This document shows positions 1-64,000 of a DNA stretch of 64,000 bases, piece by piece. Position numbers and translations under genes: made by a program. The notes below the pieces were generated by a model. It was not told where the DNA came from, did no database searches, and saw only the letters and a list, made by a program, of their open reading frames with translations. Position 1 is the stretch's first letter. Each line of letters opens with the position of its first letter. Origin of the DNA: Williamsia sp. 1138 (GTDB lineage Bacteria > Actinomycetota > Actinomycetes > Mycobacteriales > Mycobacteriaceae); assembly GCF_002095435.2 (NCBI RefSeq), contig NZ_MJEJ02000054.1:62001-126000 (forward strand), given 5' to 3'.

Positions 1-2939
1 AGCGCCGTGTGCAGATCCAGCAGCGGCACGTGCTGATGATCTCCAACGGTGAGCTCCGCGGCGACAAAGCGTTGCACGACATCGTCGATGGTGTCGCCCG
101 GCGACCAGCGGACGCGAGTGGGCACGGTGTTGATCAGCATGCCCACGATTCGGTCGATTCCGTCGACGTCCTCACCACGCCCCGCGGTGGTCGAACCGAA
201 GACCACATCGCTGCGGCTCATCAGAGCACCGACGAGAATGCCCCAGGCCGTGGTCATGACGGTGCCCTCGCTGACCGATCGCGACCGGGCGTAGGCGGTC
301 AGTGCCTGCCGATGGTCGCGGCTCAGCTCGCGGCGCCGGCGGCCGAACCCGGTCCCTGCCGCACCGTCCGGCAGCGCCGCGGAGATCAGTGTCGGGCCGT
401 CGATACCTTCGAGATAGTGCTGCCAGGCCGCCACCTCACGCTCGGGGGTGCGCTCGCGCGACCACCAGCGCAGGAAGTCGCGGTGTTGGGGGGCCGCGGA
501 GTCCAAACTCCCACCGCCATAGGCGGTCACGATGTCGTTCCAGATCAGGGCCACCGACCAGCCGTCGGCGATGAGGTGGTGCACGGTCTGGACGAGTCGA
601 TGTCGCCCTTCCCCCAGGGTGATCAGGGTGTAGCGCATGAGCGGGGGCCTGGTGAGGTCGAACCGTCGCTCACGCTCCCGGGCAGCGGTCTGATCGACGA
701 ACTCCGCTGCCTCGTCATCATTTCCACCCGGGAAGGTCAGCGTGCGGAATTCCGGGGCGTGTGCAGAGCCGATCACCCCGACGACCCCACCGGACCGGGT
801 CGTGTGAAAGCCGGTCGCCAGGGCACCATGCCGCATGATCACCGAACGGGCGGCCTGCTCGAGTCTGGCCACGTCGACAGGTCCGGACAGCTCGACGATC
901 TGCTGGACCGCGTACGGATCGGGCCCGCGTGAAGCGACAGAGTGAAAGTAGATCCCGGACTGTACCGAGGTCACCGGCAGTACCTCACGCACTTCGCCTG
1001 CCGTCGCGGAGATCTCGGCGATCTCCTGGGCATCGAGCTGGACCAGAGGCGATCCGGACTCGGAGTTCTGCGGCTGTGTCACCGACGCGGATTCGGTCAA
1101 GACCGTGGCCAACCGTTCGGGGGTCCGATGGGCGACGATGTCCTGTGACCGGAGCCGCAGTCCCTCTGGCCGTAGCGCCAGTGCCACCTTCACCGCGACG
1201 ATGCTGTCTCCGCCCAGTGCGAAGAAGTCATCGTCGACGCTGACCTTCTCGACTCCGAGGGTGGCGGCGAAGACATCGCACAGGAGCTGCTCACCCGGGG
1301 TACGGGGGGCGATCGAGCTGCCGCGTCGAGGTTCGCTCGGCGCAGGCAACGCGCTGCGATCCACCTTGCCGTTCGCGGTGACCGCGAAGGCGTCGAGCAC
1401 CGTCAGGCTCGTGGGCACCATGTAGTCCGGCAACCGGTCCCGGCACCACATCTCGAGCTCCTCGAGATCAACTGTGGTGCCGAGATTCTGGGTCACATAG
1501 CCGACGAGATTGTCGGCTCCCGCACTGTTGCCGGCCAAGGACACGACGGCCTGGCGAACCTTCGGGTGCCCGGAGATGATCACTTCGATCTCTTCGAGTT
1601 CGACTCGTCGCCCGCGGATCTTGACCTGGTTGTCCGCCCGGCCCAGAAACTCCAGCGTTCCGTCTTCGCGCCACCTGGCGAGGTCCCCGGTGCGATACAT
1701 CCGCGACCCGTCTGGGTCGAAGGGATTCGACACGAACTTGGCGGCGGTCAAGGTGGGGTTACCGACATATCCACGGCCCAGCAGGAATCCGGCGGCGTAC
1801 AGTTCGCCACCGACGCCGATCGGAACCGGTGCCAGATCGTCGTCGAGGACGTACAACTGGGTATGCGGGTTCGGACGGCCAATCGAGGTCGCGATCCTCT
1901 CCGCCTGGTCACGGTAGATGACGTGGGATACCCCGATGGTCGCCTCGGCCGGTCCATACCCGTGATACAGGGTGGTGGACAACTGCTCTCGGAACCTACT
2001 GAACAGATCAGGGGTCAGGACCTCGCCTCCGCACCAGACGTGCCGGACGGGGGCCAATGCGGAATCTGCCTCGATCGATCTCTCGCGATCGAGGGCCAGC
2101 AGGGCATCGAGCATCGATGACACCAGGTACAGATATGTGACCCGTTCGGCGGCGATGAGGTCCAGGAGGTACTCGGGGTCCTTCTCACCACCCGGCGCCG
2201 CGACCACCACATACCCGCCGGAGACCAGCGGCAGCAGGATCTCGTTGATCGAGATGTCGAACGCCAGCGGCGCTTTGAACAGCGACGCATCGTCGCGGCC
2301 GAACATGAGTATGTGGTCTCGCTGCCACACCAGCCGCTCACAGATGGCCTCGTGGCGGATCATCGCACCCTTCGGGGTGCCGGTCGATCCCGACGTGAAG
2401 ATCACGTAGGCCAGCTGGGCACCGCGGATGTCGACCGGCGGCAGCGGTGGCGCGGCGCGTTCGAAGTGCCAGTCCCCGAGACTCACGCCGACGGTGTCGA
2501 CCGGCCAGTCCGATCGATCATCGGGGTCCACGAGCGCGATTGCCACCGCGGCGTCGGCGATCACCTGCCGGCGTCGCGGCATCGGCCACTGCGGATCCAC
2601 CGGGACGAATGCACCACCAGCGGCCATCGAGGCGAGTACGGCGACGACCATCTCGGCCGATCGGGGCATTCCGATCGCGACGCGGCTTTCGCCGGTCACC
2701 CCGGACCGCCGCAGACGATCAGCCAACTCCCCCACCCTGATGGACAGTTCGCGATAGGTCAGCCGCGTTGTTCCGTCGACGAGCGCAAGCGCATCCGGCG
2801 TGGCAGCGACAGCCGCAGCGAAGAGATCCGGGACGTTCGTTGTCACCGTCGGCGACGATCGGTCGTTCCACTGCTCGTGCAGCAGCGCCATCTCCCGGCC
2901 GGCCGTGTGCGAGTCTCCGGGATGCCCGAATGTCGTCAT
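1..2939 (-). CDS. Non-ribosomal peptide synthetase, A-T-C start, C-terminus cut by window edge
   Basis: This is the first 979 residues of an NRPS that continues past the left edge. The visible order is adenylation (A3 motif TSGSTGTPKG near residue 183, then YRTGDLARW and NGKVDRSALP), carrier (GGDSIV near 578) and condensation (HHLIADGW near 789, opening with LPVTSVQSG as in domains that accept D-configured donors). There is no condensation domain before the A domain. Read against GrsA, the specificity residues are D-I-N-Y-V-C-G-I-G-K, 8 of 10 identical to the code known for N5-formyl-N5-hydroxyornithine (DINYWGGIGK). This fits the adjacent formyltransferase and the ornithine monooxygenase of the main operon. 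The start was chosen as the ATG at 2939. An iron box lies directly upstream and no ribosome-binding site is visible, so the message may be leaderless. A later ATG at 2891 is possible. The family is certain; the substrate is inferred. Confidence 0.93.
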   Translation of the reverse strand, partial: MTTFGHPGDSHTAGREMALLHEQWNDRSSPTVTTNVPDLFAAAVAATPDALALVDGTTRLTYRELSIRVGELADRLRRSGVTGESRVAIGMPRSAEMVVAVLASMAAGGAFVPVDPQWPMPRRRQVIADAAVAIALVDPDDRSDWPVDTVGVSLGDWHFERAAPPLPPVDIRGAQLAYVIFTSGSTGTPKGAMIRHEAICERLVWQRDHILMFGRDDASLFKAPLAFDISINEILLPLVSGGYVVVAAPGGEKDPEYLLDLIAAERVTYLYLVSSMLDALLALDRERSIEADSALAPVRHVWCGGEVLTPDLFSRFREQLSTTLYHGYGPAEATIGVSHVIYRDQAERIATSIGRPNPHTQLYVLDDDLAPVPIGVGGELYAAGFLLGRGYVGNPTLTAAKFVSNPFDPDGSRMYRTGDLARWREDGTLEFLGRADNQVKIRGRRVELEEIEVIISGHPKVRQAVVSLAGNSAGADNLVGYVTQNLGTTVDLEELEMWCRDRLPDYMVPTSLTVLDAFAVTANGKVDRSALPAPSEPRRGSSIAPRTPGEQLLCDVFAATLGVEKVSVDDDFFALGGDSIVAVKVALALRPEGLRLRSQDIVAHRTPERLATVLTESASVTQPQNSESGSPLVQLDAQEIAEISATAGEVREVLPVTSVQSGIYFHSVASRGPDPYAVQQIVELSGPVDVARLEQAARSVIMRHGALATGFHTTRSGGVVGVIGSAHAPEFRTLTFPGGNDDEAAEFVDQTAARERERRFDLTRPPLMRYTLITLGEGRHRLVQTVHHLIADGWSVALIWNDIVTAYGGGSLDSAAPQHRDFLRWWSRERTPEREVAAWQHYLEGIDGPTLISAALPDGAAGTGFGRRRRELSRDHRQALTAYARSRSVSEGTVMTTAWGILVGALMSRSDVVFGSTTAGRGEDVDGIDRIVGMLINTVPTRVRWSPGDTIDDVVQRFVAAELTVGDHQHVPLLDLHTA

Positions 2940-2958
2940 GTGGTTTAGGCTACCCTAG
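2940..2958. promoter_or_regulatory. IdeR/DmdR-type iron box between divergent NRPS and formyltransferase
   Basis: The core TTTAGGCTACCCTAG matches about 14 of 19 positions of the mycobacterial IdeR consensus, including the central TAGGCTA and CCTA. It lies between two divergent siderophore genes and touches the NRPS start codon. A TAGCCT hexamer (a TANNNT -10 element) on the minus strand at -13 to -8 from that ATG lies inside the box, so repressor binding should block RNA polymerase directly. Confidence 0.8.
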
Positions 2959-3020
2959 ACTTATATGAGTTCTACTGCTGGTCTGGCCCGACGAAAGTGC
3001 TGCACAGAAGGGTTCCTGCC

Positions 3021-3710
3021 GTGATCCTGGTCGGTTCGGGAGCCCTGTTCTGGCGCGCCGCGGCCCATGCCGCCTCAGCAGGCAAGACCCTCGACGCAGT
3101 CATCCACCCCGAGGGCGAAGTCGTTCCGGCCTGGGCCCGCGATCTGGAATGTGTGGCCACTACGGACGTCAACGAACTGGCCGACGGTATCGACGAGGTC
3201 ACCTCTGACCAACTCGTGTGCTCAGTGGGCAATCCGTTCATCTTTCGCCGGCCGATCCTCGAACTCGACCTGACCATCGTGAACATCCACGGCGGACCCC
3301 TTCCGCAGTATCGAGGTTTGCCCATCGCGGCCGCCGTGTTCGCAATCATGCAGTCGGAAAAGGAGTTCGGCGTGACATTGCACCGCGTCGACGCGGGGAT
3401 CGACACCGGCGCCATCATCGATCGACGTATGTTCCCGATATCGGATTCGGTGACCCTGGAGACCCTCTCGCTACAGGTGACCGAGGCCTGCCACGAGATG
3501 TTCACCGACAATCTCGACACTCTCGACCGGGAGCCTCGATCAACAGGTGCGCTCGAGACCGGTTCCTCAGGTGAGTATTTCGGCATGAAGAAGCTCAGGA
3601 CCATCGGTGATCACCGCGATCATCCCAACTTCGACCGCGCGACCGACCTGGGCGTACTCGCGGAGTTCTACCCGTCGTACCGCGAGCTGTTCGACGCCGC
3701 GCGCCGCTGA
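3021..3710 (+). CDS. N5-hydroxyornithine formyltransferase (formyl_transferase family)
   Basis: Predicted to transfer a formyl group from N10-formyl-tetrahydrofolate to N5-hydroxyornithine, creating the hydroxamate iron ligand before NRPS loading. The family's Asn-His-Asp active site is visible in VNIHGGPLPQYRG and AGIDTGAIID; the usual SLLP after the histidine is GGPLP here. At about 229 residues it is shorter than methionyl-tRNA formyltransferase (about 310) and lacks the C-terminal tRNA-binding domain, as siderophore formyltransferases do. The GTG at 3021 has an AGAAGG ribosome-binding site about 10 bases upstream; an in-frame GTG at 2997 would add eight residues. It diverges from the partial NRPS across an iron box and converges on the binding-protein gene. 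The exact substrate is inferred from context: an ornithine N-monooxygenase and an A domain with a formyl-hydroxyornithine-like code are both present. Confidence 0.85.
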   Translation: MILVGSGALFWRAAAHAASAGKTLDAVIHPEGEVVPAWARDLECVATTDVNELADGIDEVTSDQLVCSVGNPFIFRRPILELDLTIVNIHGGPLPQYRGLPIAAAVFAIMQSEKEFGVTLHRVDAGIDTGAIIDRRMFPISDSVTLETLSLQVTEACHEMFTDNLDTLDREPRSTGALETGSSGEYFGMKKLRTIGDHRDHPNFDRATDLGVLAEFYPSYRELFDAARR

Positions 3711-3724
3711 GCTGACAAGAGAAA

Positions 3725-3754
3725 GGTGGCGCCGACATCGACGTCGGCGCCACC
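3725..3754. terminator. Bidirectional hairpin between convergent genes
   Basis: A perfect 12-base-pair inverted repeat (GGTGGCGCCGAC and its complement) with a six-base loop fills the 59-base gap between the formyltransferase and binding-protein stop codons. Weak GAGA/TCTC complementarity flanks it and there is no long T-tract. It probably terminates both transcripts. Confidence 0.8.
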
Positions 3755-3769
3755 CTCTCGTTCCGAATG

Positions 3770-4738
3770 CTACTGCTGCGGAAGCTTGGCCAGCTGTTCG
3801 TCCAGACTGTTCAAGCTCGCCATTCCCGACGAGTAGGTGAACGGATCGGTGTATGCCACGGCGAGAACACGACCGGCCTGAACGGCGGGGAGGCTCTTGA
3901 ACAACTCCGAGTCGAGCATCGCCTGCACCTCCGGCGACGCCGACCCGTCCGGCTTGACCGGGTACACGATCACATCGTAGTCAGCGAGCATCCCGAGCTG
4001 CTCGTACGAGCGCTCCTGCCCCTCCGCCGTGGGGAAGGTCAGGCCCGCGGCCTCGAGCTTGTGTGGCACATAGGTTCCTGAGTTCTGGTCCCAGAAGGTA
4101 CCCGGCGCCCAGGACGCGACGGCCACGAACTTCTTTCCGTCGATCTTGTCGGCGTACTTCTGGTGGATCTCGTCGGCCCGCGCGTGGAACTGATCCTTCT
4201 GCTCCTGTGCCTGCTCGGACATCCCCGCGATACCTGCCGCCTCGTCGAAGGTCTCGTACCAGTCGGTGACCAGCAACGACCCACCTTCGAGATTCACCAC
4301 CGGCGCAATGGCCTTCAGCTTCTCTTTGTCGATGGCCTCCCAGTGCTTCTCGAGCACGTTACCGACGATGAGATCCGGCTCGAGGGCGAGAATTGCTTCA
4401 TAGTCCGGCTGGGAGATGGTGCCGACCTTCGGCAAGCTCTGGTATTTCTCCCAGGCTGCCGTGTCCTCGCCGAAGTAGTCCTCGGTGTACTTGTCCGGCA
4501 CACCGACGACGTTGTCGCTGCCCAGGCTCAACAAGGCCTCGGCCGACCCACGCAACGCGACGATGCGCTGAGGGTTCGCCGGGATCTCCACCGGACCATC
4601 CACCGATTCGACGGTGACGGTCTCGCCGGACTCTGCATTGTCGTCCGAGCTGTCAGAACATCCCGTCATCAGCACCACCAGGAACATCGACAGCGCAGCC
4701 AGCAATGACCACGGTCTCAATTTCTTCCACGTATTCAT
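3770..4738 (-). CDS. Iron-siderophore ABC transporter substrate-binding lipoprotein (FecB/FepB type)
   Basis: This 322-residue protein starts with a lipoprotein signal: KK, a hydrophobic stretch, then LMTGC with the lipidated Cys near residue 27. The mature part is a periplasmic-binding-protein fold of the iron(III)-siderophore class (VEIPANPQRIVAL, then LALEPDLIVG). It should capture the ferric siderophore outside the membrane. A GAGGATAA ribosome-binding region precedes the ATG. It lies 62 bases downstream of the large NRPS stop in the same direction, so it is probably the last gene of the siderophore operon. No FecCD-type permease or FepC ATPase is in the window; the matching import channel must lie elsewhere, or be the ABC pair at 31-34.6 kb if that pair imports. 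Confidence 0.88.
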   Translation of the reverse strand: MNTWKKLRPWSLLAALSMFLVVLMTGCSDSSDDNAESGETVTVESVDGPVEIPANPQRIVALRGSAEALLSLGSDNVVGVPDKYTEDYFGEDTAAWEKYQSLPKVGTISQPDYEAILALEPDLIVGNVLEKHWEAIDKEKLKAIAPVVNLEGGSLLVTDWYETFDEAAGIAGMSEQAQEQKDQFHARADEIHQKYADKIDGKKFVAVASWAPGTFWDQNSGTYVPHKLEAAGLTFPTAEGQERSYEQLGMLADYDVIVYPVKPDGSASPEVQAMLDSELFKSLPAVQAGRVLAVAYTDPFTYSSGMASLNSLDEQLAKLPQQ

Positions 4739-4800
4739 TTATCCTCTTTCCTCACCCGGAAACCGTTCCAGGGTGTCCAGCAACACGGTTCGTACTTCAT

Positions 4801-7800
4801 TCACTGTCGGGTACCAGAGATGAACCGGCGCAACCGGCCTCCCCACTGCGCGACGACATCGTCATCGAGCATCTCTCTATGCCCCTTGATGGTCGTAGAA
4901 TATTCCACCTTTCCGACGATGTGCTCGCGCCAGTTATATGTGTCGAGATTGCCGCGCTCGGAAGCCTGTAACAGCAAAGCATCCGCGTGAACCTGTCCCT
5001 GAGTCGGCCTCGAAAGGTGCTCGGTGGCGGTGGCTCCGGACTTCAGCATTCCCCGCACATCGGATTCGCTGACACCCGGCCACAAGGGCGCGACGTGAAC
5101 AGCGTGGGCAACAAGTTCGTCAATCGAAGTAATTTCTTTGGAATCAGCGATATCGAATGCGTAGCAGAAGTCGATGATCGACTCCTCGATCGACATCCGG
5201 TCCCAGAACCCTGGTTCCGGGGTGGGCCCGGAATCGAGGAGCGTGAGGGTGAGCACGCGGGAATCGCTGTGTTTCTCGATGAGTTTTGCGAGTGCGAACG
5301 CCAGATGGGCGCCGTACGACCATCCGAGCAGATGGATGTCCTCACCGGCAGCCACATCGTCGACGATGTCGTAATACCAACGCGCCGTGGATTCCAGGTC
5401 ACCCATATCGATATCCGGATCGAAGAGCGCCACATTCTGCAGGCCGTGGACAGCCATTCCTTCCGGTACATGGGCCACCAGACGCTCGTACATGACCGCC
5501 GATCCCGACGCCGGGTACACGCAGAACAAGTGCTGCCGGTTGCCCGTCTCCTGCGCCGGAGACAGTTCCAGCACTACCGACTCACGGAGTTGATCGGCGT
5601 CCGTGTGGGCTGTGGAGCGGTCGACCAGGTCCGCCACCGCCGACAGCACAGGGTTTTCGAAGATGTGCCGTACCCCGACCACCACCCCGAACTCTGCCGC
5701 TATCCGAGAAGCCAACCGCACCGCGGTGAACGAGTGTCCGCCCAGCGCGAAGAAGTCGTCATCGGCAGACAGTTCCACATCCTCGAGGCCGAGTACTGCC
5801 GCGACGAGTTCGCCGACCGCTCGCTCGGTGCCGGGCGACAGCTGTCGGCCGCCGCCGCCGATTCCGCCCAGATCAACTGCGGGCAAAGCTCTTCGGTCCA
5901 GCTTTCCGTTGGCCGTCACCGGCAGCATCTCGAGCGTGGTGAACGCGGTCGGCACCATGTGGGCCGGCAACCTGGTTCCCGTCCAGTCACGCAGGTGCGC
6001 GGCGAACGTCACCGGGTCGAGGTCGGGTTCGTAGGAGGTGACGTAGGCGACCAGGGTCTTGCCTGCCACCGGGTGATCCACGGCGATCACCGCCGCCGCC
6101 GACACCCGCGGATGCGTGTCCAGGATCGCCGCGACTTCACCGGGTTCCACCCGCTGCCCGCGAATCTTGATCTGGTCGTCGGCACGCCCCACGTATTCCA
6201 GCTGTCCATGGATATTCGATCGGACCAGATCGCCGGTCCGGTAGAGCCTTTCACCACACCGTTGCGGGTCGGCGACGAACCGGGACGCGGTCAGACCGAA
6301 CCGGTCGTGATATCCCCGCGCCACCTGCGCACCCGACAGGTACAACTCACCGACCACTCCGGCCGGGACCGGTCGTAGCCACGAGTCGAGCACCGCCACT
6401 GCGGAGTTCGACACCGGTCGACCGATCGGGACGTGACCTTCGCGCGCAGCACCGGAATCGGCCGCGCAGTCGAAGTACATCACTTCGCCGGCCTCTGTCG
6501 GTCCGTAGATGTTGAGGACCTTCGCGCCGAGCGTCGATTCGACCGACTCTGCCAGACTCCAGCGCAATGCCTCGCCGGCGAGCATCACCTCGCCCACCCG
6601 GGCCCCCGCGTCCGCTCGAACGTTCTCCACCAGGACGTCGGCCATCGACGGCACGAAGTTCACCCGTTCGACGCCCCGACGCGTGAGGGTGTCTGCGATC
6701 TTCCACGGATCACGATGGTCTCCGGCGGCGAGCACCACGACCGGATGCCCCTCGACCAACGGTGACAGCAATTCGGGTAGCGACACGTCGAACCCGATCG
6801 GTGTCTTGGCGAGCACCCCACCTGCCAGCGGATAGGTCTCACGACCCCAGAGCAAGCGGTTCGCCAACGCTCGATGCGACACCACCACGCCCTTCGGGCG
6901 ACCCGTCGTCCCCGAGGTGTAGATCAGATACGCCGCATCATCGATGAGCAGTTCACGACTGCGATGCGAGTCGTCGATCGGCGAATCAGACTGGTGGGCA
7001 ATGCTGCTGTCGTGCACGTCGATGGTGGCCACTGCATCCACCACAGTCGTCTCGATGTCCGCCGGGGGTCGCCACCCCGCCGAGTTCGTCACGATCACGG
7101 CCGGCGACGAATCGCTGAGCAGGTAGGCGATCCGGTCTTCCGGTTGGTCCGGATCCACGGGAAGGTAGGCGCCGCCGGCGCGGAGCACCGCGGCGACCAT
7201 CACCGGTAGCCATTCATCGCGGCGGCCGACCACCGCAACGTGATCACCGACCCGGACTCCTGCGGCGAACAGTTGCCGCGCAACCTGATTGACCCGGCTG
7301 TCGAACTCGGCAAACGACCATTCGGCGGCCCCGTGCACCACGGCCGTCCGTGACCCGTGTACGGCAGCAGCCGACGAGAGCAATGCGTCGACTGTGCCGA
7401 TCGCATCCCCCCGGCCCTCGACACGCCCAGCGCTCTCGACAGGACCGGTGCTCTCGACAGGATCGATGTAGGTCATGTATTCCCGGCCGAGTGGCTCGGC
7501 AACTGCGAGTGAGACATCCAGTTCGTCGACGATCCCTTCGAGGACCTTGACGAAGGTGGCGATGAACCGCCTGATCGTGGATTCCTCGTAGAGATCGACG
7601 GCGTAGGACAGGTTCGCGTCCACGCCTTCGCCGTCGTCGACGAAGAAGAGGTCGAGATCTGCCTTGACCACCCCGAGGCTGCCGCCGAGCGGCTCGAGCA
7701 GGTCCAGGCCGGAGCGAGCGAGGAGGTCCCGCTCGTGTGGGTCGGCGGACTGCGCGACGTAGCTCACCAGCACCTGGACCAAGGGGTTGGCGCCGGCGAC

Positions 7801-10800
7801 GTGCGCGCCGTGCATCGCGGCGACGATCTGATCGAACGGCACCCGCTGATGTTCGAAGGCCTCCAGCACCGTGTTCCGGGCGCGTGTGAGAACAGCCCGG
7901 TAGGTGTCCTGGGGGGACATGCGGTGGCGTATGGGCAGGGTGTTGACGAGATAGCCGACAGTGTCGGCCACGGCCTCGTCCTCACGCCCGCCCGCGGGTG
8001 ATCCCAGCACCACATCGGAGCCGGCCCCGAGACGGTTCATCGTCACCGCAGTCGCCGCGTGCAGGGCCATGAACATGGACACCTCGAGCTGTCCCGTGAC
8101 CAGTCGCAGACGTGCCATCAGGCTGCGCTCCAACGGGATCGTCACGTCGACACCCCGGAAACTCTGCCGGTCCGGTCGGGTGAAGTCTGGAGGGAGCGTC
8201 GACAACTCGGGTGCATCCGACAATTGGTCGGTCCAGTACCGCGCGGACTCAGAGAACCTGCCACTGTCGAACATCGAGCGCTGCCAGACGGCGAAGTCGG
8301 CGAATTGCACGGGCAGGGGCTCGAACGAAGGCGCCAGGCCGCGACGGCGCTCGGCATACGCACCCCACAGATCGCCGGACACCGCGCCGATGGACCCCTC
8401 GTCCACGAACGCGTGGTGCAGCGCCATCCCCACGACGTGACGATTGCCACCACGGTCGACGATCACACCGCGCACAGTCGAGTCTGCGCCGACCGAGATC
8501 GGCTTGCGTCCCCATTGTTCGATGAGTGTGATCGTGTCGGCGTCGCTGCGCCCGCGCGCCTCGATCCGATCGATCTGCAGCCACCGGTCCACCGACTCGG
8601 GTGGCCCGATGATCTGTGTGATCGCGCCGTCAGCAGCTTCGGCCAGCCTGGTGCGCAGCGGCTCATGACGGGCGACGACATCGCGCAGCGCGAGGGTCCA
8701 GGCGTCGACCGCCAGCTCCCCCGAGATGTGCCACAGGACGGTCACCGTGTACGTCGGGCTCGCGCCGGCGAGTTCGTCGATCACCCAGAGAGACTGTTGT
8801 CCATAGGACGCCGGGATCTGGGCCGGTCGCTCGATCTCGCCGACCCTCGGCAGCCCCGATCCCTCGGCCGCAGCGTCGGACCGGACGTCGCGATCGAGGA
8901 CTGCTGCCAGGCCGATCACCGTCGGGTGGTCGAAGATCGCCCGCACAGAGACCTGCCGGCCGAGCGTGTTGCTCAATCGTCCCGCGAGGCGCATCGCAAG
9001 GAGCGAATGCCCGCCCAGGCCGAAGAAGTCCGCGTCGACCGACACCTGCGACAACCCGAGCGTGTCGGCGACGGCATCGGCGATGGCTCGCTCCGTCTCT
9101 GTCCGGGGCTCGACGACGACGTGGTGGGCCACGTCGATCTCGGGCAGCCGGCGTGCGTCCACCTTGCCGTTCACGGTCAACGGAATGTCTTCGACCACAC
9201 CGATCGCCGACGGCACCATGTAATCGGGAAGCCGCGCCGCGAGATGGTCGCGGAGGTCGGACACCTCGAGGACTACACCCTCACCTGCCGGAACCACATA
9301 GGCATGCAACGCTTTTCCGGTCGTTTCCTTGCGGACGATCACCGTCGCCCTGGAAACGTCATCGCGGGCGACGAGCACGCTGGCGATCTCGGCGGGTTCG
9401 ATCCGGAAGCCGCGGATCTTCACTTGATCGTCGGAGCGGCCGAGATACTCCAAGGAGCCGTCGGGCAATCGCCGCATCAGATCGCCGGTGCGATACATCC
9501 GCTCGCCCGCCTGCCACGGATGAGCCACAAACGCCGCGGCGGTCTGACCCGGCCGTCCCTGGTACCCGCGCCCGATACCCACCCCGCTGAGATACAGCTC
9601 ACCGGCGACACCGGGCAGGACCGGGGTCATCGACCGGTCGAGAAGCATCGCCATGGTGTTGAAGATGGGCTGCCCGACGTTCGGGCGGTCGCTCTCCGCG
9701 AGATTGGCACCTAGTGCATTGATCGTGTATTCCGTGGGGCCGTAAAGGTTGTACGACCACATGCCCGGGCGTTCCCGCAGTGTTGTCCACAACGTCTCGG
9801 GCACGGCTTCACCACCGAGCGAGAACAGCGAGATACCACCGTGTTCGGATTCGGGACGCGGTGTGAACAGCCCCGACTCCACCAGCAGCTCCCCGTACGA
9901 AGGAGTCACGTCGAACCCGTCGATCCGGTTCTGCGCGTAGTAGGCGAGCAGCGCCGCCGGATCCTTTCTCATACTCTCGTCGATCACGTACACCGCGTGC
10001 CCGTCGAGCAACCAGAACAACTGCTCCCACGACGCGTCGAACGAAAACGACGTCGTGTGTGCGATCTTCATCGACTCTCCGCCGCGTCCCTCGGTCGCGG
10101 GCCGGAAGATCCGCTCGACGTGGTTGAAGAACATGTTGATCAGACCGCGGTAGGGAACCGCAACACCTTTCGGCTCCCCCGTCGACCCGGAGGTGTAGAT
10201 GATGTACGCCAGAGAGTCGGGATCAACGCGGCGGACCGTGTCACCGGTGTCGACCGGAGTGATCTCGTCATCGACCCGCAGCACCGCAGGCGCGGAGTCC
10301 GGCAACGATGGCACCAGGTCGCCGGACGTACACACGAGAGACGACTCTGAGTCTTCCAGGATGTACTCGACTCGTGCCGAGGGCAATTCGGTGTCGATGG
10401 GCACATATGCCGCACCGATCTCGAAGACGGCAAACATCGCGATCGCCATCCGGTGATCGCGGCGCAGGAACAGGGCGACCCGATCCTCCGGACCGATGCC
10501 ACATCGGATCAGTTCGGCGGCCATCGCACGGACCTGCGTCGACATCTCGCTGAACGTGAGACGTACGTCGCCGGATACCAGTGCGATCCGCTGAGGATGA
10601 GTTGCGACCTGCCTGGCCAGCAACGACGCGATCGTCTCCTGAGGAATCGGCCTCGCGACCAGTTCCGCCGTCACCCCGGCCGCTGCCTCGGCGTCGGACA
10701 AGACGGATATCCGGGCCATCGGGGCACCGGGGTCGGCGACGAACCCCTGCAGCACGGATACGAATCTCGCCATCAGCGCGACGACCTCGTCGGGTGAGAT

Positions 10801-13800
10801 GAGATCGCTCCGGTAGGCGCAGCGAAGGTGGATGGTGTCTCCGGGATGGCATGCGATCGACACCGGATAGTGCGTCGAATCCACCAGTGCGACATCATCG
10901 ATCGTGATCGATCCATGGGGGCCGATTCGCGACGAGTCCGTGTCGGTCCACTGATGGTTCTGCAGCACGAAGAGCGTATCGAACAGCTGATCCACCCCGA
11001 GCGCGCTGTGCAACTGCGACAGCTGCACATAGGGGTGATCGATGGTCTCGAGTTGGCTGCGCTGCTGTGCGCGCAGGTGCTCGCGAATCGAGACTCCCGG
11101 CTGCACCGTGGTGCGGACGGGCACCGTGTTGAACAGCAGTCCGATGATCTGGTCGGAGTCCTCGAGGTCTGCGCTTCGACCGGAGGCCACCGTGCCGAAC
11201 ACCACGTCGTCGGAGCCCACCAGTTTGCTGAGGAGAACACCCCAGGCCGTGTAGAGCACCGAGGCCAGCGTGACACCGGCTTCGGCGGCGAGCGTCCGCA
11301 GCGCGGCCGCGAGCGAGTCGTCGATGTCGATGTCGTGGTCGCGGGCGTGGACGGCCCGGGCCGGTTCGGTCGCCCCCGGACGAATGAGGGTGGGTGACTC
11401 GATGCCCGCCAGTTCGCGTGTCCACAACGAATATCCCTGCGCGATGTCGCGGGATGCCAGCCATTGCAGGTAATCCCGGAACGCCGGTTCGGCGGCGACC
11501 GTGTGCTCGGGGACGGCATCGGCCGCGACGTCGATGTCGTCGTACAGCGCGAACAGTGCCTGCAACATCAGTCCGCTGGACCAGCCGTCCATCAACAGGT
11601 GTTCGAATACCACGGACAGGGTCCAGTGCTCGGAATCGTGCTGCAGCAGCGCGAATCGGATCAGCGGCGGCGCGTCCGCAGCGAAGGGCCGGCGACGTTC
11701 ATCGTGCAGGATCGCGGTGCGGCCGACCCTCGTCGTCTCCTCCTCGCGATAGAACGTCCACGGCGCCACGACCCGGCCCGCGATGACCTGGTACGTCGAG
11801 TCACCGTCGAGATGGAAGCCGGCCCGCAGGTTGGGGTACCGGTACAGCAGCGCGGTTGTCGCAGCATGGAACCGGGCGGGGTCGACGGGTCCGGTGAAAT
11901 CGATGACGAACTGCGACGAATAGACGTCTGTCGATTCTTCGGCAGACGCGGACAAGAGGTGAAAGAGCAGACCCTCCTGCAGCGGGCTGACCGGGAGGAT
12001 CTCCGCAATCGCTCCGAACGTCGCCGACAACTCCGCCGTCACCTGAGCGTCCACCGCAACCAGCTCGGTACCAGCCCGCTGCTGCGACACGACACCTGCT
12101 GCCCGGGGATCGAGCACGGCCGGGTCACCCGCGGAGATTCCCGTCGCGGCGATGTCGAGGGCAATCCGTTCGGCCAGGTCCTGTACCTCGACGGCCAGGG
12201 TGGTCGTCACCCGGACCGTCACGGGGACAGCCCGCTCCTGCGTCCTGGTCACGATGACGTCCACGATCACGCAGTGGTCGTCGTCCGAATCGCAGGTGGG
12301 CGCGGTGTGGCTGTCGGAGTGGTGAATACGCACCGCGACCTGCGCATCGGGAAGTTCGTCGAAGACCCCGATGGTCGACGGGCTGTGGTCTCGCAAGATC
12401 AGGAAACCTTCGGCCTCGTCGCCGGACATCGACAGGGCGGTGCGGCTGACGTCGTCGAGTTCGCCTGCGTCCGAGCGCCACGTGATCAGCACCGGGAAAG
12501 TGCGCCGCGCACGCCCGACGACGAAGCGACGCATGCCTTCACGCGAAGGTTCCTCGACATCGACGATGGCGCCCTCGGTAATGAGAGCGTCCGGCGCGAG
12601 AACACCCGCCGATGCCAGCGCACCGACCGTCGCCGTCACGGCTGCGACGCGAGCCGGGTGCCCTGCGGAATCAGCATGTGCAACACTCCGACCCACCCGC
12701 CACCGGACATCGGTGCCGACCAGCGGAACTGCCGGATCGACGCTGTCCGCGGTATCCGCGTAATCCAGCCAGAGATCGGTGAGGTCGTCGACATTTCTGC
12801 CCGCGACGTCGCGCTGCTCGGCAACGAGACCGGGGGACGGGAGGTCGATCTGCAGCATGGCCGGGTCCGGTGTGTCGAGGACCGCAAGCACGAGTCCGGT
12901 GATGACGTCGAGGGATTCGAGATCGTATCGGCCGTCATCGGGGACCTGGATCTGCACGTCGTCGGCATGGATGCCGTCGGTGGTACGGCAGGTGATCCAG
13001 GGCCCGGTCGCCGACGGTCGCGCGATCTGCGCATCCCCGGTGCGGAGCACCTCGAAGGGCAGGTCGAGTTCGGCGGACCCGACAATGCTCCAACCGAGGA
13101 CAGCCAGCGCCGCCGCGCGGACTCGGCTGATGCTGAATCGATCTGCGGGCAGGCCTACCTGCCCGCTGTGGATCGATCCCACGGTGTGACTCGTAGCCTT
13201 GCGGCCGGCGCCCCGGGACCCGCTGTCCCGGAACCTCGCCGAGGTCAGGTACTCGTCATACAGTTGCCGCACCGAGCTTTCCGGCGACTGGCTTCCCGCC
13301 ACCAGGAGGTAGGCGGTGGCCTCCATCATGCGGTCGATGGTCGCGGCGTCGAACAACGCCGAGGCGTAACTGAACCACAGCCGCCAGGCCCCACCCTCGG
13401 CGATGATGGCGACCGTGAGGTCGAACTTGGCAACCGACGCCGTGCGGCCGGCGTCCAGGACGTCGACGGCCCGGGTCAGATGGTGATGGGTCTCTTCCGG
13501 CGCCGCGGCGCGGAATGCAGTGAGAACCTGGAAGACCGGCGAGGAACTGTCGGCGCTCACCCGCAAGCTCGGGGACGAGGCCACGAACTCGAAAGGCATG
13601 TCCCGGGTGTCGAGCGACTCGAGCATCAGTCTTCGCGCCTGCGACACGTTCTCGCCAAAACTCGACGCGGGTTCGGTCGACACCGGAACCGGCACGGTGT
13701 TGAGGTGGTACCCGATCGACTGTTGCTCGTCTGGACCTTCCCGCAACGTCGCCGGCGTGCCGTAGATCGACCGCACCGGTGCCCCGGCTGAACTCAGCGC

Positions 13801-16800
13801 GGCAGACAACGCCGCGTTCAGGAGCATCAGGGGCGTGGTGCGGCTGTGCGCAGTGAACTCCTGCAACTGCTCGACCAACGATCGAGGAAGGACGCATTCC
13901 GCTTCGGCCGATTCCGACGCCGGCGGACGCCCCGACCCGTGGTGGTCGTACGGCAGGTAGGGATAGACCACATAGTCCGCAAGTCGCGTGGTGACCCTGT
14001 CCAGCAGCGCCTCTCGTCCGCCCCGCGCGGTGTCGAGTACAGCCCGTTCCCGTAACGCCCAATCGGCGAACTGCCGAAGTGCGCCCTCACCGGCGGAGAG
14101 ACGGCCGCGGGCATCACGGTCACCGCGTTCGGCACGCAGTGCGAGATCGAGGTCGGACAGGAAGACATCGAACGAGGTCTCGTCGAACACGATGTGATGA
14201 CCCGCCACGAGTAGCCACTGGCCGCCGGCACTGCGCAGATGCACGAAGCCGACCGGCCACGCCTCCGAACCGTCCCGTGGTCGGCTGAGCTGCTGCCCTG
14301 CCACCGTAGCCACCTCGTCGTCCGCGACCTCGAGTACCTCGTACGGAATTGCCTCTGCCTGATCGGGATCACGGATGATCTGCAGCAAGTCGTCTGCCTG
14401 CCAAGCGAAATGCGTGCGAAGGGCTTCGTGACGCCGTACCACGGACACGACCGCCGCGCGCAGTGTGCTCGCGTCGATGTCGTCGTCGACCCGAAGGGCG
14501 TCACCGATGACGTACTGACTGCTGGGTCCTGTTGCCTGACCGATCGCCCACAGCGCCTGCTGCCCGTAGGACGCAGGGATGCGATCCGGCCGATCCGCGA
14601 CACCGAGTTGCCGGCCCTCCGGCGACGACGCTGTGTCCGTGAGTGCCGCCTCCAGGGCGGCGCCCAGCCCTGCGACCGTCGGATGCTCGAACACCGCGCG
14701 CATCGTCAATGCGGAACCACACCGCTCGTTGAGCTCGGCGATCACTCTCGTTGCCAGCAGCGAATGACCTCCGAGCGCGAAGAAGTCGCTGCCCGCCGTC
14801 ATCTCGCTCCCGTCACGCACCCCGAGCACGGTGGCGACGACTTCGGCGACAACACGTTCGGTGTCGGTCGTCAATTCTGTGCCTCGTCCGGTGGGCACAC
14901 CCACCTCAACCGCGGGCAGAGCGTTGCGGTCGACCTTGCCGTTCGCCGTCACGGGCAACACATCGAGTCGCGCGAATGCCGAGGGCACCATGTGCGCTGG
15001 GATCCTCTCCCCGACCCAGTCCCGCATCCGCTCCGCGAAGAGCACGTCCGACAGCCGCGCACCCTCACCGCGCGCCGTCACGTACCCCACCAGTGTCTTT
15101 CCCGACACCGGGTGATCGACCGCCACGACGGCCGCCGAGCCCACCCACTCGTGGCCGGCGACGACTGCAGCGACCTCGCCCGGTTCGACACGCTGGCCAC
15201 GGATCTTCACCTGATCGTCGTCGCGGCCCAAATACTCCAATGACCCTTCGGCATTCCAGCGGGCCAGATCACCGGTCCGGTACAGCCGGCGTCCGTTGCC
15301 CCACGGATCGGCCACAAAGCTCGCGGCGCTGTGGCCCGGACGGCGGTGATAGCCACGTGCCAATTGCGCGCCCGACACGTACAACTCGCCGATCGTCCCA
15401 GCCGGCACCCTCCGCAACCACGAATCGAGGACCACTGCATCGGTGTTGGCCAGTGGACGACCGATCGGCAGCCGGCCCCGGCGATACTCGGCCGTGGGAT
15501 CGAACTGGCCGGCCACGATCTCGATCGTCGCCTCGGCCGGCCCATAGATGTTCCAGGCACGAATGCCGAACCGCTCGTACAGCTCTCGAACCAGCGTCAA
15601 CGGAACCGTTTCCCCACCCAGGGACAGCACCCGGGGCGAGAGCCGGCTCAGAGACTCCTGGCGCAACAACTCCTCCATGAGCGAGGGGGTGAAGTCGATC
15701 CAGACGAACTCGTTGCGGTTCAACAGATCCACTATCCTGACCGGATCCGCGAACTCGTCGTCGTCGAGGTAGTGCGCCACGCCCCCGAAGATCAAAGGCC
15801 AGAACAACTCCGCCGCGGCGGGGTCGAACCCGATCGCAGTCCTGGCCATGACGCGATCGCCTGGAGTGAGCTCGCAGAGCTCCTGTCGGCGGCGGAGCAA
15901 CTCGCCGAAAGCACGGTGGGATATGTCCACGCCCTTGGGACGCCCCGTGGTCCCGGACGTGTACACGACGTACGCCGAGTCGTCAGGGTGGAGGATGCGG
16001 GAGCGTTCGCTGTCGTCGACGGTGTCCGTGTCCGTCGCCTTCAGTTGCGCGGTAACACCGGGATCCGTGAGGTCGATCACGACTTCGCCGCCCTGCGCCG
16101 GAACGTCTCCCGCGGGACCCGCGGTGACAATTGCTGCGGGCGCACTGTCTTCGATGAGGTAGCGGATCCGCTCATGCGGATGAACCGGATCGATCAGGAC
16201 AAACGCCGCACCTGCCCGTACCACCGCGGCCATGGCCAGCGGCAGCTCGGGTCGCCGGCGCATGAGCACCGCGACCCGATCACCGACCTGTACACCGGTG
16301 AAGATCAGATGGCGTGCCAGTGCATTGACCTGCGCGTCGAACTCGCCGGCCGAGTAGGTGCGTTCACCGAAGACCAATGCCGGGCCGGCCGGACGCTCAC
16401 GCAGGGCCGACCGGACCATGCCGTCCACCGTCAGCTCGGAGAGGATTGATCCGTCTGGGATTCGGGCTTCGATCATGATGTGCTCGTCGTGTCCACCGAA
16501 CTCCGTCGCACCCAGCGTCCGACCCCGATCGTGCGCGATCACCTCGAGGGCGGCGGTGAACACGTCGACGAGCCGGTCGATGGTCGCGGCCTCGTACAAC
16601 TCGGTCGCATAGGACACACCACCGGTGAGACGACCATCGACGACCCGGAACTCGATCTCCAGGTCGGCCTTCACCGTCCTCAGGATGCCGCCGATCCTCT
16701 CGAGCTGCGACAGCCCGGCGGGCGTCGGGATCACATCGCGGATCTGCTCGTCTTCGGTGATGAAATTGAGCAACACCTGGGTGAGCGGATTCGCTCCGGC

Positions 16801-19800
16801 CACGCGACCGACCCTCGACGCCGCGACGACCTCATCGAAGGGGACCGCCTGGTGATCCAGTGCCTGCAGCACCATCTCCCGCGTTGCCTGCACGAACGCA
16901 CCTGGTGTCAGGGTCGGGTCGAGGCGATGGCGGAACACGACCGTGTTGATGAAATAGCCGACGGTCGACATCACTGCGGCACTCTCTCGGCCCGCTGCGG
17001 GCGAACTGATCAGCAGATCCGAGCCCGCGCCCATCCTGTGCAGGGTCAGCGCCACGGCAGCATGCACGATCACGAACAACGAGGCATCGGTGGCGGCGGA
17101 GATCTCCTGCAGTGCAGCGGTCGTCGAGTCGTCGACAACAAATTCGCGATGGGCGCCCTCGTAGGTCGGTGTGACCGGGCGCGGGCGATCCGGGGGCAGG
17201 GTGGAGAGCTCCGGGGCATCGGCAAGCGTCTCGGTCCAGTACTCGACATCGCTGTCCAGCGCACCGATCCTGGACAGCTCGTGTTGCCACAGCGCGAAAT
17301 CCGCGTACTGCACCGTGATCTCCGGAAGCGACGGTTGCCGTCCCTCGGCATAGGCGTCGTAGGCGATCCAGAGTTCACCCGCGATGGTCGACATGGACCA
17401 TTCGTCGACGAACGCATGGTGTATCGCCACCGCGATGATGTGGGTCCGGTCGGGAGCGGTCGCTATCAGCGAACGGATCGGCATGTCGGATCGGAGCGAG
17501 ATCGGGCTCTGCGCCCAGTCCTCGATGACGTCCCAGAAGCTGTGGGTGTCCCAGACGCTGTGGGTGTTCCCGCCGCTGGTGCTGCTGCCGTCGAGGTCGA
17601 GGCGCTCGGTGGTGAGCCACCGTCCGACCGAATCGGCCGGCTCCACGACTTGCACGAGACCGTCTGCGCCGGCCTCCACCAGTCTCGTCCGCAGGGCCTC
17701 GTGGCGGCGGACCACCAGCTCGATCGCCCGTTCCCATGCCGGCGGGTCGAACCGGCCGGTCACCTGCCACTTCACCGGCACCACGTACCGGGCGTCCGAA
17801 TCGGAGAGCGCCTCGATCGCCCAGAGTGCTTGCTGACCGGACGAGGCCGGGATCTGCTCGGGTCGTGCGACGTCGCCGGGCCGTGGAAGGTGTTGTGGCC
17901 CCGAGTTGTCGGCCGCTGTCCGGACTGCAGCGGCCAGCGCGGCGACCGTTCGATGATCGAAGACCGACCGCAACGTCAGCGCACACGCGCACCGCTCGTT
18001 GAGCAATGCCACCAATCGTGTCGCCACCAGGGAATGCCCGCCCAGCGCGAAGAAGTCGTCGTCTGCCGACAATTCGGTGTCGCCGAGTCCGAGCACCTCG
18101 ACGACGAGGTCGCCGACGACGCGCTCGGTGCCGGCCGCCAACGCCCGGCCCTTGCCGCTGAGCGCGCCCAGATCGACCGCGGGCAGCGCTGTTCGATCGA
18201 GTTTGCCGTTGACGGTCAACGGCAGCGCGTCGAGTCTGACGAACACCGTCGGCACCATGTGCGGCGCACACCGGGCACCGGCCCAGGTACGCAGCCGATG
18301 GTCGAGTCCTGCGTCGCTCCGGTCATCTCCATCCCCGACCGACGGCTGCGCGTCGCGGGCCACCGAGTAGTACGCCACCAACATGATCGACGAATCCGGC
18401 GCCGCCGCAGCGACCACCGTGGCCTCCCCCACCTCTGGGTGGGTTCCGAGGATGGCGGCGATCTCCCCTGGTTCCACTCGCCGGCCACGGATCTTGACCT
18501 GATCGTCCGCGCGGCCCACGTACTCCACGACGCCTTCCGCGTTCCACCGCGCGAGATCTCCCGTGCGGTAGAGGCGGTTGCCGAAACCTGCCGGGTCTGC
18601 GACGAACCGGGACGCGGTCAGCGCGAACCCGGCGTGATAGCCAAGTGCCAATTGCGCCCCCGATGCGTACAACTCACCCACGACACCCCGTGGCGAAGGG
18701 CGCAACCACGAGTCCAGGATCGCCACGCCGCTGTTGGGGACAGGGGTCCCGATCGGGATGGGTCCCGCGTCCGCCGAGGTGGCGGCATGAGTGGTCACGT
18801 CACCGGTGACCTCTGTGGACCCGTAGTAGTTCGAGACCGCGGCGTGCGGGAACGCCGACCCGAGCTGATCGCGCACCGCGGAGTCGAGTTGCTCGCCCGA
18901 CAAGGTCAATCGGCGCAGGCTGTCGAGGGTCGCACCGGCCGACGCGAGGCTGCGGGCCAGCGACGGCACCATCACCGCGTCGGTCACCCCGAACGCGTCG
19001 CACAGCTGCGCCAGCAGGGCAGGGTCCTTCGCCGCATCGTCATCGGCCACGACCAACCGGCCGCCGACGGTGACCACCTGCAGGATCTCGGTCAGAGCAT
19101 CGATGAACCCGACCCCCGACTTGGCTACCCCGACAGGGTATTGCGAACCGCCCGATTGTGCTGCTGCCCAGGACAAGCGGTTCACCAGGGCGCGATGGTT
19201 CACCTCGACACCCTTGGGCGCCCCCGTCGTACCCGAGGTGTACATCAGGTAGACCGAGTCCTCCGGATACAGTCGCCTGCTCCGTTCGGAGTCGGTGACG
19301 GGCGCATCCGAAACAGCGGCCATCTCATCGTGGGTCGACGGCGCTCGCAGGTCGACGAGGCTCACCTCACCGTGGACGTCCGGCAGATCCCGAAGGGTGT
19401 GCCCGTCGGAGTTGATCACGATCACCGCGGGCGTGCAATCGACGATCATCTGATCGCGCCGCCGGGCGGGCAGCTCGGGATCTACCGGGACGTAGACCCC
19501 ACCGGCCCTGATGATGGCCGCCGTCGAGATCGGCAGCCATTCGTCGCGGCCCGCGATGGACACGACCCGATCGCCGACGCGTACGCCGGTCGCGATCAGC
19601 AGCCGTGCCAGGCGATTCACCGTGCTGTCGAACTGGGCGTATGTCAATTCGACGTCCCGGAAGGTCACGGCGGGCCGGTCATCGTGCTCCTGCGCCGCAG
19701 CCGACAACAGAGCGTCGACGGTGACGTCCGGGAACTGCATCGCCGGCCCTCGCGAGATCCGCTGCAGCAGTGCAGCTTCTGTGGCACCGGCCAGGTCGAG

Positions 19801-22800
19801 TCGCGACACCGCCTCGTCGACACCCGAGCCGAATGCGCGGAGCGTGCGAACCACGGTGTCGAGAACCCGCTCTGCCGCTGCAGCGCTGACACCGTCCGGG
19901 TAGTACGACAATTCCAGCGACAGTTCCGCGGCGGGTAGAATCCGCAGCGTGAGAGGATAGTTCGTCGAGTCACGCCATTGCCTGAGTCCGACAGAAAGTC
20001 CGCTTGCTCGTTCGAGTCCGGCGAGCACGGCATCGTCGGAGACGTAGTTCTCCATCACCACAAGAGTGTCGAACAGGACCGATTGCCCGCTCAGCCGGTG
20101 CATCTCGGTGAGCGAGGTGTGATGGTAATCCAAGACCGACACGTTGAACCGGTGCGTCGACTCGATCACGGACCCGATCGTCATGTCCGGCGTCAACGAC
20201 ACCACCGTGGGGATGGTGTTGACGAACATTCCGATCGCCGTCTCGATATCGTCCACGTCCTCCGAACGGCCCGACACCACAGAACCGAAGACTGCTGTGC
20301 TCGAACCTGTGTGGGCGTGCAAGGTGACCGCCCACGCAGCCTGGATCACCGTGTTCAGGGTGACGCCCCGACGCCCCGCGAGGGCCGTCAGCGCCGCCGT
20401 CTCTTCTGTGGTGAGGGCCGCGACGGTGGTGTCGGGAAAGCCTCGATCATCCGGTTGCCACCCGCCGGCGATGAGAGTCGGTTCGTCGACAGCGGCGAGT
20501 GCCGCACGCCAGGTCTGTGCTGCCTGTTCGTCATTCGCGGCGGCCAGCCGGCGCGCGAAGCGGTGGAACGTGTCGTCGTCACGCGAGGCCACCGATTCCG
20601 GGTCCTGGTAGGCGCGGAGCAACTCGTGCACGAGCAATGGGGTGGACCAGCCGTCCAGCACCGCGTGGTGCGAGGTGAGGACGAGGACGCTGGTCGTGTC
20701 ATCCACCAGTGCCACGGCCAGCCGGACCAGCGCGGCGGTCTCGCGGCCACCACCCTCGCCCGCACCGGGTTCGAGATCGAATCCCCGGGCGCGGTCCCCA
20801 TCGGCGAATCGCTCCAGGTCGCGATCCGGGTCGTCACTGGCACGCAGATCGACAACGGTCACCGGTTGGTGCATGGCCGTGGGCACCACCGCAACCGGTG
20901 TCCCGTCGTTGCCGGCCCGCACGGTCACCCGCAACTGCGGGTGCTTTGCCGACACGGCCAGCCACGCGTCCTGCAACCGCTCCTGAGAAAGCGGGCCGAT
21001 CACGTCCCTGATGTGTTGCGCGACATACAGGTCCACACCACCGTGACCCACACCCAGTTGCGAATGGAACAGCACCCCGCGCTGCGCCGGGGTCAAGGGG
21101 TGGACGTCAGCCAGTTCTCCGAGCTCATCTTCCCACTCCCGGATGGCGGCCGACGAGATGTTCACGAGCGGAAAGTCGCTCGGCGAGTGCGAGAGGACGG
21201 CCCCGGGGCCCGTGGCATGCTCGGCGAGTGCGGACAGCGCCTCGACCCACAACTCGGCGAGCTCCTGTACCGCATGCTCGTCGATGACGGTGTGCACGTA
21301 GGCGACATCTGCGACCAGCCGAACCCCGTTGTCCGAGACGATCGATCGCGCGGTGATGTCCACGATCGCCGGCGCCGGGGCCTCATCGGCGACGTGAAGC
21401 GCGATCCCGCCGGCTTCTGGTGCGGGTCGCCACGACGCGACGTCGTCATCGACGATCGAGAACTGCCCGAGATAGTTGAACGACACCTGCGGGTGGTCGA
21501 GCGACCGCAATACGTCATCGGGGGCCGGCGAGAGGTGACGGAGCACTCCGAACCCGATTCCCTTGTCGGGGATCGCCGCCAGGGTCTCCTTCACCGCGAG
21601 CACTGCGGCCACCAGTCGCTGCGGGGACGGCATCGTCGGGTCGTCGGCCGATACCGGTAGACGCACCGGGTACCACGAGGTGAACCATCCCACCGTCGTC
21701 GACAGGTCGCTGCCGGAGACCACACTCTCCTCGCGGCCGTGCCCCTCGAGACCGAGCAAGATCCCGTGATCGGTCGGTGCGTCGCGCCTGCTGGACCAGA
21801 TCCCGAAGGCCGCCGACAAGGCACCCAGCAGGGCGTCGTTGACGGTGCCCGAGACGATCCGGGGTATGTCGGCCAACAATGCCGCGGACGTCTCACCGGA
21901 GGCGTTCACCGTCACATGCCGCACCTGCTCGTAGCTGTCGCGGCGCGGATCGAGGTGCCGGGCACCCAGTGGTCGCTCCGAAGGATTCGCCATCGACAGC
22001 CACAGCGCCCGTTGCTCTTCGAGCGCGGGAGTACAGGCAGCTGCTGTCAGGGCGTGCGACCAGGCAAGCAGACCTGTGCCCGGCGTCGAGAGAGCCGCAG
22101 CATCGTCGCCTCCCTCGAGTGACACCGCCGCAGCGAGATCGTCACCCAGGATGCGCCATGACACCCCGTCGACGACCAGATGGTGGATCACCACGATCAG
22201 GCGGCCCGTCGCCTCGCCTTCGACAGTGGCCCACCTCGCGCGCCACATCGTGCCGTCGGCCGGATCCAGTGAATGTGCCAGCGTCGCTGTGATCTCGGTG
22301 AGCTGATGTTGCCATCGCTGCGAGCCCCAGTGGGACGTGGCGGCGTCTTCGAGCTCATGATGATCGATTTGCTCTGCGACCGAGTGCGCGGCCGAGCCGA
22401 TCTCGAGCTGAAGTTCGCCGCCACGCTCACCGACCCGCGCTCGCAGCGCGGGGTGCCTGTCGATCAATCTCTCGAACGCACCGCGGAGTTGCGTCGCCGT
22501 CACCGTGGCCGGGCCTGCGAAGACGAAGGTCTGAGCGAACGAATCAAAACCCGCTGCTGCGGAGAGTCGGTGCGCTATCGGCATGAGCGGGGCGCTTGCC
22601 CCGAACCCGTGCTCCTCGGCCGCGTCTCGTCCGAACACCTCTGGTTCTTGGGCGACGGGCACGGCCGAAGCCGCGATCCGAGCAACCGTGCGCTGTTCGA
22701 ACATCTGCTTTGCGGTGGTCACCAACCCGACGCGTCTGGCGTGAGACACCGCCTGGATCGAGACGATGCTGTCGCCGCCCAGCTTGAAGAAGTCATCGTC

Positions 22801-25800
22801 GGCGGATATCGGTGCGTCCGGGCCGAGCCCGAGTACGTCCCGGAACACCGACGCGATCGCAAACTCGTCCTCACTCAGCAGCTCTCGACCGCGTCCGGCG
22901 TGCTCGGCGAGGTCGATGGCCGGCAGAGCGCGTCGGTCCAGCTTGCCGTTCTTCGTCATCGGCAACGCCTCGACCCTGACGAACACCGACGGCACCATAT
23001 AGGCGGGTAGGGCTGCCGCCACCCACTCGTGCAACGCTTCCTCGAGGGGCACGCCATGGGCGTCGGTCCCGGCCCGCGTGCAGTAGTACGCAGCGAGCAG
23101 ATTTCCTGAATCGGGTTGTTCGATCGGGACGACGGCCGCGGCCGTCACGGCCGGATGTGACTGAACGGCAGCGGTGACCTCGCCGGGTTCGATTCGGAAA
23201 CCGCGTATCTCGACCTGATCGTCGATCCGGCCGAGGTATTCGAGCTCGCCGTTCTCAGTCCACCTCGCCAGGTCGCCGGTTCGGTACATCCGGTCGCCCG
23301 ACCCATTCGGGTTCGCGATGAAACGGGTTGCCGTCAACGCGGCACGCCCGCGGTAGCCGCGGGTCACCTGGGGTCCCGCGACGTAGAGCTCACCCACCAC
23401 CCCCACGGGTGCGCACTGCAGATGCGGGGTGAGTACGTCGGCGCGCAGACCGGGCAGCGGTGTGCCGATCATCGACCCGCCGCCGGCCGCCCGGTCGCCG
23501 GTCACCACCGCTTCGGTCACGTGCACGGTGGTCTCGGTGATGCCATACATGTTGATGAGGGTCGGCCCACCACGATGTCGCTGCAGCCATGACGACAGCC
23601 TCGTCACATCCAGTGCTTCACCGCCGAATACCACCGTCCGCAAGGCGAGTTCCGCCGTGTCCGGGCGGGCGTCCTCGACGTCGGACAACGCGTAGAACGC
23701 CGACGGCGTCTGATTCAGGACGGTCACCTGGTGCCGGCGGATCGCGTCACCGATCAGGATCGGGTCGCGCACGACCTCCTGGTCGACGACGACCAGGGTC
23801 GCACCGGTTGTCAGGGGCGCCCACTGTTCCCACACGGAGAAGTCGAATGCGTAGGAATGCAAAAGGATCCACACATCGTCGGCGGAGAAGTCGAAGTGCT
23901 GCGTGGCGTCGAAGAGAGCGATGACGTTGGCATGGCTGACCACAACGCCCTTCGGGACCCCGGTGGTGCCCGAGGTGTAGATCAGATATGCAGCGTCTTC
24001 TGCCACCAGGCGCCGGGAGCGGTCGACGTCCAGGACCGGCGCAGGCGACAGCTCGGAGACCGCGCGGCGCGTTCCGGAATCGGCCAGATCGACGACCGGG
24101 ATACCTTCGTCGGCGAGAACCGCATCGATCTCCGGGGCTCTTCCGGTGTTCGTGACGACGACCCGCGGCGCGGCATCACCGAGTAGAAACCGGATCCGAT
24201 CGGCCGGATTGTCCGGGTCGATCGGAACATACACGGCGCCGGCTCGCATGACCGCTGCCAACATGACGGGCAACCATTCGTCGCGGCCTGCCATCACCGC
24301 AACACGATCTCCGGTGCGCGTTCCGATCGAGATCAGATATCGTGCAACCTGATTCACCAACTCATCGAACTCGGTGTAGGTCAGTCGGGTATCGGCGCCG
24401 GCGATGACGGCCACACGCGTCGGGTGGTGGTGCGCGGCCGACTGCAGGCGAGCGTCGATCGTCGCGGCGGGCCGGGAGATCCCGCCGAGCACCGGAGCCT
24501 GCGGGATCGCAGCCGGCTGCGACGCCCACTCGGTGAGCGATGCGAGGTCGGTGTGATCAGCGGGTGAGAGTGCCCGCAGCGGATCATCACCTGTCAGCGA
24601 CGACAACTCGCGGACTGCACTGACGACACGGCGCAGGTGTACTCGCATCGCCGCCTCGTCGTATCTCGACGGGCCTGCCTTCAACTCGAGCACGAACCCG
24701 TTGACCGGGTCGTTGTAGACGAACAGATTCAGGTCTTCGGCGGGTCCGGTGGCCAGGGCCTCGGTGACGGCCGGCACGCCGTCGAAGTTCGCGTTGTAGT
24801 CGAAGACATGCAAATTGATCTGCGACAGTGCCGGTTTGACACCGTCGGTCACCTCGACGAGCCGCTCACCACGGAACCGCTGGTGCCGACGGATGTCCTT
24901 CAGCCCGGCCGTCGCCCGCGTGAGCACGTCTGCGACCCGGTCGCGAGGGTTGAACTCGAGTTCGAGCGGCAGGATGTTCACCTGCATCATCGGCGTCAGC
25001 AGTCCCGCTCCGCGACGCGCCATCACGGGGATACCGATGGTCGTCGCGGTATCGCCGTTTCTCACCGCGTTGTACCAGCCCCACAGGGCGATCATGGCGT
25101 CGCCCCAGGTCGCTCCCAGAGGTTTGGCGAGTCTGTCGACACGATCGATGATGTCGCGGTCCAATTTCACCGAGACGCTGATCGGCATCTCCGGTTCCGG
25201 CGCCGCCGGGACCTGCACTCGTCCCTCGTGACCTCGCGATTCGACGAGGTCACGCCAGTACGTGCGGTCACGCTCGGCAACGTCACTGCTTTCGTAGTCG
25301 TCTTCGGCTGCGATCATCTCCGCGACCGTGCCGAACGTGGACTCCGGCACCGACTCACCCCTCGCCAAGGCGGTGTACACCTGCGCCACTCGACGGGTCA
25401 GCAACGAGATCGCGTAGGCGTCGAGAAGTATGTGGTGCGTCCTGAACTCCCACGCGAGCCGGCCGTCGGTCAACCGCCACACGCTCGTGTCGAAGAGCTG
25501 ATCACCATCGAGTGGGATCGGCTCTGACACCCGAACTCTCGCCTGAGCGCGAAGGGCATCGGCGGTGCCGTCGAACATCGACACGGCGATGGCGGGTGGA
25601 TTCTCCGGTGGCTGGGCGAGCTGACGCGGGCCGCTGTCGTCGACCTCGAACACGGTCCACAACACCTCGGCGTCGTGCACCGCCACCCCGACCGCACGCG
25701 CGAGCAAGTCGGCGTCGGCCCCCTCGGGCAACCAGGCGATCTGCCCGATGGAGAACACCGGTGACTGCGGCGCAAGCTCTTGAGCAAACCAGATTCCCCA

Positions 25801-25833
25801 CTGGGCGTGAGACAACCTCAGACGACGTTCCAT
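4801..25833 (-). CDS. Giant siderophore NRPS, 7,010 residues, five complete modules, one anomalous module, thioesterase
   Basis: Domains in order with approximate motif residues. Module 1: starter-type C (HHILLDA, 135), A ([10 protein letters not shown], 624; code DFWNVFMVHK, close to Thr), T (GGDSIV, 1021), E ([10 protein letters not shown], 1219; FNYLGQF). Module 2: C (HHAVLDGW, 1724), A (2203; IDTVTSYGDK, no Asp235, beta-Ala-like), T (2599). Module 3: C (HHAFVDEW, 2808), A (3298; DPADLLIIEK, acidic, perhaps Arg-like), T (3688). Anomalous module 4: C (HHIVFDE, 3881), then about 400 residues without A or T motifs. Module 5: C (EHLLMDGW, 4746), A (5217; DAEDFLLINK, ornithine-like), T (5607). 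Module 6: C (HHAFVDEG, 5808), A (6309; DVPNMAIEVK, unassigned), T (6699). Thioesterase: GWSYGAH, 6838. It starts 75 bases after panD and follows mbtH, which it probably needs. Family and domain order are clear; the substrate calls are hand-read inferences. Confidence 0.97.
12040..13240 (-). other. Degenerate region inside the NRPS in place of A-T of module 4 (relic epimerisation-like domain)
   Basis: Roughly residues 4200-4600 of the large NRPS separate condensation domains 4 and 5. No adenylation motif, carrier serine motif or HHxxxDG is present. The stretch starts like the C-lobe of the epimerisation domain in module 1 ([12 protein letters not shown] against [13 protein letters not shown]) and ends like that domain's tail ([16 protein letters not shown] against [16 protein letters not shown]). 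The next condensation domain opens with LPVSPLQEG, the class that normally follows an epimerisation domain. Inference: a former C-A-T-E module lost A-T and the epimerisation domain decayed, or the region now serves as a docking platform. The reading frame is intact and base composition does not change. Confidence 0.6.
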
Positions 25834-25907
25834 TGCCGATCACACCCTTTGCGCTGAGAAATCCACGAGCCGATCCGCCGAACCCGTGACGTGCCGCGAA
25901 TCGTGGA

Positions 25908-26315
25908 CTACCGACTCGGTAATTGGTCGGTGGACCCGGGGACCGGCTGTGCCGGATCGTTTCCGAGAGCGACGATCGAGTTGTCGGCGTCGACGTGGAC
26001 GACCTTCGGTTCGTGGACGATCACCTCGGCCTGCTCGAGTTGCAGAAACGACATGATGATCACGAGGTCTCCGGGATTGACCAGGTGTGCCGCAGCGCCG
26101 TTGATGCAGATGACTCCCGAATCGGCCGCTCCGGTGATCGCGTAGGTCTCCAACCGTGCACCGTTGGTGACGTCGACAACCTGGACCTTCTCGCCTTCCA
26201 CCAGATCTGCCGCCCTCATGAGCGTCTCGTCGATGGTGATCGATCCGACGTAGTGCAGGTCGGCCTGGGTGACGGTGGCACGGTGGATCTTGCCGTTGAC
26301 CAGAGTGCGGAGCAT
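25908..26315 (-). CDS. panD: Aspartate 1-decarboxylase within the siderophore operon
   Basis: Makes beta-alanine and CO2 from L-aspartate using a self-generated pyruvoyl cofactor. The 135-residue protein has the self-cleavage site Gly24-Ser25 (HYVGSITID), Lys9 in NGKIHRA, and the [13 protein letters not shown] segment, all diagnostic. PanD normally sits with panC for pantothenate synthesis. Here it lies between mbtH and the NRPS with gaps of 44 and 74 bases, so it should be co-transcribed under iron control. The second NRPS adenylation domain lacks the alpha-amine-binding Asp and looks beta-alanine-like, which gives the enzyme an obvious job as precursor supplier. It could also simply support pantothenate supply; another panD elsewhere in the genome would support the specialised role. 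Confidence 0.95.
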
Positions 26316-26359
26316 GGTTCTTTCCTCGAGGTTGGGGGGTGAACTGTGACGGTGAGTTC

Positions 26360-26614
26360 TCAGGTGACCTGACGCGCAACCGGTTCGGCCGCATCGCTTT
26401 CCATGGCATCTCGCAGGCTCTTGGGTCGCAGGTCAGTCCAGTGTTCCTCGACGAAATCGAGGCATGACTGACGACTCGTCTGCCCGCCTTGGCCGTGCAC
26501 GATGTGCCAACCCTCCGGCACGGCCGCGAACGTCGGCCACAACGAATACTGTTCCTCGCCGTTGATCAGGACGTAGAACTTTCCGTCCTCGTCGTCAAAG
26601 GGATTGGTAGACAA
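26360..26614 (-). CDS. MbtH-like NRPS chaperone protein
   Basis: An 84-residue member of the MbtH family, small proteins that bind and stabilise or activate NRPS adenylation domains. The family signature is complete: [14 protein letters not shown], then [15 protein letters not shown] chose a TTG start at 26614 ([11 protein letters not shown]) because GAAGGAG lies about nine bases upstream; longer reading frames add an arginine-rich, non-homologous leader. It overlaps the 3' end of the monooxygenase gene by 20 bases in another frame, suggesting translational coupling. It lies immediately before panD and the NRPS, its expected client. Confidence 0.95.
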
Positions 26615-27938
26615 GATTCTTTTCTCCTTCTGTGCGCGCGTCGCCGGTGTGGACGGCACGCTCCGCCGTCGCCTGCGACCTCTTGGTCGCGACGAATGAT
26701 TCGACCAATTCACCGGAGCGGACGGCCAGATTGGACAGCAGGGTCGAGGTCAGCCCGTGGGTGTGCTCGGTGTTGCCCTGCAGGTAGATGCCGCCGGCGA
26801 TCTTCCCGCTGGTCGCCACCCGATAGTCGCGGTCGACGACGGGTCGGCCCTTGTCGTCCACGTCGCAGGCGTCTGCCAGCGGACCGAGCAGGTCACCCAG
26901 ACCGGTCGGCTCGAACCCGGTCGCGAAGACGACTGCGTCGCAGTCGAGATCGTCGACACCCTGCGAGGGTCGATGCGTGACCCGAACCGCCACACCGGTG
27001 TCGGTTTCGCGCACGCTGCTCATCTCTGACGCGCCGCGTACGAACAAGCGGCGCCGACCCGAAACCCGTTCGCCGTACTCACGCCGGTACAGCTCCTCGA
27101 TCAGTGGAGGGTCAACAGCCGAGTAGTTGGTGCCGCGGTGGTAGCTGAGCAATTGCGCGCGAAGCTCTTCGGAGGATTGGTGGAAGTCGACGACGCCGTC
27201 CGGATCGAAGATTCGATTGGCGTACGGGCTGTCGTCGGCAGGTGTGTACCCGTATTTCCCGAACACCGCGTGGATCTCCGCGTCAGGATAGGACTCGTGC
27301 AGGTACGCTGCCACCTCCGCCGCACTCTGGCCGGCTCCGACGACCACGAGCCTCTGGTGCTGCAAGGGCGGGAGCTCCTGCAGGTGCTGCAGCAGCCGAT
27401 GATTGTGGAATACGCGTTGTCCCAGTCGCACACCGTCAGGAACCTTCGCGCGCAGACCACCGGCCAACACCACGTTGCGCCCCTTGACGGAACGGGAATC
27501 GGAGACCTTGACCTCGAAGGTGTCCCCCGACCACGTCACCGAGTTCACCTCCGCGCCATAGGTGACCGGCAGATCGACCTTCCCCGCGGCCCACTCCAGG
27601 TAGTCGTGGAACTCCAGCCGGGTCGGGAAGAAGCTCTGCTGATTGATGAAGTCGGTCAACCTGCCACGATCAGAAAGGTATTTCAGGAACGAGAACTCGC
27701 TACACACGTCCCGTTGCGTGGCGAGGTCTTTCAGGAACGAGATCTGCATCGTCGTGCCGGGCAACAACATTCCTCGATGCCAGCCGAATCGCAGTTGCTT
27801 TTCCACAAAGCTGGCCGTGATCCGATCTGCAGGATCCGCCTGCTCATTGTGTTCGGAAATAGCGATCGCCAACGCAAGGTTCGATGGGCCGAAGCCCACG
27901 CCCACCACGTCGACCGGAGCACTGCTGTCGAAGCTCAC
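26595..27938 (-). CDS. L-ornithine N5-monooxygenase (SidA/PvdA/IucD family)
   Basis: A flavin- and NADPH-dependent hydroxylase that converts L-ornithine to N5-hydroxyornithine, the first step to a hydroxamate ligand. The 447-residue length is typical. The N-terminal FAD site [14 protein letters not shown], the [15 protein letters not shown] block that follows it in this family, the central NADPH site [14 protein letters not shown] and the late ATGF motif are all present. Ornithine rather than lysine is inferred from the formyltransferase and the formyl-hydroxyornithine-like A domain. The assigned start has GGAGGAG about nine bases upstream. It follows the ligase gene after a 118-base gap holding a hairpin and a weak iron-box-like sequence, so a secondary promoter is possible. 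Confidence 0.92.
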
Positions 27939-27956
27939 GAATCGACTCCTCCTGCC

Positions 27957-27974
27957 GGGCTCACGCCTGAGCCC
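27957..27974. repeat. Small perfect hairpin between ligase and monooxygenase genes
   Basis: GGGCTCA-CGCC-TGAGCCC forms a seven-base-pair stem with a four-base loop. It lies just upstream of the monooxygenase ribosome-binding site in the only sizeable gap within the operon. It could cause partial termination or 5'-end stabilisation; there is no T-tract. Confidence 0.5.
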
Positions 27975-28000
27975 GCTCGATTGATCATTGTCGGACCTAT

Positions 28001-28019
28001 CTCAATCAGCCTATTCTCA
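28001..28019. promoter_or_regulatory. Weak IdeR-like sequence upstream of the monooxygenase gene
   Basis: On the minus strand the sequence around ATAGGCTGAT matches about 11 of 19 consensus positions, mostly in one half-site. It lies about 65-80 bases upstream of the monooxygenase start. The match alone is too weak to claim regulation; position inside an iron operon is the main support. Confidence 0.25.
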
Positions 28020-28056
28020 AGAAAGTATAAGCTATATTGGCCAGAACTCCTACGGC

Positions 28057-29703
28057 TCAGCGCGCTCGCTGACCGCGTTTGCTGACCTTGCCCACGGGCG
28101 TCCGCTCGAACTCATCGACCAGTTCGACCACATCCGGCAGCTTGTACGCAGCAAGACCTTTGTCCCGCAGAAACTTTCTGATTCCGGCCAACGTCAATGT
28201 CGACGTGTCACCGCCCTTGCGCGGCATCACAAACGCTTTGGTGCGCTCACCGAGCATCTCGTCAGGAATGCCCACGACGGAGACGTCGTGCACGGCGTCG
28301 AACGCGAGGATCAGGTTCTCCACTTCTTCAGGGGCGACCTTCTCTCCGCCCCTGTTGATCTGATCCTTCGAGCGGCCGACAACCGTCAGGTATCCGCGTT
28401 CGTCCTCGCGAACGATGTCCCCGGTCCGATAGAACCCGTCCGCCGTGAAACTCTGCGCGTTGTGCTCGGGCGCTCGGTAGTAGCCGCGGATGGTCGAGGG
28501 GCCCCGGGTCAGCAGATGCCCCGCGTCACCCCGAGCGACCTCGTGCCCGTCATCGTCGACGACGCGCACCTCGTCGGCGGCCAGGGTCGGTCGGCCCTGC
28601 CGCGTCGTGATCGTGTCCTCGTCTTCGTCGAGTCCGGTGAATGTCGTGAGCCCCTCGGCCATACCGAAACTCTGTTGGAGAACCGCCCCCAGTTCGGAGC
28701 GAACCCGACGCGCGGCTTCGGCGCTGAATCTCGCTCCCCCGACCCGCAGAACGCGAAGGCTCGTCAGGTCGTAGTCGTCCTTCAGCGAGGAGTTGAGCCA
28801 GACCATGGCGAGAGGAGGAACCACCGATACGTCGGTCACGGCGTGCTCGGCGATGAGCGGGAAGGCGACATCGGGACTACCGCTGAGGACCGGCACGATC
28901 GTGCCGCCCGCACTCAGGACACCGAGGAATCCGGGCGACCGCATGGCGAAGCTGTGACAGAGCGGCAGAACTACCAGCTGGACCGTGTCCCCGGTGATCG
29001 CGCACAGCTCGACGCTGGCCCGCACCGACGCCAGGTAGTCCTCGTGGGTGTGCGGTATCACTTTCGGCTGTCCCGTTGTGCCGCCGGACAATTGCAGGAA
29101 GGCGACGTCTGACGGCAACGACCGCCGCCGGCGGGTCGCGATGCCATGGGAGAGCAGTTCCTCCACATCGCGGCCTCCGCCGTCCGCGGACAGCACGACA
29201 GTGTGCTCCAACGTGGGCGACGACGCCGCGAGGTCCCGGGCCAACGCCGCGAAGTCGTTGCCTGCGTGCGATTCGATGGTTATGTACGCCCGGGCCTCGG
29301 TGAACTCCACGAAGTACTCGATCTCGTGACGTCGCAGCGCGGCGAGCGCCAACACCGGAATCGCCCCGACTTCGAAGAGCCCGAACAAGATCGGCACGTA
29401 GTCAGAGACGTTCGGCAGATGCAACACGACCCGATCGCCACGACCGATGCCCAGCCGGGAGAATCCGGCGGCGTAGCCGAGAACTCGTTGCCCCAACTCC
29501 GCGTAGGTGATCCGGCGCTCACCCGCGATGATCGCGATGTGGTCGGGAGCGCGATCGACGACCTCGAACAACATCTCACCGAGGGTCTGATCGGCCCAAA
29601 TACCTTCCCTGCGATACCGGGCCGCGATCTCCTCGGGATAGGGGACGACGCCGTCGAGTACAAGTGGGGCGAGTTCAGGACGATCAGAGATGCCGGCGCT
29701 CAT
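28057..29703 (-). CDS. Aryl acid-AMP ligase, probably for 3,4-dihydroxybenzoate (EntE/DhbE fold)
   Basis: A stand-alone adenylating enzyme that activates an aromatic acid with ATP and loads it onto a carrier protein. The 548 residues carry the family core motifs (LSGGTTGQPKVIPHTH, YRTGDIV, RGGEKVAPEEVE, GKVSKRG). In DhbE the pocket reads H-N-Y-x-x-x-S, where Asn235 is understood to contact the 2-hydroxyl and Ser240 the 3-hydroxyl of 2,3-DHB. Here it reads H250-S251-F252 and S256: the 2-OH contact is gone and the 3-OH contact remains. Together with the neighbouring 3-dehydroshikimate dehydratase this points to 3,4-dihydroxybenzoate, as with AsbC in petrobactin. The ATG at 29703 overlaps the preceding stop as ATGA. 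Family is sure; substrate is inferred. Confidence 0.88.
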   Translation of the reverse strand: MSAGISDRPELAPLVLDGVVPYPEEIAARYRREGIWADQTLGEMLFEVVDRAPDHIAIIAGERRITYAELGQRVLGYAAGFSRLGIGRGDRVVLHLPNVSDYVPILFGLFEVGAIPVLALAALRRHEIEYFVEFTEARAYITIESHAGNDFAALARDLAASSPTLEHTVVLSADGGGRDVEELLSHGIATRRRRSLPSDVAFLQLSGGTTGQPKVIPHTHEDYLASVRASVELCAITGDTVQLVVLPLCHSFAMRSPGFLGVLSAGGTIVPVLSGSPDVAFPLIAEHAVTDVSVVPPLAMVWLNSSLKDDYDLTSLRVLRVGGARFSAEAARRVRSELGAVLQQSFGMAEGLTTFTGLDEDEDTITTRQGRPTLAADEVRVVDDDGHEVARGDAGHLLTRGPSTIRGYYRAPEHNAQSFTADGFYRTGDIVREDERGYLTVVGRSKDQINRGGEKVAPEEVENLILAFDAVHDVSVVGIPDEMLGERTKAFVMPRKGGDTSTLTLAGIRKFLRDKGLAAYKLPDVVELVDEFERTPVGKVSKRGQRAR

Positions 29704-30554
29704 CGTGACACCCACGCGGACACATCGCCGGCGGGCGTCGCCGTATCTTCGAGGGCTGCGACGATCCTGTGCAGTGCCTCGGCACCGGCCCGGGCCACCT
29801 CGTGCGCCGGACGTTCGCGATAGCCCGGGTTGAAGATCTCGAGCGACAACGGTCCTCGGTATCCCCCGGCGAGGACCGAGGCGATGGGAGCGAGCAGGTT
29901 CATCTCACCTTCACCGGGAAAGCAGCGATGTCCTCGGCTCCATTGCTTGAGCTCCATGGACTTCCACGGCGCATCGGCCAGTTGGAAGAACCCCACCGAC
30001 CCATGCGGAAGCGCGTCGACGGTGTCTGCACCCTCCCCGCGAGAGACCAGATGGAAGGTGTCCACCACCAGCTCCAGTCCTGGATGGTCTGCCTCGCGCA
30101 GCACCTCCCAGGCATCGACGACGGTGCTGATGTGGGTTCCCCAGGCCAGCGCCTCGAACATCACGGTCATACCGTGCTCAACCGCGTTGTCGCCCAGAGC
30201 CGCCAGCTGTTCCACCGACCGGTCCCTACTGCCATCCGCGTCGTCATCGGTGTTGGACACCACCAGGATCGAATCACAGCCGACCTCGTGCATCACCTCG
30301 AGTTCGCGTTCGAAGCGCGAGAGGACGTCCCTGAACTCGCGTCCGGAGACACCTTCGGCCCGCCGAAAAGGTTGGTACAGATCGATGCTCAGTCCGAGAT
30401 CGGCGCACCGGCGGGCACATTCGCTCGTCGACAGCGCGGACTTTCGCAAGTCGTCGTCGAGCAGTTCGATGCCGTCGAAACCTGCCGCCGCGATCGCATC
30501 GATCTTCTCTTCGAGGCTCCCACCCAACGACACCGTCGCCATACAGGTCCTCAT
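29700..30554 (-). CDS. 3-dehydroshikimate dehydratase (AsbF/QuiC/QsuB type), makes 3,4-dihydroxybenzoate
   Basis: A 284-residue TIM-barrel protein of the xylose-isomerase-like superfamily, predicted to dehydrate 3-dehydroshikimate to protocatechuate (3,4-DHB). From the ATG at 30554 the metal-ligand set of the QuiC family is present at the family's own numbering: Glu134 (FEALAWG), Asp165 (VVDTFHLVSRG), Gln191 (FFQLADAP) and Glu239 (LEIFN), with His168 beside them. The start MRTCMATVSLGG resembles Corynebacterium QsuB. The C-terminal dioxygenase-like domain found in some QuiC proteins is absent. Its start overlaps the carrier-protein stop and its stop overlaps the ligase start, both as ATGA, tying it to aryl loading rather than quinate catabolism. 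Generic annotation would call it a sugar-phosphate isomerase/epimerase. Confidence 0.9.
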   Translation of the reverse strand: MRTCMATVSLGGSLEEKIDAIAAAGFDGIELLDDDLRKSALSTSECARRCADLGLSIDLYQPFRRAEGVSGREFRDVLSRFERELEVMHEVGCDSILVVSNTDDDADGSRDRSVEQLAALGDNAVEHGMTVMFEALAWGTHISTVVDAWEVLREADHPGLELVVDTFHLVSRGEGADTVDALPHGSVGFFQLADAPWKSMELKQWSRGHRCFPGEGEMNLLAPIASVLAGGYRGPLSLEIFNPGYRERPAHEVARAGAEALHRIVAALEDTATPAGDVSAWVSR

Positions 30555-30829
30555 GCCTGCTCCGCGCGGGCCGCAGGCGCATCGGCACCCAGGATGACCT
30601 TGATCCAGGGACCGAGCGCAGGTTCGGCGGCGAGCGTCGGAAAGTCTGCGCCTGCAGAGCCTGCGGTGCGCCACTTCTCGATCAAAGACATCAGTCGGAT
30701 GGAGTCGAGACCGGCATCGAACAGGTCCTCATCCATCGACAGGTTCGCCGGCGAAACACCGAGTGCGTCCGCTATGTCGGCGACGACCTGCTGCTGCGAC
30801 AGAGTTGTCGACACATTCTGCTGACTCAA
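30551..30829 (-). CDS. Stand-alone aryl carrier protein
   Basis: A 92-residue phosphopantetheine carrier protein with the attachment serine at about residue 43 in LFDAGLDSIRLMSL, a motif typical of aryl carrier proteins such as the EntB and VibB carrier domains. It should receive the aryl group from the ligase two genes downstream and pass it to the starter condensation domain of the large NRPS. Unlike EntB it has no isochorismatase domain, consistent with a pathway that does not make 2,3-DHB. The start is TTG at 30829, with AAGGAG about eight bases upstream. It is the first gene of the operon, with an iron box about 65 bases upstream. Confidence 0.9.
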   Translation of the reverse strand: MSQQNVSTTLSQQQVVADIADALGVSPANLSMDEDLFDAGLDSIRLMSLIEKWRTAGSAGADFPTLAAEPALGPWIKVILGADAPAARAEQA

Positions 30830-30892
30830 TTCTCAGCTCCTTGTCTACGCCTCGTGGGTGGTCGGAGCACCACCGGACCACGCTGACGTTCA

Positions 30893-30911
30893 CAAGGATA
30901 GCCTAGACAAA
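30893..30911. promoter_or_regulatory. IdeR-type iron box for the main siderophore operon
   Basis: The sequence around AAGGATAGCCTAGACAAA matches about 13 of 19 IdeR consensus positions on the minus strand, with the central TAGGCTA intact. It lies in the 156-base gap between the ABC transporter stop and the carrier-protein TTG, upstream of the whole biosynthetic operon. The spacing leaves room for a normal leader with a Shine-Dalgarno sequence. Confidence 0.7.
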
Positions 30912-30985
30912 TACTGGGTAATTGGGAAGTGTGCTGACGTCATCCTCACACCGGTGAACGAAAGGCTAGTTACCGACCTCGACCT

Positions 30986-32788
30986 TCAACTCCCACCGAC
31001 ATCGCCGCGACCGCGCGACCATGCCTTCCAGAGCGCCCCATAGCGTCCGCCGAGGGCCACCAGTTCTTCGTGCGTACCCACCTCGACGATGCGGCCTCGT
31101 TCCATGAAGGCGATTCGGTCCGCGCGCGCGGCTTGACTCAGTCGATGCGCGATGATCAGGGCAGAGCGACCGCGTAGCGCTGCCTGCGCCGACTCCTCGA
31201 GCACCCCTGCCCCGACACTGCCCGCGTCGGCCGTCGCCTCGTCGAGGATGGCCACCTTCGGGTCGAGCAAGACCAGCCGCGCCAGGGCGAGCTGTTGCGA
31301 CTGCATCGGGGTGAGCTGGTGGCCTTCTTGCCCAACAGTCGTTTTCACGCCGTCCGAGAGCTGGCGTACCCACTTCGCGGCACCGACCACGTCGAGTGCC
31401 GACCACAGCTCGTCGTCGGTGGCGTCGGGCGCGGCCATCCGTAGATCGTCACCGAGCGTGCCCGCGAACACATGCACTTCCTGGGTGACCAGCGCGATCG
31501 ACCGGGACAATTGGGTCGGATCGACCGTGGCGATGTCGACGCCTTCGAGGAGCGTCCGCCCGCGGGACGGTTGATGGATACCCGCCACGATGGCCGCGAG
31601 CGTGGTCTTGCCCGCACCCGACGATCCCACGACCGCCACGTGCTCGCCTGCAGCCAAGGTCAACGAGATGTCGTGCAGCACCGTGTGGTCGGCCGAGTAG
31701 CCGTGGGTGATCTCCTGCAATTCCAGCAGCGGCGCCGAAGCGTTGGTGGACCCGTCCGAGGTGGGGGCGACGATGGTCTTGGACTCCTCGATCACCCCGA
31801 CGATGCGGCCGAGAGCGACGGCGCCGGACTGCAGGTCGTCGACGACGAAGAGCAGTTGCCCGATGGGGTCGAACAGCAGCAAGAAGAACAGCATGGCCGC
31901 GGTGACGGCACCGATGGTGAGGGCATCGGCATCCACAAGGGTGAATCCGACGATCAGAATGGTTGTCATCCCGATGAATTCGCCGAGGTTGACCCTGGCC
32001 CCGAGGCGGCTCTGCAGAACGCTCGCCCGCATCTCCCACCGGACGACCTCCCACGAATGTGAGTCGATCCGTCGGTTCAACGACTCCGAAAGCCGGAAGG
32101 CGTGCACCGATTCGAGCCCACGGATCGCGCCGAGCACGTGGTGGGCGCGATCGGCCGTCGAAGCCCGGACCGCGGCATACAGCCCCGGCGCGCGCCGCAG
32201 ATACATGCGGATCCCGTTGATGTACACCGGCAGGATCACGACCAGCACGATCAAGAACCGCCAGTCGAGCGTGGCGAGACCGAGGAACGTGACGCCCACG
32301 GTGAAGGCCGCGGTCAGCAACGTCGGGACCGCCGAGCCGATGGCCTCGCTGACGGTGCTCACGTCGGCCGTCGCGCGCGACACCAGGTCGCCACTGCCCG
32401 CCGTCTCGACGCGATTGAGTTGCAGTCGCAGTGAAGCATCGATCATCGCTTCTCGTAGATTGGCAAGAATCGATTCGAAGATCTTCGCGGACAGCATCAC
32501 CCCGAGACCGGCGAACGCAGCGGCACCGATCGCCGAGGCGGCCATGATCCCGGACAGGCGCCAGATTTCCGAGGCCTCGCCGTCGTCATTCGCGATATCG
32601 ATGATGGTGCCGAGGGAGCGTGGGGTGACCAGGCCCAGGGCCGCCGCGACGGTCATGATCACGGCGAGCAGCACCAGTTGCCAGGTGTGCCTGCGCATTT
32701 CCCGCCCCAGGTAACCCATCGTCACCTTGAAGTCGGCGATCGCGAGTTTGTTGCCCGTGGGTGCCGCCGGCACTGTAGTGGCGCTCAT
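30986..32788 (-). CDS. ABC transporter half-transporter with fused ATPase, catalytic Walker subunit
   Basis: A 600-residue fused permease-ATPase of the exporter fold: six predicted membrane helices, then an ATPase. Walker A (GSSGAGKTT) and Walker B with catalytic Glu (AILDEATAD) are intact, but the signature motif is degenerate (LTPMQSQQ instead of LSGGQ). Its ATG overlaps the stop of the upstream partner gene as ATGA, so the two should form a heterodimer. The pair could export the siderophore or, like mycobacterial IrtAB, import the ferric form despite an exporter fold; a separate siderophore-interacting flavoprotein lies nearby, whereas IrtA carries such a domain fused. The direction of transport cannot be read from the sequence. 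Confidence 0.85.
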   Translation of the reverse strand: MSATTVPAAPTGNKLAIADFKVTMGYLGREMRRHTWQLVLLAVIMTVAAALGLVTPRSLGTIIDIANDDGEASEIWRLSGIMAASAIGAAAFAGLGVMLSAKIFESILANLREAMIDASLRLQLNRVETAGSGDLVSRATADVSTVSEAIGSAVPTLLTAAFTVGVTFLGLATLDWRFLIVLVVILPVYINGIRMYLRRAPGLYAAVRASTADRAHHVLGAIRGLESVHAFRLSESLNRRIDSHSWEVVRWEMRASVLQSRLGARVNLGEFIGMTTILIVGFTLVDADALTIGAVTAAMLFFLLLFDPIGQLLFVVDDLQSGAVALGRIVGVIEESKTIVAPTSDGSTNASAPLLELQEITHGYSADHTVLHDISLTLAAGEHVAVVGSSGAGKTTLAAIVAGIHQPSRGRTLLEGVDIATVDPTQLSRSIALVTQEVHVFAGTLGDDLRMAAPDATDDELWSALDVVGAAKWVRQLSDGVKTTVGQEGHQLTPMQSQQLALARLVLLDPKVAILDEATADAGSVGAGVLEESAQAALRGRSALIIAHRLSQAARADRIAFMERGRIVEVGTHEELVALGGRYGALWKAWSRGRGDVGGS

Positions 32789-34590
32789 CGCGAGCCTCCG
32801 TTCGAGTTCGCATACGCCGCCTGTGCGCCGGCGAGATCGCCCTGATAGACCAGGACCGCGCCGTCGAAGACGATCACCTGATCGGAAGCCTCCAGCAAGG
32901 CAGGTGAATTGCTGAAGACGACGGTGGTCCGCCCCTGCCGCGCCTGCGAGAGTCGCTGCGCGACGGTGGCCTCGGTGACCGAATCGACCGCGGTGGTCGG
33001 GTCGTCGAGTACGAGCACCGCGGAGTCGGCCGCAAGCGCCCTGGCAAGACTCACCCGCTGCCTCTGACCACCGGAGAGCATGCGTCCTGCCTCCCCGACC
33101 GGCGTGTCGAGACCGAGCGGCAGCACCTCGGCGACGTCATCACACGCGGCCGCGAAAATCGCCCTGGTGACCCGGGAGTCACGGTCCGGCAGGTCTCCCG
33201 CTCCGGCTCCGATGTTGTCGAGCACTGTTCCCTCGAAGAGATCGGGCGCGTGCGGCACGGCGCGAACCAGCTGCTGCGAGATGTCGTTGTCCAGGTCGAA
33301 CAGGTCGACGTCACCCACCGTGACCCGTCCTGCCTCGGGAACGACTTTGCGGGCGAGCACCGACGTCAGGGCGTCGGTGGTCTCGGGTTCGCAGATGACG
33401 GTGATCAGACCCGACGGCGGCAACTCCAGATCGAGATCGTGGACGGGCCCGAGTGTGAAGTTCCGGAAGGCGACCGCGCCGCGCGCATCTCGCACGCGGC
33501 CGGTCTGCGCCGACGGCTCGGCCTGCAGCACCGACAGCACCCGCTTGGCACAGGGCACAGCGGTGTTCCAGACCGCACCGAAGTTGGTGCCCAGGTTGTT
33601 CAGCGGTCCCATGATGAACTGCGTCAGGCCCACCACCGTGATCAGCGCACCCAGGCTCATCGCCCCGTTCAGCGCCATCAGACCGGCGGCGATGCCGACT
33701 GCGACCACGAAGAGCGCCGAGACCATCTGCATGACACCGATGTACGCCCCCTGGGATCGTCCGGCCCGGACGGCGCCGTCCCTCGCTCGGCGGCTCGCAA
33801 CCCGATAGCGCCGGCCTGCTTCGCCTTCGGCGCCGAGGCCCTTCACGATCCTGAAGCCCGCGACCAGGTCAGCGGCAGTCCCGGCGGCCTCACCGGCCGC
33901 CTCCTGCTCGTGCTCGGTGCGCGCGCGGAGTGGGCCACCGCTGAGGTCCAGAATCCACAGCAGCGTCGGAGCGCCGAGCAGGATTGCGAGCCCCAGCGGC
34001 CACGAGATGAACAGCAGCACACCACCTGCCACCAGCACCGCCGCCATCTCACCGACCGGGAACACGGCCAGGAACACCGCATACGAGAGGCGATTGACGT
34101 CCGAGGTCGCAATGTTCAGCGACACCCCCGGCAGTCGCGCCGGCCCGGCCATGCCCATCGGGTCGAGAATGCGGTCGGTCACGCGCATCCGGAAGTGATG
34201 CTCGACCATGGTCTGGCCGTAGACCGCCAACCGTTCACCGAAACGCCAGGTGTGGGACAGCAGCACGAAGTTCGCGGCGAGCGCGATCACCCAGATCACC
34301 AGGGACCCGACGTCGCCGGTCGCGACCGCACGGTCGATGGCGATGCCCATGATCACCGGGACGAGTGCCTCACCGACAAAGTGGCCGATCATCAGGACCA
34401 TCGCGGGCAGGGTGTACTTGCCGGCACCGAAAACGGTCCGCACGGCCAGTTGTCGCGGTGTGGTCTCCGCGTCGACCCTGATCTCTTTGCCGCGGACAGG
34501 ATCAGCCGGCGGAACGAACCAGACCGGCCATCGGGTGCCGGATCTGTATGAGTCGGATTCCTCCTGACGCAACATCGCGTCGGTGTCCAC
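32785..34590 (-). CDS. ABC transporter half-transporter, partner subunit with destroyed Walker A
   Basis: A 601-residue fused permease-ATPase. The ATPase half has a canonical signature (LSGGQRQRVSLARAL) but the Walker A position reads CEPETTDA, without the glycines or the essential lysine, and Walker B has Asp in place of the catalytic Glu (LVLDDPTTAVD). This complements the downstream partner exactly: one composite site is complete (partner Walker A/B plus this signature), the other fully dead. I prefer the GTG at 34590 (MDTDAMLRQEE) because GGGGGAA lies just upstream. A GTG at 34629 would run the coding region into a dyad that looks like an operator. It is the first gene of a two-gene unit in the siderophore island. 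Confidence 0.83.
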   Translation of the reverse strand: MDTDAMLRQEESDSYRSGTRWPVWFVPPADPVRGKEIRVDAETTPRQLAVRTVFGAGKYTLPAMVLMIGHFVGEALVPVIMGIAIDRAVATGDVGSLVIWVIALAANFVLLSHTWRFGERLAVYGQTMVEHHFRMRVTDRILDPMGMAGPARLPGVSLNIATSDVNRLSYAVFLAVFPVGEMAAVLVAGGVLLFISWPLGLAILLGAPTLLWILDLSGGPLRARTEHEQEAAGEAAGTAADLVAGFRIVKGLGAEGEAGRRYRVASRRARDGAVRAGRSQGAYIGVMQMVSALFVVAVGIAAGLMALNGAMSLGALITVVGLTQFIMGPLNNLGTNFGAVWNTAVPCAKRVLSVLQAEPSAQTGRVRDARGAVAFRNFTLGPVHDLDLELPPSGLITVICEPETTDALTSVLARKVVPEAGRVTVGDVDLFDLDNDISQQLVRAVPHAPDLFEGTVLDNIGAGAGDLPDRDSRVTRAIFAAACDDVAEVLPLGLDTPVGEAGRMLSGGQRQRVSLARALAADSAVLVLDDPTTAVDSVTEATVAQRLSQARQGRTTVVFSNSPALLEASDQVIVFDGAVLVYQGDLAGAQAAYANSNGGSR

Positions 34591-34627
34591 TACATTCCCC
34601 CAGCCGTTGTTTGTGAGCGTGACCACC

Positions 34628-34646
34628 ACCCTAGAACGCTAAGGGT
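34628..34646. promoter_or_regulatory. Candidate operator upstream of the ABC pair
   Basis: ACCCT-N9-AGGGT is an imperfect 19-base dyad about 40 bases upstream of the preferred GTG of the ABC gene and just after the merR stop. MerR regulators bind dyads of about this size within long-spaced promoters, so the neighbouring regulator is a natural candidate. Confidence 0.35.
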
Positions 34647-34695
34647 CTCCTTACTTGCTGGGGTCTCCCGAGCCTCGCGCCGGACCCGATCCGGT

Positions 34696-35163
34696 TCACG
34701 ATCCCGTCGTACCGCCGTACGTCGCGATCTTGTACTCGGTGGCGACGAGTGAGAACTGCAGTTCCCGGATCTGCCTGCGGATCGTGTCGCGGTGCTCCAG
34801 CAGGATGTCGAGCCGTTCGGGAACTGTGTCGTCGCCGCGATCGACGAGTTCGACGTAGTGCTGCAGATCGCGCATCGGCATACCCGACAGTCGCATCCGG
34901 GTGAGGAAGACGAGCCTGCGCACTGCGGCCGCGTCATACCGCCGGTGCCCGTTGGCGTCTCGGTCCACGGTGATCAATTCGGCGCGTTCGTAGTAGCGCA
35001 GCGTGTGGGCGGTGATCCCGAGCATGTCTGCGACGTCGGCGATCGGCAGCGGTTCGGTCACCGTGCTCGCGTCGATGAGGTCGTGTACCACCTCGATGGT
35101 CTTAGGATCATCGACATCGCCGAGGGCGGCGAGCGCCCGGCTCATCAGATCGTCGGTTGCCAT
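34696..35163 (-). CDS. MerR-family transcriptional regulator
   Basis: A 155-residue regulator with an N-terminal winged helix of the MerR class (IADVADMLGITAHTLRYYERAELI, then GHRRYDAAAVRRLVFLTRMR), starting near residue 40 after a short acidic leader. The C-terminal part is a predicted coiled coil for dimerisation. No cysteines line up as a metal site, so an organic or redox signal is more likely than a metal. It lies 27 bases after the dehydrogenase gene in the same direction, the usual MerR-SDR pairing in actinobacteria, and just before the ABC pair. Its target and ligand are unknown. Confidence 0.85.
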   Translation of the reverse strand: MATDDLMSRALAALGDVDDPKTIEVVHDLIDASTVTEPLPIADVADMLGITAHTLRYYERAELITVDRDANGHRRYDAAAVRRLVFLTRMRLSGMPMRDLQHYVELVDRGDDTVPERLDILLEHRDTIRRQIRELQFSLVATEYKIATYGGTTGS

Positions 35164-35190
35164 CTGATCACGGTAGTCCCGGCCGCCCGA

Positions 35191-36048
35191 TCAGACCGGC
35201 CGTACCGATTCCGGCACACCCGGGAAGTCGGCACCCGCCGAGACCTCGGCGTACGCCTCCAATTCAGCCAGCCCGCTGCGGTACGAATCACCGATCCGGC
35301 GCACGGCCTCGCGGCCCAGTGCGATGCGCAGCGGAGCGGTCTCCGCGTCGACCAGCGTGCGGATGATCTCGGCAGCGCGAGCAGGATCACCCTCCTGCTT
35401 GCCGTCCACCGCGAGCATGTCGGCCCGGATGGCGCCGAGCAGGTCACCGTACGTCGACGACGACGGTGCGAACTCGAGGACGTCAGCAGCGTTGAATCCG
35501 GTACGAAAACGGCTCGGCTCCACGATGAGGACCCGGATACCGAACGGCGCGACCTCCCCGGCCAACGCCTGCGACCAGCCTTCGAGGGCGAACTTCCCGG
35601 CCGAATAGGAACCGGCGCCGGGGAACGAGACCCGCCCACCCTGACTGCTGATCTGCACGATGACGCCGGCCGACTTCTCCCGCATCCCTGGCAGCACCGC
35701 CCTGGTCAGCGCAGCAGGGCCCAGGAGGTGCTGATCGATCATGTCCCGCAGCCGGGCATCATCGACCTCTTCCGCGGCGCCGATCTGACCCACACCCGCG
35801 TTGTTGACCAGCACGTCGACTCGGCCGAAGCGGGCAATGGCCTGGTCGACGAGCCCCGCCGCGGACGTCGTGTCGCGGACGTCGAAAGCGATCGGCAACA
35901 GCGAATCCGGGTACTGCGCGACGAGGTCGTCCAGGCGCTCGGGTCTCCGCATCGCGGCGACAACGGTGTCGCCTGCGGCGAGTGAGGCCTCGGTGAGTGC
36001 ACGTCCGAATCCCGATGATGCTCCGGTGATGAGCCAGTTCTTTGTCAT
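35191..36048 (-). CDS. Short-chain dehydrogenase/reductase
   Basis: A classical SDR of 285 residues: NAD(P)-binding TGASSGFGRAL at the N-terminus, NNAG near residue 85, and the catalytic Ser then Tyr-x-x-x-Lys in QISSQGG and SYSAGK. Substrate unknown. It is paired with a MerR regulator downstream, an arrangement common in actinobacterial genomes outside siderophore clusters, so it may be a passenger rather than part of siderophore synthesis. Confidence 0.85.
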   Translation of the reverse strand: MTKNWLITGASSGFGRALTEASLAAGDTVVAAMRRPERLDDLVAQYPDSLLPIAFDVRDTTSAAGLVDQAIARFGRVDVLVNNAGVGQIGAAEEVDDARLRDMIDQHLLGPAALTRAVLPGMREKSAGVIVQISSQGGRVSFPGAGSYSAGKFALEGWSQALAGEVAPFGIRVLIVEPSRFRTGFNAADVLEFAPSSSTYGDLLGAIRADMLAVDGKQEGDPARAAEIIRTLVDAETAPLRIALGREAVRRIGDSYRSGLAELEAYAEVSAGADFPGVPESVRPV

Positions 36049-36101
36049 GGGAGTGAAGCTATGGCTTCGAGCGCGCTCGAACGCAAGTCCGGTGCGGCTG
36101 G

Positions 36102-36980
36102 TTACAGGCCTGCCCTCTCGAGGGCGTCGTCGAACTCCTCGCTGGCGATCTTCTCACTCTTGCCCTCGGCAATCGCCGTCGAGTACACCGAGAACAGTTC
36201 GGCACCAACCTCTTCGAACTTGCGGGCCCAGGCCTCGCCGTCGAAGCGCCAGTAGCCGATGATGTCGCACTGATCGGCCTTCCATCCGTACTGCTTGCGT
36301 AGGTGCTTGCGAGCCGTCCGCGACGCCTTGGCCTCGGCAGCGAACCAGCAGTAGCCGCGGCCGTCCGTGTGCACGAACTCCTCGACGGCGTCACCGAGCC
36401 TGCTCTCGCCGAATCCGTTGCCACTGCCCACTTTTGCGATCACCTCGACGTCGGCACGCTTCGGCAGGTACGCGAGATCCGCGTCGTCGCACACCTCGAC
36501 GATGGCCGTCACCCGGGGATTCGCGGGAAGCTCCTCGATGATGCGGGCGAGCGCGGGCAGTCCGGCGAGATCGGCCACCAGCAACTGCCATTCGGTGGTG
36601 GGCTCCGGCCGATACCAGGACCGGGCGTAGGACATCGCGACCTCCTCGCCGATCTCCGCGCGCTGAGCCCACAGGGTGGCAGTGCCGTGATCGTGCACCA
36701 CGAAGTCGATGGTCATCACGCCCGTCGACCGGTTCAGGTGGCGGACGGAGTAGTTCCGCCCTTCGGGCATCGGATCGATGTCGTAGTAGCTCCAGACACC
36801 GTCACGGTTCTCCATCGCAGGCGCCTTGCGCTCGCCGGGCTCAGGAAAATAGATCCCGACGGCCGCGTCGGCCACATCCGGCACCTGCAGCTGGACGAGA
36901 TCGTCGACTGCGAAGACGATTCGGATCAGCCGGGGGTTCAGCGCTGTCTTCTCGACAACGCGTCCAAACGAAAATCCCAT
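36102..36980 (-). CDS. Siderophore-interacting protein, ferric-siderophore reductase (ViuB/SIP family)
   Basis: A 292-residue cytoplasmic flavoprotein of the FAD-binding-9/SIP family, predicted to release iron by reducing ferric siderophore with NAD(P)H. The FAD-binding RNYSVRHL motif lies near residue 77, the following GTATLWAQRAEIGEEV is the phosphate-binding stretch, and the C-terminal SIP segment includes GYCWFAAEAKASRTARKHLRK and GYWRFDGEAWA. An iron box touches its ATG, so it should be induced by iron starvation with the biosynthetic genes. It probably frees iron from the siderophore made by this cluster. Confidence 0.93.
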   Translation of the reverse strand: MGFSFGRVVEKTALNPRLIRIVFAVDDLVQLQVPDVADAAVGIYFPEPGERKAPAMENRDGVWSYYDIDPMPEGRNYSVRHLNRSTGVMTIDFVVHDHGTATLWAQRAEIGEEVAMSYARSWYRPEPTTEWQLLVADLAGLPALARIIEELPANPRVTAIVEVCDDADLAYLPKRADVEVIAKVGSGNGFGESRLGDAVEEFVHTDGRGYCWFAAEAKASRTARKHLRKQYGWKADQCDIIGYWRFDGEAWARKFEEVGAELFSVYSTAIAEGKSEKIASEEFDDALERAGL

Positions 36981-36999
36981 GCAGTGAAGGCTACCCTAA
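36981..36999. promoter_or_regulatory. IdeR-type iron box at the start codon of the SIP gene
   Basis: AAGGCTACCCTAA forms the centre of a box matching about 13 of 19 consensus positions. It abuts the ATG at 36980. On the minus strand TAGCCT at -13 to -8 is a TANNNT -10 element, the same hexamer at the same distance as at the partial NRPS, suggesting leaderless transcription under iron control. Confidence 0.75.
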
Positions 37000-37109
37000 C
37001 CCCCTTCGGCGCGGTCACGTAGTTGCGGCTCCAGCCCTCTCCACGCCCCGACCAGTGCTAACTTCACAGCTGGCCGAGAGCGAGCCAGATCACACCGGAA
37101 GGCAGGCGT

Positions 37110-38543
37110 ATGAGCCGGCGCGGCGCCACCCGTTCACCAGCGAAATTCCTGCGTCTTGCCACGATCATCTCGACTTTCGGCGGCCTGCTGTTCGGCTACG
37201 ACACCGGCGTCATCAACGGCGCCCTGCCGTACATGGCCGAAAAGGACCAGCTGAATCTGACGTCGTTCACCGAGTCCTTGGTGGCCAGTTCGCTCATCTT
37301 CGGGGCCGCGGTCGGCGCGATCGCGGGCGGCCGTCTCGCCGACCGGTATGGACGTCGGCGCAACATCATCGGCCTGGCGGTCATCTTCTTCTTCGCGACC
37401 CTCGGCTGTGTCTTCGCCCCCTCGATGGAGGTGATGGTCGCCTTCCGGTTCGTGCTCGGCCTCGCGGTCGGCGGCGCGTCGGTCACCGTACCCACCTATC
37501 TCGCCGAGATGTCACCGGCCGAGAAACGCGGGCGGATGGTCACCCAGAACGAGCTGATGATCGTCAGCGGGCAACTTCTCGCCTTCACGTTCAACGCGAT
37601 TCTCGCGAACCTCACCGAGGACAACCACGTCTGGCGCTACATGCTGGTCATCGCCACGCTGCCGGCCCTGGTGCTGTGGTTCGGCATGCTGATGATGCCC
37701 GAGAGTCCGCGCTGGCTCGGCAGGCAAGGTCGGACCGGCGACATGCTGCGCGTCCTCTATCAGGTGCGCGAGGAGCAACAGGCCCGGACCGAGGCCGACG
37801 AGATCACCCGGATGGCCGAGGAAGAAAAGTCGACGGTCACGTTGCAGTGGACCGTCCTGCGCGACGTCCCGTGGATCCGGCGGGTGCTGGTGATCGGCTG
37901 CGGCATCGCGGTCGTCCAGCAGATCAGCGGGGTGAACTCGATCATGTACTACGGGACGCAGATCCTGGAGGACTCCGGTTTCGACAAGGACGCCGCCCTC
38001 ACGGCCAACATCGCGAACGGTGTCATCTCGGTGGCGGCCACGTTCGTCGGGATCTGGTTGCTGGGCAAGGTGGGTCGCCGGCCCATGTTGATGGTCGGCG
38101 TCGCCGGTACTGCCACGGCGCTGCTGCTGATCGGGATCTTTTCGCTGGTCCTGCCGTCTGGGACGGGCCGCGCGTTCGTCGTACTGACCCTGACGGTGAC
38201 GTTCTTGGCCTTCCAGCAGGGGGCGACGTCGCCTGTCACCTGGCTGATGCTCTCCGAGATCTTCCCGCTCGAGATCCGCGGCTTCGCGTTCGGCGTCACC
38301 GGCTTCGTCCTCTGGATGGTGAACTTCGGGGTCGGCTTCTTCTTCTTGCAACTCGTCGACTGGTTCAGCATCTCCACGACGTTCTTCATCTTCTTCGTCC
38401 TGGGCTGCTGCGCGTTCACCTTCGTGAAGTTGTATCTGCCCGAGACCAAGGGCCGGACACTGGAATCGCTCGAGACCGAGTTCACCGAGAAGTACGGCGA
38501 CGACGAGAGCACCGGCAAGCCGCGGAGTTATCTCCAGACCTAG
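37110..38543 (+). CDS. Sugar-porter MFS transporter (IolT/XylE type)
   Basis: A 477-residue, 12-helix proton symporter of the sugar-porter family. Hallmarks are GGLLFGYDTGVINGAL in helix 1, RLADRYGRRR in the 2-3 loop, PESPRWL after helix 6, QQISGVNSIMYY in helix 7, VGRRPML and the C-terminal PETKGRTLE. The opening motif and overall layout resemble myo-inositol or hexose transporters of actinobacteria. No sugar-metabolism gene is adjacent, so the substrate is open. It diverges from the siderophore-interacting protein gene and is followed by two strong hairpins. Confidence 0.9.
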   Translation: MSRRGATRSPAKFLRLATIISTFGGLLFGYDTGVINGALPYMAEKDQLNLTSFTESLVASSLIFGAAVGAIAGGRLADRYGRRRNIIGLAVIFFFATLGCVFAPSMEVMVAFRFVLGLAVGGASVTVPTYLAEMSPAEKRGRMVTQNELMIVSGQLLAFTFNAILANLTEDNHVWRYMLVIATLPALVLWFGMLMMPESPRWLGRQGRTGDMLRVLYQVREEQQARTEADEITRMAEEEKSTVTLQWTVLRDVPWIRRVLVIGCGIAVVQQISGVNSIMYYGTQILEDSGFDKDAALTANIANGVISVAATFVGIWLLGKVGRRPMLMVGVAGTATALLLIGIFSLVLPSGTGRAFVVLTLTVTFLAFQQGATSPVTWLMLSEIFPLEIRGFAFGVTGFVLWMVNFGVGFFFLQLVDWFSISTTFFIFFVLGCCAFTFVKLYLPETKGRTLESLETEFTEKYGDDESTGKPRSYLQT

Positions 38544-38564
38544 CTCACCGGGGCCAGAATTTAG

Positions 38565-38617
38565 GTAACTCCGACTGAGCTACAGGGTCGGGGGTCGTGC
38601 AGCTCAGCCGGAGTTAC
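38565..38617. terminator. Hairpin downstream of the MFS gene
   Basis: Arms at 38565-38581 and 38601-38617 pair over 16 of 17 positions (GTAACTCCG-x-CTGAGCT). It lies 22 bases after the transporter stop and probably ends that transcript. Confidence 0.7.
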
Positions 38618-38674
38618 TTGGTTCATCGCAGAGTTCTGCCAGGGCGTTACACACTCGACAAAACTTTTTTCCCG

Positions 38675-38747
38675 CCTCCCCGAAATGGGGCCTTTTGGCG
38701 GACCCCACCAGGGGTTTTATTCGCCAAAAGGCCCCATCTTCGGGAGG
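38675..38747. repeat. Palindromic element, copy 1, between convergent genes
   Basis: Arms at 38675-38700 and 38722-38747 pair over about 24 of 26 positions. The core TGGGGCCTTTTGGCG recurs at 42499-42565. An inner small dyad (CCCCACCAGGGG followed by TTTT) lies in the loop. It directly precedes the fadA2 stop on the minus strand and follows the MFS hairpin; a bidirectional terminator or dispersed repeat. Confidence 0.8.
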
Positions 38748-38748
38748 G

Positions 38749-40098
38749 TCAGCCTTCGATGATGGCGGTGACGCCCTGTCCGCCGGCGGCACAGATCGAG
38801 ATCAGCGCGCGGCCGCCACCGTTCTCCTTGATCTGCTTCGCTGCCTGGGCGACGATCCGGCCACCGGTCGCGGCGAACGGGTGTCCCGCAGCCAACGACG
38901 AGCCGTTGACGTTGAGCTTGGCGCGATCGATCGAGCCGAGTGCCTTGTCGAGGCCGAGGCGTTCTTTGCAGTAATCCTCGGATTCAAACGCCGCGAGGGT
39001 GCAGAGCACCACCGACGCGAAGGCCTCATGGATTTCGTAGAAGTCGAAGTCCTGCAGGGTCAGGCCATTGCGCTCGAGCAGCCGCGGGATGGCGTAGGTC
39101 GGGGCCATCAACAGGCCGTCGGGCCCGTTGACGTAGTCGACTGCAGCGGTCTCGACGTCCACCAGGTACGCGAGCACCGGCAGCTTCTTCTCCGCAGCCC
39201 ACTCGTCGGTCGACAGCAACACCGCCGATGCACCGTCGGTCAACGGGGTCGAGTTGCCCGCGGTCATGGTCGCGTCGCCGAGCGAGACGCCGAAGACCGG
39301 CTTGAGGGTCGCCAGCTTCTCGACCTTGCTGCCCGGACGCAGGTTCTGGTCGCGGGTCAGACCCTGGAACGGGGTGATCAGATCGTCGAAGAACCCGCGG
39401 TCGTACGCTGCCGCCATCTTCTGGTGGCTGGCCGCGGCGAGCTCGTCCTGGTCCTCGCGCTTGATGCCGAACTCCTTGGCGGTGATGGCCGCGTGGTCGC
39501 CCATCGACATCCCGGTGCGTGGTTCGCCGTTGCGGGGGATCTCGATGCCCAGCGAGGTCGGGAGCTTGGCGACGGCCTTGAGCCGGTCAGCCAGGCTGCG
39601 CGCCCGGTTCACCTGCAACATCACCTGGCGCATGTCCTCGGAAACCCCGATGGGCGCGTCCGACGTGGTGTCGACGCCGCCGCCGATACCGGCCTCGAAC
39701 TTGCCGGTGGCGATGCCGTCGGCGACCGCGGAGATCGCCTGCAGGCCGGTGCCGCAGGCCTGCTGCAGATCGAAGGCAGGCGTGTACGGCGACAGCGCCG
39801 AACCCAGCACCGATTCCCGGATCAGGTTGAAGTCGCGCGAGTGCTTGAGCACCGCGCCGCCGGCGACCATGCCGAGGCGTTCACCCTGCAGGCTGAACCG
39901 GCTGATCAGGCCGTCGAGGGTGGCAGTGAACATGTCCTGATTGCTCGCGCGGGCGTACGCACCATCCTGGCGCGCGAACGGAATCCGGTTGCCACCGACG
40001 ATCGCGACCGGCCGCACGCTGCGGGTCTTGCGCGATGTGGTCGCAGCCCCACTGGTTTCTGTCGGCCCGTTGTTTGTGGGCTCATTGCTCGTCGACAC
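38749..40098 (-). CDS. fadA2: Acetyl-CoA acyltransferase (thiolase), FadA2 type
   Basis: A 449-residue thiolase equivalent to M. tuberculosis Rv0243, catalysing thiolytic cleavage of 3-ketoacyl-CoA or its reverse. The active-site cysteine is Cys115 in LQQACGTGLQ; the second histidine motif HEAFAS and the C-terminal catalytic CAAGGQG are present. A Ser/Thr-rich N-terminal extension of about 25 residues precedes the fold. It diverges from fabG4 across a perfect 16-base operator-like palindrome, matching the conserved mycobacterial arrangement. Confidence 0.92.
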   Translation of the reverse strand: MSTSNEPTNNGPTETSGAATTSRKTRSVRPVAIVGGNRIPFARQDGAYARASNQDMFTATLDGLISRFSLQGERLGMVAGGAVLKHSRDFNLIRESVLGSALSPYTPAFDLQQACGTGLQAISAVADGIATGKFEAGIGGGVDTTSDAPIGVSEDMRQVMLQVNRARSLADRLKAVAKLPTSLGIEIPRNGEPRTGMSMGDHAAITAKEFGIKREDQDELAAASHQKMAAAYDRGFFDDLITPFQGLTRDQNLRPGSKVEKLATLKPVFGVSLGDATMTAGNSTPLTDGASAVLLSTDEWAAEKKLPVLAYLVDVETAAVDYVNGPDGLLMAPTYAIPRLLERNGLTLQDFDFYEIHEAFASVVLCTLAAFESEDYCKERLGLDKALGSIDRAKLNVNGSSLAAGHPFAATGGRIVAQAAKQIKENGGGRALISICAAGGQGVTAIIEG

Positions 40099-40138
40099 TG
40101 TGGCTCTCCCATGTAGTGGATGACTCGTATAGCGTATT

Positions 40139-40154
40139 CTTACTCGCGAGTAAG
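40139..40154. promoter_or_regulatory. Perfect palindromic operator in the fadA2-fabG4 divergent promoter
   Basis: CTTACTCGCGAGTAAG is a perfect 16-base palindrome 41 bases upstream of the fadA2 start and 84 bases upstream of the fabG4 start. Its CTTAC/GTAAG arms recur in the TetR gene's own promoter at 43214, so the neighbouring TetR protein is the likely binder. Confidence 0.75.
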
Positions 40155-40237
40155 TTAGTTGTCGACTCCGCCCGGGACTACCCCTGATGGGCGGCGGAAA
40201 ACAACTTCAGATGCCGTCAGCGACCTAGGAGTGCTTC

Positions 40238-41608
40238 GTGTCAGCCACTGGAACCACCGACCTGTATTCGACGTTCGTCAGCTCCGGACCCGGATCGTTC
40301 ATCGCCGGCAAGGTCGGCCTGCCCCAGCCGCCGGTCCTGCGCCGTTACAAGGCAGGCGAACCGGCTCTGTCCGGGCCCGTCCTGCTCGGCGGCAACGGCC
40401 GGCTGATCGAACCGCTGCGCGAGATCCTCGGCGATCCCGACAGCGGATATGAACTGATCACGAACAACACCGGGGGCCGGGGTGCGGACAAGCTCGGCGC
40501 CGTCGTGCTCGACGCGACCGGGATCACCCAGTCCTCGGAGCTCTCGCTGCTCTTCGAGTTCTTCACCCCGACCCTGCGTTCCACCGGCAACTCGGCGCGC
40601 TTCGTGGTCATCGGCACCACCCCCGAACTGATCAAGAACCCGAACGAGCACATCGCCCAGCGCGCCCTCGAAGGCTTCACCCGCTCCCTCGGCAAGGAGC
40701 TGCGCAAGGGTGCCACGGCACAGCTCGTATACGTCTCCCCCGACGCCAAGACCGGCCTGTCCGGCCTTGAGTCGACACTGCGGTTCATCCTCTCGGCCAA
40801 GTCGGCCTTCGTCGACGCCCAGGTCATCCGCGTCGACGAAAAAGATGCCGTCGCGCCGGCCAGCTGGGACAAGCCGCTGCAGGGCAAGGTCGCCGTGGTC
40901 ACCGGAGCCGCCCGCGGTATCGGCGCCACCATCGCCGAGGTGCTCGCCCGTGACGGCGCCCACGTCATCGCCGCGGACATCCCCGCTGCGGGCGATGCCC
41001 TGTCGGCGACCGCGAACAAGGTCGGCGGCACCGCGCTGCCCCTCGACGTCACAGCCGCCGACGCAGGCAAGAAGCTCGCCGAGCACGTCCTCGAACGTCA
41101 CGGCGGCGTGGACATCATCGTGAACAACGCGGGCATCACCCGCGACAAGCTGCTCGCCAACATGGACGACGCTCGCTGGAGTTCGGTCATCGGCGTGAAT
41201 CTCATTGCGCCGCAGCAGCTCGTCGACGACCTGGTCGAGGCGGGCGCACTGCGTGAGGGTGGCTCGGTCATCGACGTGTCGTCCATCGCGGGTATCGCGG
41301 GCAACCGCGGGCAGACCAACTACGGCACCTCGAAGGCCGGGGTGATCGGCCTCGTCGACGCCTACGCGCCGATCCTGGCCGAGAAGAAGATCACCATCAA
41401 CGCGGTCGCCCCGGGCTTCATCGAAACCGCCATGACCGCCGCGATTCCGCTGGCCACCCGCGAGGTGGGCCGTCGCATCAGCTCGCTGCAGCAGGGCGGT
41501 CAGACCGTCGACGTCGCAGAGACCGTCGCATACTTCGCCAATCCGGCGTCGAGTGCGGTCACCGGCAACGTCGTCCGGGTCTGCGGCCAGAGCATGCTGG
41601 GTGCCTGA
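40238..41608 (+). CDS. fabG4: High-molecular-weight 3-oxoacyl-ACP/CoA reductase, FabG4
   Basis: A 456-residue two-part SDR equivalent to Rv0242c. The N-terminal 200 residues form the extra domain typical of FabG4. The C-terminal half holds the cofactor site TGAARGIG near residue 219, NNAGITRDK, and the catalytic Ser with Tyr-x-x-x-Lys (SSIAG, YGTSKAG). It reduces 3-ketoacyl chains using NAD(P)H, acting between FadA2 and the MaoC dehydratase that follows one base after its stop. Regulation is probably by the TetR palindrome shared with fadA2. Confidence 0.93.
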
Positions 41609-41609
41609 T

Positions 41610-42497
41610 ATGGCCAAAACCATTGCACTGAAGGAGTTCCCGGGGACCGCCGATATCTACCGGCGGGCCATCATCGGGATGCTGCCGGTGGTCGGCAAGT
41701 CGGGGAAGGTATCCCCCGACGCCACCCTCCCCGACACCGAGCTGACGCTGTCCGGCGTGAAGGTCGACCTCGATCAGCTCGCCAAGTACTGCGCCGCGAC
41801 GGGTCAGCGGTTCGGCGACACGCTCCCGCTGACGTTCCCGTTCGTCCTCCAGTTCCCGCTGGTCATGAAACTGCTTGTCGCAGGCGACTTCCCGTTGACG
41901 GCCATCGGCTCGGTCCACATCGAGAACACCATCGAGCGGTTCCGGCCGATCGGGGTCACCGAGCCGCTGACGATCACCACGCACGCCGAGAACCTGCGCG
42001 AACACCGCAAGGGCATGCTGGTCGACGCGATCTCAGAGTTCGCCGTCGGCCACGAGCCGGTCGCCAGGCAGACCGCGACGTTCCTGAGTCAGCAGCGCAC
42101 CAGCCTGTCCGGTGGGCCGCGACCCGAGGCCCCGAAGGATCATCGCCCGCCGCCGCCGGATGCGAAACTGAAGGCGGATCTGGGGCTGATCCGGCAGTAC
42201 GCGGCAGCCAGCGGTGACCGCAACCCGATCCACATGAGCGATCTGGGCGCCAAGGCGTTCGGCTTCCCACGGGCCATCGCCCACGGTATGTGGACCGCCG
42301 CACGCGTGGTCGCGAACGTCGAGGGGCGGCTGGACGACACGGTCACCTACAACGTGCGGTTCGGCAAGCCGGTCATCCTGCCCGCGACGGTGAACGTGTA
42401 CACCACACAGGTCGAGGGCGCGGGGGCCGGCGCGTTCGACATCTCGGTGCTCAACCCGAAGAAGGGTTACCCGCACCTCACCGCAACCCTCCGGTAA
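41610..42497 (+). CDS. htdX: MaoC-type (R)-3-hydroxyacyl thioester dehydratase, HtdX
   Basis: A 295-residue double-hotdog dehydratase equivalent to Rv0241c, removing water from 3-hydroxyacyl chains. The catalytic hydratase-2 motif is visible in the C-terminal half: SGDRNPIHMSDLGAKAFGF, with the Asp and His in the standard D-x4-H spacing, followed by AIAHGMW. I start it at the ATG at 41610 (MAKTIALKEF), one base after the fabG4 stop, rather than at the upstream in-frame GTG inside fabG4. It forms an operon with fabG4. Confidence 0.92.
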   Translation: MAKTIALKEFPGTADIYRRAIIGMLPVVGKSGKVSPDATLPDTELTLSGVKVDLDQLAKYCAATGQRFGDTLPLTFPFVLQFPLVMKLLVAGDFPLTAIGSVHIENTIERFRPIGVTEPLTITTHAENLREHRKGMLVDAISEFAVGHEPVARQTATFLSQQRTSLSGGPRPEAPKDHRPPPPDAKLKADLGLIRQYAAASGDRNPIHMSDLGAKAFGFPRAIAHGMWTAARVVANVEGRLDDTVTYNVRFGKPVILPATVNVYTTQVEGAGAGAFDISVLNPKKGYPHLTATLR

Positions 42498-42498
42498 T

Positions 42499-42565
42499 CC
42501 CGATGATGGGGCCTTTTGGCGACGCCCACCTGGGCTTTTGTTCGCCAAAAGGCCCCATTTTCGGG
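42499..42565. repeat. Palindromic element, copy 2, between convergent genes
   Basis: Arms at 42499-42521 and 42543-42565 pair over 21 of 23 positions and share TGGGGCCTTTTGGCG with the copy at 38675. The loop again holds a short dyad (GCCCACCTGGGC) followed by TTTT. It fills the gap between htdX and the TetR gene, which converge. Confidence 0.8.
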
Positions 42566-42567
42566 CT

Positions 42568-43173
42568 CTAGGGGCGGTCGCCCGCGAGGCCGCGCCAGCC
42601 CATGGACACCATGAGGTCGGCAGCGGTGTCGAGATCGATGTCCCCTTCGGAGATACGGTCGGCCACTGCCTCACCGGCACCGACCAGCGCGACGGCCATC
42701 AGTTCGAAATCGGTGTCACTCGGATGCGGAACCGTGGTCCCGCGGCGCAGCAGGTCGGCGACCATCTCGATCAGTCGCGCACGACTCGCGGCGACGAGAC
42801 CTGCGAAGTTGGCCTGGCCGGTGGCGAGACGATAGAGCACCCGCCACGACTCCTTGTTGTCGTGGACGTACCGCAGGAAGTCGTAGATGACGGTGCGGGC
42901 CTGATCGTGCTGGCGGAGATTAGGGTCGAAGCCGGCGCTCATCGCTTCGATGAAACGGCCACCCTCGCGGTTGATACAGGCCCCGAACAGTTCGTCCTTG
43001 GATCCGTAGTAGAGATACAGCATCGGCTTGCTGATGCTGGCCTGTGCCGCAATGGCATCCATCGAGGTCTCTCGAAAGCCGTTGGCGGCGAACACCTGTA
43101 CGGCCGCATCGAGCATCTGCTGCTCGCGGACGGCGCGCGGCAGGCGCTTCGTTCCTCCGGCCACAACAACCAC
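42568..43173 (-). CDS. TetR-family regulator of the fadA2/fabG4 locus (Rv0238 type)
   Basis: A 201-residue TetR regulator. The N-terminal helix-turn-helix is clear (REQQMLDAAVQVFAANGF, then TSMDAIAAQASISKPMLYLYY), and the C-terminal domain should bind an acyl-CoA-like or other small effector. It occupies the position of Rv0238 in the conserved block. An inverted repeat upstream of its start has the same CTTAC/GTAAG arms as the palindrome in the fadA2-fabG4 promoter, suggesting autoregulation and control of both operons. Confidence 0.9.
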   Translation of the reverse strand: MVVVAGGTKRLPRAVREQQMLDAAVQVFAANGFRETSMDAIAAQASISKPMLYLYYGSKDELFGACINREGGRFIEAMSAGFDPNLRQHDQARTVIYDFLRYVHDNKESWRVLYRLATGQANFAGLVAASRARLIEMVADLLRRGTTVPHPSDTDFELMAVALVGAGEAVADRISEGDIDLDTAADLMVSMGWRGLAGDRP

Positions 43174-43213
43174 TCTTTCTGCCAGTTTCTGGACACACGG
43201 ACGTCCGGACTAC

Positions 43214-43229
43214 CTTACCAGCCGGTAAG
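43214..43229. promoter_or_regulatory. Operator-like inverted repeat upstream of the TetR gene
   Basis: CTTACCAGCCGGTAAG has perfect six-base arms (14 of 16 positions symmetric) 41 bases upstream of the TetR ATG, the same offset as the palindrome upstream of fadA2. The arms resemble those of the operator at 40139. Confidence 0.65.
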
Positions 43230-43297
43230 TTTCGGGTTCCCGAAGTGGGGAATCGTCGTCGCATCTGCCCGTCGGGCAGGTCGGCGGTCGAGCATTC

Positions 43298-44515
43298 TCA
43301 GCAGTCGAGCACACCCTTCGCGCGGAGCACCCGCACCACCGACTCGTCCACCTGCGTGGCAGACAACTCTCCGGCCTTCACGGCCGTGGTCAGCGTATCG
43401 AGCACCGCGGGCACCTTGTCGGTGGACAGCCAGAGCGCGATGTCGGCGCCTGCGGACAACGCGAGGGTCGCAGCCTTCTCGATGCCGTACTTGGCGCTGA
43501 TCGCCGCCATGCCCGACAGATCGTCGGTGAAGATCGGACCGTCGAAGGGCTTGCCGCCGTAGCCGGTGCCGTCGCGGAGCAACGACATCGCCGGCTCACT
43601 GATGCTCGCCGGGGTGTCCGGACCGGTCAGACCCGGGACGATGAGATGCCCCACCATCACCCCGACCCCGGGCTGGATCAGCGTGCGATAGGGGACGAGA
43701 TCGTCGTCTTGCAGCTCGTCGAGCGGCGGGGTCGCGACAGTGCCGGTATGCGAATCGCCGGATCCGTGACCGTGACCCGGGAAGTGTTTGAACACCGGCA
43801 TGATGCCTGCATCCTGGAGGCCGTGAGCGTAGGCATTCGCGTACTGGGTCACGACCTCGGGGTCGTCGCTGAACGAACGGTCGCCGATGACCTCGTCGTC
43901 GGATTCGTCGCTGACGTCGGCGACCGGCGCGTAGTCGACGGTGACGCCGAGCTCCTTCATCTTCTGACCCTGGGCTTTTGCCAGCGCACGAACCTGCGCC
44001 GGCGTATCGGTCTGCGCGAGTTCCCGGGCCGACGGGCTGTCGATCCCCAACGACGACAGCCGGGACACCCTGCCGCCCTCCTGGTCGACGGTGACCATCA
44101 CCGGGGTCTTCGCCGCATCCTGCACCGTCTCGATGCCGCCGTCGGACAGAATCGACAGATCGGTCCAGCTGCCGATGAACACGCCGCCGATCTGTTCGGT
44201 CTGCACGACGTCGAGCGCATCAGCGGTCCCGGTGACACCGACGACCAGCAGCTGGGCCAGCTTCTGCCGCAGTGTCATCGACTCGAGCTCGTCGTCACCA
44301 CACGACACCGGCGACACCGCAGGCGATGAGGACACCGGGGCACTCGAGGCCGTCCTGCTCGAGTAGGCCGAGGTCGGCGGGATCTCCGGACCGCCGTCAC
44401 CGTTACTGCAGGCTGCCAGGACCGATGCCACCGCTGCTGTCAACGCCACCAGGCTTCTGGACCGCCGACGACCGGAGTACGGCCGACGACGGGAGGACTG
44501 CTCGGGGGAAAACAT
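43298..44515 (-). CDS. lpqI: Lipoprotein beta-N-acetylglucosaminidase, glycoside hydrolase family 3 (LpqI)
   Basis: A 405-residue surface lipoprotein equivalent to Rv0237, which cleaves N-acetylglucosamine from muropeptides in cell-wall recycling. The N-terminus has an arginine-rich start, a hydrophobic stretch and the lipobox VLAAC, then a Ser/Pro-rich linker of about 50 residues. The family-3 core includes VTVDQEGGRVSRL, the NagZ-type KHFPGHG with the catalytic Asp-His pair in GSGDSHTG, and the nucleophile Asp in FTDDLSGMAAI. It is convergent with nothing nearby and diverges from the stress-protein operon. Confidence 0.92.
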   Translation of the reverse strand: MFSPEQSSRRRPYSGRRRSRSLVALTAAVASVLAACSNGDGGPEIPPTSAYSSRTASSAPVSSSPAVSPVSCGDDELESMTLRQKLAQLLVVGVTGTADALDVVQTEQIGGVFIGSWTDLSILSDGGIETVQDAAKTPVMVTVDQEGGRVSRLSSLGIDSPSARELAQTDTPAQVRALAKAQGQKMKELGVTVDYAPVADVSDESDDEVIGDRSFSDDPEVVTQYANAYAHGLQDAGIMPVFKHFPGHGHGSGDSHTGTVATPPLDELQDDDLVPYRTLIQPGVGVMVGHLIVPGLTGPDTPASISEPAMSLLRDGTGYGGKPFDGPIFTDDLSGMAAISAKYGIEKAATLALSAGADIALWLSTDKVPAVLDTLTTAVKAGELSATQVDESVVRVLRAKGVLDC

Positions 44516-44604
44516 GCGTCGAGTCTTGCACGGGCCACTGATGTGACGGACGTTACATTTGCCGGGTATTCTCGAAGTCCTAGGCCCCTGCGGGAGGAAA
44601 AGCC

Positions 44605-45204
44605 ATGTCCGGTCCGAACGGTGACACCAAGCAAGACACGATCAGGGACACCAAGCAAGACACGATCATGATCGCCTACGACGGCAGCGAGAACGCCGAT
44701 CGTGCGATCGACTACGCGGGACGTTTTCTGGCCTCCCATCGCGCCTACGTCGTGACGGCGTGGGAGTCGGGGGTCCACCAGAGTGCTCGGCTGTCGGCCC
44801 TGTCAGGCGGGATGCAGCCGGTGCTCCATTCGGTCGTCGACCAGGACATCGACGATGCACTGCATGTCGACGCCCGTACCCGCAATTCCCGGGGCGTCGC
44901 GCGGGCCCGAGCGGCGGGACTGGCCGCCGAGGGCCGCCTCGCCGAGGTCGATTCGACGGTGTGGGGTGCGTTGGTGGACGCCGCGGACTCTCTCGACGTC
45001 GACATCCTCGTCACCGGAACCCGCGGTTCGTCAGGTTTGCGAGCGCTCCTGCACAGCAGTGTCGCCGAGCACGTACTGAAGCACTGCCACCGCCCGGTGC
45101 TCGTAGTCCCCGCCGGGTGTGCCCGCCGCGGCGAGGGCGCGGTCGCCGGCCAGAAGGCGGCTGACCGGAAGAGCAAGGCCCGGGTGGTAACTTCGCAGCC
45201 ATGA
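44605..45204 (+). CDS. Universal stress protein (UspA domain)
   Basis: A 199-residue single-domain universal stress protein. The UspA start MIAYDGSENADRAIDYA begins at residue 22, and the C-terminal nucleotide motif GTRGSSGLRALLHSS followed by VLVVP is of the ATP-binding type. The first 21 residues contain a tandem duplication (DTKQDTI twice). GGGAGGAAAA precedes the ATG at 44605, supporting this start even though the domain itself could begin at the ATG at 44668. Its stop overlaps the next gene as ATGA. Confidence 0.88.
   Translation: MSGPNGDTKQDTIRDTKQDTIMIAYDGSENADRAIDYAGRFLASHRAYVVTAWESGVHQSARLSALSGGMQPVLHSVVDQDIDDALHVDARTRNSRGVARARAAGLAAEGRLAEVDSTVWGALVDAADSLDVDILVTGTRGSSGLRALLHSSVAEHVLKHCHRPVLVVPAGCARRGEGAVAGQKAADRKSKARVVTSQP
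44623..44670 (+). repeat. Tandem 24-base duplication in the universal stress protein gene
   Basis: Units 44623-44646 and 44647-44670 differ at one base. The duplication is in frame and adds eight residues to the N-terminal tail, outside the UspA fold. Confidence 0.9.
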
Positions 45205-45401
45205 TGAACAACCGCCTGATCGCCGGCGCCGTCGCCGGCCTCCTCGGCGTGGTCGTGGCCATTGGAGCGGTGTTCCTCGGTGGCGTCTTGACCTCTGAGG
45301 ACAAGCCAGCAACCGATGTGAACAGCTTCAACGCCGACAGCGGATTCGTTCAGGGCTCGGTCGACTACGGAACAAGGGACAACGCCGGAGTCACAAACTG
45401 A
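45201..45401 (+). CDS. Small membrane protein, DUF2613 family (Rv0236A type)
   Basis: A 66-residue protein with one N-terminal membrane segment (residues about 6-28, AGAVAGLLGVVVAIGAVFLG) and a hydrophilic exported tail. It occupies the place of Rv0236A next to aftD in mycobacteria. The ATG overlaps the stress-protein stop, and its own stop overlaps the probable CTG start of aftD, so the three genes appear translationally coupled. Function unknown; position suggests a role with the arabinosyltransferase. Confidence 0.85.
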   Translation: MMNNRLIAGAVAGLLGVVVAIGAVFLGGVLTSEDKPATDVNSFNADSGFVQGSVDYGTRDNAGVTN

Positions 45402-48400
45402 CCAAACGGGGACTGCTTTGTGCAGCTCTGTGGGCGCTGTTGGCGTCATTCGCCCAATCGCCCGGCCTGATCGCCGCCGACACCAAACTCGACCTCACCG
45501 CCGACCCACTCGGCTTTCTCGGTCGCGCCGCGCATCTGTGGTCGTCTGTCGCTCCCCTCGGCCAGGTGCAGAATCAGGCCTACGGATACTTCTTCCCGCA
45601 TGGGGCCTTCTTCGCCGCCGGTGATCTGCTCTCCCTCCCGCCCTGGGTGACGCAGCGCCTGTGGTGGGCTCTGTTGCTGTGGGTCGGCTTCGTGGGATTC
45701 GTCCGTCTCGCCGACGCGGTGGGTGTCGGCTCACGGTGGTCGCGGATCTTCGCCGCGGTGGTCTTCGTCGCGAGCCCACGGGTACTGACGACCATCGGAT
45801 CGATCTCCTCCGAGACACTGCCGGTGATGCTGGCCCCGTGGGTGCTGGCTCCCGTCGTCGTCGCCCTCAACCACACGGATCCGCGAAAGAATCTGCGGCA
45901 GCTGGCTTTCCAATCCGCCTGCGCACTGGCGCTGATGGGCGCGGTGAACGCGGTCGCCACACTTGCCGCGGCGTCGGTCGCCGGGCTGTGGTGGCTGCTG
46001 CACACCCCGATCAAGGGACCGGCCGCACGCTGGCTGCGATTCGGTGGCTGGTGGGCGCTCGGGGCCGCGGCGGCCTGCCTGTGGTGGGTCGTCCCGCTGC
46101 TCATCCTGTCCCGGGTCAGCCCGCCGTTCCTGGATTACATCGAATCCTCTCGAGTGACAACGGAATGGGTGTCGCTGACCGAGGTGCTGCGCGGCACGAG
46201 TGCCTGGACGCCGTTCGTCTCCCCGGAGCGGGTTGCGGGAGCGAGCCTGGTCACCCAGCCGGTCGCGGTGCTCGCCACCGGGTTGCTCGCGGCGGCGGGA
46301 CTGACCGGGCTCGCCATGCGGGCGATGCCCGGACGCGGCCGCCTGATCACCATCCTGATCGTCGGCCTGCTGATGATCTGCCTCGGCTATCCCGGCCAGC
46401 TCGGGTCGCCTCTCTCGGAGTCGGTGCGCGTATTCCTCGACGACGCGGGCGCACCGTTGCGCAACGTCCACAAGTGGGACCCACTGATCCGGATCCCGCT
46501 GGCACTGGGCATCGCTCACCTGCTGGCCCGCGTCCCCACACCGGACGTCGCGGGCTGGCGCACCACCGGCCGCGCGTTCGCCCACCCGGAGCGTTCGCGG
46601 CCGGTGGCGGCCGCGATCGTGGTCCTCGTGGCCGCGCTCGCAACCGGTTCGATGGTCTGGACGGCGTCATTGTCGGCGCCGGGCTCCTACAGCTCGATTC
46701 CGTCATATTGGAACCAGACGGCCCAGTGGCTGAAGGACAACGGTGCCGACCAGAATCGACGAGCGCTGGCGGTTCCGGGTTCGCCGTTTGCCAACCAGAC
46801 CTGGGGTCTGACCCGGGACGAACCGCTGCAGGTCCTCGCCGACGAACCGTGGGCGGTACGGGACGCGATCCCGCTGACGCCCCCCGGCGCCATCAGGGCC
46901 CTGGATTCGGTGCAGCGTGCGATCGCCGCCGGACGACCGCTCCCCGGCCTCGCCGCCACGCTTGCTCAGCAAGGCATTTCGTACGTGGTCGTACGCGCCG
47001 ACCTCGATCCGTCCACCTCGAGATCCGCGCGACCGATCCTGGCCCACAATGCGATCGCTGGCTCGCCGGGTATGACTCCGGTTGCGCAGTTCGGACCCGA
47101 GGTCGGCCCACCCCGGATCGACGACGTCGTCTCCGACGACGGGCTGCGCCCGACAATGCCTGCGATACAGATCTTTCAGGTCGAATCGGACGTCGCGTTC
47201 CCCGGCACCCGACCCTCCACAGTGGCCCTGAACCAAATGCCCAGGGTGTCCGGTGGACCTGAATCCCTGGCATCTCTTCAGAATGCGGCGGCACTGAGCG
47301 GCGAGCCACCAATGGGGCCCGTCCTGCTGCAGACCGATGCCCGGCGTGCCGGACTTGCCGATGTGCCGATGATCGTCACCGACTCCCCCACCGATCGTGA
47401 AGTCGACTTCGGGCGGGTCGACGATCACAGTTCTGCAATCCGAGCGCCCGGCGATCCACGACTGACCCAGAACGCCGCGACCGACTACCCGGTCGACGGC
47501 CAGCCTCTGGTGCAGGGCGACTGGCTGCTCGACGGCGAGCCCGGCCAATTGTCTGTCAGCGCATCCGGGTCGGCCTCAGACGCAACACAATTGGGTCAGA
47601 GCGCACCCGGCAGCTCACCGGCGGCTGCATTCGACGGCAACCCGAACACCGCGTGGGTCAGCCGCGGACTCGACTCCGCCGTGGGACAGTGGTTACAGCT
47701 CGACTTCACCAGACCACGGGAGCGGCTGGCCCTCGACGTCACCGTCGGCAAGGCGCTCGGCGCCGGCGTCAGCACCCTGCTGATCACCACCGAGGCAGGG
47801 AGCACCGTGGCCACCCGTGTGACCGCGGGTGAACCCACGTCCGTGGTGCCACCCAGCGGTCCGACCCGGTGGGTGCAGATCAGGGCCATCGGCACCGACA
47901 ACGGTACGGCCGGAAACCAGTTCGCGATCTCGGAGATCGAGCTCCGCGATGCCGCCCGGGCACGCACGCTGCCCATCCGCCACCGGGTCGTACTACCGGA
48001 GTTGGTGGCCGGTCAACAAATCGCCGGGTGGACCCTGGCCCCCGAGCTACCGGGCCGCGACGCGTGTGTTCCCGACCGCGATGTCACCCGATGTTCGGGC
48101 GCACTGGGACTCGCCCCCGAAGAACCCGGGATCTTCGGCCGGGTGTTGTCGGTACCGAGCCCGGTGGCGGTGACGCCCTCGATCACGCTGACCGCCAACC
48201 CTTCCGAGGAACTCAATCGACTACTGACCGGACCTGATCAGATCGTCGCAACCGCGCCGTCGGCGAGCACCGACCCTCGCGGCAACGCGGGCGCGGCCGT
48301 CGACGGTGACCCCGGCACCACCTGGGTCGCGCGCGACAACGGCGACGGCGCAGAGCGGCCGACGATCGAACTCACGCTGCCGAGTCCACGGGAGGTCGAC

Positions 48401-49609
48401 GGACTCCAGTTCGCCCTTCCCAGTGGACAGTTCCCGGCCCGACCGGTGGTGGTGGGGATCGATCTCGGCAACGGACGTCAGGTACGGGAGATCCCCGCCG
48501 ATGGCCGAATCACACTCGATCCCCATCTCACCTCGACGATCTCGATCACCGTCCTCGAGAAGGAGGAGGTCCTCGACGTCAACAGCCTCGGGTTCGCTGC
48601 CATCGCGCCGTCGGGGATCTCCGAGATCACCGTCCTGGGCGGCGCGGCGACCCCGCCGGACCCCGACCGACCGATCGAGGTCTCCTGTTTCGACGGACCG
48701 GGTCTGACCATCGCCGGTAGCGTGCAGCGCTTTTCACTGCAGACCACAGCAGCAGTCTTGTCCTCGGGAGCACCGGTCCGTGCACAGGCCTGCGATCAAC
48801 GGCCCGTCGACCTTCCCGCCGGCGAGCAGGAACTCGCGGTCAATCCCGGTCCGGCCTTCACCGTCGCCGGGGTCGAGCTCACGGCAACAGACCTCGGAAA
48901 CGCAAGCGCCGTAGCGGGTGCCCCACCTGCACCGGTGACGGTGAACAGATGGAATGCCACCGATCGCAGCATCACGGTCGCCGACGAAAGCGACGAACGC
49001 GTCCTGATCGTGCCGGAGAGCACCAATCCCGGATGGAAAGCGCATGCGGGGGACGACGAACTGCAGCCCATCGTCGTCAATGGCTGGCAGCAGGGCTGGA
49101 TCGTGCCCGCAGGTTATGCCGGTGCCATCGATCTGACCTTCCCGCTCGACCAGCCCTACCGGTGGGCCATCGGGGGCGGACTCGTCCTGCTGGCCCTCCT
49201 GCTGGTCTGCACGTTCGTCCCGGCCCGTCGAGCGCCGGTGTCGCTGCCGGTGGCCCGCCCGGTCGACGGCCGCGCAGTGATGCCCGTGCTGCTCGCCGCA
49301 GTGGTCTACCTGCTCACCGGTCCGATCGCGCTGGCCGTGGCAACGGTCGTCGCCATCGCCGTCACCGCCGCACCTCTTGTCTTTCGATCACTGCGCGGCA
49401 GGCAGTGGACTCCTGCGCTCGTGGCGTTGTTGATGACCGCTGCCGGATTCGGTCTCGCGGCCGGGCCGTGGCGGTCATCGCTCGGATACAACGGCTGGGA
49501 CTGGTGGGTGCAGCTACCGGCTCTGTTGGCGGTAGTGCTCGTCGCTTGGCACGCGATCAGACTGCCGCGATGGTTGATCCGGGCGAACCTGCGCCGTCGC
49601 CGACGCTGA
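45398..49609 (+). CDS. aftD: Alpha-(1->3)-arabinofuranosyltransferase AftD
   Basis: A very large (about 1,403 residues) membrane glycosyltransferase of the GT-C class, equivalent to Rv0236c, adding arabinofuranose from decaprenyl-phosphate-arabinose to arabinogalactan and lipoarabinomannan. N-terminal membrane helices include the conserved FAQSPG, TKLDLTADPLGFL and QNQAYGYFFPHG stretches; the long periplasmic part has two carbohydrate-binding-like discoidin segments (AAFDGNPNTAWVSRG; AAVDGDPGTTWVARD), and four helices close the protein. No ATG, GTG or TTG gives the first helix. A CTG at 45398 overlapping the previous stop (CTGA), with GGAG seven bases upstream, matches the homologue's length. 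The 3' end overlaps the acyltransferase gene on the other strand by 96 bases. Confidence 0.92.
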   Translation: MTKRGLLCAALWALLASFAQSPGLIAADTKLDLTADPLGFLGRAAHLWSSVAPLGQVQNQAYGYFFPHGAFFAAGDLLSLPPWVTQRLWWALLLWVGFVGFVRLADAVGVGSRWSRIFAAVVFVASPRVLTTIGSISSETLPVMLAPWVLAPVVVALNHTDPRKNLRQLAFQSACALALMGAVNAVATLAAASVAGLWWLLHTPIKGPAARWLRFGGWWALGAAAACLWWVVPLLILSRVSPPFLDYIESSRVTTEWVSLTEVLRGTSAWTPFVSPERVAGASLVTQPVAVLATGLLAAAGLTGLAMRAMPGRGRLITILIVGLLMICLGYPGQLGSPLSESVRVFLDDAGAPLRNVHKWDPLIRIPLALGIAHLLARVPTPDVAGWRTTGRAFAHPERSRPVAAAIVVLVAALATGSMVWTASLSAPGSYSSIPSYWNQTAQWLKDNGADQNRRALAVPGSPFANQTWGLTRDEPLQVLADEPWAVRDAIPLTPPGAIRALDSVQRAIAAGRPLPGLAATLAQQGISYVVVRADLDPSTSRSARPILAHNAIAGSPGMTPVAQFGPEVGPPRIDDVVSDDGLRPTMPAIQIFQVESDVAFPGTRPSTVALNQMPRVSGGPESLASLQNAAALSGEPPMGPVLLQTDARRAGLADVPMIVTDSPTDREVDFGRVDDHSSAIRAPGDPRLTQNAATDYPVDGQPLVQGDWLLDGEPGQLSVSASGSASDATQLGQSAPGSSPAAAFDGNPNTAWVSRGLDSAVGQWLQLDFTRPRERLALDVTVGKALGAGVSTLLITTEAGSTVATRVTAGEPTSVVPPSGPTRWVQIRAIGTDNGTAGNQFAISEIELRDAARARTLPIRHRVVLPELVAGQQIAGWTLAPELPGRDACVPDRDVTRCSGALGLAPEEPGIFGRVLSVPSPVAVTPSITLTANPSEELNRLLTGPDQIVATAPSASTDPRGNAGAAVDGDPGTTWVARDNGDGAERPTIELTLPSPREVDGLQFALPSGQFPARPVVVGIDLGNGRQVREIPADGRITLDPHLTSTISITVLEKEEVLDVNSLGFAAIAPSGISEITVLGGAATPPDPDRPIEVSCFDGPGLTIAGSVQRFSLQTTAAVLSSGAPVRAQACDQRPVDLPAGEQELAVNPGPAFTVAGVELTATDLGNASAVAGAPPAPVTVNRWNATDRSITVADESDERVLIVPESTNPGWKAHAGDDELQPIVVNGWQQGWIVPAGYAGAIDLTFPLDQPYRWAIGGGLVLLALLLVCTFVPARRAPVSLPVARPVDGRAVMPVLLAAVVYLLTGPIALAVATVVAIAVTAAPLVFRSLRGRQWTPALVALLMTAAGFGLAAGPWRSSLGYNGWDWWVQLPALLAVVLVAWHAIRLPRWLIRANLRRRRR

Positions 49610-50743
49610 CGCAGCGCGTTGTTCGGAGCGACGCAGCCACCGCCGCGCCGGATCCTCGATCCACGAGTAGCTCGCCGCCGAGACCCCGATCGTGAGCAAC
49701 AGCGTCAGGCACCAGACCACCATCATCGAACCGGAGAACGGGATGACCCCGGCCAGCGGGAAAACCGCGGCCAGGACCGCGAGATGCCAGATGAAGATGG
49801 CATACGACCACCGGCCCAGGGCCTGCATCGGCGCCGAGTCCAATATCCGGTGAGCCCGGGGTGGTCCCAGAACCAGTGGTCCGAGCAACGCGAACCCGAG
49901 AATCGCACCCAGCACCATCTTGACGGCGAACTGCCAGGGCGCCAGCGGGGCCAGCCCGGTGGGCCCGGCGAGTTCGGTGCAGGACAACGCGAACGCCACC
50001 GCTGCGACGCCCGCCATCAACCAGGGTCGCGACCCCGTCCGCGCGACGACACCCCCGGACCTCGACACCACCAGCTCGGCCAGGATCAGACCGCTGACGA
50101 ACCACGGCAGATGACCCGGTAGCCAGTTCTTGGCCTCGACGCCTGCAGCCAGCGGCAGTGCGTCGGCGACCCAGGCCCACCCCAGGCTGAGCACAGCCGC
50201 AGCGGACAACACCGGTATCCGCCACCGCGCCTGTCGCCCGCGTAACCGCACGAGCAGCCAGGCGAACAGCGGCAGCGCCAGGTAGAAGCTGACCTCGACC
50301 GACAGGCTCCACATCTGGGTCAGCCCTGCCGTCAACGACAGCGGCACGAAAACTTGGGTGAGGGTCAGGTTCGCCAGCCACACGGTGGCGCCGGCGGGCC
50401 GGGCGTCGGGCAGCAACATCAGGACGACGACCACGACCACGACGTACGCGGGCCAGATACGAACGACGCGATGGCGCAGGTAACGGGCCACTCCAGGGGG
50501 CTTGTGCGCGACATCGTGCGCGGCGACCGCATGCGGACGCCACAGCAGGAACCCCGACAGCGCGAAGAAGAGTGCCACCGCCATGTCGAAGCGACCCCAG
50601 ATCGCCCCGAGGACACTGCCGTCCACCGCGCCCGTCTGGAAGGCGACATGGGTGGTCATGACACCGACAGCCGCCAACGCACGCATGCCTTCGAGCGCGG
50701 GCACGAAGGCAGCCGGGGCACCGACCTGCCGCTGGGGACGCAT
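49514..50743 (-). CDS. Membrane acyltransferase, acyltransferase-3 family (Rv0228 type)
   Basis: A 409-residue multi-pass acyltransferase that probably acylates a cell-envelope glycan or lipid. The family start is PALEGMRALAAVGVMTTHVAF, with the histidine at the end of helix 1, followed by ALFFALSGFLLWRP and RYLRHRVVRIWPAY; about ten membrane helices follow. I start it at the ATG at 50743 (MRPQRQVG). A longer open frame extends through the antisense of the next gene and is discarded. The hydrophilic C-terminal tail of about 35 residues is encoded opposite the end of aftD. Confidence 0.87.
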   Translation of the reverse strand: MRPQRQVGAPAAFVPALEGMRALAAVGVMTTHVAFQTGAVDGSVLGAIWGRFDMAVALFFALSGFLLWRPHAVAAHDVAHKPPGVARYLRHRVVRIWPAYVVVVVVVLMLLPDARPAGATVWLANLTLTQVFVPLSLTAGLTQMWSLSVEVSFYLALPLFAWLLVRLRGRQARWRIPVLSAAAVLSLGWAWVADALPLAAGVEAKNWLPGHLPWFVSGLILAELVVSRSGGVVARTGSRPWLMAGVAAVAFALSCTELAGPTGLAPLAPWQFAVKMVLGAILGFALLGPLVLGPPRAHRILDSAPMQALGRWSYAIFIWHLAVLAAVFPLAGVIPFSGSMMVVWCLTLLLTIGVSAASYSWIEDPARRWLRRSEQRAASASATAQVRPDQPSRQSDRVPSDEHYRQQSR

Positions 50744-50890
50744 GGTCAGCCAATGTACCGGCCACGATGGCCGTCGGTCGGACCTCGGTGCCGGGGGCAG
50801 AGCTGAGTGCCCGGCTGCGACGACCTCGGCTGTTAGTCTCGCTTTAACTGCCCGCTGCACCGACTCAAGATCTGAAGGAGTACCCGACGT

Positions 50891-52357
50891 ATGGCAACAG
50901 GGCCTCGGATGTCTGCCAGGGACCTCGCGGGACCGGTCGCCATCTTCTTCGGCGTTCTGCTCATCGTGGTGGCCATCGCGCTTCCCCTCTATTACGTGGG
51001 GACGCTGAAGAAGACGCCCATGGATCTCGACATCACCAGCGTCGCCGACAGCCAAGGTCAGCAGGGCGTGTCCGCCAGTGATGCGCTGCCCGCGAAGATC
51101 TTCAACCGCTGCTCGCTGGACGAGCCGCGGCCGCAGGTGTCGGATGCGAAATTGACCGAACAGCAGCGGGTACTGGTCGTCGACCCCGCCGACGCCAACA
51201 AGGTCACCTTCCAGGCGGGTAACTCCATCCGGATCGACTCGTACACCGACGGTGACGAGACCGTGACCCCACCGGCGCAGGGTGGCGCAAATGATTGCAT
51301 GACAGCACTTCTCACCGCGACCCGCGACCGGATCACCACCAACCGCACCACCGCCGAGCCGCAGATCAGCGGCGGCGGACAGTCCGAGGTCCAGGTCGAC
51401 GCGGGCGAGAACAGCGTCAGCCTCCCCGACCGCCAGGGACTGCAGTACCGCTTCCCGTTCGGTGTCGACAAGGGCAAGACCTACACCTACTTCGACCTGC
51501 CGAGCCGCACCACGAATCCGTTGCAGTTCGTCGACGAGACCGAGATCAACGGCATCAACACCTATCACTTCACCCAGGAGGTCCCGGAGACCGACCTGAG
51601 CACTCTGACCGACGCCAACGACCAACAACTCGCCGGCACCTCGATCGATCAGCCCGCAGGCTGGTACGGCGGATTCGAGGGATACCGCAACAACGAGCGG
51701 TTGCCGGCCTCGCTGATCCAGACCACGACCCGCGACCTCTACGTCGATCCGGTCAGCGGCACCATCATCAACGATCGCGAACACATCAAGCAGGAGTTCA
51801 AGCTCAACGTCAGCGAGGACTCGCCGCAGGCCATGCTCGACTACCGGCTGACCGCCCTGGACGTCGTCTTCTCCTACACCCAGAGCACGCAGGAACAACT
51901 GGCCACGGACGCGAAGGATCTCGGCAGCCCGATCAAGCTGTGGGGTCGCTGGATCCCGATCGGGGTCGGCATCCTCGGAGTGGTCCTGCTCGCCGCAGGC
52001 GTGTGGCTGTTGCTCCGCGGCCCGGGCACACCTGCCCCGGCGTCGGGTTCGCCCTACGCCCCGGCCGATCCTGACGAGCAGCAGCGGACCGATCTGATCA
52101 AGCAGTACCGGGGTGGGGACCAGGGCAACAGCCCTCCTCCCGCGCCGCCCTACGATCCGGATCAGACGCGTCAGATCCCGGCCGTGCGAGACAACCGCGG
52201 CGACGGCTTCGCCGAGGTAGGCGACCAGTATCCCTACCTCGATCAGCAGAGCATCGGACAGCAGGACCAGCCGCCGGTCCGCGATCCGGGTTGGACTGTG
52301 CCAGAACAGGATCCGCCTCGCGACGGCCCGAACGAAGAGCCCTGGCGCCGTCCCTGA
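50891..52357 (+). CDS. DUF3068 (PorA-family) envelope protein, Rv0227c type
   Basis: A 488-residue envelope protein with one N-terminal membrane anchor (residues about 15-36), a large extracytoplasmic domain with conserved YRFPFGVDKGKTYTYFD and GGFEGYR stretches, a second helix near residue 360 (GVGILGVVLLAAGVWLLL) and a Pro/Asp/Gln-rich cytoplasmic tail longer than in mycobacteria. AAGGAG lies 12 bases before the ATG. It diverges from the acyltransferase gene. Databases name the family porin PorA-like, but function is not established. Confidence 0.85.
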   Translation: MATGPRMSARDLAGPVAIFFGVLLIVVAIALPLYYVGTLKKTPMDLDITSVADSQGQQGVSASDALPAKIFNRCSLDEPRPQVSDAKLTEQQRVLVVDPADANKVTFQAGNSIRIDSYTDGDETVTPPAQGGANDCMTALLTATRDRITTNRTTAEPQISGGGQSEVQVDAGENSVSLPDRQGLQYRFPFGVDKGKTYTYFDLPSRTTNPLQFVDETEINGINTYHFTQEVPETDLSTLTDANDQQLAGTSIDQPAGWYGGFEGYRNNERLPASLIQTTTRDLYVDPVSGTIINDREHIKQEFKLNVSEDSPQAMLDYRLTALDVVFSYTQSTQEQLATDAKDLGSPIKLWGRWIPIGVGILGVVLLAAGVWLLLRGPGTPAPASGSPYAPADPDEQQRTDLIKQYRGGDQGNSPPPAPPYDPDQTRQIPAVRDNRGDGFAEVGDQYPYLDQQSIGQQDQPPVRDPGWTVPEQDPPRDGPNEEPWRRP

Positions 52358-52367
52358 CCAGCTCTCA

Positions 52368-52442
52368 CGCAAACCCACCCATTCCGGTCAAATCCAGGGG
52401 TCTCCGACCCTTGGGTGTGACCAGAACGGGTGGGTTTGTGCG
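52368..52442. terminator. Nested palindrome between convergent genes
   Basis: Outer arms at 52368-52390 and 52418-52442 pair almost completely around AAACCCACCC, and an inner stem (CCAGGGGTC with GACCCTTGG) fills the loop. It occupies the 93-base gap between the DUF3068 and LLM genes. No T-tract. Confidence 0.75.
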
Positions 52443-52450
52443 TTGAAGAG

Positions 52451-53434
52451 CTAGTTCACCAACGGGGCCAACGCTTTACCCGCGAGCGTGATGTTTCCCG
52501 GTTCGTGCCCGTTGTGCAGCATGTTGATGGTGAGACCGTCGATACCGACGTCCAGAACACGCGCCTTGATGTCGGCGGCGACCTCGTCGGGCGAACCGAC
52601 GAAGAACCGTTCGGTGGCCTTTGCCCAGTCGCCGGCACTGACCGCGTCGCGATCGACGCCGTTCGCGCGCATCCGCCTGACCACCTCGGCGCGGGCCTTG
52701 TCACCGTCGGCGTCGAGGAACACCGTCGCCAGGAAGCTGGTCTTGATCGTCGACCGGTCCCGGCCAGCCTCCTCGCAGCGCTTGGCGAGGGCCTCGAGTT
52801 TGCGCGGCAGTTCGCTGGGGGCCGCGATCACGTTGAGGTGCTGGGCGTAACGCGCAGCCATACCGAAGGTCTTCTTCTCGCCGCCACCACCGAGCATGAT
52901 CGGAAGGTCGGTCCGAAACTGCGGATTGTTGCGGGTTCCGTGCGCCTGGTACCACTTGCCGGCGAGTTCGGGTTTCTTGCCGCGCAGCATCGGCTCGATG
53001 ATCTGCAGGGCCTCTTCGAGTCGTTCGAAACGCTCGGTGAAGGTGCCGAACTCGTAGCCCATCTCGTCGTGCTCGAGCTCGAACCAGCCGGCGCCGAGGC
53101 CGAGGATCGCGCGGCCACCACTGACCACGTCGAGTGTGGTGATGGTCTTGGCCAGCATCGCGGGGTTGCGATAGGTGTTGCCGGTGACCAGGGTCGAGAG
53201 GTTGATGGTCGCGGTCGCGGTCGCGAGCGCTCCGAGCGCCGTGTACGCCTCGAGCATCGGCTCGTCCGGGGACCCGATACCGGGCAATTGGTAAAAATGG
53301 TCCATCACCAGAACCGTGTCGAACCCGGCACTTTCGGCTTCTTGGGCCTGGGCGATCACGGTCGGGAAGAGGTCGGCGACCTTGCCGCCGGGATAGGAGA
53401 AATTGGGGATCTGATAACCGAGACGAATGCTCAT
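52451..53434 (-). CDS. F420-dependent LLM-class oxidoreductase
   Basis: A 327-residue bacterial luciferase-like TIM barrel of the coenzyme F420-dependent type. Visible features are the N-terminal RLGYQIPNFSYPGG, the DHFYQLPG loop, LVTGNTYRNPAMLAKTITTLDVVSGGRAILGLGAGWFE, typical of F420-binding members, and IMLGGGGEKKT. Substrate unknown. The start at 53434 overlaps the flippase stop as ATGA; a much longer open frame upstream is antisense noise. Last gene of a three-gene operon with the DMT exporter and flippase. Confidence 0.9.
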   Translation of the reverse strand: MSIRLGYQIPNFSYPGGKVADLFPTVIAQAQEAESAGFDTVLVMDHFYQLPGIGSPDEPMLEAYTALGALATATATINLSTLVTGNTYRNPAMLAKTITTLDVVSGGRAILGLGAGWFELEHDEMGYEFGTFTERFERLEEALQIIEPMLRGKKPELAGKWYQAHGTRNNPQFRTDLPIMLGGGGEKKTFGMAARYAQHLNVIAAPSELPRKLEALAKRCEEAGRDRSTIKTSFLATVFLDADGDKARAEVVRRMRANGVDRDAVSAGDWAKATERFFVGSPDEVAADIKARVLDVGIDGLTINMLHNGHEPGNITLAGKALAPLVN

Positions 53435-54645
53435 GCGTCCACAGTACGACTGCCCGAGACCCGGCGACCCGTCGTCGATGTGCTGAACCTCAGGGCGACG
53501 AGCGTCAGTGCGGTGCCCACGACCGCACACCCTGCCGCGGTCAGTGCCAGCGTGGTGATGCTGTGCGCCCAGGCCACGATGATCACGACCTCGACGACGA
53601 GAACCAGCCAACTCAGGGCCGCGACCAGGGTCTGGTCCCGTGCGATCGCCGCGAGCAGACCGACCTGCAGGATCGACAGCGCGCTGCCGGTGAGCGCGAA
53701 GATCCATAGGATCGGGACCACCGCCCGGTATTCGTCGCCGACCAGTACCGGGGCGAGCGGCGCGACGATCGCGGCACCGCCGACCACGACCACCGCGATC
53801 GCGAGCAACCAGCCGACGGCGGTTCGCAGCGCCGCCGACGACCGGGCACTGTCTGCGAACTGCGGGAACAACACCACGCCGATGGCCTGCGGCAGCCAGA
53901 ACGCGGCCTTTGTCGCGATGGTCCCCAGCGCGTAGACGCCGGCGTCCTGTTCTCCCAGGACCGGTCGCGAGAGCAGCAGATCCACCGACGACAGCGCGAT
54001 CAGGACGAGCTGCACCTGCGAGGCCCGCAGCACCAACGTCAGCGCGAGGGCCCGAGCACCTGGGTGGTGGGCCGGCTCCGACCCGGTCCGCGACACGGCG
54101 ATCCACACGCCGGCTGCTGACGCCGCGGCGCCCACGGCGGTTGCAGCAAGGGCGCCCGCCGCACCGCCACCGGCTGCGACGACCACGATCCCGGGCACCG
54201 TACGCGCGACGCCGACCCCGGCCAGCACCCAGGACAGCAACGAGAACTGTTGCCGACCTTGCAGAATCCCTTGCCCGGCGGCGATCAGGACGAGCAGCGG
54301 TGCCGTCGCGAACGCGGCAACGGTCGCCGCCAGGCCGGTGTCGGCGATCCACATCACGATCGGAACCGCGATCACCGCGGCCACCAGCACGGCGGCCGCT
54401 GTCCGGATCGTGATCGACACCAGATCGGCGACCGGACGACCACGCACGACCTCCCGCGCGATCACCACCTGCAGAGCCAACGCCGGGACCCCGAGGACCA
54501 GCATCGTCTGCAGTAGGACGGCGAACTCGCCGTAGGAGCTCTCGCTGAGCCACCGGGCCGCGGGCAGATGGATGAGGTAGCCGCAGATGTTGGCGACCAT
54601 GGTGCCGGCGGCGACACCGCCCACGCCCGCCATCACCCTCGCCAT
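53431..54645 (-). CDS. Polysaccharide-type flippase (MATE/MVF-like membrane protein)
   Basis: A 404-residue protein with about 12 predicted membrane helices of the oligosaccharide-flippase superfamily, including ARWLSESSYGEFAVLLQTMLVLG near the start and LSSVDLLLSRPVLGEQDAGVYALGTIATKAAFWLPQAIGVVLFPQF, the pattern seen in Wzx-like proteins. It probably flips a lipid-linked glycan. The ATG at 54645 lies five bases after the DMT gene stop. Longer frames upstream run through the DMT gene and are rejected. Confidence 0.82.
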   Translation of the reverse strand: MARVMAGVGGVAAGTMVANICGYLIHLPAARWLSESSYGEFAVLLQTMLVLGVPALALQVVIAREVVRGRPVADLVSITIRTAAAVLVAAVIAVPIVMWIADTGLAATVAAFATAPLLVLIAAGQGILQGRQQFSLLSWVLAGVGVARTVPGIVVVAAGGGAAGALAATAVGAAASAAGVWIAVSRTGSEPAHHPGARALALTLVLRASQVQLVLIALSSVDLLLSRPVLGEQDAGVYALGTIATKAAFWLPQAIGVVLFPQFADSARSSAALRTAVGWLLAIAVVVVGGAAIVAPLAPVLVGDEYRAVVPILWIFALTGSALSILQVGLLAAIARDQTLVAALSWLVLVVEVVIIVAWAHSITTLALTAAGCAVVGTALTLVALRFSTSTTGRRVSGSRTVDA

Positions 54646-54650
54646 GGCGC

Positions 54651-55685
54651 TCAGTGTCTCAGGGGCAGTGCCGGCTGTAGCTGAGGGAGGGTGTCGGCGT
54701 CGCCCGGGAGGCGGTTGTCCTCCTCCGTCGGGGCAGGCGCGGCCGTTGTACGGAACCGGGCGCGCTGGGCAGCCCAGACCAGCAGTCCGAGCGTCACCCC
54801 GACCACATAGATCCACGGATCGGGGCGTTCCCCGAGCAGCAGCGCCGACCACACGATCGTCATCAGCGGCTGGATCTGTTGGATCTGACCGACCCGCGCG
54901 ATCCCGCCGCGCGCCAGCCCGCCGTACCAGGCGAAGAACCCCAGGAATTGCGAGATGACGGTGACATAGACCATCCCGGCGATGACCGATCCGGTGAACT
55001 CGTAGCTGCCGCTCATCCCGAGCAGGATCGACACCGGTATCGACACCGGCAGCAGCAGGACCAGTGCCCACGACACGCTCTGGGCCCCACCGATCTGCTT
55101 GGCCTGCGCCCCTCCGACCGCGTATCCGAAGCCGGCGCTGACGGTAGCCAGGACCATCCAGAGATGTCCCCACTCCAGCGTGAATCCGGAGAATCCGGAC
55201 GGGCTCGTGCTGAGCAGGTAGGCGACCAGCACCAGCGCTCCCGCCCCGGTGGCCAGCCAGAACATCCACGGCAGGCGCTCACCTGCGAGGAGGGAGGCGA
55301 AGGTCGCGGTGAGCGCCGGGAGCAGACCGAGTACTACGGCGCCGGCCGACGCGTCGATGGTCTCCAGAGCCAACGACGAGAACAGCGGGAATCCGATCAC
55401 GACGCCGAAGCCGGAGCAGAGCAGTGCGCCGAGGTTTCGCCGGGAGGGGATGGTCGGACGCACCATCAGCAGGTAACCCAGCGCGAGCAGTCCGGCGAGT
55501 GCCGCCCGCCACGCGGTGATCGAGTACGAATCGATTCCGGCGACCGCCAGTTTGTTGGCCGGAAGCGAGAAGCTGAAGGCCAGTACACCGAGTCCGCCGA
55601 GCAGGATGCCTGCACGGGCGGCCATCCTGCGGCGACCGTTATCTGCTATCCGAGAAACGGTGGAACTGTTATCGTTGGCGCTCAT
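54651..55685 (-). CDS. DMT-superfamily transporter (EamA type)
   Basis: A membrane transporter of about 344 residues with ten predicted helices and two EamA repeats (AGILLGGLGVLAFSFSLPANKLAV in the first; YVTVISQFLGFFAWYGGLARGGIARVGQIQQIQPLMTIVWSALLLGERP in the second). Such proteins export amino acids or metabolites. The ATG at 55685 overlaps the start of the divergent MocR gene; an in-frame ATG at 55623 (MAARAG) just before the first helix is an alternative. Divergence from a MocR regulator suggests that regulator controls it. Confidence 0.85.
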   Translation of the reverse strand: MSANDNSSTVSRIADNGRRRMAARAGILLGGLGVLAFSFSLPANKLAVAGIDSYSITAWRAALAGLLALGYLLMVRPTIPSRRNLGALLCSGFGVVIGFPLFSSLALETIDASAGAVVLGLLPALTATFASLLAGERLPWMFWLATGAGALVLVAYLLSTSPSGFSGFTLEWGHLWMVLATVSAGFGYAVGGAQAKQIGGAQSVSWALVLLLPVSIPVSILLGMSGSYEFTGSVIAGMVYVTVISQFLGFFAWYGGLARGGIARVGQIQQIQPLMTIVWSALLLGERPDPWIYVVGVTLGLLVWAAQRARFRTTAAPAPTEEDNRLPGDADTLPQLQPALPLRH

Positions 55686-55692
55686 GGATAAC
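55638..55692. promoter_or_regulatory. Candidate MocR operator: three GTTATC half-sites
   Basis: GTTATC occurs at 55638 and 55668 (30 bases apart) and inverted as GATAAC at 55687, all around the overlapping divergent starts of the DMT and MocR genes. TATCGTT and AACGATA form the inner inverted repeat. MocR proteins commonly bind such spaced repeats. Confidence 0.5.
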
Positions 55693-57072
55693 GATAGCGG
55701 AGTAACAGTGCTTCGCGAAAGCCTGCGCTCGCTGATATCGGAGAGCATCTCGGGAACCCGACTTCCGTCGGTGCGCCTCTTGCAGGAACAGCACCGGGTC
55801 TCCCCGAACTCGATTCAGCGCGTGCTGTCCGAGTTCGCGGCCGAGGGGTTGGTCGACGTACGTCCGGGCGCCGGGTCCTTCGTCGCTGCGCCACCTGCCC
55901 CGCCGGTCCCGGCGGACACGTCCTGGCAGGAGTCGGTGCTCGGCTCCCGCATCCCACCCGAATTGTCGCGGACTCTGGACCTCTGGCGGACCCCGGGTTC
56001 GGACGTCATCCGTCTCAAGGGCGGATACCTCGACGACGAGTTGCTGCCGACGGCTGCACTGAACGCCGCGATGTCGCGGGCCCTCAAGCGGTCGAAGAGC
56101 TGGGGCAGATACCCCTTGGAGGGCAGCCCCGAACTCCGGCGCTGGTTCGCGTCCGAGATCGACGGCATCCATGCCTCGGAGGTGATCGTGACCGCGGGCG
56201 GGCAGAGCGCGTTGTCGATCGCCATCCGCGCACTGGTCCGGCCGGGCGAACCGGTGATCGTCGAAAGCCCCACGTATACAGGCACCGTCGCCATCGCCCG
56301 CAGCCACGGCGCAGAGGTCATTCCCGTCCCGATGGACGAACGGGGCATCCGCACGGACCTGCTCGCCGACGCCATCGCGCGGACCGGCAGCCGATTGCTG
56401 GTGGTGCAACCGGCGTTCTCGAATCCCAGCGGTGTCACGCTGTCCCACTCGCGACGCGACGACATTCTCGAACTGGCGCACAAACATTCGATGTTCGTGA
56501 TCGAGGACGACTACGCCCGCTATCTCGGTATCGACCGGACACCGCCGCCCCCGTTGACATCCCGTGATCCGAACGGCCACATCGTCCACATCCGTTCGCT
56601 GAGCAAGCCGGTCGGGCCGGGCATGCGCGTGGCCGCCCTGTGCGCGCGGGGCCCGGCGCTCGCGCGTTTGCGCGCGGCCAAGACCCTCGACGACTTCTAC
56701 GTCGCGGGTCCGGTGCAAGAAGCTGCCGTGGAGTTCCTGAACTCACCGGCCTGGCCGCGGCACAACCGGCACGTCAGTCGCGCGCTCGGAGAACGGCGAG
56801 ATGCCCTGGTGGGCGCGCTGCGCCGCTTGATCCCGCAGGTGGAGATCCCGGCGATCCCGCACGGCGGCATGCATCTGTGGGTGAGGTTGCCCGCAGGATT
56901 GGACGACCGCGACGTCGCGGCCGCAGGTAGTGCCGAAGGTGTGCTGATCGGCGAAGGCGCCCCATGGTTTCCATCCGAGTCCGACCACTCGCACCTACGA
57001 CTGACTTTCGGCGAAACCCCGGTCCCGATGATCCACGAAGCAGTCACCCGCCTCGCGCGCGTGCTGTGTTGA
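55684..57072 (+). CDS. MocR-type GntR regulator fused to an aminotransferase-like domain
   Basis: A 462-residue PLP-dependent regulator. The N-terminal GntR winged helix (residues about 8-70) contains GTRLPSVRLLQEQHRVSPNSIQRVLSEFAAEGLV. The rest is a fold-type I aminotransferase domain with FSNPSGVTLS, EDDYARYL and the PLP lysine in HIRSLSKPVGPGMRVA. Such proteins sense PLP or amino-acid derivatives and control transporters or PLP metabolism. It diverges from the DMT exporter with starts that overlap by two bases, so that gene is the likely target. Confidence 0.88.
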   Translation: MDNDSGVTVLRESLRSLISESISGTRLPSVRLLQEQHRVSPNSIQRVLSEFAAEGLVDVRPGAGSFVAAPPAPPVPADTSWQESVLGSRIPPELSRTLDLWRTPGSDVIRLKGGYLDDELLPTAALNAAMSRALKRSKSWGRYPLEGSPELRRWFASEIDGIHASEVIVTAGGQSALSIAIRALVRPGEPVIVESPTYTGTVAIARSHGAEVIPVPMDERGIRTDLLADAIARTGSRLLVVQPAFSNPSGVTLSHSRRDDILELAHKHSMFVIEDDYARYLGIDRTPPPPLTSRDPNGHIVHIRSLSKPVGPGMRVAALCARGPALARLRAAKTLDDFYVAGPVQEAAVEFLNSPAWPRHNRHVSRALGERRDALVGALRRLIPQVEIPAIPHGGMHLWVRLPAGLDDRDVAAAGSAEGVLIGEGAPWFPSESDHSHLRLTFGETPVPMIHEAVTRLARVLC

Positions 57073-57121
57073 ATTTGCTCGCTCCGCTCGCGGGGTCGCC
57101 CGACCGTTGCGGCAACCCCGC

Positions 57122-57194
57122 CGAGCGTGCCCTTCCGGACGTCGAGCGGGCCCTTCCGCACGTCGAGCGTGCCCTTCCGGACGTCGAGCGTGCC
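57122..57194. repeat. 21-base tandem repeat, about 3.5 units
   Basis: The unit CGAGCGTGCCCTTCCGGACG plus one base repeats at 57122, 57143, 57164 and partly at 57185; the second unit has two substitutions. It lies in the 211-base gap between the MocR gene and the Rv0226c-like gene. The rest of that gap shows nothing else I can name. Confidence 0.9.
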
Positions 57195-57283
57195 GCCGGA
57201 GCAGTCGCTTCCGCGATAGAGGCCCACTCGATCGCGAAAAAGGCACGGTGGGCGACCGTAAGGGCACGATCGGCTTTGGCGCT

Positions 57284-58999
57284 ATGACCCGCACGCAGTG
57301 GATCACGCTGTGGCTCTCGAGCGCCGGCCTCTCCCTTCTCATCCTGGCGCCTATCTTTCGACCCGGATATCTGCTGATCCGCGACATGGTCAGCACACCA
57401 CGCTCGTTCCCCACAGACTCCGCGATGGGTCTCGGAGACAGCGCCCCTCGCGCGGTTCCGCAGGACTGGTTCATCGCCGTGACCTCTCAGGTGATCGACG
57501 GCGGCATCGTGGTGAAAGCGCTGACCGTTGCGGCGCTGCTGCTCGCCGGAGTCGGGTACGGCAGGTTGGCCCGGCTCGCGGTACCCGGGTCTGGGACTGC
57601 GGGGATGGTCGCCGCGGTCGTCGTCGCCATCTGGAATCCATATGTCGCCGAACGTCTCCTGCAAGGTCAGTGGAGCCTGCTGCTCGGATATGCAGCGGTG
57701 GGGTGGATCGTCGTCTGCGCGGTGCACGTTCGACGCCGCGATTGTCTTGCCCACTGGTCGATGCTGGGCGGCTGGCTCGCGGTCGCCGGGTTCACACCGA
57801 CCGGATCGCTGCTCGCGGCCTGCACACTGCTGGCAGCTCTTGTCATCCCGGCCTTGGCGTCCGGACACCTCCGTATGGCAGCGATCGCACCGGGCGTGTG
57901 GGTCCTCAGCGCACTCCCCTGGCTGGTAGCCGTGCTCCTCGGCAGCGCCGCCTCGACCGCGGACCCGGGATCGGTGGCAGTGTTCGCCGCGCGCGCCGAA
58001 CCGCTGCTCGGAACTGCCGGATCAGTGCTCGGATTGGGTGGCATCTGGAACGCCGACGCCGTGCCCGCCAGCAGGACCTCGGGATGGGCGCTGGTCGCCA
58101 CCGCACTGTTGCTCCTCGTCGTGGCCACAGGTCTGCCGACGCTGTATCGGCGTCGACGCAACGGGGTGATCGCCGGCGCGGCGTGGCTCGGTATCGCCGC
58201 GGTTGTCCTCGTCGTCCTGGCCGCGACCCCACCGGGAATCGCCGCGCTCGAATGGCTGGTCGACGTGGTCCCTGGCGCTGGCCTGCTGCGGGACACCCAG
58301 AAGTGGGTCGCGCTGGTCGCCCCGCTGTACTGCCTCGCCGCGGCTGCGGCGGTCCAAGCCCTCGGTCGCTACGTGCCACGGGCATTCGCGGCATTGATCA
58401 CCTCGGCATTGATCATCGCGCCACTTCCCGATCTCGCCTGGGGAGTCGGCAACAACCTGACCCCGAGCACCTATCCCGGTGACTGGCAGCGGGTGGCCGA
58501 CGTCATCCCCGCGGGAGCCGGCGACGTCCTGATCCTGCCCGCCGGAATGAACCGGGAGTACGGATTCACCGGACACGTCTCCCTCGACCCCACACCTCGA
58601 CTCCTACGCGCCGACGTCCTGCAGACCGGCGAACTCATCGTCGGTGGCCGCAGCGTCGATGCCGGGGACTCACGTGCGGCCCGCGCCGAAGCTGCGCTGA
58701 TGACGGGCGCCGATCCCAGCACCTTGGCCGACCTCGGCGTCGGCTGGGTTCTCATCGAGGGCGATTCCGATGCCGTCGGTGCCGCAGACCGCACGCTTGC
58801 GCAACTCGACACGGCGTTCGCAGGCGACGACCTGCGCGTCTACCAGGTGCGCGATCCACGGACGTACGCCGCGTCGGCGACCGATCGGACGCTCGTCTGG
58901 ATCGCTCACCTCTGGTGGGTTCTTTTGATCGCCAATGGTTTTGTGGCCGTTGTGCTGAAATGGGCGCACCGATCAGCGCACCGAAAGAGGCTCAGCTAG
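57284..58999 (+). CDS. Multi-pass membrane protein, Rv0226c type
   Basis: A 571-residue membrane protein with about 12 predicted helices, equivalent in size and position to M. tuberculosis Rv0226c (about 576 residues). Recognisable stretches are LILAPIFRPGYLLIRDMVSTP at the N-terminus, AIWNPYVAERLLQGQWSLLLGY and GAGLLRDTQKWVALVAPLYCLAAA. The layout resembles GT-C-like envelope enzymes, but no catalytic motif can be assigned. I start it at the ATG at 57284; a longer frame translates the upstream tandem repeat and is rejected. Its TAG stop overlaps the next gene's GTG. Confidence 0.85.
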   Translation: MTRTQWITLWLSSAGLSLLILAPIFRPGYLLIRDMVSTPRSFPTDSAMGLGDSAPRAVPQDWFIAVTSQVIDGGIVVKALTVAALLLAGVGYGRLARLAVPGSGTAGMVAAVVVAIWNPYVAERLLQGQWSLLLGYAAVGWIVVCAVHVRRRDCLAHWSMLGGWLAVAGFTPTGSLLAACTLLAALVIPALASGHLRMAAIAPGVWVLSALPWLVAVLLGSAASTADPGSVAVFAARAEPLLGTAGSVLGLGGIWNADAVPASRTSGWALVATALLLLVVATGLPTLYRRRRNGVIAGAAWLGIAAVVLVVLAATPPGIAALEWLVDVVPGAGLLRDTQKWVALVAPLYCLAAAAAVQALGRYVPRAFAALITSALIIAPLPDLAWGVGNNLTPSTYPGDWQRVADVIPAGAGDVLILPAGMNREYGFTGHVSLDPTPRLLRADVLQTGELIVGGRSVDAGDSRAARAEAALMTGADPSTLADLGVGWVLIEGDSDAVGAADRTLAQLDTAFAGDDLRVYQVRDPRTYAASATDRTLVWIAHLWWVLLIANGFVAVVLKWAHRSAHRKRLS

Positions 59000-59448
59000 T
59001 GGACGACATCGAAGCCATCAAGCAGGTCAAGTACCGCTATCTCCGCACCCTGGACACGAAGCTGTGGGACGAGTTCGAAGGCACCCTCACCGACGATGTC
59101 ACCGGCGACTACGGCGACAGCCTGTCGTTCACCACCCGCGAGCAGCTGGTGGAGTTCATGAAGTCGTCCCTGGGTGCGGCCATCATCACCGAGCATCGGG
59201 TCGATCATCCCGAGATCGTCGTCGATGGCGACGAGGCGACCGGGCGCTGGTATCTCCAAGATCGCGTGATCGTGGCCGACTTCAACTTCATGCTCTTCGG
59301 CGCCGCGTTCTACAACGACCGCTACCGCCGCACCGCCGACGGCTGGAAGATCAGTGCGACGGGCTATGACCGGACGTACGAGGCCACGGTGTCCCTGGAG
59401 GACATGCCGAGCTTCAAGGTGAAACCTGGCGCAGCCCTCCACGTTTGA
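58999..59448 (+). CDS. SnoaL/NTF2-like protein
   Basis: A protein of about 149 residues with a single cone-shaped NTF2-like fold of the SnoaL type; the pattern EAIKQVKYRYLRTLDTKLWDEF and a later HRVDHPEIVV resembles small dehydratases and isomerases such as BaiE. The GTG at 58999 overlaps the preceding stop (TAGTG) and has AAAGAGG upstream; an ATG at 58960 is possible. Function unknown. It is not part of the mycobacterial order. Confidence 0.78.
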   Translation: MDDIEAIKQVKYRYLRTLDTKLWDEFEGTLTDDVTGDYGDSLSFTTREQLVEFMKSSLGAAIITEHRVDHPEIVVDGDEATGRWYLQDRVIVADFNFMLFGAAFYNDRYRRTADGWKISATGYDRTYEATVSLEDMPSFKVKPGAALHV

Positions 59449-59468
59449 TTCAGCGCTGAACCGTTGAG

Positions 59469-60650
59469 TCAGCCCTGGACGAGGCCGGACACCCGACGCC
59501 CCGCTGCGGCCTCGGTCAGCACGTGCGTCACACCCGATGCGGCGACGGGCCACGAGTACCCTTCGGCACGCTGGTTGGCCTTCTCGCCGAGTTCTCGGCA
59601 CCACGCCGGATCGTCGAGCAATTGCGCTGTGGCCGCGGCGAGTTCGTCGATGTCGTCGACGAGAACCCCGGTGACACCGTCGACCACAGAGTCGGTCAGT
59701 CCTCGCGACGACCGGTAGCCGATGGTCGGGACACCGTGTCCCGCAGCCTCCACCACCGCGAGACCCCACCCTTCGGTGCGTGAGGGCATCACGTGCAGAG
59801 CGGCACCCGCCAGGACTCGATGCTTGTCGGACTCACTGAGATGCCCGTGAAAGAGCACGCGGTCGTCGACACGCAGTTCGGTTGCCCGCGCGCGCAGTTG
59901 CTCCGACCACCAGCCGTCGCCGATCACATCCAGCACGACGTCTGGATGGGTCGTCGACAGGCGGGCCATCACCTCGAGCGCATGCTCGATCTGCTTGTGG
60001 GGCACGAGTCGCGACAACACGCAGAGGCGGGGACTTTCTGTGCCACGAGGTTCGGTCTCCGGTACGGGATCTGTGCCGGCCCGCACCACCGCGACCCGCT
60101 CGGCGCCGATCCCCATCTCATCGAGATCCTCGGCCGAAGGCAACGACACCGTCAGATACTGCGAGTGGCGATGCACCCAGGGCGACATCCTCGACTCGAT
60201 GAACCACCCGACCTTGCCGAGCATCGCTCCGGCCACCGGCCACTGCCGCCGGTGACAGTGGTGAACCAGCACCACCACCGGCCCACCCGCGACCCAGCGC
60301 GCGAAGAAGGGGATGCCGTTCTGGGTGTCGATCACGACATCGGGACGAATGCCCGCAAGTGGACCGCGACCGAACCGACCAGCGACGATCGCCGCGAGCG
60401 CCGATGGATACACGCCCAGGCGACCCCCACCCCGAGAGATCGTGATGCCGTCGCGGACCTCTGAGGCCGCCGACCCCGGATAGCGCGCCGTGCGCAGCGT
60501 GACCTCGACCCCGCTTCGGGCCAACTCGGCCCCGACCCGCTCCAGGTACCGCTCGCTGCCGCCACCTTGCGGATGGTCGCTGTCGCGCCAACAGAGCAAC
60601 AGCACCTCACGCAGAGGCGCCGGCCCGGTGGTGTCGGTCGCGTTTTTCAC
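59469..60650 (-). CDS. GT4-family glycosyltransferase, Rv0225 type
   Basis: A 393-residue GT-B glycosyltransferase using a nucleotide-sugar donor. The N-terminal glycine-rich loop is in HPQGGGSERYLERVG; the C-terminal donor site has the E-x7-E motif in RTEGWGLAVVEAAGHGVPTIG. It occupies the place of Rv0225 beside the methyltransferase and membrane protein, so a role in envelope glycan or glycolipid synthesis is likely. It converges on the SnoaL gene with a 20-base gap holding a 12-base palindrome (TTCAGCGCTGAA). Confidence 0.9.
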   Translation of the reverse strand: MKNATDTTGPAPLREVLLLCWRDSDHPQGGGSERYLERVGAELARSGVEVTLRTARYPGSAASEVRDGITISRGGGRLGVYPSALAAIVAGRFGRGPLAGIRPDVVIDTQNGIPFFARWVAGGPVVVLVHHCHRRQWPVAGAMLGKVGWFIESRMSPWVHRHSQYLTVSLPSAEDLDEMGIGAERVAVVRAGTDPVPETEPRGTESPRLCVLSRLVPHKQIEHALEVMARLSTTHPDVVLDVIGDGWWSEQLRARATELRVDDRVLFHGHLSESDKHRVLAGAALHVMPSRTEGWGLAVVEAAGHGVPTIGYRSSRGLTDSVVDGVTGVLVDDIDELAAATAQLLDDPAWCRELGEKANQRAEGYSWPVAASGVTHVLTEAAAGRRVSGLVQG

Positions 60651-60758
60651 TGCCAGCCAGGGTAGCGGGCACAGCGGACCAGGTCAGGCGTGGGCGGTCG
60701 CGGCGTCTCTGATCCGCTGACCTGCCTGCCTCGAAAATCTGCTCCGCTTCCGGGTAGA

Positions 60759-60790
60759 TGCTCCCCTTCCAGGGTGCTGGAACCGGAGCA
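60759..60790. repeat. Hairpin in the divergent gap upstream of the methyltransferase gene
   Basis: TGCTCC-CC-TTCCA pairs with TGGAA-CC-GGAGCA around a GGGTGC loop. GGAGCAGA recurs at 60784 and 60804 and inverted at 60738, so the 186-base gap between the divergent glycosyltransferase and methyltransferase genes is full of related half-sites. Confidence 0.55.
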
Positions 60791-60836
60791 GACCACTGAA
60801 AGTGGAGCAGATCAGCTCGGCTCGGGGCGCAGTATC

Positions 60837-61616
60837 GTGTCCCCGGTGAACCGAAGCACCCGCCGAGCGCAGAAACGGGCCACCGTTTCTCGGTCGGTCC
60901 GTCTGCTGAACCACTTCCGGTACGAGCAACCCGATCCCGATCGGTTCTACGGGGCACTAGCGGACGACTCGGTGGAGCTGATCGAGGCGTTGCACCTCGA
61001 TGTCAGCGGCACGGATCTGCGGGGTCTCACCGTGCTGGACGTCGGCGGTGGGCCCGGCTACTTTGCCGAGGTCTTCCAAGGCCGCGGCGCCGACTACGTC
61101 TCCGTCGAACCCGACCCCACCGAGATGCACGCCGCGGGTCTCCCGCAGCGTGCCAGCGTCCGTGGTTCGGGTATGGCCTTGCCGATCGCCGACGACGCCG
61201 TCGACATCTGCTATTCGTCGAATGTCGCCGAGCACGTCCGTGATCCCTGGACCATGGCCCGCGAGATGCTCCGGGTGACCAAACCAGGCGGGCTCGTCCT
61301 GCTGAGTTACACCCTCTGGTACGGACCATTCGGCGGACACGAGATGGGACTGACCCATTACTTCGGCGGCGCCCGTGCAGCGCGGTGGTACACCGCCAAG
61401 CACGGCCACCCACCCAAGAATCTCTACGGCACATCGCTTTTCAAGGTCACAGCCGCTGATGGTCTGCGGTGGGCCGAGTCCGTTCCAGCTGACGAAGCCG
61501 TCCTGCTGCGCGCCTTTCCGCGGTACCTGCCGGGCCGGCTGTGGTGGATCATGCGTGTTCCGCTGGTGCGAGAAGTGCTGGGTAGCAACCTCGTTCTGCT
61601 CCTGCGCAAGAGTTGA
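60837..61616 (+). CDS. SAM-dependent methyltransferase, Rv0224c type
   Basis: A class I methyltransferase of about 259 residues. The SAM-binding glycine motif is VLDVGGGPGYFAEVF near residue 65, followed by EPDPTEM and the LPIADDAVDICYSSNVAEHV segment. It matches Rv0224c in sequence style (VRLLNHFRYEQPDPDRFYG) and place. I start it at the GTG at 60837 (a GTG at 60846 is close by), because the longer upstream frame covers the repeat-rich gap. Its substrate is unknown; context suggests an envelope lipid or glycan. Confidence 0.88.
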   Translation: MSPVNRSTRRAQKRATVSRSVRLLNHFRYEQPDPDRFYGALADDSVELIEALHLDVSGTDLRGLTVLDVGGGPGYFAEVFQGRGADYVSVEPDPTEMHAAGLPQRASVRGSGMALPIADDAVDICYSSNVAEHVRDPWTMAREMLRVTKPGGLVLLSYTLWYGPFGGHEMGLTHYFGGARAARWYTAKHGHPPKNLYGTSLFKVTAADGLRWAESVPADEAVLLRAFPRYLPGRLWWIMRVPLVREVLGSNLVLLLRKS

Positions 61617-61628
61617 GACCACACAAAC

Positions 61629-61682
61629 ACACGCTCCGGTCAGGTGCACACGTTCAAACGTGTGCACCTGACCGGAGCGTGT
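61629..61682. terminator. Perfect 54-base palindrome between convergent genes
   Basis: Two 26-base arms are exactly complementary around a two-base loop (CA). It lies between the methyltransferase stop and the permease stop. No T-tract follows on either strand. Likely a bidirectional terminator, but the perfection and tiny loop are unusual. Confidence 0.8.
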
Positions 61683-61698
61683 GCTTCTGCAGAGACTG

Positions 61699-64000
61699 CT
61701 ATTCGGCGATCGCCTCCAGGGGTTTGGTCTTGGCCGCGCGGGATGCCGGCCACAACGCCGCCAGCACACCGACGATCGCCGCACCCACCAGGGTGATGAC
61801 GATCAGACCCCAGGGGAACACCGGATCTCCGAGTCCCCAGTACCGCAGGGTCCGGACCAGCGCCCAGCCGAATGCCACACCGAGCACCACGCCCAGGACG
61901 GCACCGAAGATCGCGATGAGCAGCGACTCGATGTAGATCGTCCGTCTCACCTGTGCCCGGGCCATACCGATCGCCCGCAGCATCCCGATCTCCCGCTTGC
62001 GCTCGATCACCGACAACGCAAGGGTGTTCACGATACCGAGGACCGCGATCACCAGGGCGAGTCCGAGCATCGCGTACAGCACACTGAGCATCTGATCGAT
62101 CTGAGATGACTGCTCGCCCTTGAACTCTGCCGGCGTCTGCACCTTCACCGTCAGGTAGTCGGCGGTGGCATCCTCGACGCGCTCGCTGATCTGGTCGATG
62201 TTCGCACCCGGCACGGTCTTGATGGCTGCGAAGACATCTGTCCGCAACGGCTCAGGGATCAGCTTCTGGTAAGCGTCACTCCCGATCGCCCACGGATCGA
62301 CGAGCGGGTTGTCCTTGAAGATGCCGGTGACCGTCACCGGGACGACAGTGCCGTCGAAGTTGGTCATCTCGACGGTGTCGCCGATGTTCCAACCCTTCTC
62401 CTTGGACGTACGCTCTCCCACGACCATGCCGTCCGGCTCCACCGTCGGCGGTCCCTCGACCATGTCGTAAGGGGTCACGGTCTCCATGTCACCGATCGGC
62501 GAATAACCCCACACGCTGTCGCCGTCGACCTGCGCCTGGACAGCTCCGAACGACACCACCGATTCGACGCCCTCGATGCCGTCGACCGACTCGCTCACAG
62601 AGGGCGAGAAGCCGCTGCCCTGCGAACCCGAGATGATCAGGTTCGCAGTCAGTCCCGTGTCGATCGCATCGTCGATGGTTCCCTTGAAGGACGAACCGAG
62701 CGTGCCGATCACCGCGACCAACATCAGCCCCAGGGTCAGCGCGAACGCCGTTGCGGCGGTACGCCTGGGGTTGCGGACCGCGTTGGTGCGGGCCAGCTGG
62801 CCGATCTTTCCGAACGGCCGCGCGAGCACCGACCCGATCGCGCCGACGAACGGCCGCGACAAAGCGGGCGCCGCGAACACCACCGCGAAGATCATCACCA
62901 GCGCGCCGCCGCCGACAGTGGCTGCCGCGCCCGGACCCTCGCCTGCCGCACCGATGGCCAGCAACGCAACTGCGATGACCGCCAACACGATTCCGATGAT
63001 CGTCCGCACCTTGAGTGACGCCTGACCGTCGGTGGCGCTCTCGCGCATCGCCTCGACCGGCGACACCTTCGACGCGCGCCGGGCCGGGGCGTAGGCGCTG
63101 ATCATCGTCACACCGATGCCGACCACGAGGCAGGCGATGACCGCGGCGGCACCGATCTGCAGCGACGCCGTCGGCAGACCTGTCGATGACGTCAGGGCCC
63201 GCAGCAACGCTGCGATACCGATACCGGCAGCGAGTCCGATCAGCGCGCCGATCAACCCGACGACAAAGGCCTCGAGTAGTACAGACCTCGTGACTTGCTT
63301 GCGGCTAGCGCCGATTGCCCTGAGCAGGGCCAACTCTCGCACCCGCTGCGCCACGATCATCGAGAACGTGTTGTAGATGATGAACGTGCCGACGATCAGT
63401 CCGATCGCAGCGAACGCCAGCAGGATGTAGTTGAAGACATCGAGGAACTGGTTGATGTTGTCTTTTTCGTCCTGTCGGACCTGATCACCGGTGCGCAGTT
63501 CGTAACCGTCACCGATCAGGGCGCCGACCCGGGACTTGAGCTCCTCGGGGCTCACACCCGGCACGGCCTGCAGATCGATGGCCTGCGAATGAGATCCGTC
63601 GGTGAACAGATCCTTGGCCGTCGATTCCACGAACTGGACGTTGGTGAAACCGCTCGTGTCGCCCGGAACGTTCAGGAGCCCGACGATGGTCACCTCCATC
63701 GGGGCACCCATGCCGCGGGTGGTCGCCACCTTCGTGGTCGACCCGAGCTTCAGATCGGCTTCGTCTGCGGCCGAATCGTTCAGCGCAACCTCATTCGGCG
63801 CTGCGGGTGCCCGGCCGGCGATGAGCCTGCTCTCCGTATCGGACAGTCGCTGATCCGGCGGCTGGAAGGCACTGCCGACACTCGGCGCGCCGCCGGTCTG
63901 CAGCGCCTTGCCGTCGGCCTTCGCGATCGTCGCCGGACCGCTGTACGACGGCATGATCTTGGCGATCCCGAGTTCGGACTTGTTGTCTTCCAGCTGATCG
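61699..64000 (-). CDS. FtsX/MacB-type ABC transporter permease, N-terminus cut by window edge
   Basis: The last 767 residues of a large permease; the frame stays open to the right edge. Two FtsX domains are visible. The first runs over LLAFAAIGLIVGTFIIYNTFSMIVAQRVRELALLRAIGASRKQV, the second over GLALVIAVLGIVNTLALSVIERKREIGMLRAIGMARAQV, each followed by two more helices. Between them and before the first lie periplasmic MacB-like parts. It should work with a LolD-like ATPase, probably encoded just beyond the edge. The transported lipid or peptide is unknown. Confidence 0.9.
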   Translation of the reverse strand, partial: DQLEDNKSELGIAKIMPSYSGPATIAKADGKALQTGGAPSVGSAFQPPDQRLSDTESRLIAGRAPAAPNEVALNDSAADEADLKLGSTTKVATTRGMGAPMEVTIVGLLNVPGDTSGFTNVQFVESTAKDLFTDGSHSQAIDLQAVPGVSPEELKSRVGALIGDGYELRTGDQVRQDEKDNINQFLDVFNYILLAFAAIGLIVGTFIIYNTFSMIVAQRVRELALLRAIGASRKQVTRSVLLEAFVVGLIGALIGLAAGIGIAALLRALTSSTGLPTASLQIGAAAVIACLVVGIGVTMISAYAPARRASKVSPVEAMRESATDGQASLKVRTIIGIVLAVIAVALLAIGAAGEGPGAAATVGGGALVMIFAVVFAAPALSRPFVGAIGSVLARPFGKIGQLARTNAVRNPRRTAATAFALTLGLMLVAVIGTLGSSFKGTIDDAIDTGLTANLIISGSQGSGFSPSVSESVDGIEGVESVVSFGAVQAQVDGDSVWGYSPIGDMETVTPYDMVEGPPTVEPDGMVVGERTSKEKGWNIGDTVEMTNFDGTVVPVTVTGIFKDNPLVDPWAIGSDAYQKLIPEPLRTDVFAAIKTVPGANIDQISERVEDATADYLTVKVQTPAEFKGEQSSQIDQMLSVLYAMLGLALVIAVLGIVNTLALSVIERKREIGMLRAIGMARAQVRRTIYIESLLIAIFGAVLGVVLGVAFGWALVRTLRYWGLGDPVFPWGLIVITLVGAAIVGVLAALWPASRAAKTKPLEAIAE

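What the first reader, a model, noticed from the sequence alone, without database searches (positions are those of the whole stretch)
28057..30829. A three-gene cassette that should make and load 3,4-dihydroxybenzoate, not the usual 2,3-isomer
Seen: carrier protein, TIM-barrel enzyme and aryl-AMP ligase are joined by ATGA overlaps. The TIM-barrel protein has the QuiC-type metal ligands at family numbering (Glu134, Asp165, Gln191, Glu239). The ligase pocket reads H-S-F-x-x-x-S instead of H-N-Y-x-x-x-S, losing the Asn that contacts a 2-OH and keeping the Ser that contacts a 3-OH. Known: AsbF makes 3,4-DHB for petrobactin. No isochorismate or salicylate synthase gene is in the window. Inference: a 3,4-catecholate starter on a large actinobacterial NRPS that also uses hydroxamates, a combination I do not recognise from known siderophores of this group.
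Basis: partly seen in the sequence, partly recalled or inferred. Interest (0 to 1): 0.9.

Follow-up and report, generated by a model that had tools for sequence, protein, structure and literature searches.

The report
3,4-catechol loading cassette for a siderophore
A bacterium of the genus Williamsia appears to start a large iron-scavenging peptide with 3,4-dihydroxybenzoate instead of the usual 2,3-isomer, using a borrowed dehydratase and a loading enzyme whose binding pocket has changed to match, and the same pairing recurs in several other actinobacterial genera.

Summary
The cassette is real: an aryl carrier, a QuiC-type 3-dehydroshikimate dehydratase and an aryl-AMP ligase form an ATGA-coupled operon in a catechol/hydroxamate NRPS siderophore cluster of a Williamsia species. 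The 3,4-DHB reading is well supported in silico. (1) Metal ligands and neighbouring conserved residues match catabolic QuiC. (2) In 20 of 20 genomes with this dehydratase a homologous ligase has Asn235->Ser, Ser239->Arg and Val329->Ser/Gly (DhbE numbering); in BasE, shrinking the residue equivalent to 329 admits C4 substituents. (3) Of 401 family genomes the same 13 hold both full genes; G190 (recoded ligase, flavin monooxygenase, no such dehydratase) and G208 (interrupted dehydratase, no ligase found) are exceptions. (4) One genome of another family (G606) fuses carrier and dehydratase. (5) The one Williamsia of 9 without the dehydratase has an unaltered ligase pocket beside 2,3-DHB genes. 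(6) No EntA match in the window's genome. Corrections: an isochorismate synthase homologue lies 8.3 kb left of the window, beside the same cluster in 5 of 9 Williamsia, and a salicylate synthase elsewhere; neither tracks the cassette. A 2026 survey of NRP metallophores does not list 3,4-DHB. Nothing was assayed; the recoded ligases form one clade.

The parts
30893..30911 (.). IdeR/DmdR-like iron box (13 of 19 matches to a recalled consensus), 63 bases upstream of the carrier gene
   Evidence: 7 sites (two overlapping) scoring >=13 in 86,000 bases against 0.9 expected in Markov-chain sequences
30551..30829 (-). stand-alone aryl carrier protein (92 aa)
   Evidence: Pfam PP-binding; PDB matches are aryl carrier domains of PchE, EntB, HMWP2
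29700..30554 (-). QuiC-type 3-dehydroshikimate dehydratase, single TIM-barrel domain (284 aa), ATGA-coupled to the carrier gene
   Evidence: NCBIfam QuiC 253.7 bits over profile 1-261 of 635; 5hmq E 6.7e-72; ligands E134 D165 Q191 E239
28057..29703 (-). aryl-AMP ligase (548 aa), DhbE family, recoded pocket S251 R255 S256 S345 T353, ATGA-coupled to the dehydratase gene
   Evidence: TIGR02275 625.7 bits; pocket
26595..27938 (-). lysine/ornithine N-monooxygenase (hydroxamate formation)
   Evidence: Pfam PF13434 324.4 bits
26360..26713 (-). MbtH-like protein
   Evidence: Pfam PF03621
25908..26315 (-). PanD-type aspartate 1-decarboxylase (beta-alanine supply)
   Evidence: TIGR00223 159.9 bits, cut-off 106
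4801..25833 (-). NRPS 1, 7010 aa: starter condensation domain, five adenylation domains, terminal thioesterase
3770..4738 (-). iron-siderophore substrate-binding protein
   Evidence: Pfam PF01497
2997..3710 (+). formyltransferase (probably for N-formyl-N-hydroxyornithine)
   Evidence: Pfam PF00551
1..2939 (-). N-terminal part of NRPS 2 (2078 aa; continues 3.3 kb beyond the left edge), two adenylation domains
30986..32788 (-). ABC exporter half 1
32785..34629 (-). ABC exporter half 2
36102..36980 (-). siderophore-interacting (ferric reductase) protein
   Evidence: Pfam PF04954, PF08021; iron box at 36981

Best explanation
The three genes are a starter-unit cassette. The TIM-barrel enzyme dehydrates 3-dehydroshikimate to 3,4-dihydroxybenzoate; the ligase adenylates 3,4-DHB and loads it on the aryl carrier protein; the first condensation domain of the 7010-aa NRPS takes it from there as the N-cap of a peptide that also carries hydroxamate ligands. 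The cassette descends from a 2,3-DHB system: the dehydratase took over supply from EntC/B/A, and the ligase pocket lost the Asn that binds a DHB hydroxyl while opening room at C4. Shown: genes, order, homology, pocket residues, co-occurrence. Inferred: activities, direction of loading, product.
For: QuiC homology with Q61, R64, E134, D165, H168, Q191, S206, R207, R210, E239 and N242 invariant in 16 of 16 clade rows and in 65-66 of 66 QuiC rows. The siderophore-type dehydratases form one side of a branch, SH-aLRT 100, against 28 QuiC rows. Ligase N235S, S239R and V329S/G (DhbE numbering) in 20 of 20 dehydratase-bearing genomes, against 1 of 26 other ligases. BasE V336A/G, by my mapping position 329, raises kcat/KM for 4-methylsalicylate 76- and 89-fold (PMC12005286, passages). 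The same 13 genomes in family draws of 401 hold full dehydratase and ligase. In G606 an aryl carrier and the dehydratase are one open reading frame. Sister Williamsia G106: no dehydratase, HNF..SS pocket, isochorismatase and EntA-type gene adjacent. No EntA match in the window's genome. Carrier is of aryl type; NRPS 1 opens with a condensation domain.
Against: No enzyme was assayed. All recoded ligases form one clade, so the co-change counts as about one event. G190 has the recoded ligase but only a fused QuiC. G208 has an interrupted dehydratase and a carrier but no ligase at E<=1e-160. G720, dehydratase-bearing, also has an EntA-like gene on another contig. An isochorismate synthase homologue lies 36 kb from the cassette and stays beside this gene block in 5 of 9 Williamsia. 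In 7 of the 20 genomes the ligase is not next to the dehydratase, and in 3 of those they are on different contigs. Fourteen dehydratase positions differ consistently from QuiC, two of them beside metal ligands.
Confidence: 0.83

Rival explanations
1. The siderophore still uses 2,3-DHB: the isochorismate synthase homologue beyond the left edge feeds an EntB/EntA-like route and the ligase tolerates its pocket changes; the TIM barrel is a bystander.
For: Isochorismate synthase homologue at C45:52689-53735, 232 bits, just over the TIGR00543 cut-off of 224.75. It sits beside the siderophore importer genes in G000, G119, G059, G076 and G106.
Against: No EntA at E<=1e-60 in the window's genome, while the same search finds it in G106 and in 4 of 5 other comparison genomes (at most 68 first-look candidates scored per genome). 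The gene does not track the cassette: it is in G106, which has no cassette, and it is missing from that place in G010 and G040, with no match over the cut-off anywhere in G010, G040, G092 or G131, which keep the dehydratase and ligase. It is the window genome's only match over the cut-off, so a menaquinone role would explain it (inference).
Confidence: 0.08
2. The dehydratase makes 3,4-DHB but the ligase loads a derivative (for example an O-methylated or mono-hydroxy benzoate), so the finished starter is not a 3,4-catechol.
For: A siderophore-interacting protein fused to an O-methyltransferase domain is encoded in the cluster (C45:56856-58730), with a similar fusion in G190. EntE N235 variants accept many benzoates (review PMC10296737, passages). 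In G190 the recoded ligase is followed by a flavin monooxygenase of unknown substrate.
Against: Ser240, a hydroxyl contact, is kept in 20 of 20 recoded ligases. A methylated catechol would be a poor iron ligand (general knowledge).
Confidence: 0.07
3. The TIM barrel serves quinate/shikimate catabolism and its place in the operon is accidental.
For: Its closest characterised relatives are catabolic QuiC enzymes.
Against: It lacks the second QuiC domain, forms its own clade, lies among siderophore genes in the loci read, overlaps the carrier and ligase genes in 8 of 8 Williamsia loci and is fused to an aryl carrier in G606. Seven of the genomes searched hold it and a separate fused QuiC (G255, G262, G333, G719, G723, G606 list one each, besides fused-only genomes).
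Confidence: 0.02

Closest known systems
Petrobactin asb system (AsbF dehydratase, AsbC ligase, AsbD carrier) of Bacillus; rhodopetrobactin
   Same: A 3-dehydroshikimate dehydratase supplies 3,4-DHB to a siderophore; in asb a ligase and carrier load it (asb gene roles recalled; AsbF and rhodopetrobactin seen in PMC13251462 passages).
   Different: Those are NRPS-independent siderophores. Here the assembly line is a giant NRPS, the dehydratase is of QuiC type and the ligase is of DhbE type.
Enterobactin/bacillibactin starter machinery (EntE/DhbE, EntB aryl carrier, EntF/DhbF)
   Same: Ligase family and aryl carrier are homologous, and the NRPS opens with a condensation domain (likeness to EntF's is recalled).
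   Different: No EntA match in the genome; the ligase lacks Asn235 and Val329; the carrier has no isochorismatase domain; the supply enzyme is a dehydratase.
QuiC of Pseudomonas putida (5hmq) and actinobacterial QuiC/QsuB
   Same: Matches over 260 residues at E 6.7e-72; same metal ligands and the other conserved residues compared.
   Different: Single domain; the second QuiC domain is missing; siderophore neighbourhood.
Actinobacterial mixed catechol/hydroxamate NRPS siderophores (heterobactin, rhodochelin; recalled as 2,3-DHB)
   Same: NRPS, N-hydroxyornithine chemistry and a catechol cap.
   Different: The catechol isomer and its supply; beta-alanine supply gene and beta-alanine-like adenylation codes in the cluster.

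Membership tests
3-dehydroshikimate dehydratase, QuiC type | metal ligands E134, D165, Q191, E239 | tested here: met
   invariant in 16 of 16 clade rows, same as 66 of 66 QuiC rows
3-dehydroshikimate dehydratase, QuiC type | two-domain architecture and curated NCBIfam score (NF042435 cut-off 1200 bits) | tested here: not met
   253.7 bits, profile positions 1-261 of 635 only
3-dehydroshikimate dehydratase, QuiC type | turnover of 3-dehydroshikimate to 3,4-DHB | not testable with these tools
   needs assay
2,3-DHB-AMP ligase (DhbE/EntE) | family homology | tested here: met
   TIGR02275 E 4.9e-188; DhbE E 7.1e-168
2,3-DHB-AMP ligase (DhbE/EntE) | curated TIGR02275 score >=723.55 | tested here: not met
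   625.7; but two ligases with the unaltered pocket (G106 685, G280 644.8) also miss it, so weak evidence
2,3-DHB-AMP ligase (DhbE/EntE) | pocket Asn235, Ser240, Val329 | tested here: not met
   S, S, S; only Ser240 kept
salicylate-AMP ligase | Cys at DhbE position 240 | tested here: not met
   Ser in 20 of 20
2,3-DHB siderophore cluster | EntA plus EntC (as in the antiSMASH rule, PMC12971057) | tested here: not met
   EntA: no match at E<=1e-60 in the window's genome; EntC homologue present
petrobactin-type 3,4-DHB siderophore | NRPS-independent (IucA/IucC) synthetases with AsbF | tested here: inconclusive
   none among the cluster proteins scanned; genome-wide search not run
mixed catechol/hydroxamate NRP siderophore | NRPS, amino-acid N-monooxygenase, siderophore uptake genes | tested here: met
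mixed catechol/hydroxamate NRP siderophore | isolated product with a catechol | not testable with these tools
   needs culture and MS/NMR

The most novel reading that the evidence does not exclude
An unrecognised lineage of NRPS siderophores capped with 3,4-DHB exists in several actinobacterial genera (Williamsia, the Rhodococcus fascians group, Pseudonocardia, Actinomadura, Kineosporia, Microbacterium). It arose by swapping the 2,3-DHB supply genes for a QuiC-derived dehydratase while the ligase pocket was recoded (N235S, S239R, V329S/G); one genome fused the dehydratase to the aryl carrier, much as EntB joins an isochorismatase to its carrier, and in one Rhodococcus-group genome a flavin monooxygenase took the dehydratase's place. 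The recoded triplet can serve as a sequence marker that present metallophore mining lacks.
Probability: 0.7. Interest if true: 0.75.

Novelty: new variant of a known kind. Interest (0 to 1): 0.66.

Why it matters
3,4-DHB is the 'stealth' subunit of petrobactin (wording of the AsbF paper's title, seen in a reference list), which is made without an NRPS. A 2026 genome-mining survey of NRP metallophores (PMC12971057, passages) names the chelators of nearly all known ones, and 3,4-DHB is not among them; its catechol rule (EntA plus EntC) would not flag this route. If right, such clusters are today read as 2,3-DHB or as catechol-free, and the ligase pocket gives a testable code for isomer choice, with a natural control in the sister species that kept 2,3-DHB genes.

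Tried and rejected
A viral-contig scan for the dehydratase found no relative. TIGR02275 score as a discriminator was rejected because two ligases with the unaltered pocket also miss the cut-off. Kineochelin (PMC13238742; abstract, section 2.3 and a term search seen) was considered as a related product and rejected: it uses salicylate, and the word dehydroshikimate does not occur. Adenylation codes of the third, fourth and fifth domains of NRPS 1 gave no assignment I would stand behind. Structure prediction was not run.

Limits: searches scored only the three best first-look candidates in each genome; of the 41 genomes beyond the 13, ligase pockets were read in 7 (G190, G106, G280, G204, G036, G142, G145). 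Paper searches cover an open-licence library; I found there no paper on 3,4-DHB in an actinobacterial NRPS siderophore, but most subscription papers are not held.
Full report
WHAT IS THERE. The window is positions 62001-126000 of contig C45 in a 6.08 Mb genome. The nearest named relative is Williamsia soli C17: its contig NZ_JAFRDR010000001.1 has the same length, 1,013,368, as G119:C11, and G119 lists as the window's genus. On the minus strand lie a 92-aa carrier (30551-30829), a 284-aa TIM-barrel protein (29700-30554) and a 548-aa ligase (28057-29703); both junctions are ATGA. Overlapping junctions are conserved in 8 of 8 Williamsia loci: flagged ATGA at both junctions in four, while in the other four (W. 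muralis type) the printed sequence shows ATGA at the first and GTGA at the second, which the script's flag missed because it took a later ATG. An IdeR-like box sits 63 bases upstream of the carrier at 30893-30911. Seven such sites (two overlapping) score 13 or more in 86,000 bases against 0.9 expected; five of the seven lie directly upstream of siderophore genes (binding protein, NRPS 2/formyltransferase, carrier, SIP). The consensus is recalled, and the best box upstream of the carrier scores 11-12 in six of seven relatives and 15 in one.

THE DEHYDRATASE. NCBIfam's QuiC model matches at 253.7 bits, but only over its first 261 of 635 positions, so the curated cut-off (1200) is not met. The closest solved structure is 5hmq at E 6.7e-72 (the record calls it 4-hydroxyphenylpyruvate dioxygenase; PMC9324987 names 5HMQ as QuiC, passage). 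Among the positions I compared over 16 clade rows and 66 QuiC rows, Q61, P62, F63, R64, E134, D165, H168, Q191, D194, R207, R210, E239 and N242 are the same letter in all rows, and S206 in all but one QuiC row; 14 other positions differ consistently between the two groups, among them 133 and 166 next to metal ligands. A quick tree of 44 rows puts the 16 clade rows on one side of a branch with SH-aLRT 100; 28 of the 65 lower-ranking loci were used. In the genome-contig scan (80 loci kept of 419) 15 loci have 61-93% identity and the other 65 have 49% or less; the four of these 65 that I read (L085, L086, L095, L098) have long fused frames and no siderophore gene that I recognised.

A FUSION. In G606, a genome of another family in the order, the re-check showed that the dehydratase (61% identity) is the second half of a 362-aa open reading frame whose first half is an aryl carrier: Pfam PP-binding at 19.7 bits, just under its cut-off of 20.8, and EntB's carrier region in the PDB at E 2.1e-4. 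A carrier joined to the enzyme that makes the acid to be loaded is independent support for the pathway reading. Outside Williamsia a separate carrier-like frame was found in 6 of 9 named 20-kb loci (L074, L075, L076, L079, L080, L081; not L077, L078, L082), so the tight three-gene order is a Williamsia trait.

THE LIGASE POCKET. In DhbE numbering the window ligase has H234, S235, F236, R239, S240, S329, T337, F339. In 20 distinct genomes with the dehydratase: S235 20 of 20, R239 20 of 20, S240 20 of 20, position 329 Ser in 14 and Gly in 6. Of 26 comparison ligases (23 from loci, 3 from PDB) 25 have N235, 25 lack R239, and 329 is V in 23 and L, M, S in one each; the odd one out at 235 and 239, and the S at 329, is L197 of G190. 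The BasE paper (PMC12005286, passages) puts the C4 carbon of DHB 3.6 A from Val336 and reports that V336A and V336G raise kcat/KM for 4-methylsalicylate 76- and 89-fold and for 4-fluorosalicylate 13- and 8.5-fold. Six BasE pocket residues map to DhbE at a constant offset of 7, so Val336 corresponds to position 329; this mapping is my inference. The recoded ligases thus carry naturally the kind of change that engineering used to admit a C4 substituent. Those mutants were tested on salicylates, not on 3,4-DHB.

CO-OCCURRENCE. In family draws of 401 genomes, dehydratase matches of 62% identity or more over nearly the whole protein occur in 13 and ligase matches of 65% or more in 13: the same 13 handles. 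Two genomes fit less well. G190 has a ligase with the recoded pocket (57% identity) but only a fused QuiC; its ligase gene is followed in the same direction by a PF01494 flavin monooxygenase, and the careful tree nests it inside the recoded clade on a long branch. G208 has an aryl carrier and a dehydratase stretch of 59% identity over 187 residues that continues in another frame, among siderophore genes, but no ligase at E<=1e-160. Outside the family, the six named genomes tested (Actinomadura x2, Pseudonocardia x2, Kineosporia, Microbacterium) and G606 each hold a 60-66% ligase; dehydratase and ligase share a contig in four of these seven, about 16 to 41 kb apart, and lie on different contigs in three. 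In the phylum draw (396 genomes, E<=1e-150) 6 had a ligase match; the other five have N235.

THE NATURAL CONTROL. Of 9 Williamsia genomes held, 8 have the dehydratase and the recoded ligase. The ninth, G106, has no dehydratase match at E<=1e-20; its 58% ligase reads HNF..SS with V329, and beside it lie an isochorismatase-domain protein and an EntA-type dehydrogenase. G106 also has the gene block of the window cluster on contig C1 (SIP, exporters, N-monooxygenase, MbtH, PanD, formyltransferase, importer genes), but without cassette and large NRPS between exporters and N-monooxygenase. EntA (TIGR04316, E<=1e-60) was found in 6 of 26 genomes: 1 of 20 with the dehydratase (G720, another contig, below cut-off) and 5 of 6 without the siderophore-type one (G106, G827, G963, G1047, G820; not G848, whose ligase is of salicylate type). 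The window's genome has none at that threshold. In the ligase trees the recoded clade lies with the 2,3-DHB ligases, apart from the salicylate ligases. The recoded ligases are one clade, so this is consistency from roughly one event.

THE ISOCHORISMATE SYNTHASE. C45:52689-53735, 8.3 to 9.3 kb beyond the left edge, encodes an isochorismate synthase homologue (232 bits, cut-off 224.75; DhbC model 316.8 bits, cut-off 486). It stands between a 644-aa gene and the importer genes in G000, G119, G059, G076 and G106. It is missing from that place in G010 and G040, and G010, G040, G092 and G131 have no match over the cut-off anywhere. So it is present in the Williamsia without the cassette and absent from four with it: it does not track the cassette. 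Menaquinone supply is the simpler role (inference), though its place beside siderophore genes leaves some doubt. A separate cluster on C35 has a salicylate synthase and a salicylate-type ligase, HNF..AC.

THE ASSEMBLY LINE. NRPS 1 (4801-25833, 7010 aa) opens with a condensation domain and ends with a thioesterase; five adenylation domains are visible. NRPS 2 (2078 aa) straddles the left edge and has two. Read by alignment to the first domain, the codes are DFWNVGMVHK (NRPS 1 A1) and DINYWGGIGK (NRPS 2 A1), which I recall as threonine and formyl-hydroxyornithine codes of coelichelin, and IDTVTSYGDK and IDTTISSGDK, which resemble recalled beta-alanine codes; a panD gene lies in the cluster. An N-monooxygenase, a formyltransferase, MbtH, exporters, a binding protein and, left of the window, a FepCDG-like importer complete the set. 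The predicted product is a 3,4-DHB-capped peptide with beta-alanine and hydroxamate units; the order of the two NRPSs is not settled.

NOVELTY. The eLife 2026 survey (PMC12971057, passages) names the chelating groups of nearly all NRP metallophores without 3,4-DHB; petrobactin, AsbF and protocatech* do not occur in its main text. The mBio 2026 paper (PMC13251462, abstract and passages) links 3,4-DHB to an NRPS-independent cluster and mines dhb genes for its actinobacterial one. Searches showed no NRPS siderophore of actinobacteria with 3,4-DHB; the library misses most subscription journals. I file it as a new variant of a known kind: known enzyme families in a combination that changes the chelator.

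Noticed in passing
window 25908-26315 and NRPS codes at 4801-25833 and C45:58703-64939: A PanD-type aspartate decarboxylase lies in the cluster and two adenylation domains have shifted codes (IDT....GDK) like recalled beta-alanine codes; PanD is also next to the ligase in Actinomadura craniellae (G719). Suggests dedicated beta-alanine supply for the peptide.
   Followed up: partly
L188:6600-7685 (G606): Aryl carrier and QuiC-type dehydratase in one 362-aa open reading frame.
   Followed up: partly
L203:8626-9843 (G190): A relative with the recoded ligase has a PF01494 flavin monooxygenase after it and no siderophore-type dehydratase: a possible second swap of the aryl-acid supply.
   Followed up: partly
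C45:56856-58730 (window -5144 to -3270); L203:5087-6934: Siderophore-interacting protein fused to an O-methyltransferase domain; homologues of this length in the Williamsia clusters read to that point and in G190.
   Followed up: no
L072, NZ_JNYV01000011.1: A contig labelled Kitasatospora arboriphila NRRL B-24581 has the same length (196,034) as G092:C11, which lists as the window's genus; the record looks mislabelled or contaminated and is Williamsia.
   Followed up: partly
G010, G040, G092, G131 (W. muralis type): No isochorismate synthase over the TIGR00543 cut-off in four Williamsia genomes; the source of isochorismate for menaquinone there is unclear.
   Followed up: no
C45:53808-55742 (window -8192 to -6258): A 644-aa protein with only a weak sigma-70 region 4 match in Pfam, conserved at 70-94% identity in the Williamsia blocks read.
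   Followed up: no
C45:55735-56658 (window -6265 to -5342): A 307-aa ORF whose residues 11-86 match the start of AMP-binding enzymes and whose remainder has no Pfam match; homologues in G119, G010, G059 and G076.
   Followed up: no
NRPS 1 residues about 4200-4600 and NRPS 2 residues about 1680-2078: Two stretches of about 400 residues; the NRPS 2 end had no Pfam match and the NRPS 1 stretch matched only at the start of the next condensation domain; possibly degenerate epimerisation or condensation domains.
   Followed up: partly
L205:10870-11783 (G208): An aryl carrier gene and a dehydratase gene interrupted by a frame change among siderophore genes; possibly a decayed or misassembled copy.
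   Followed up: partly
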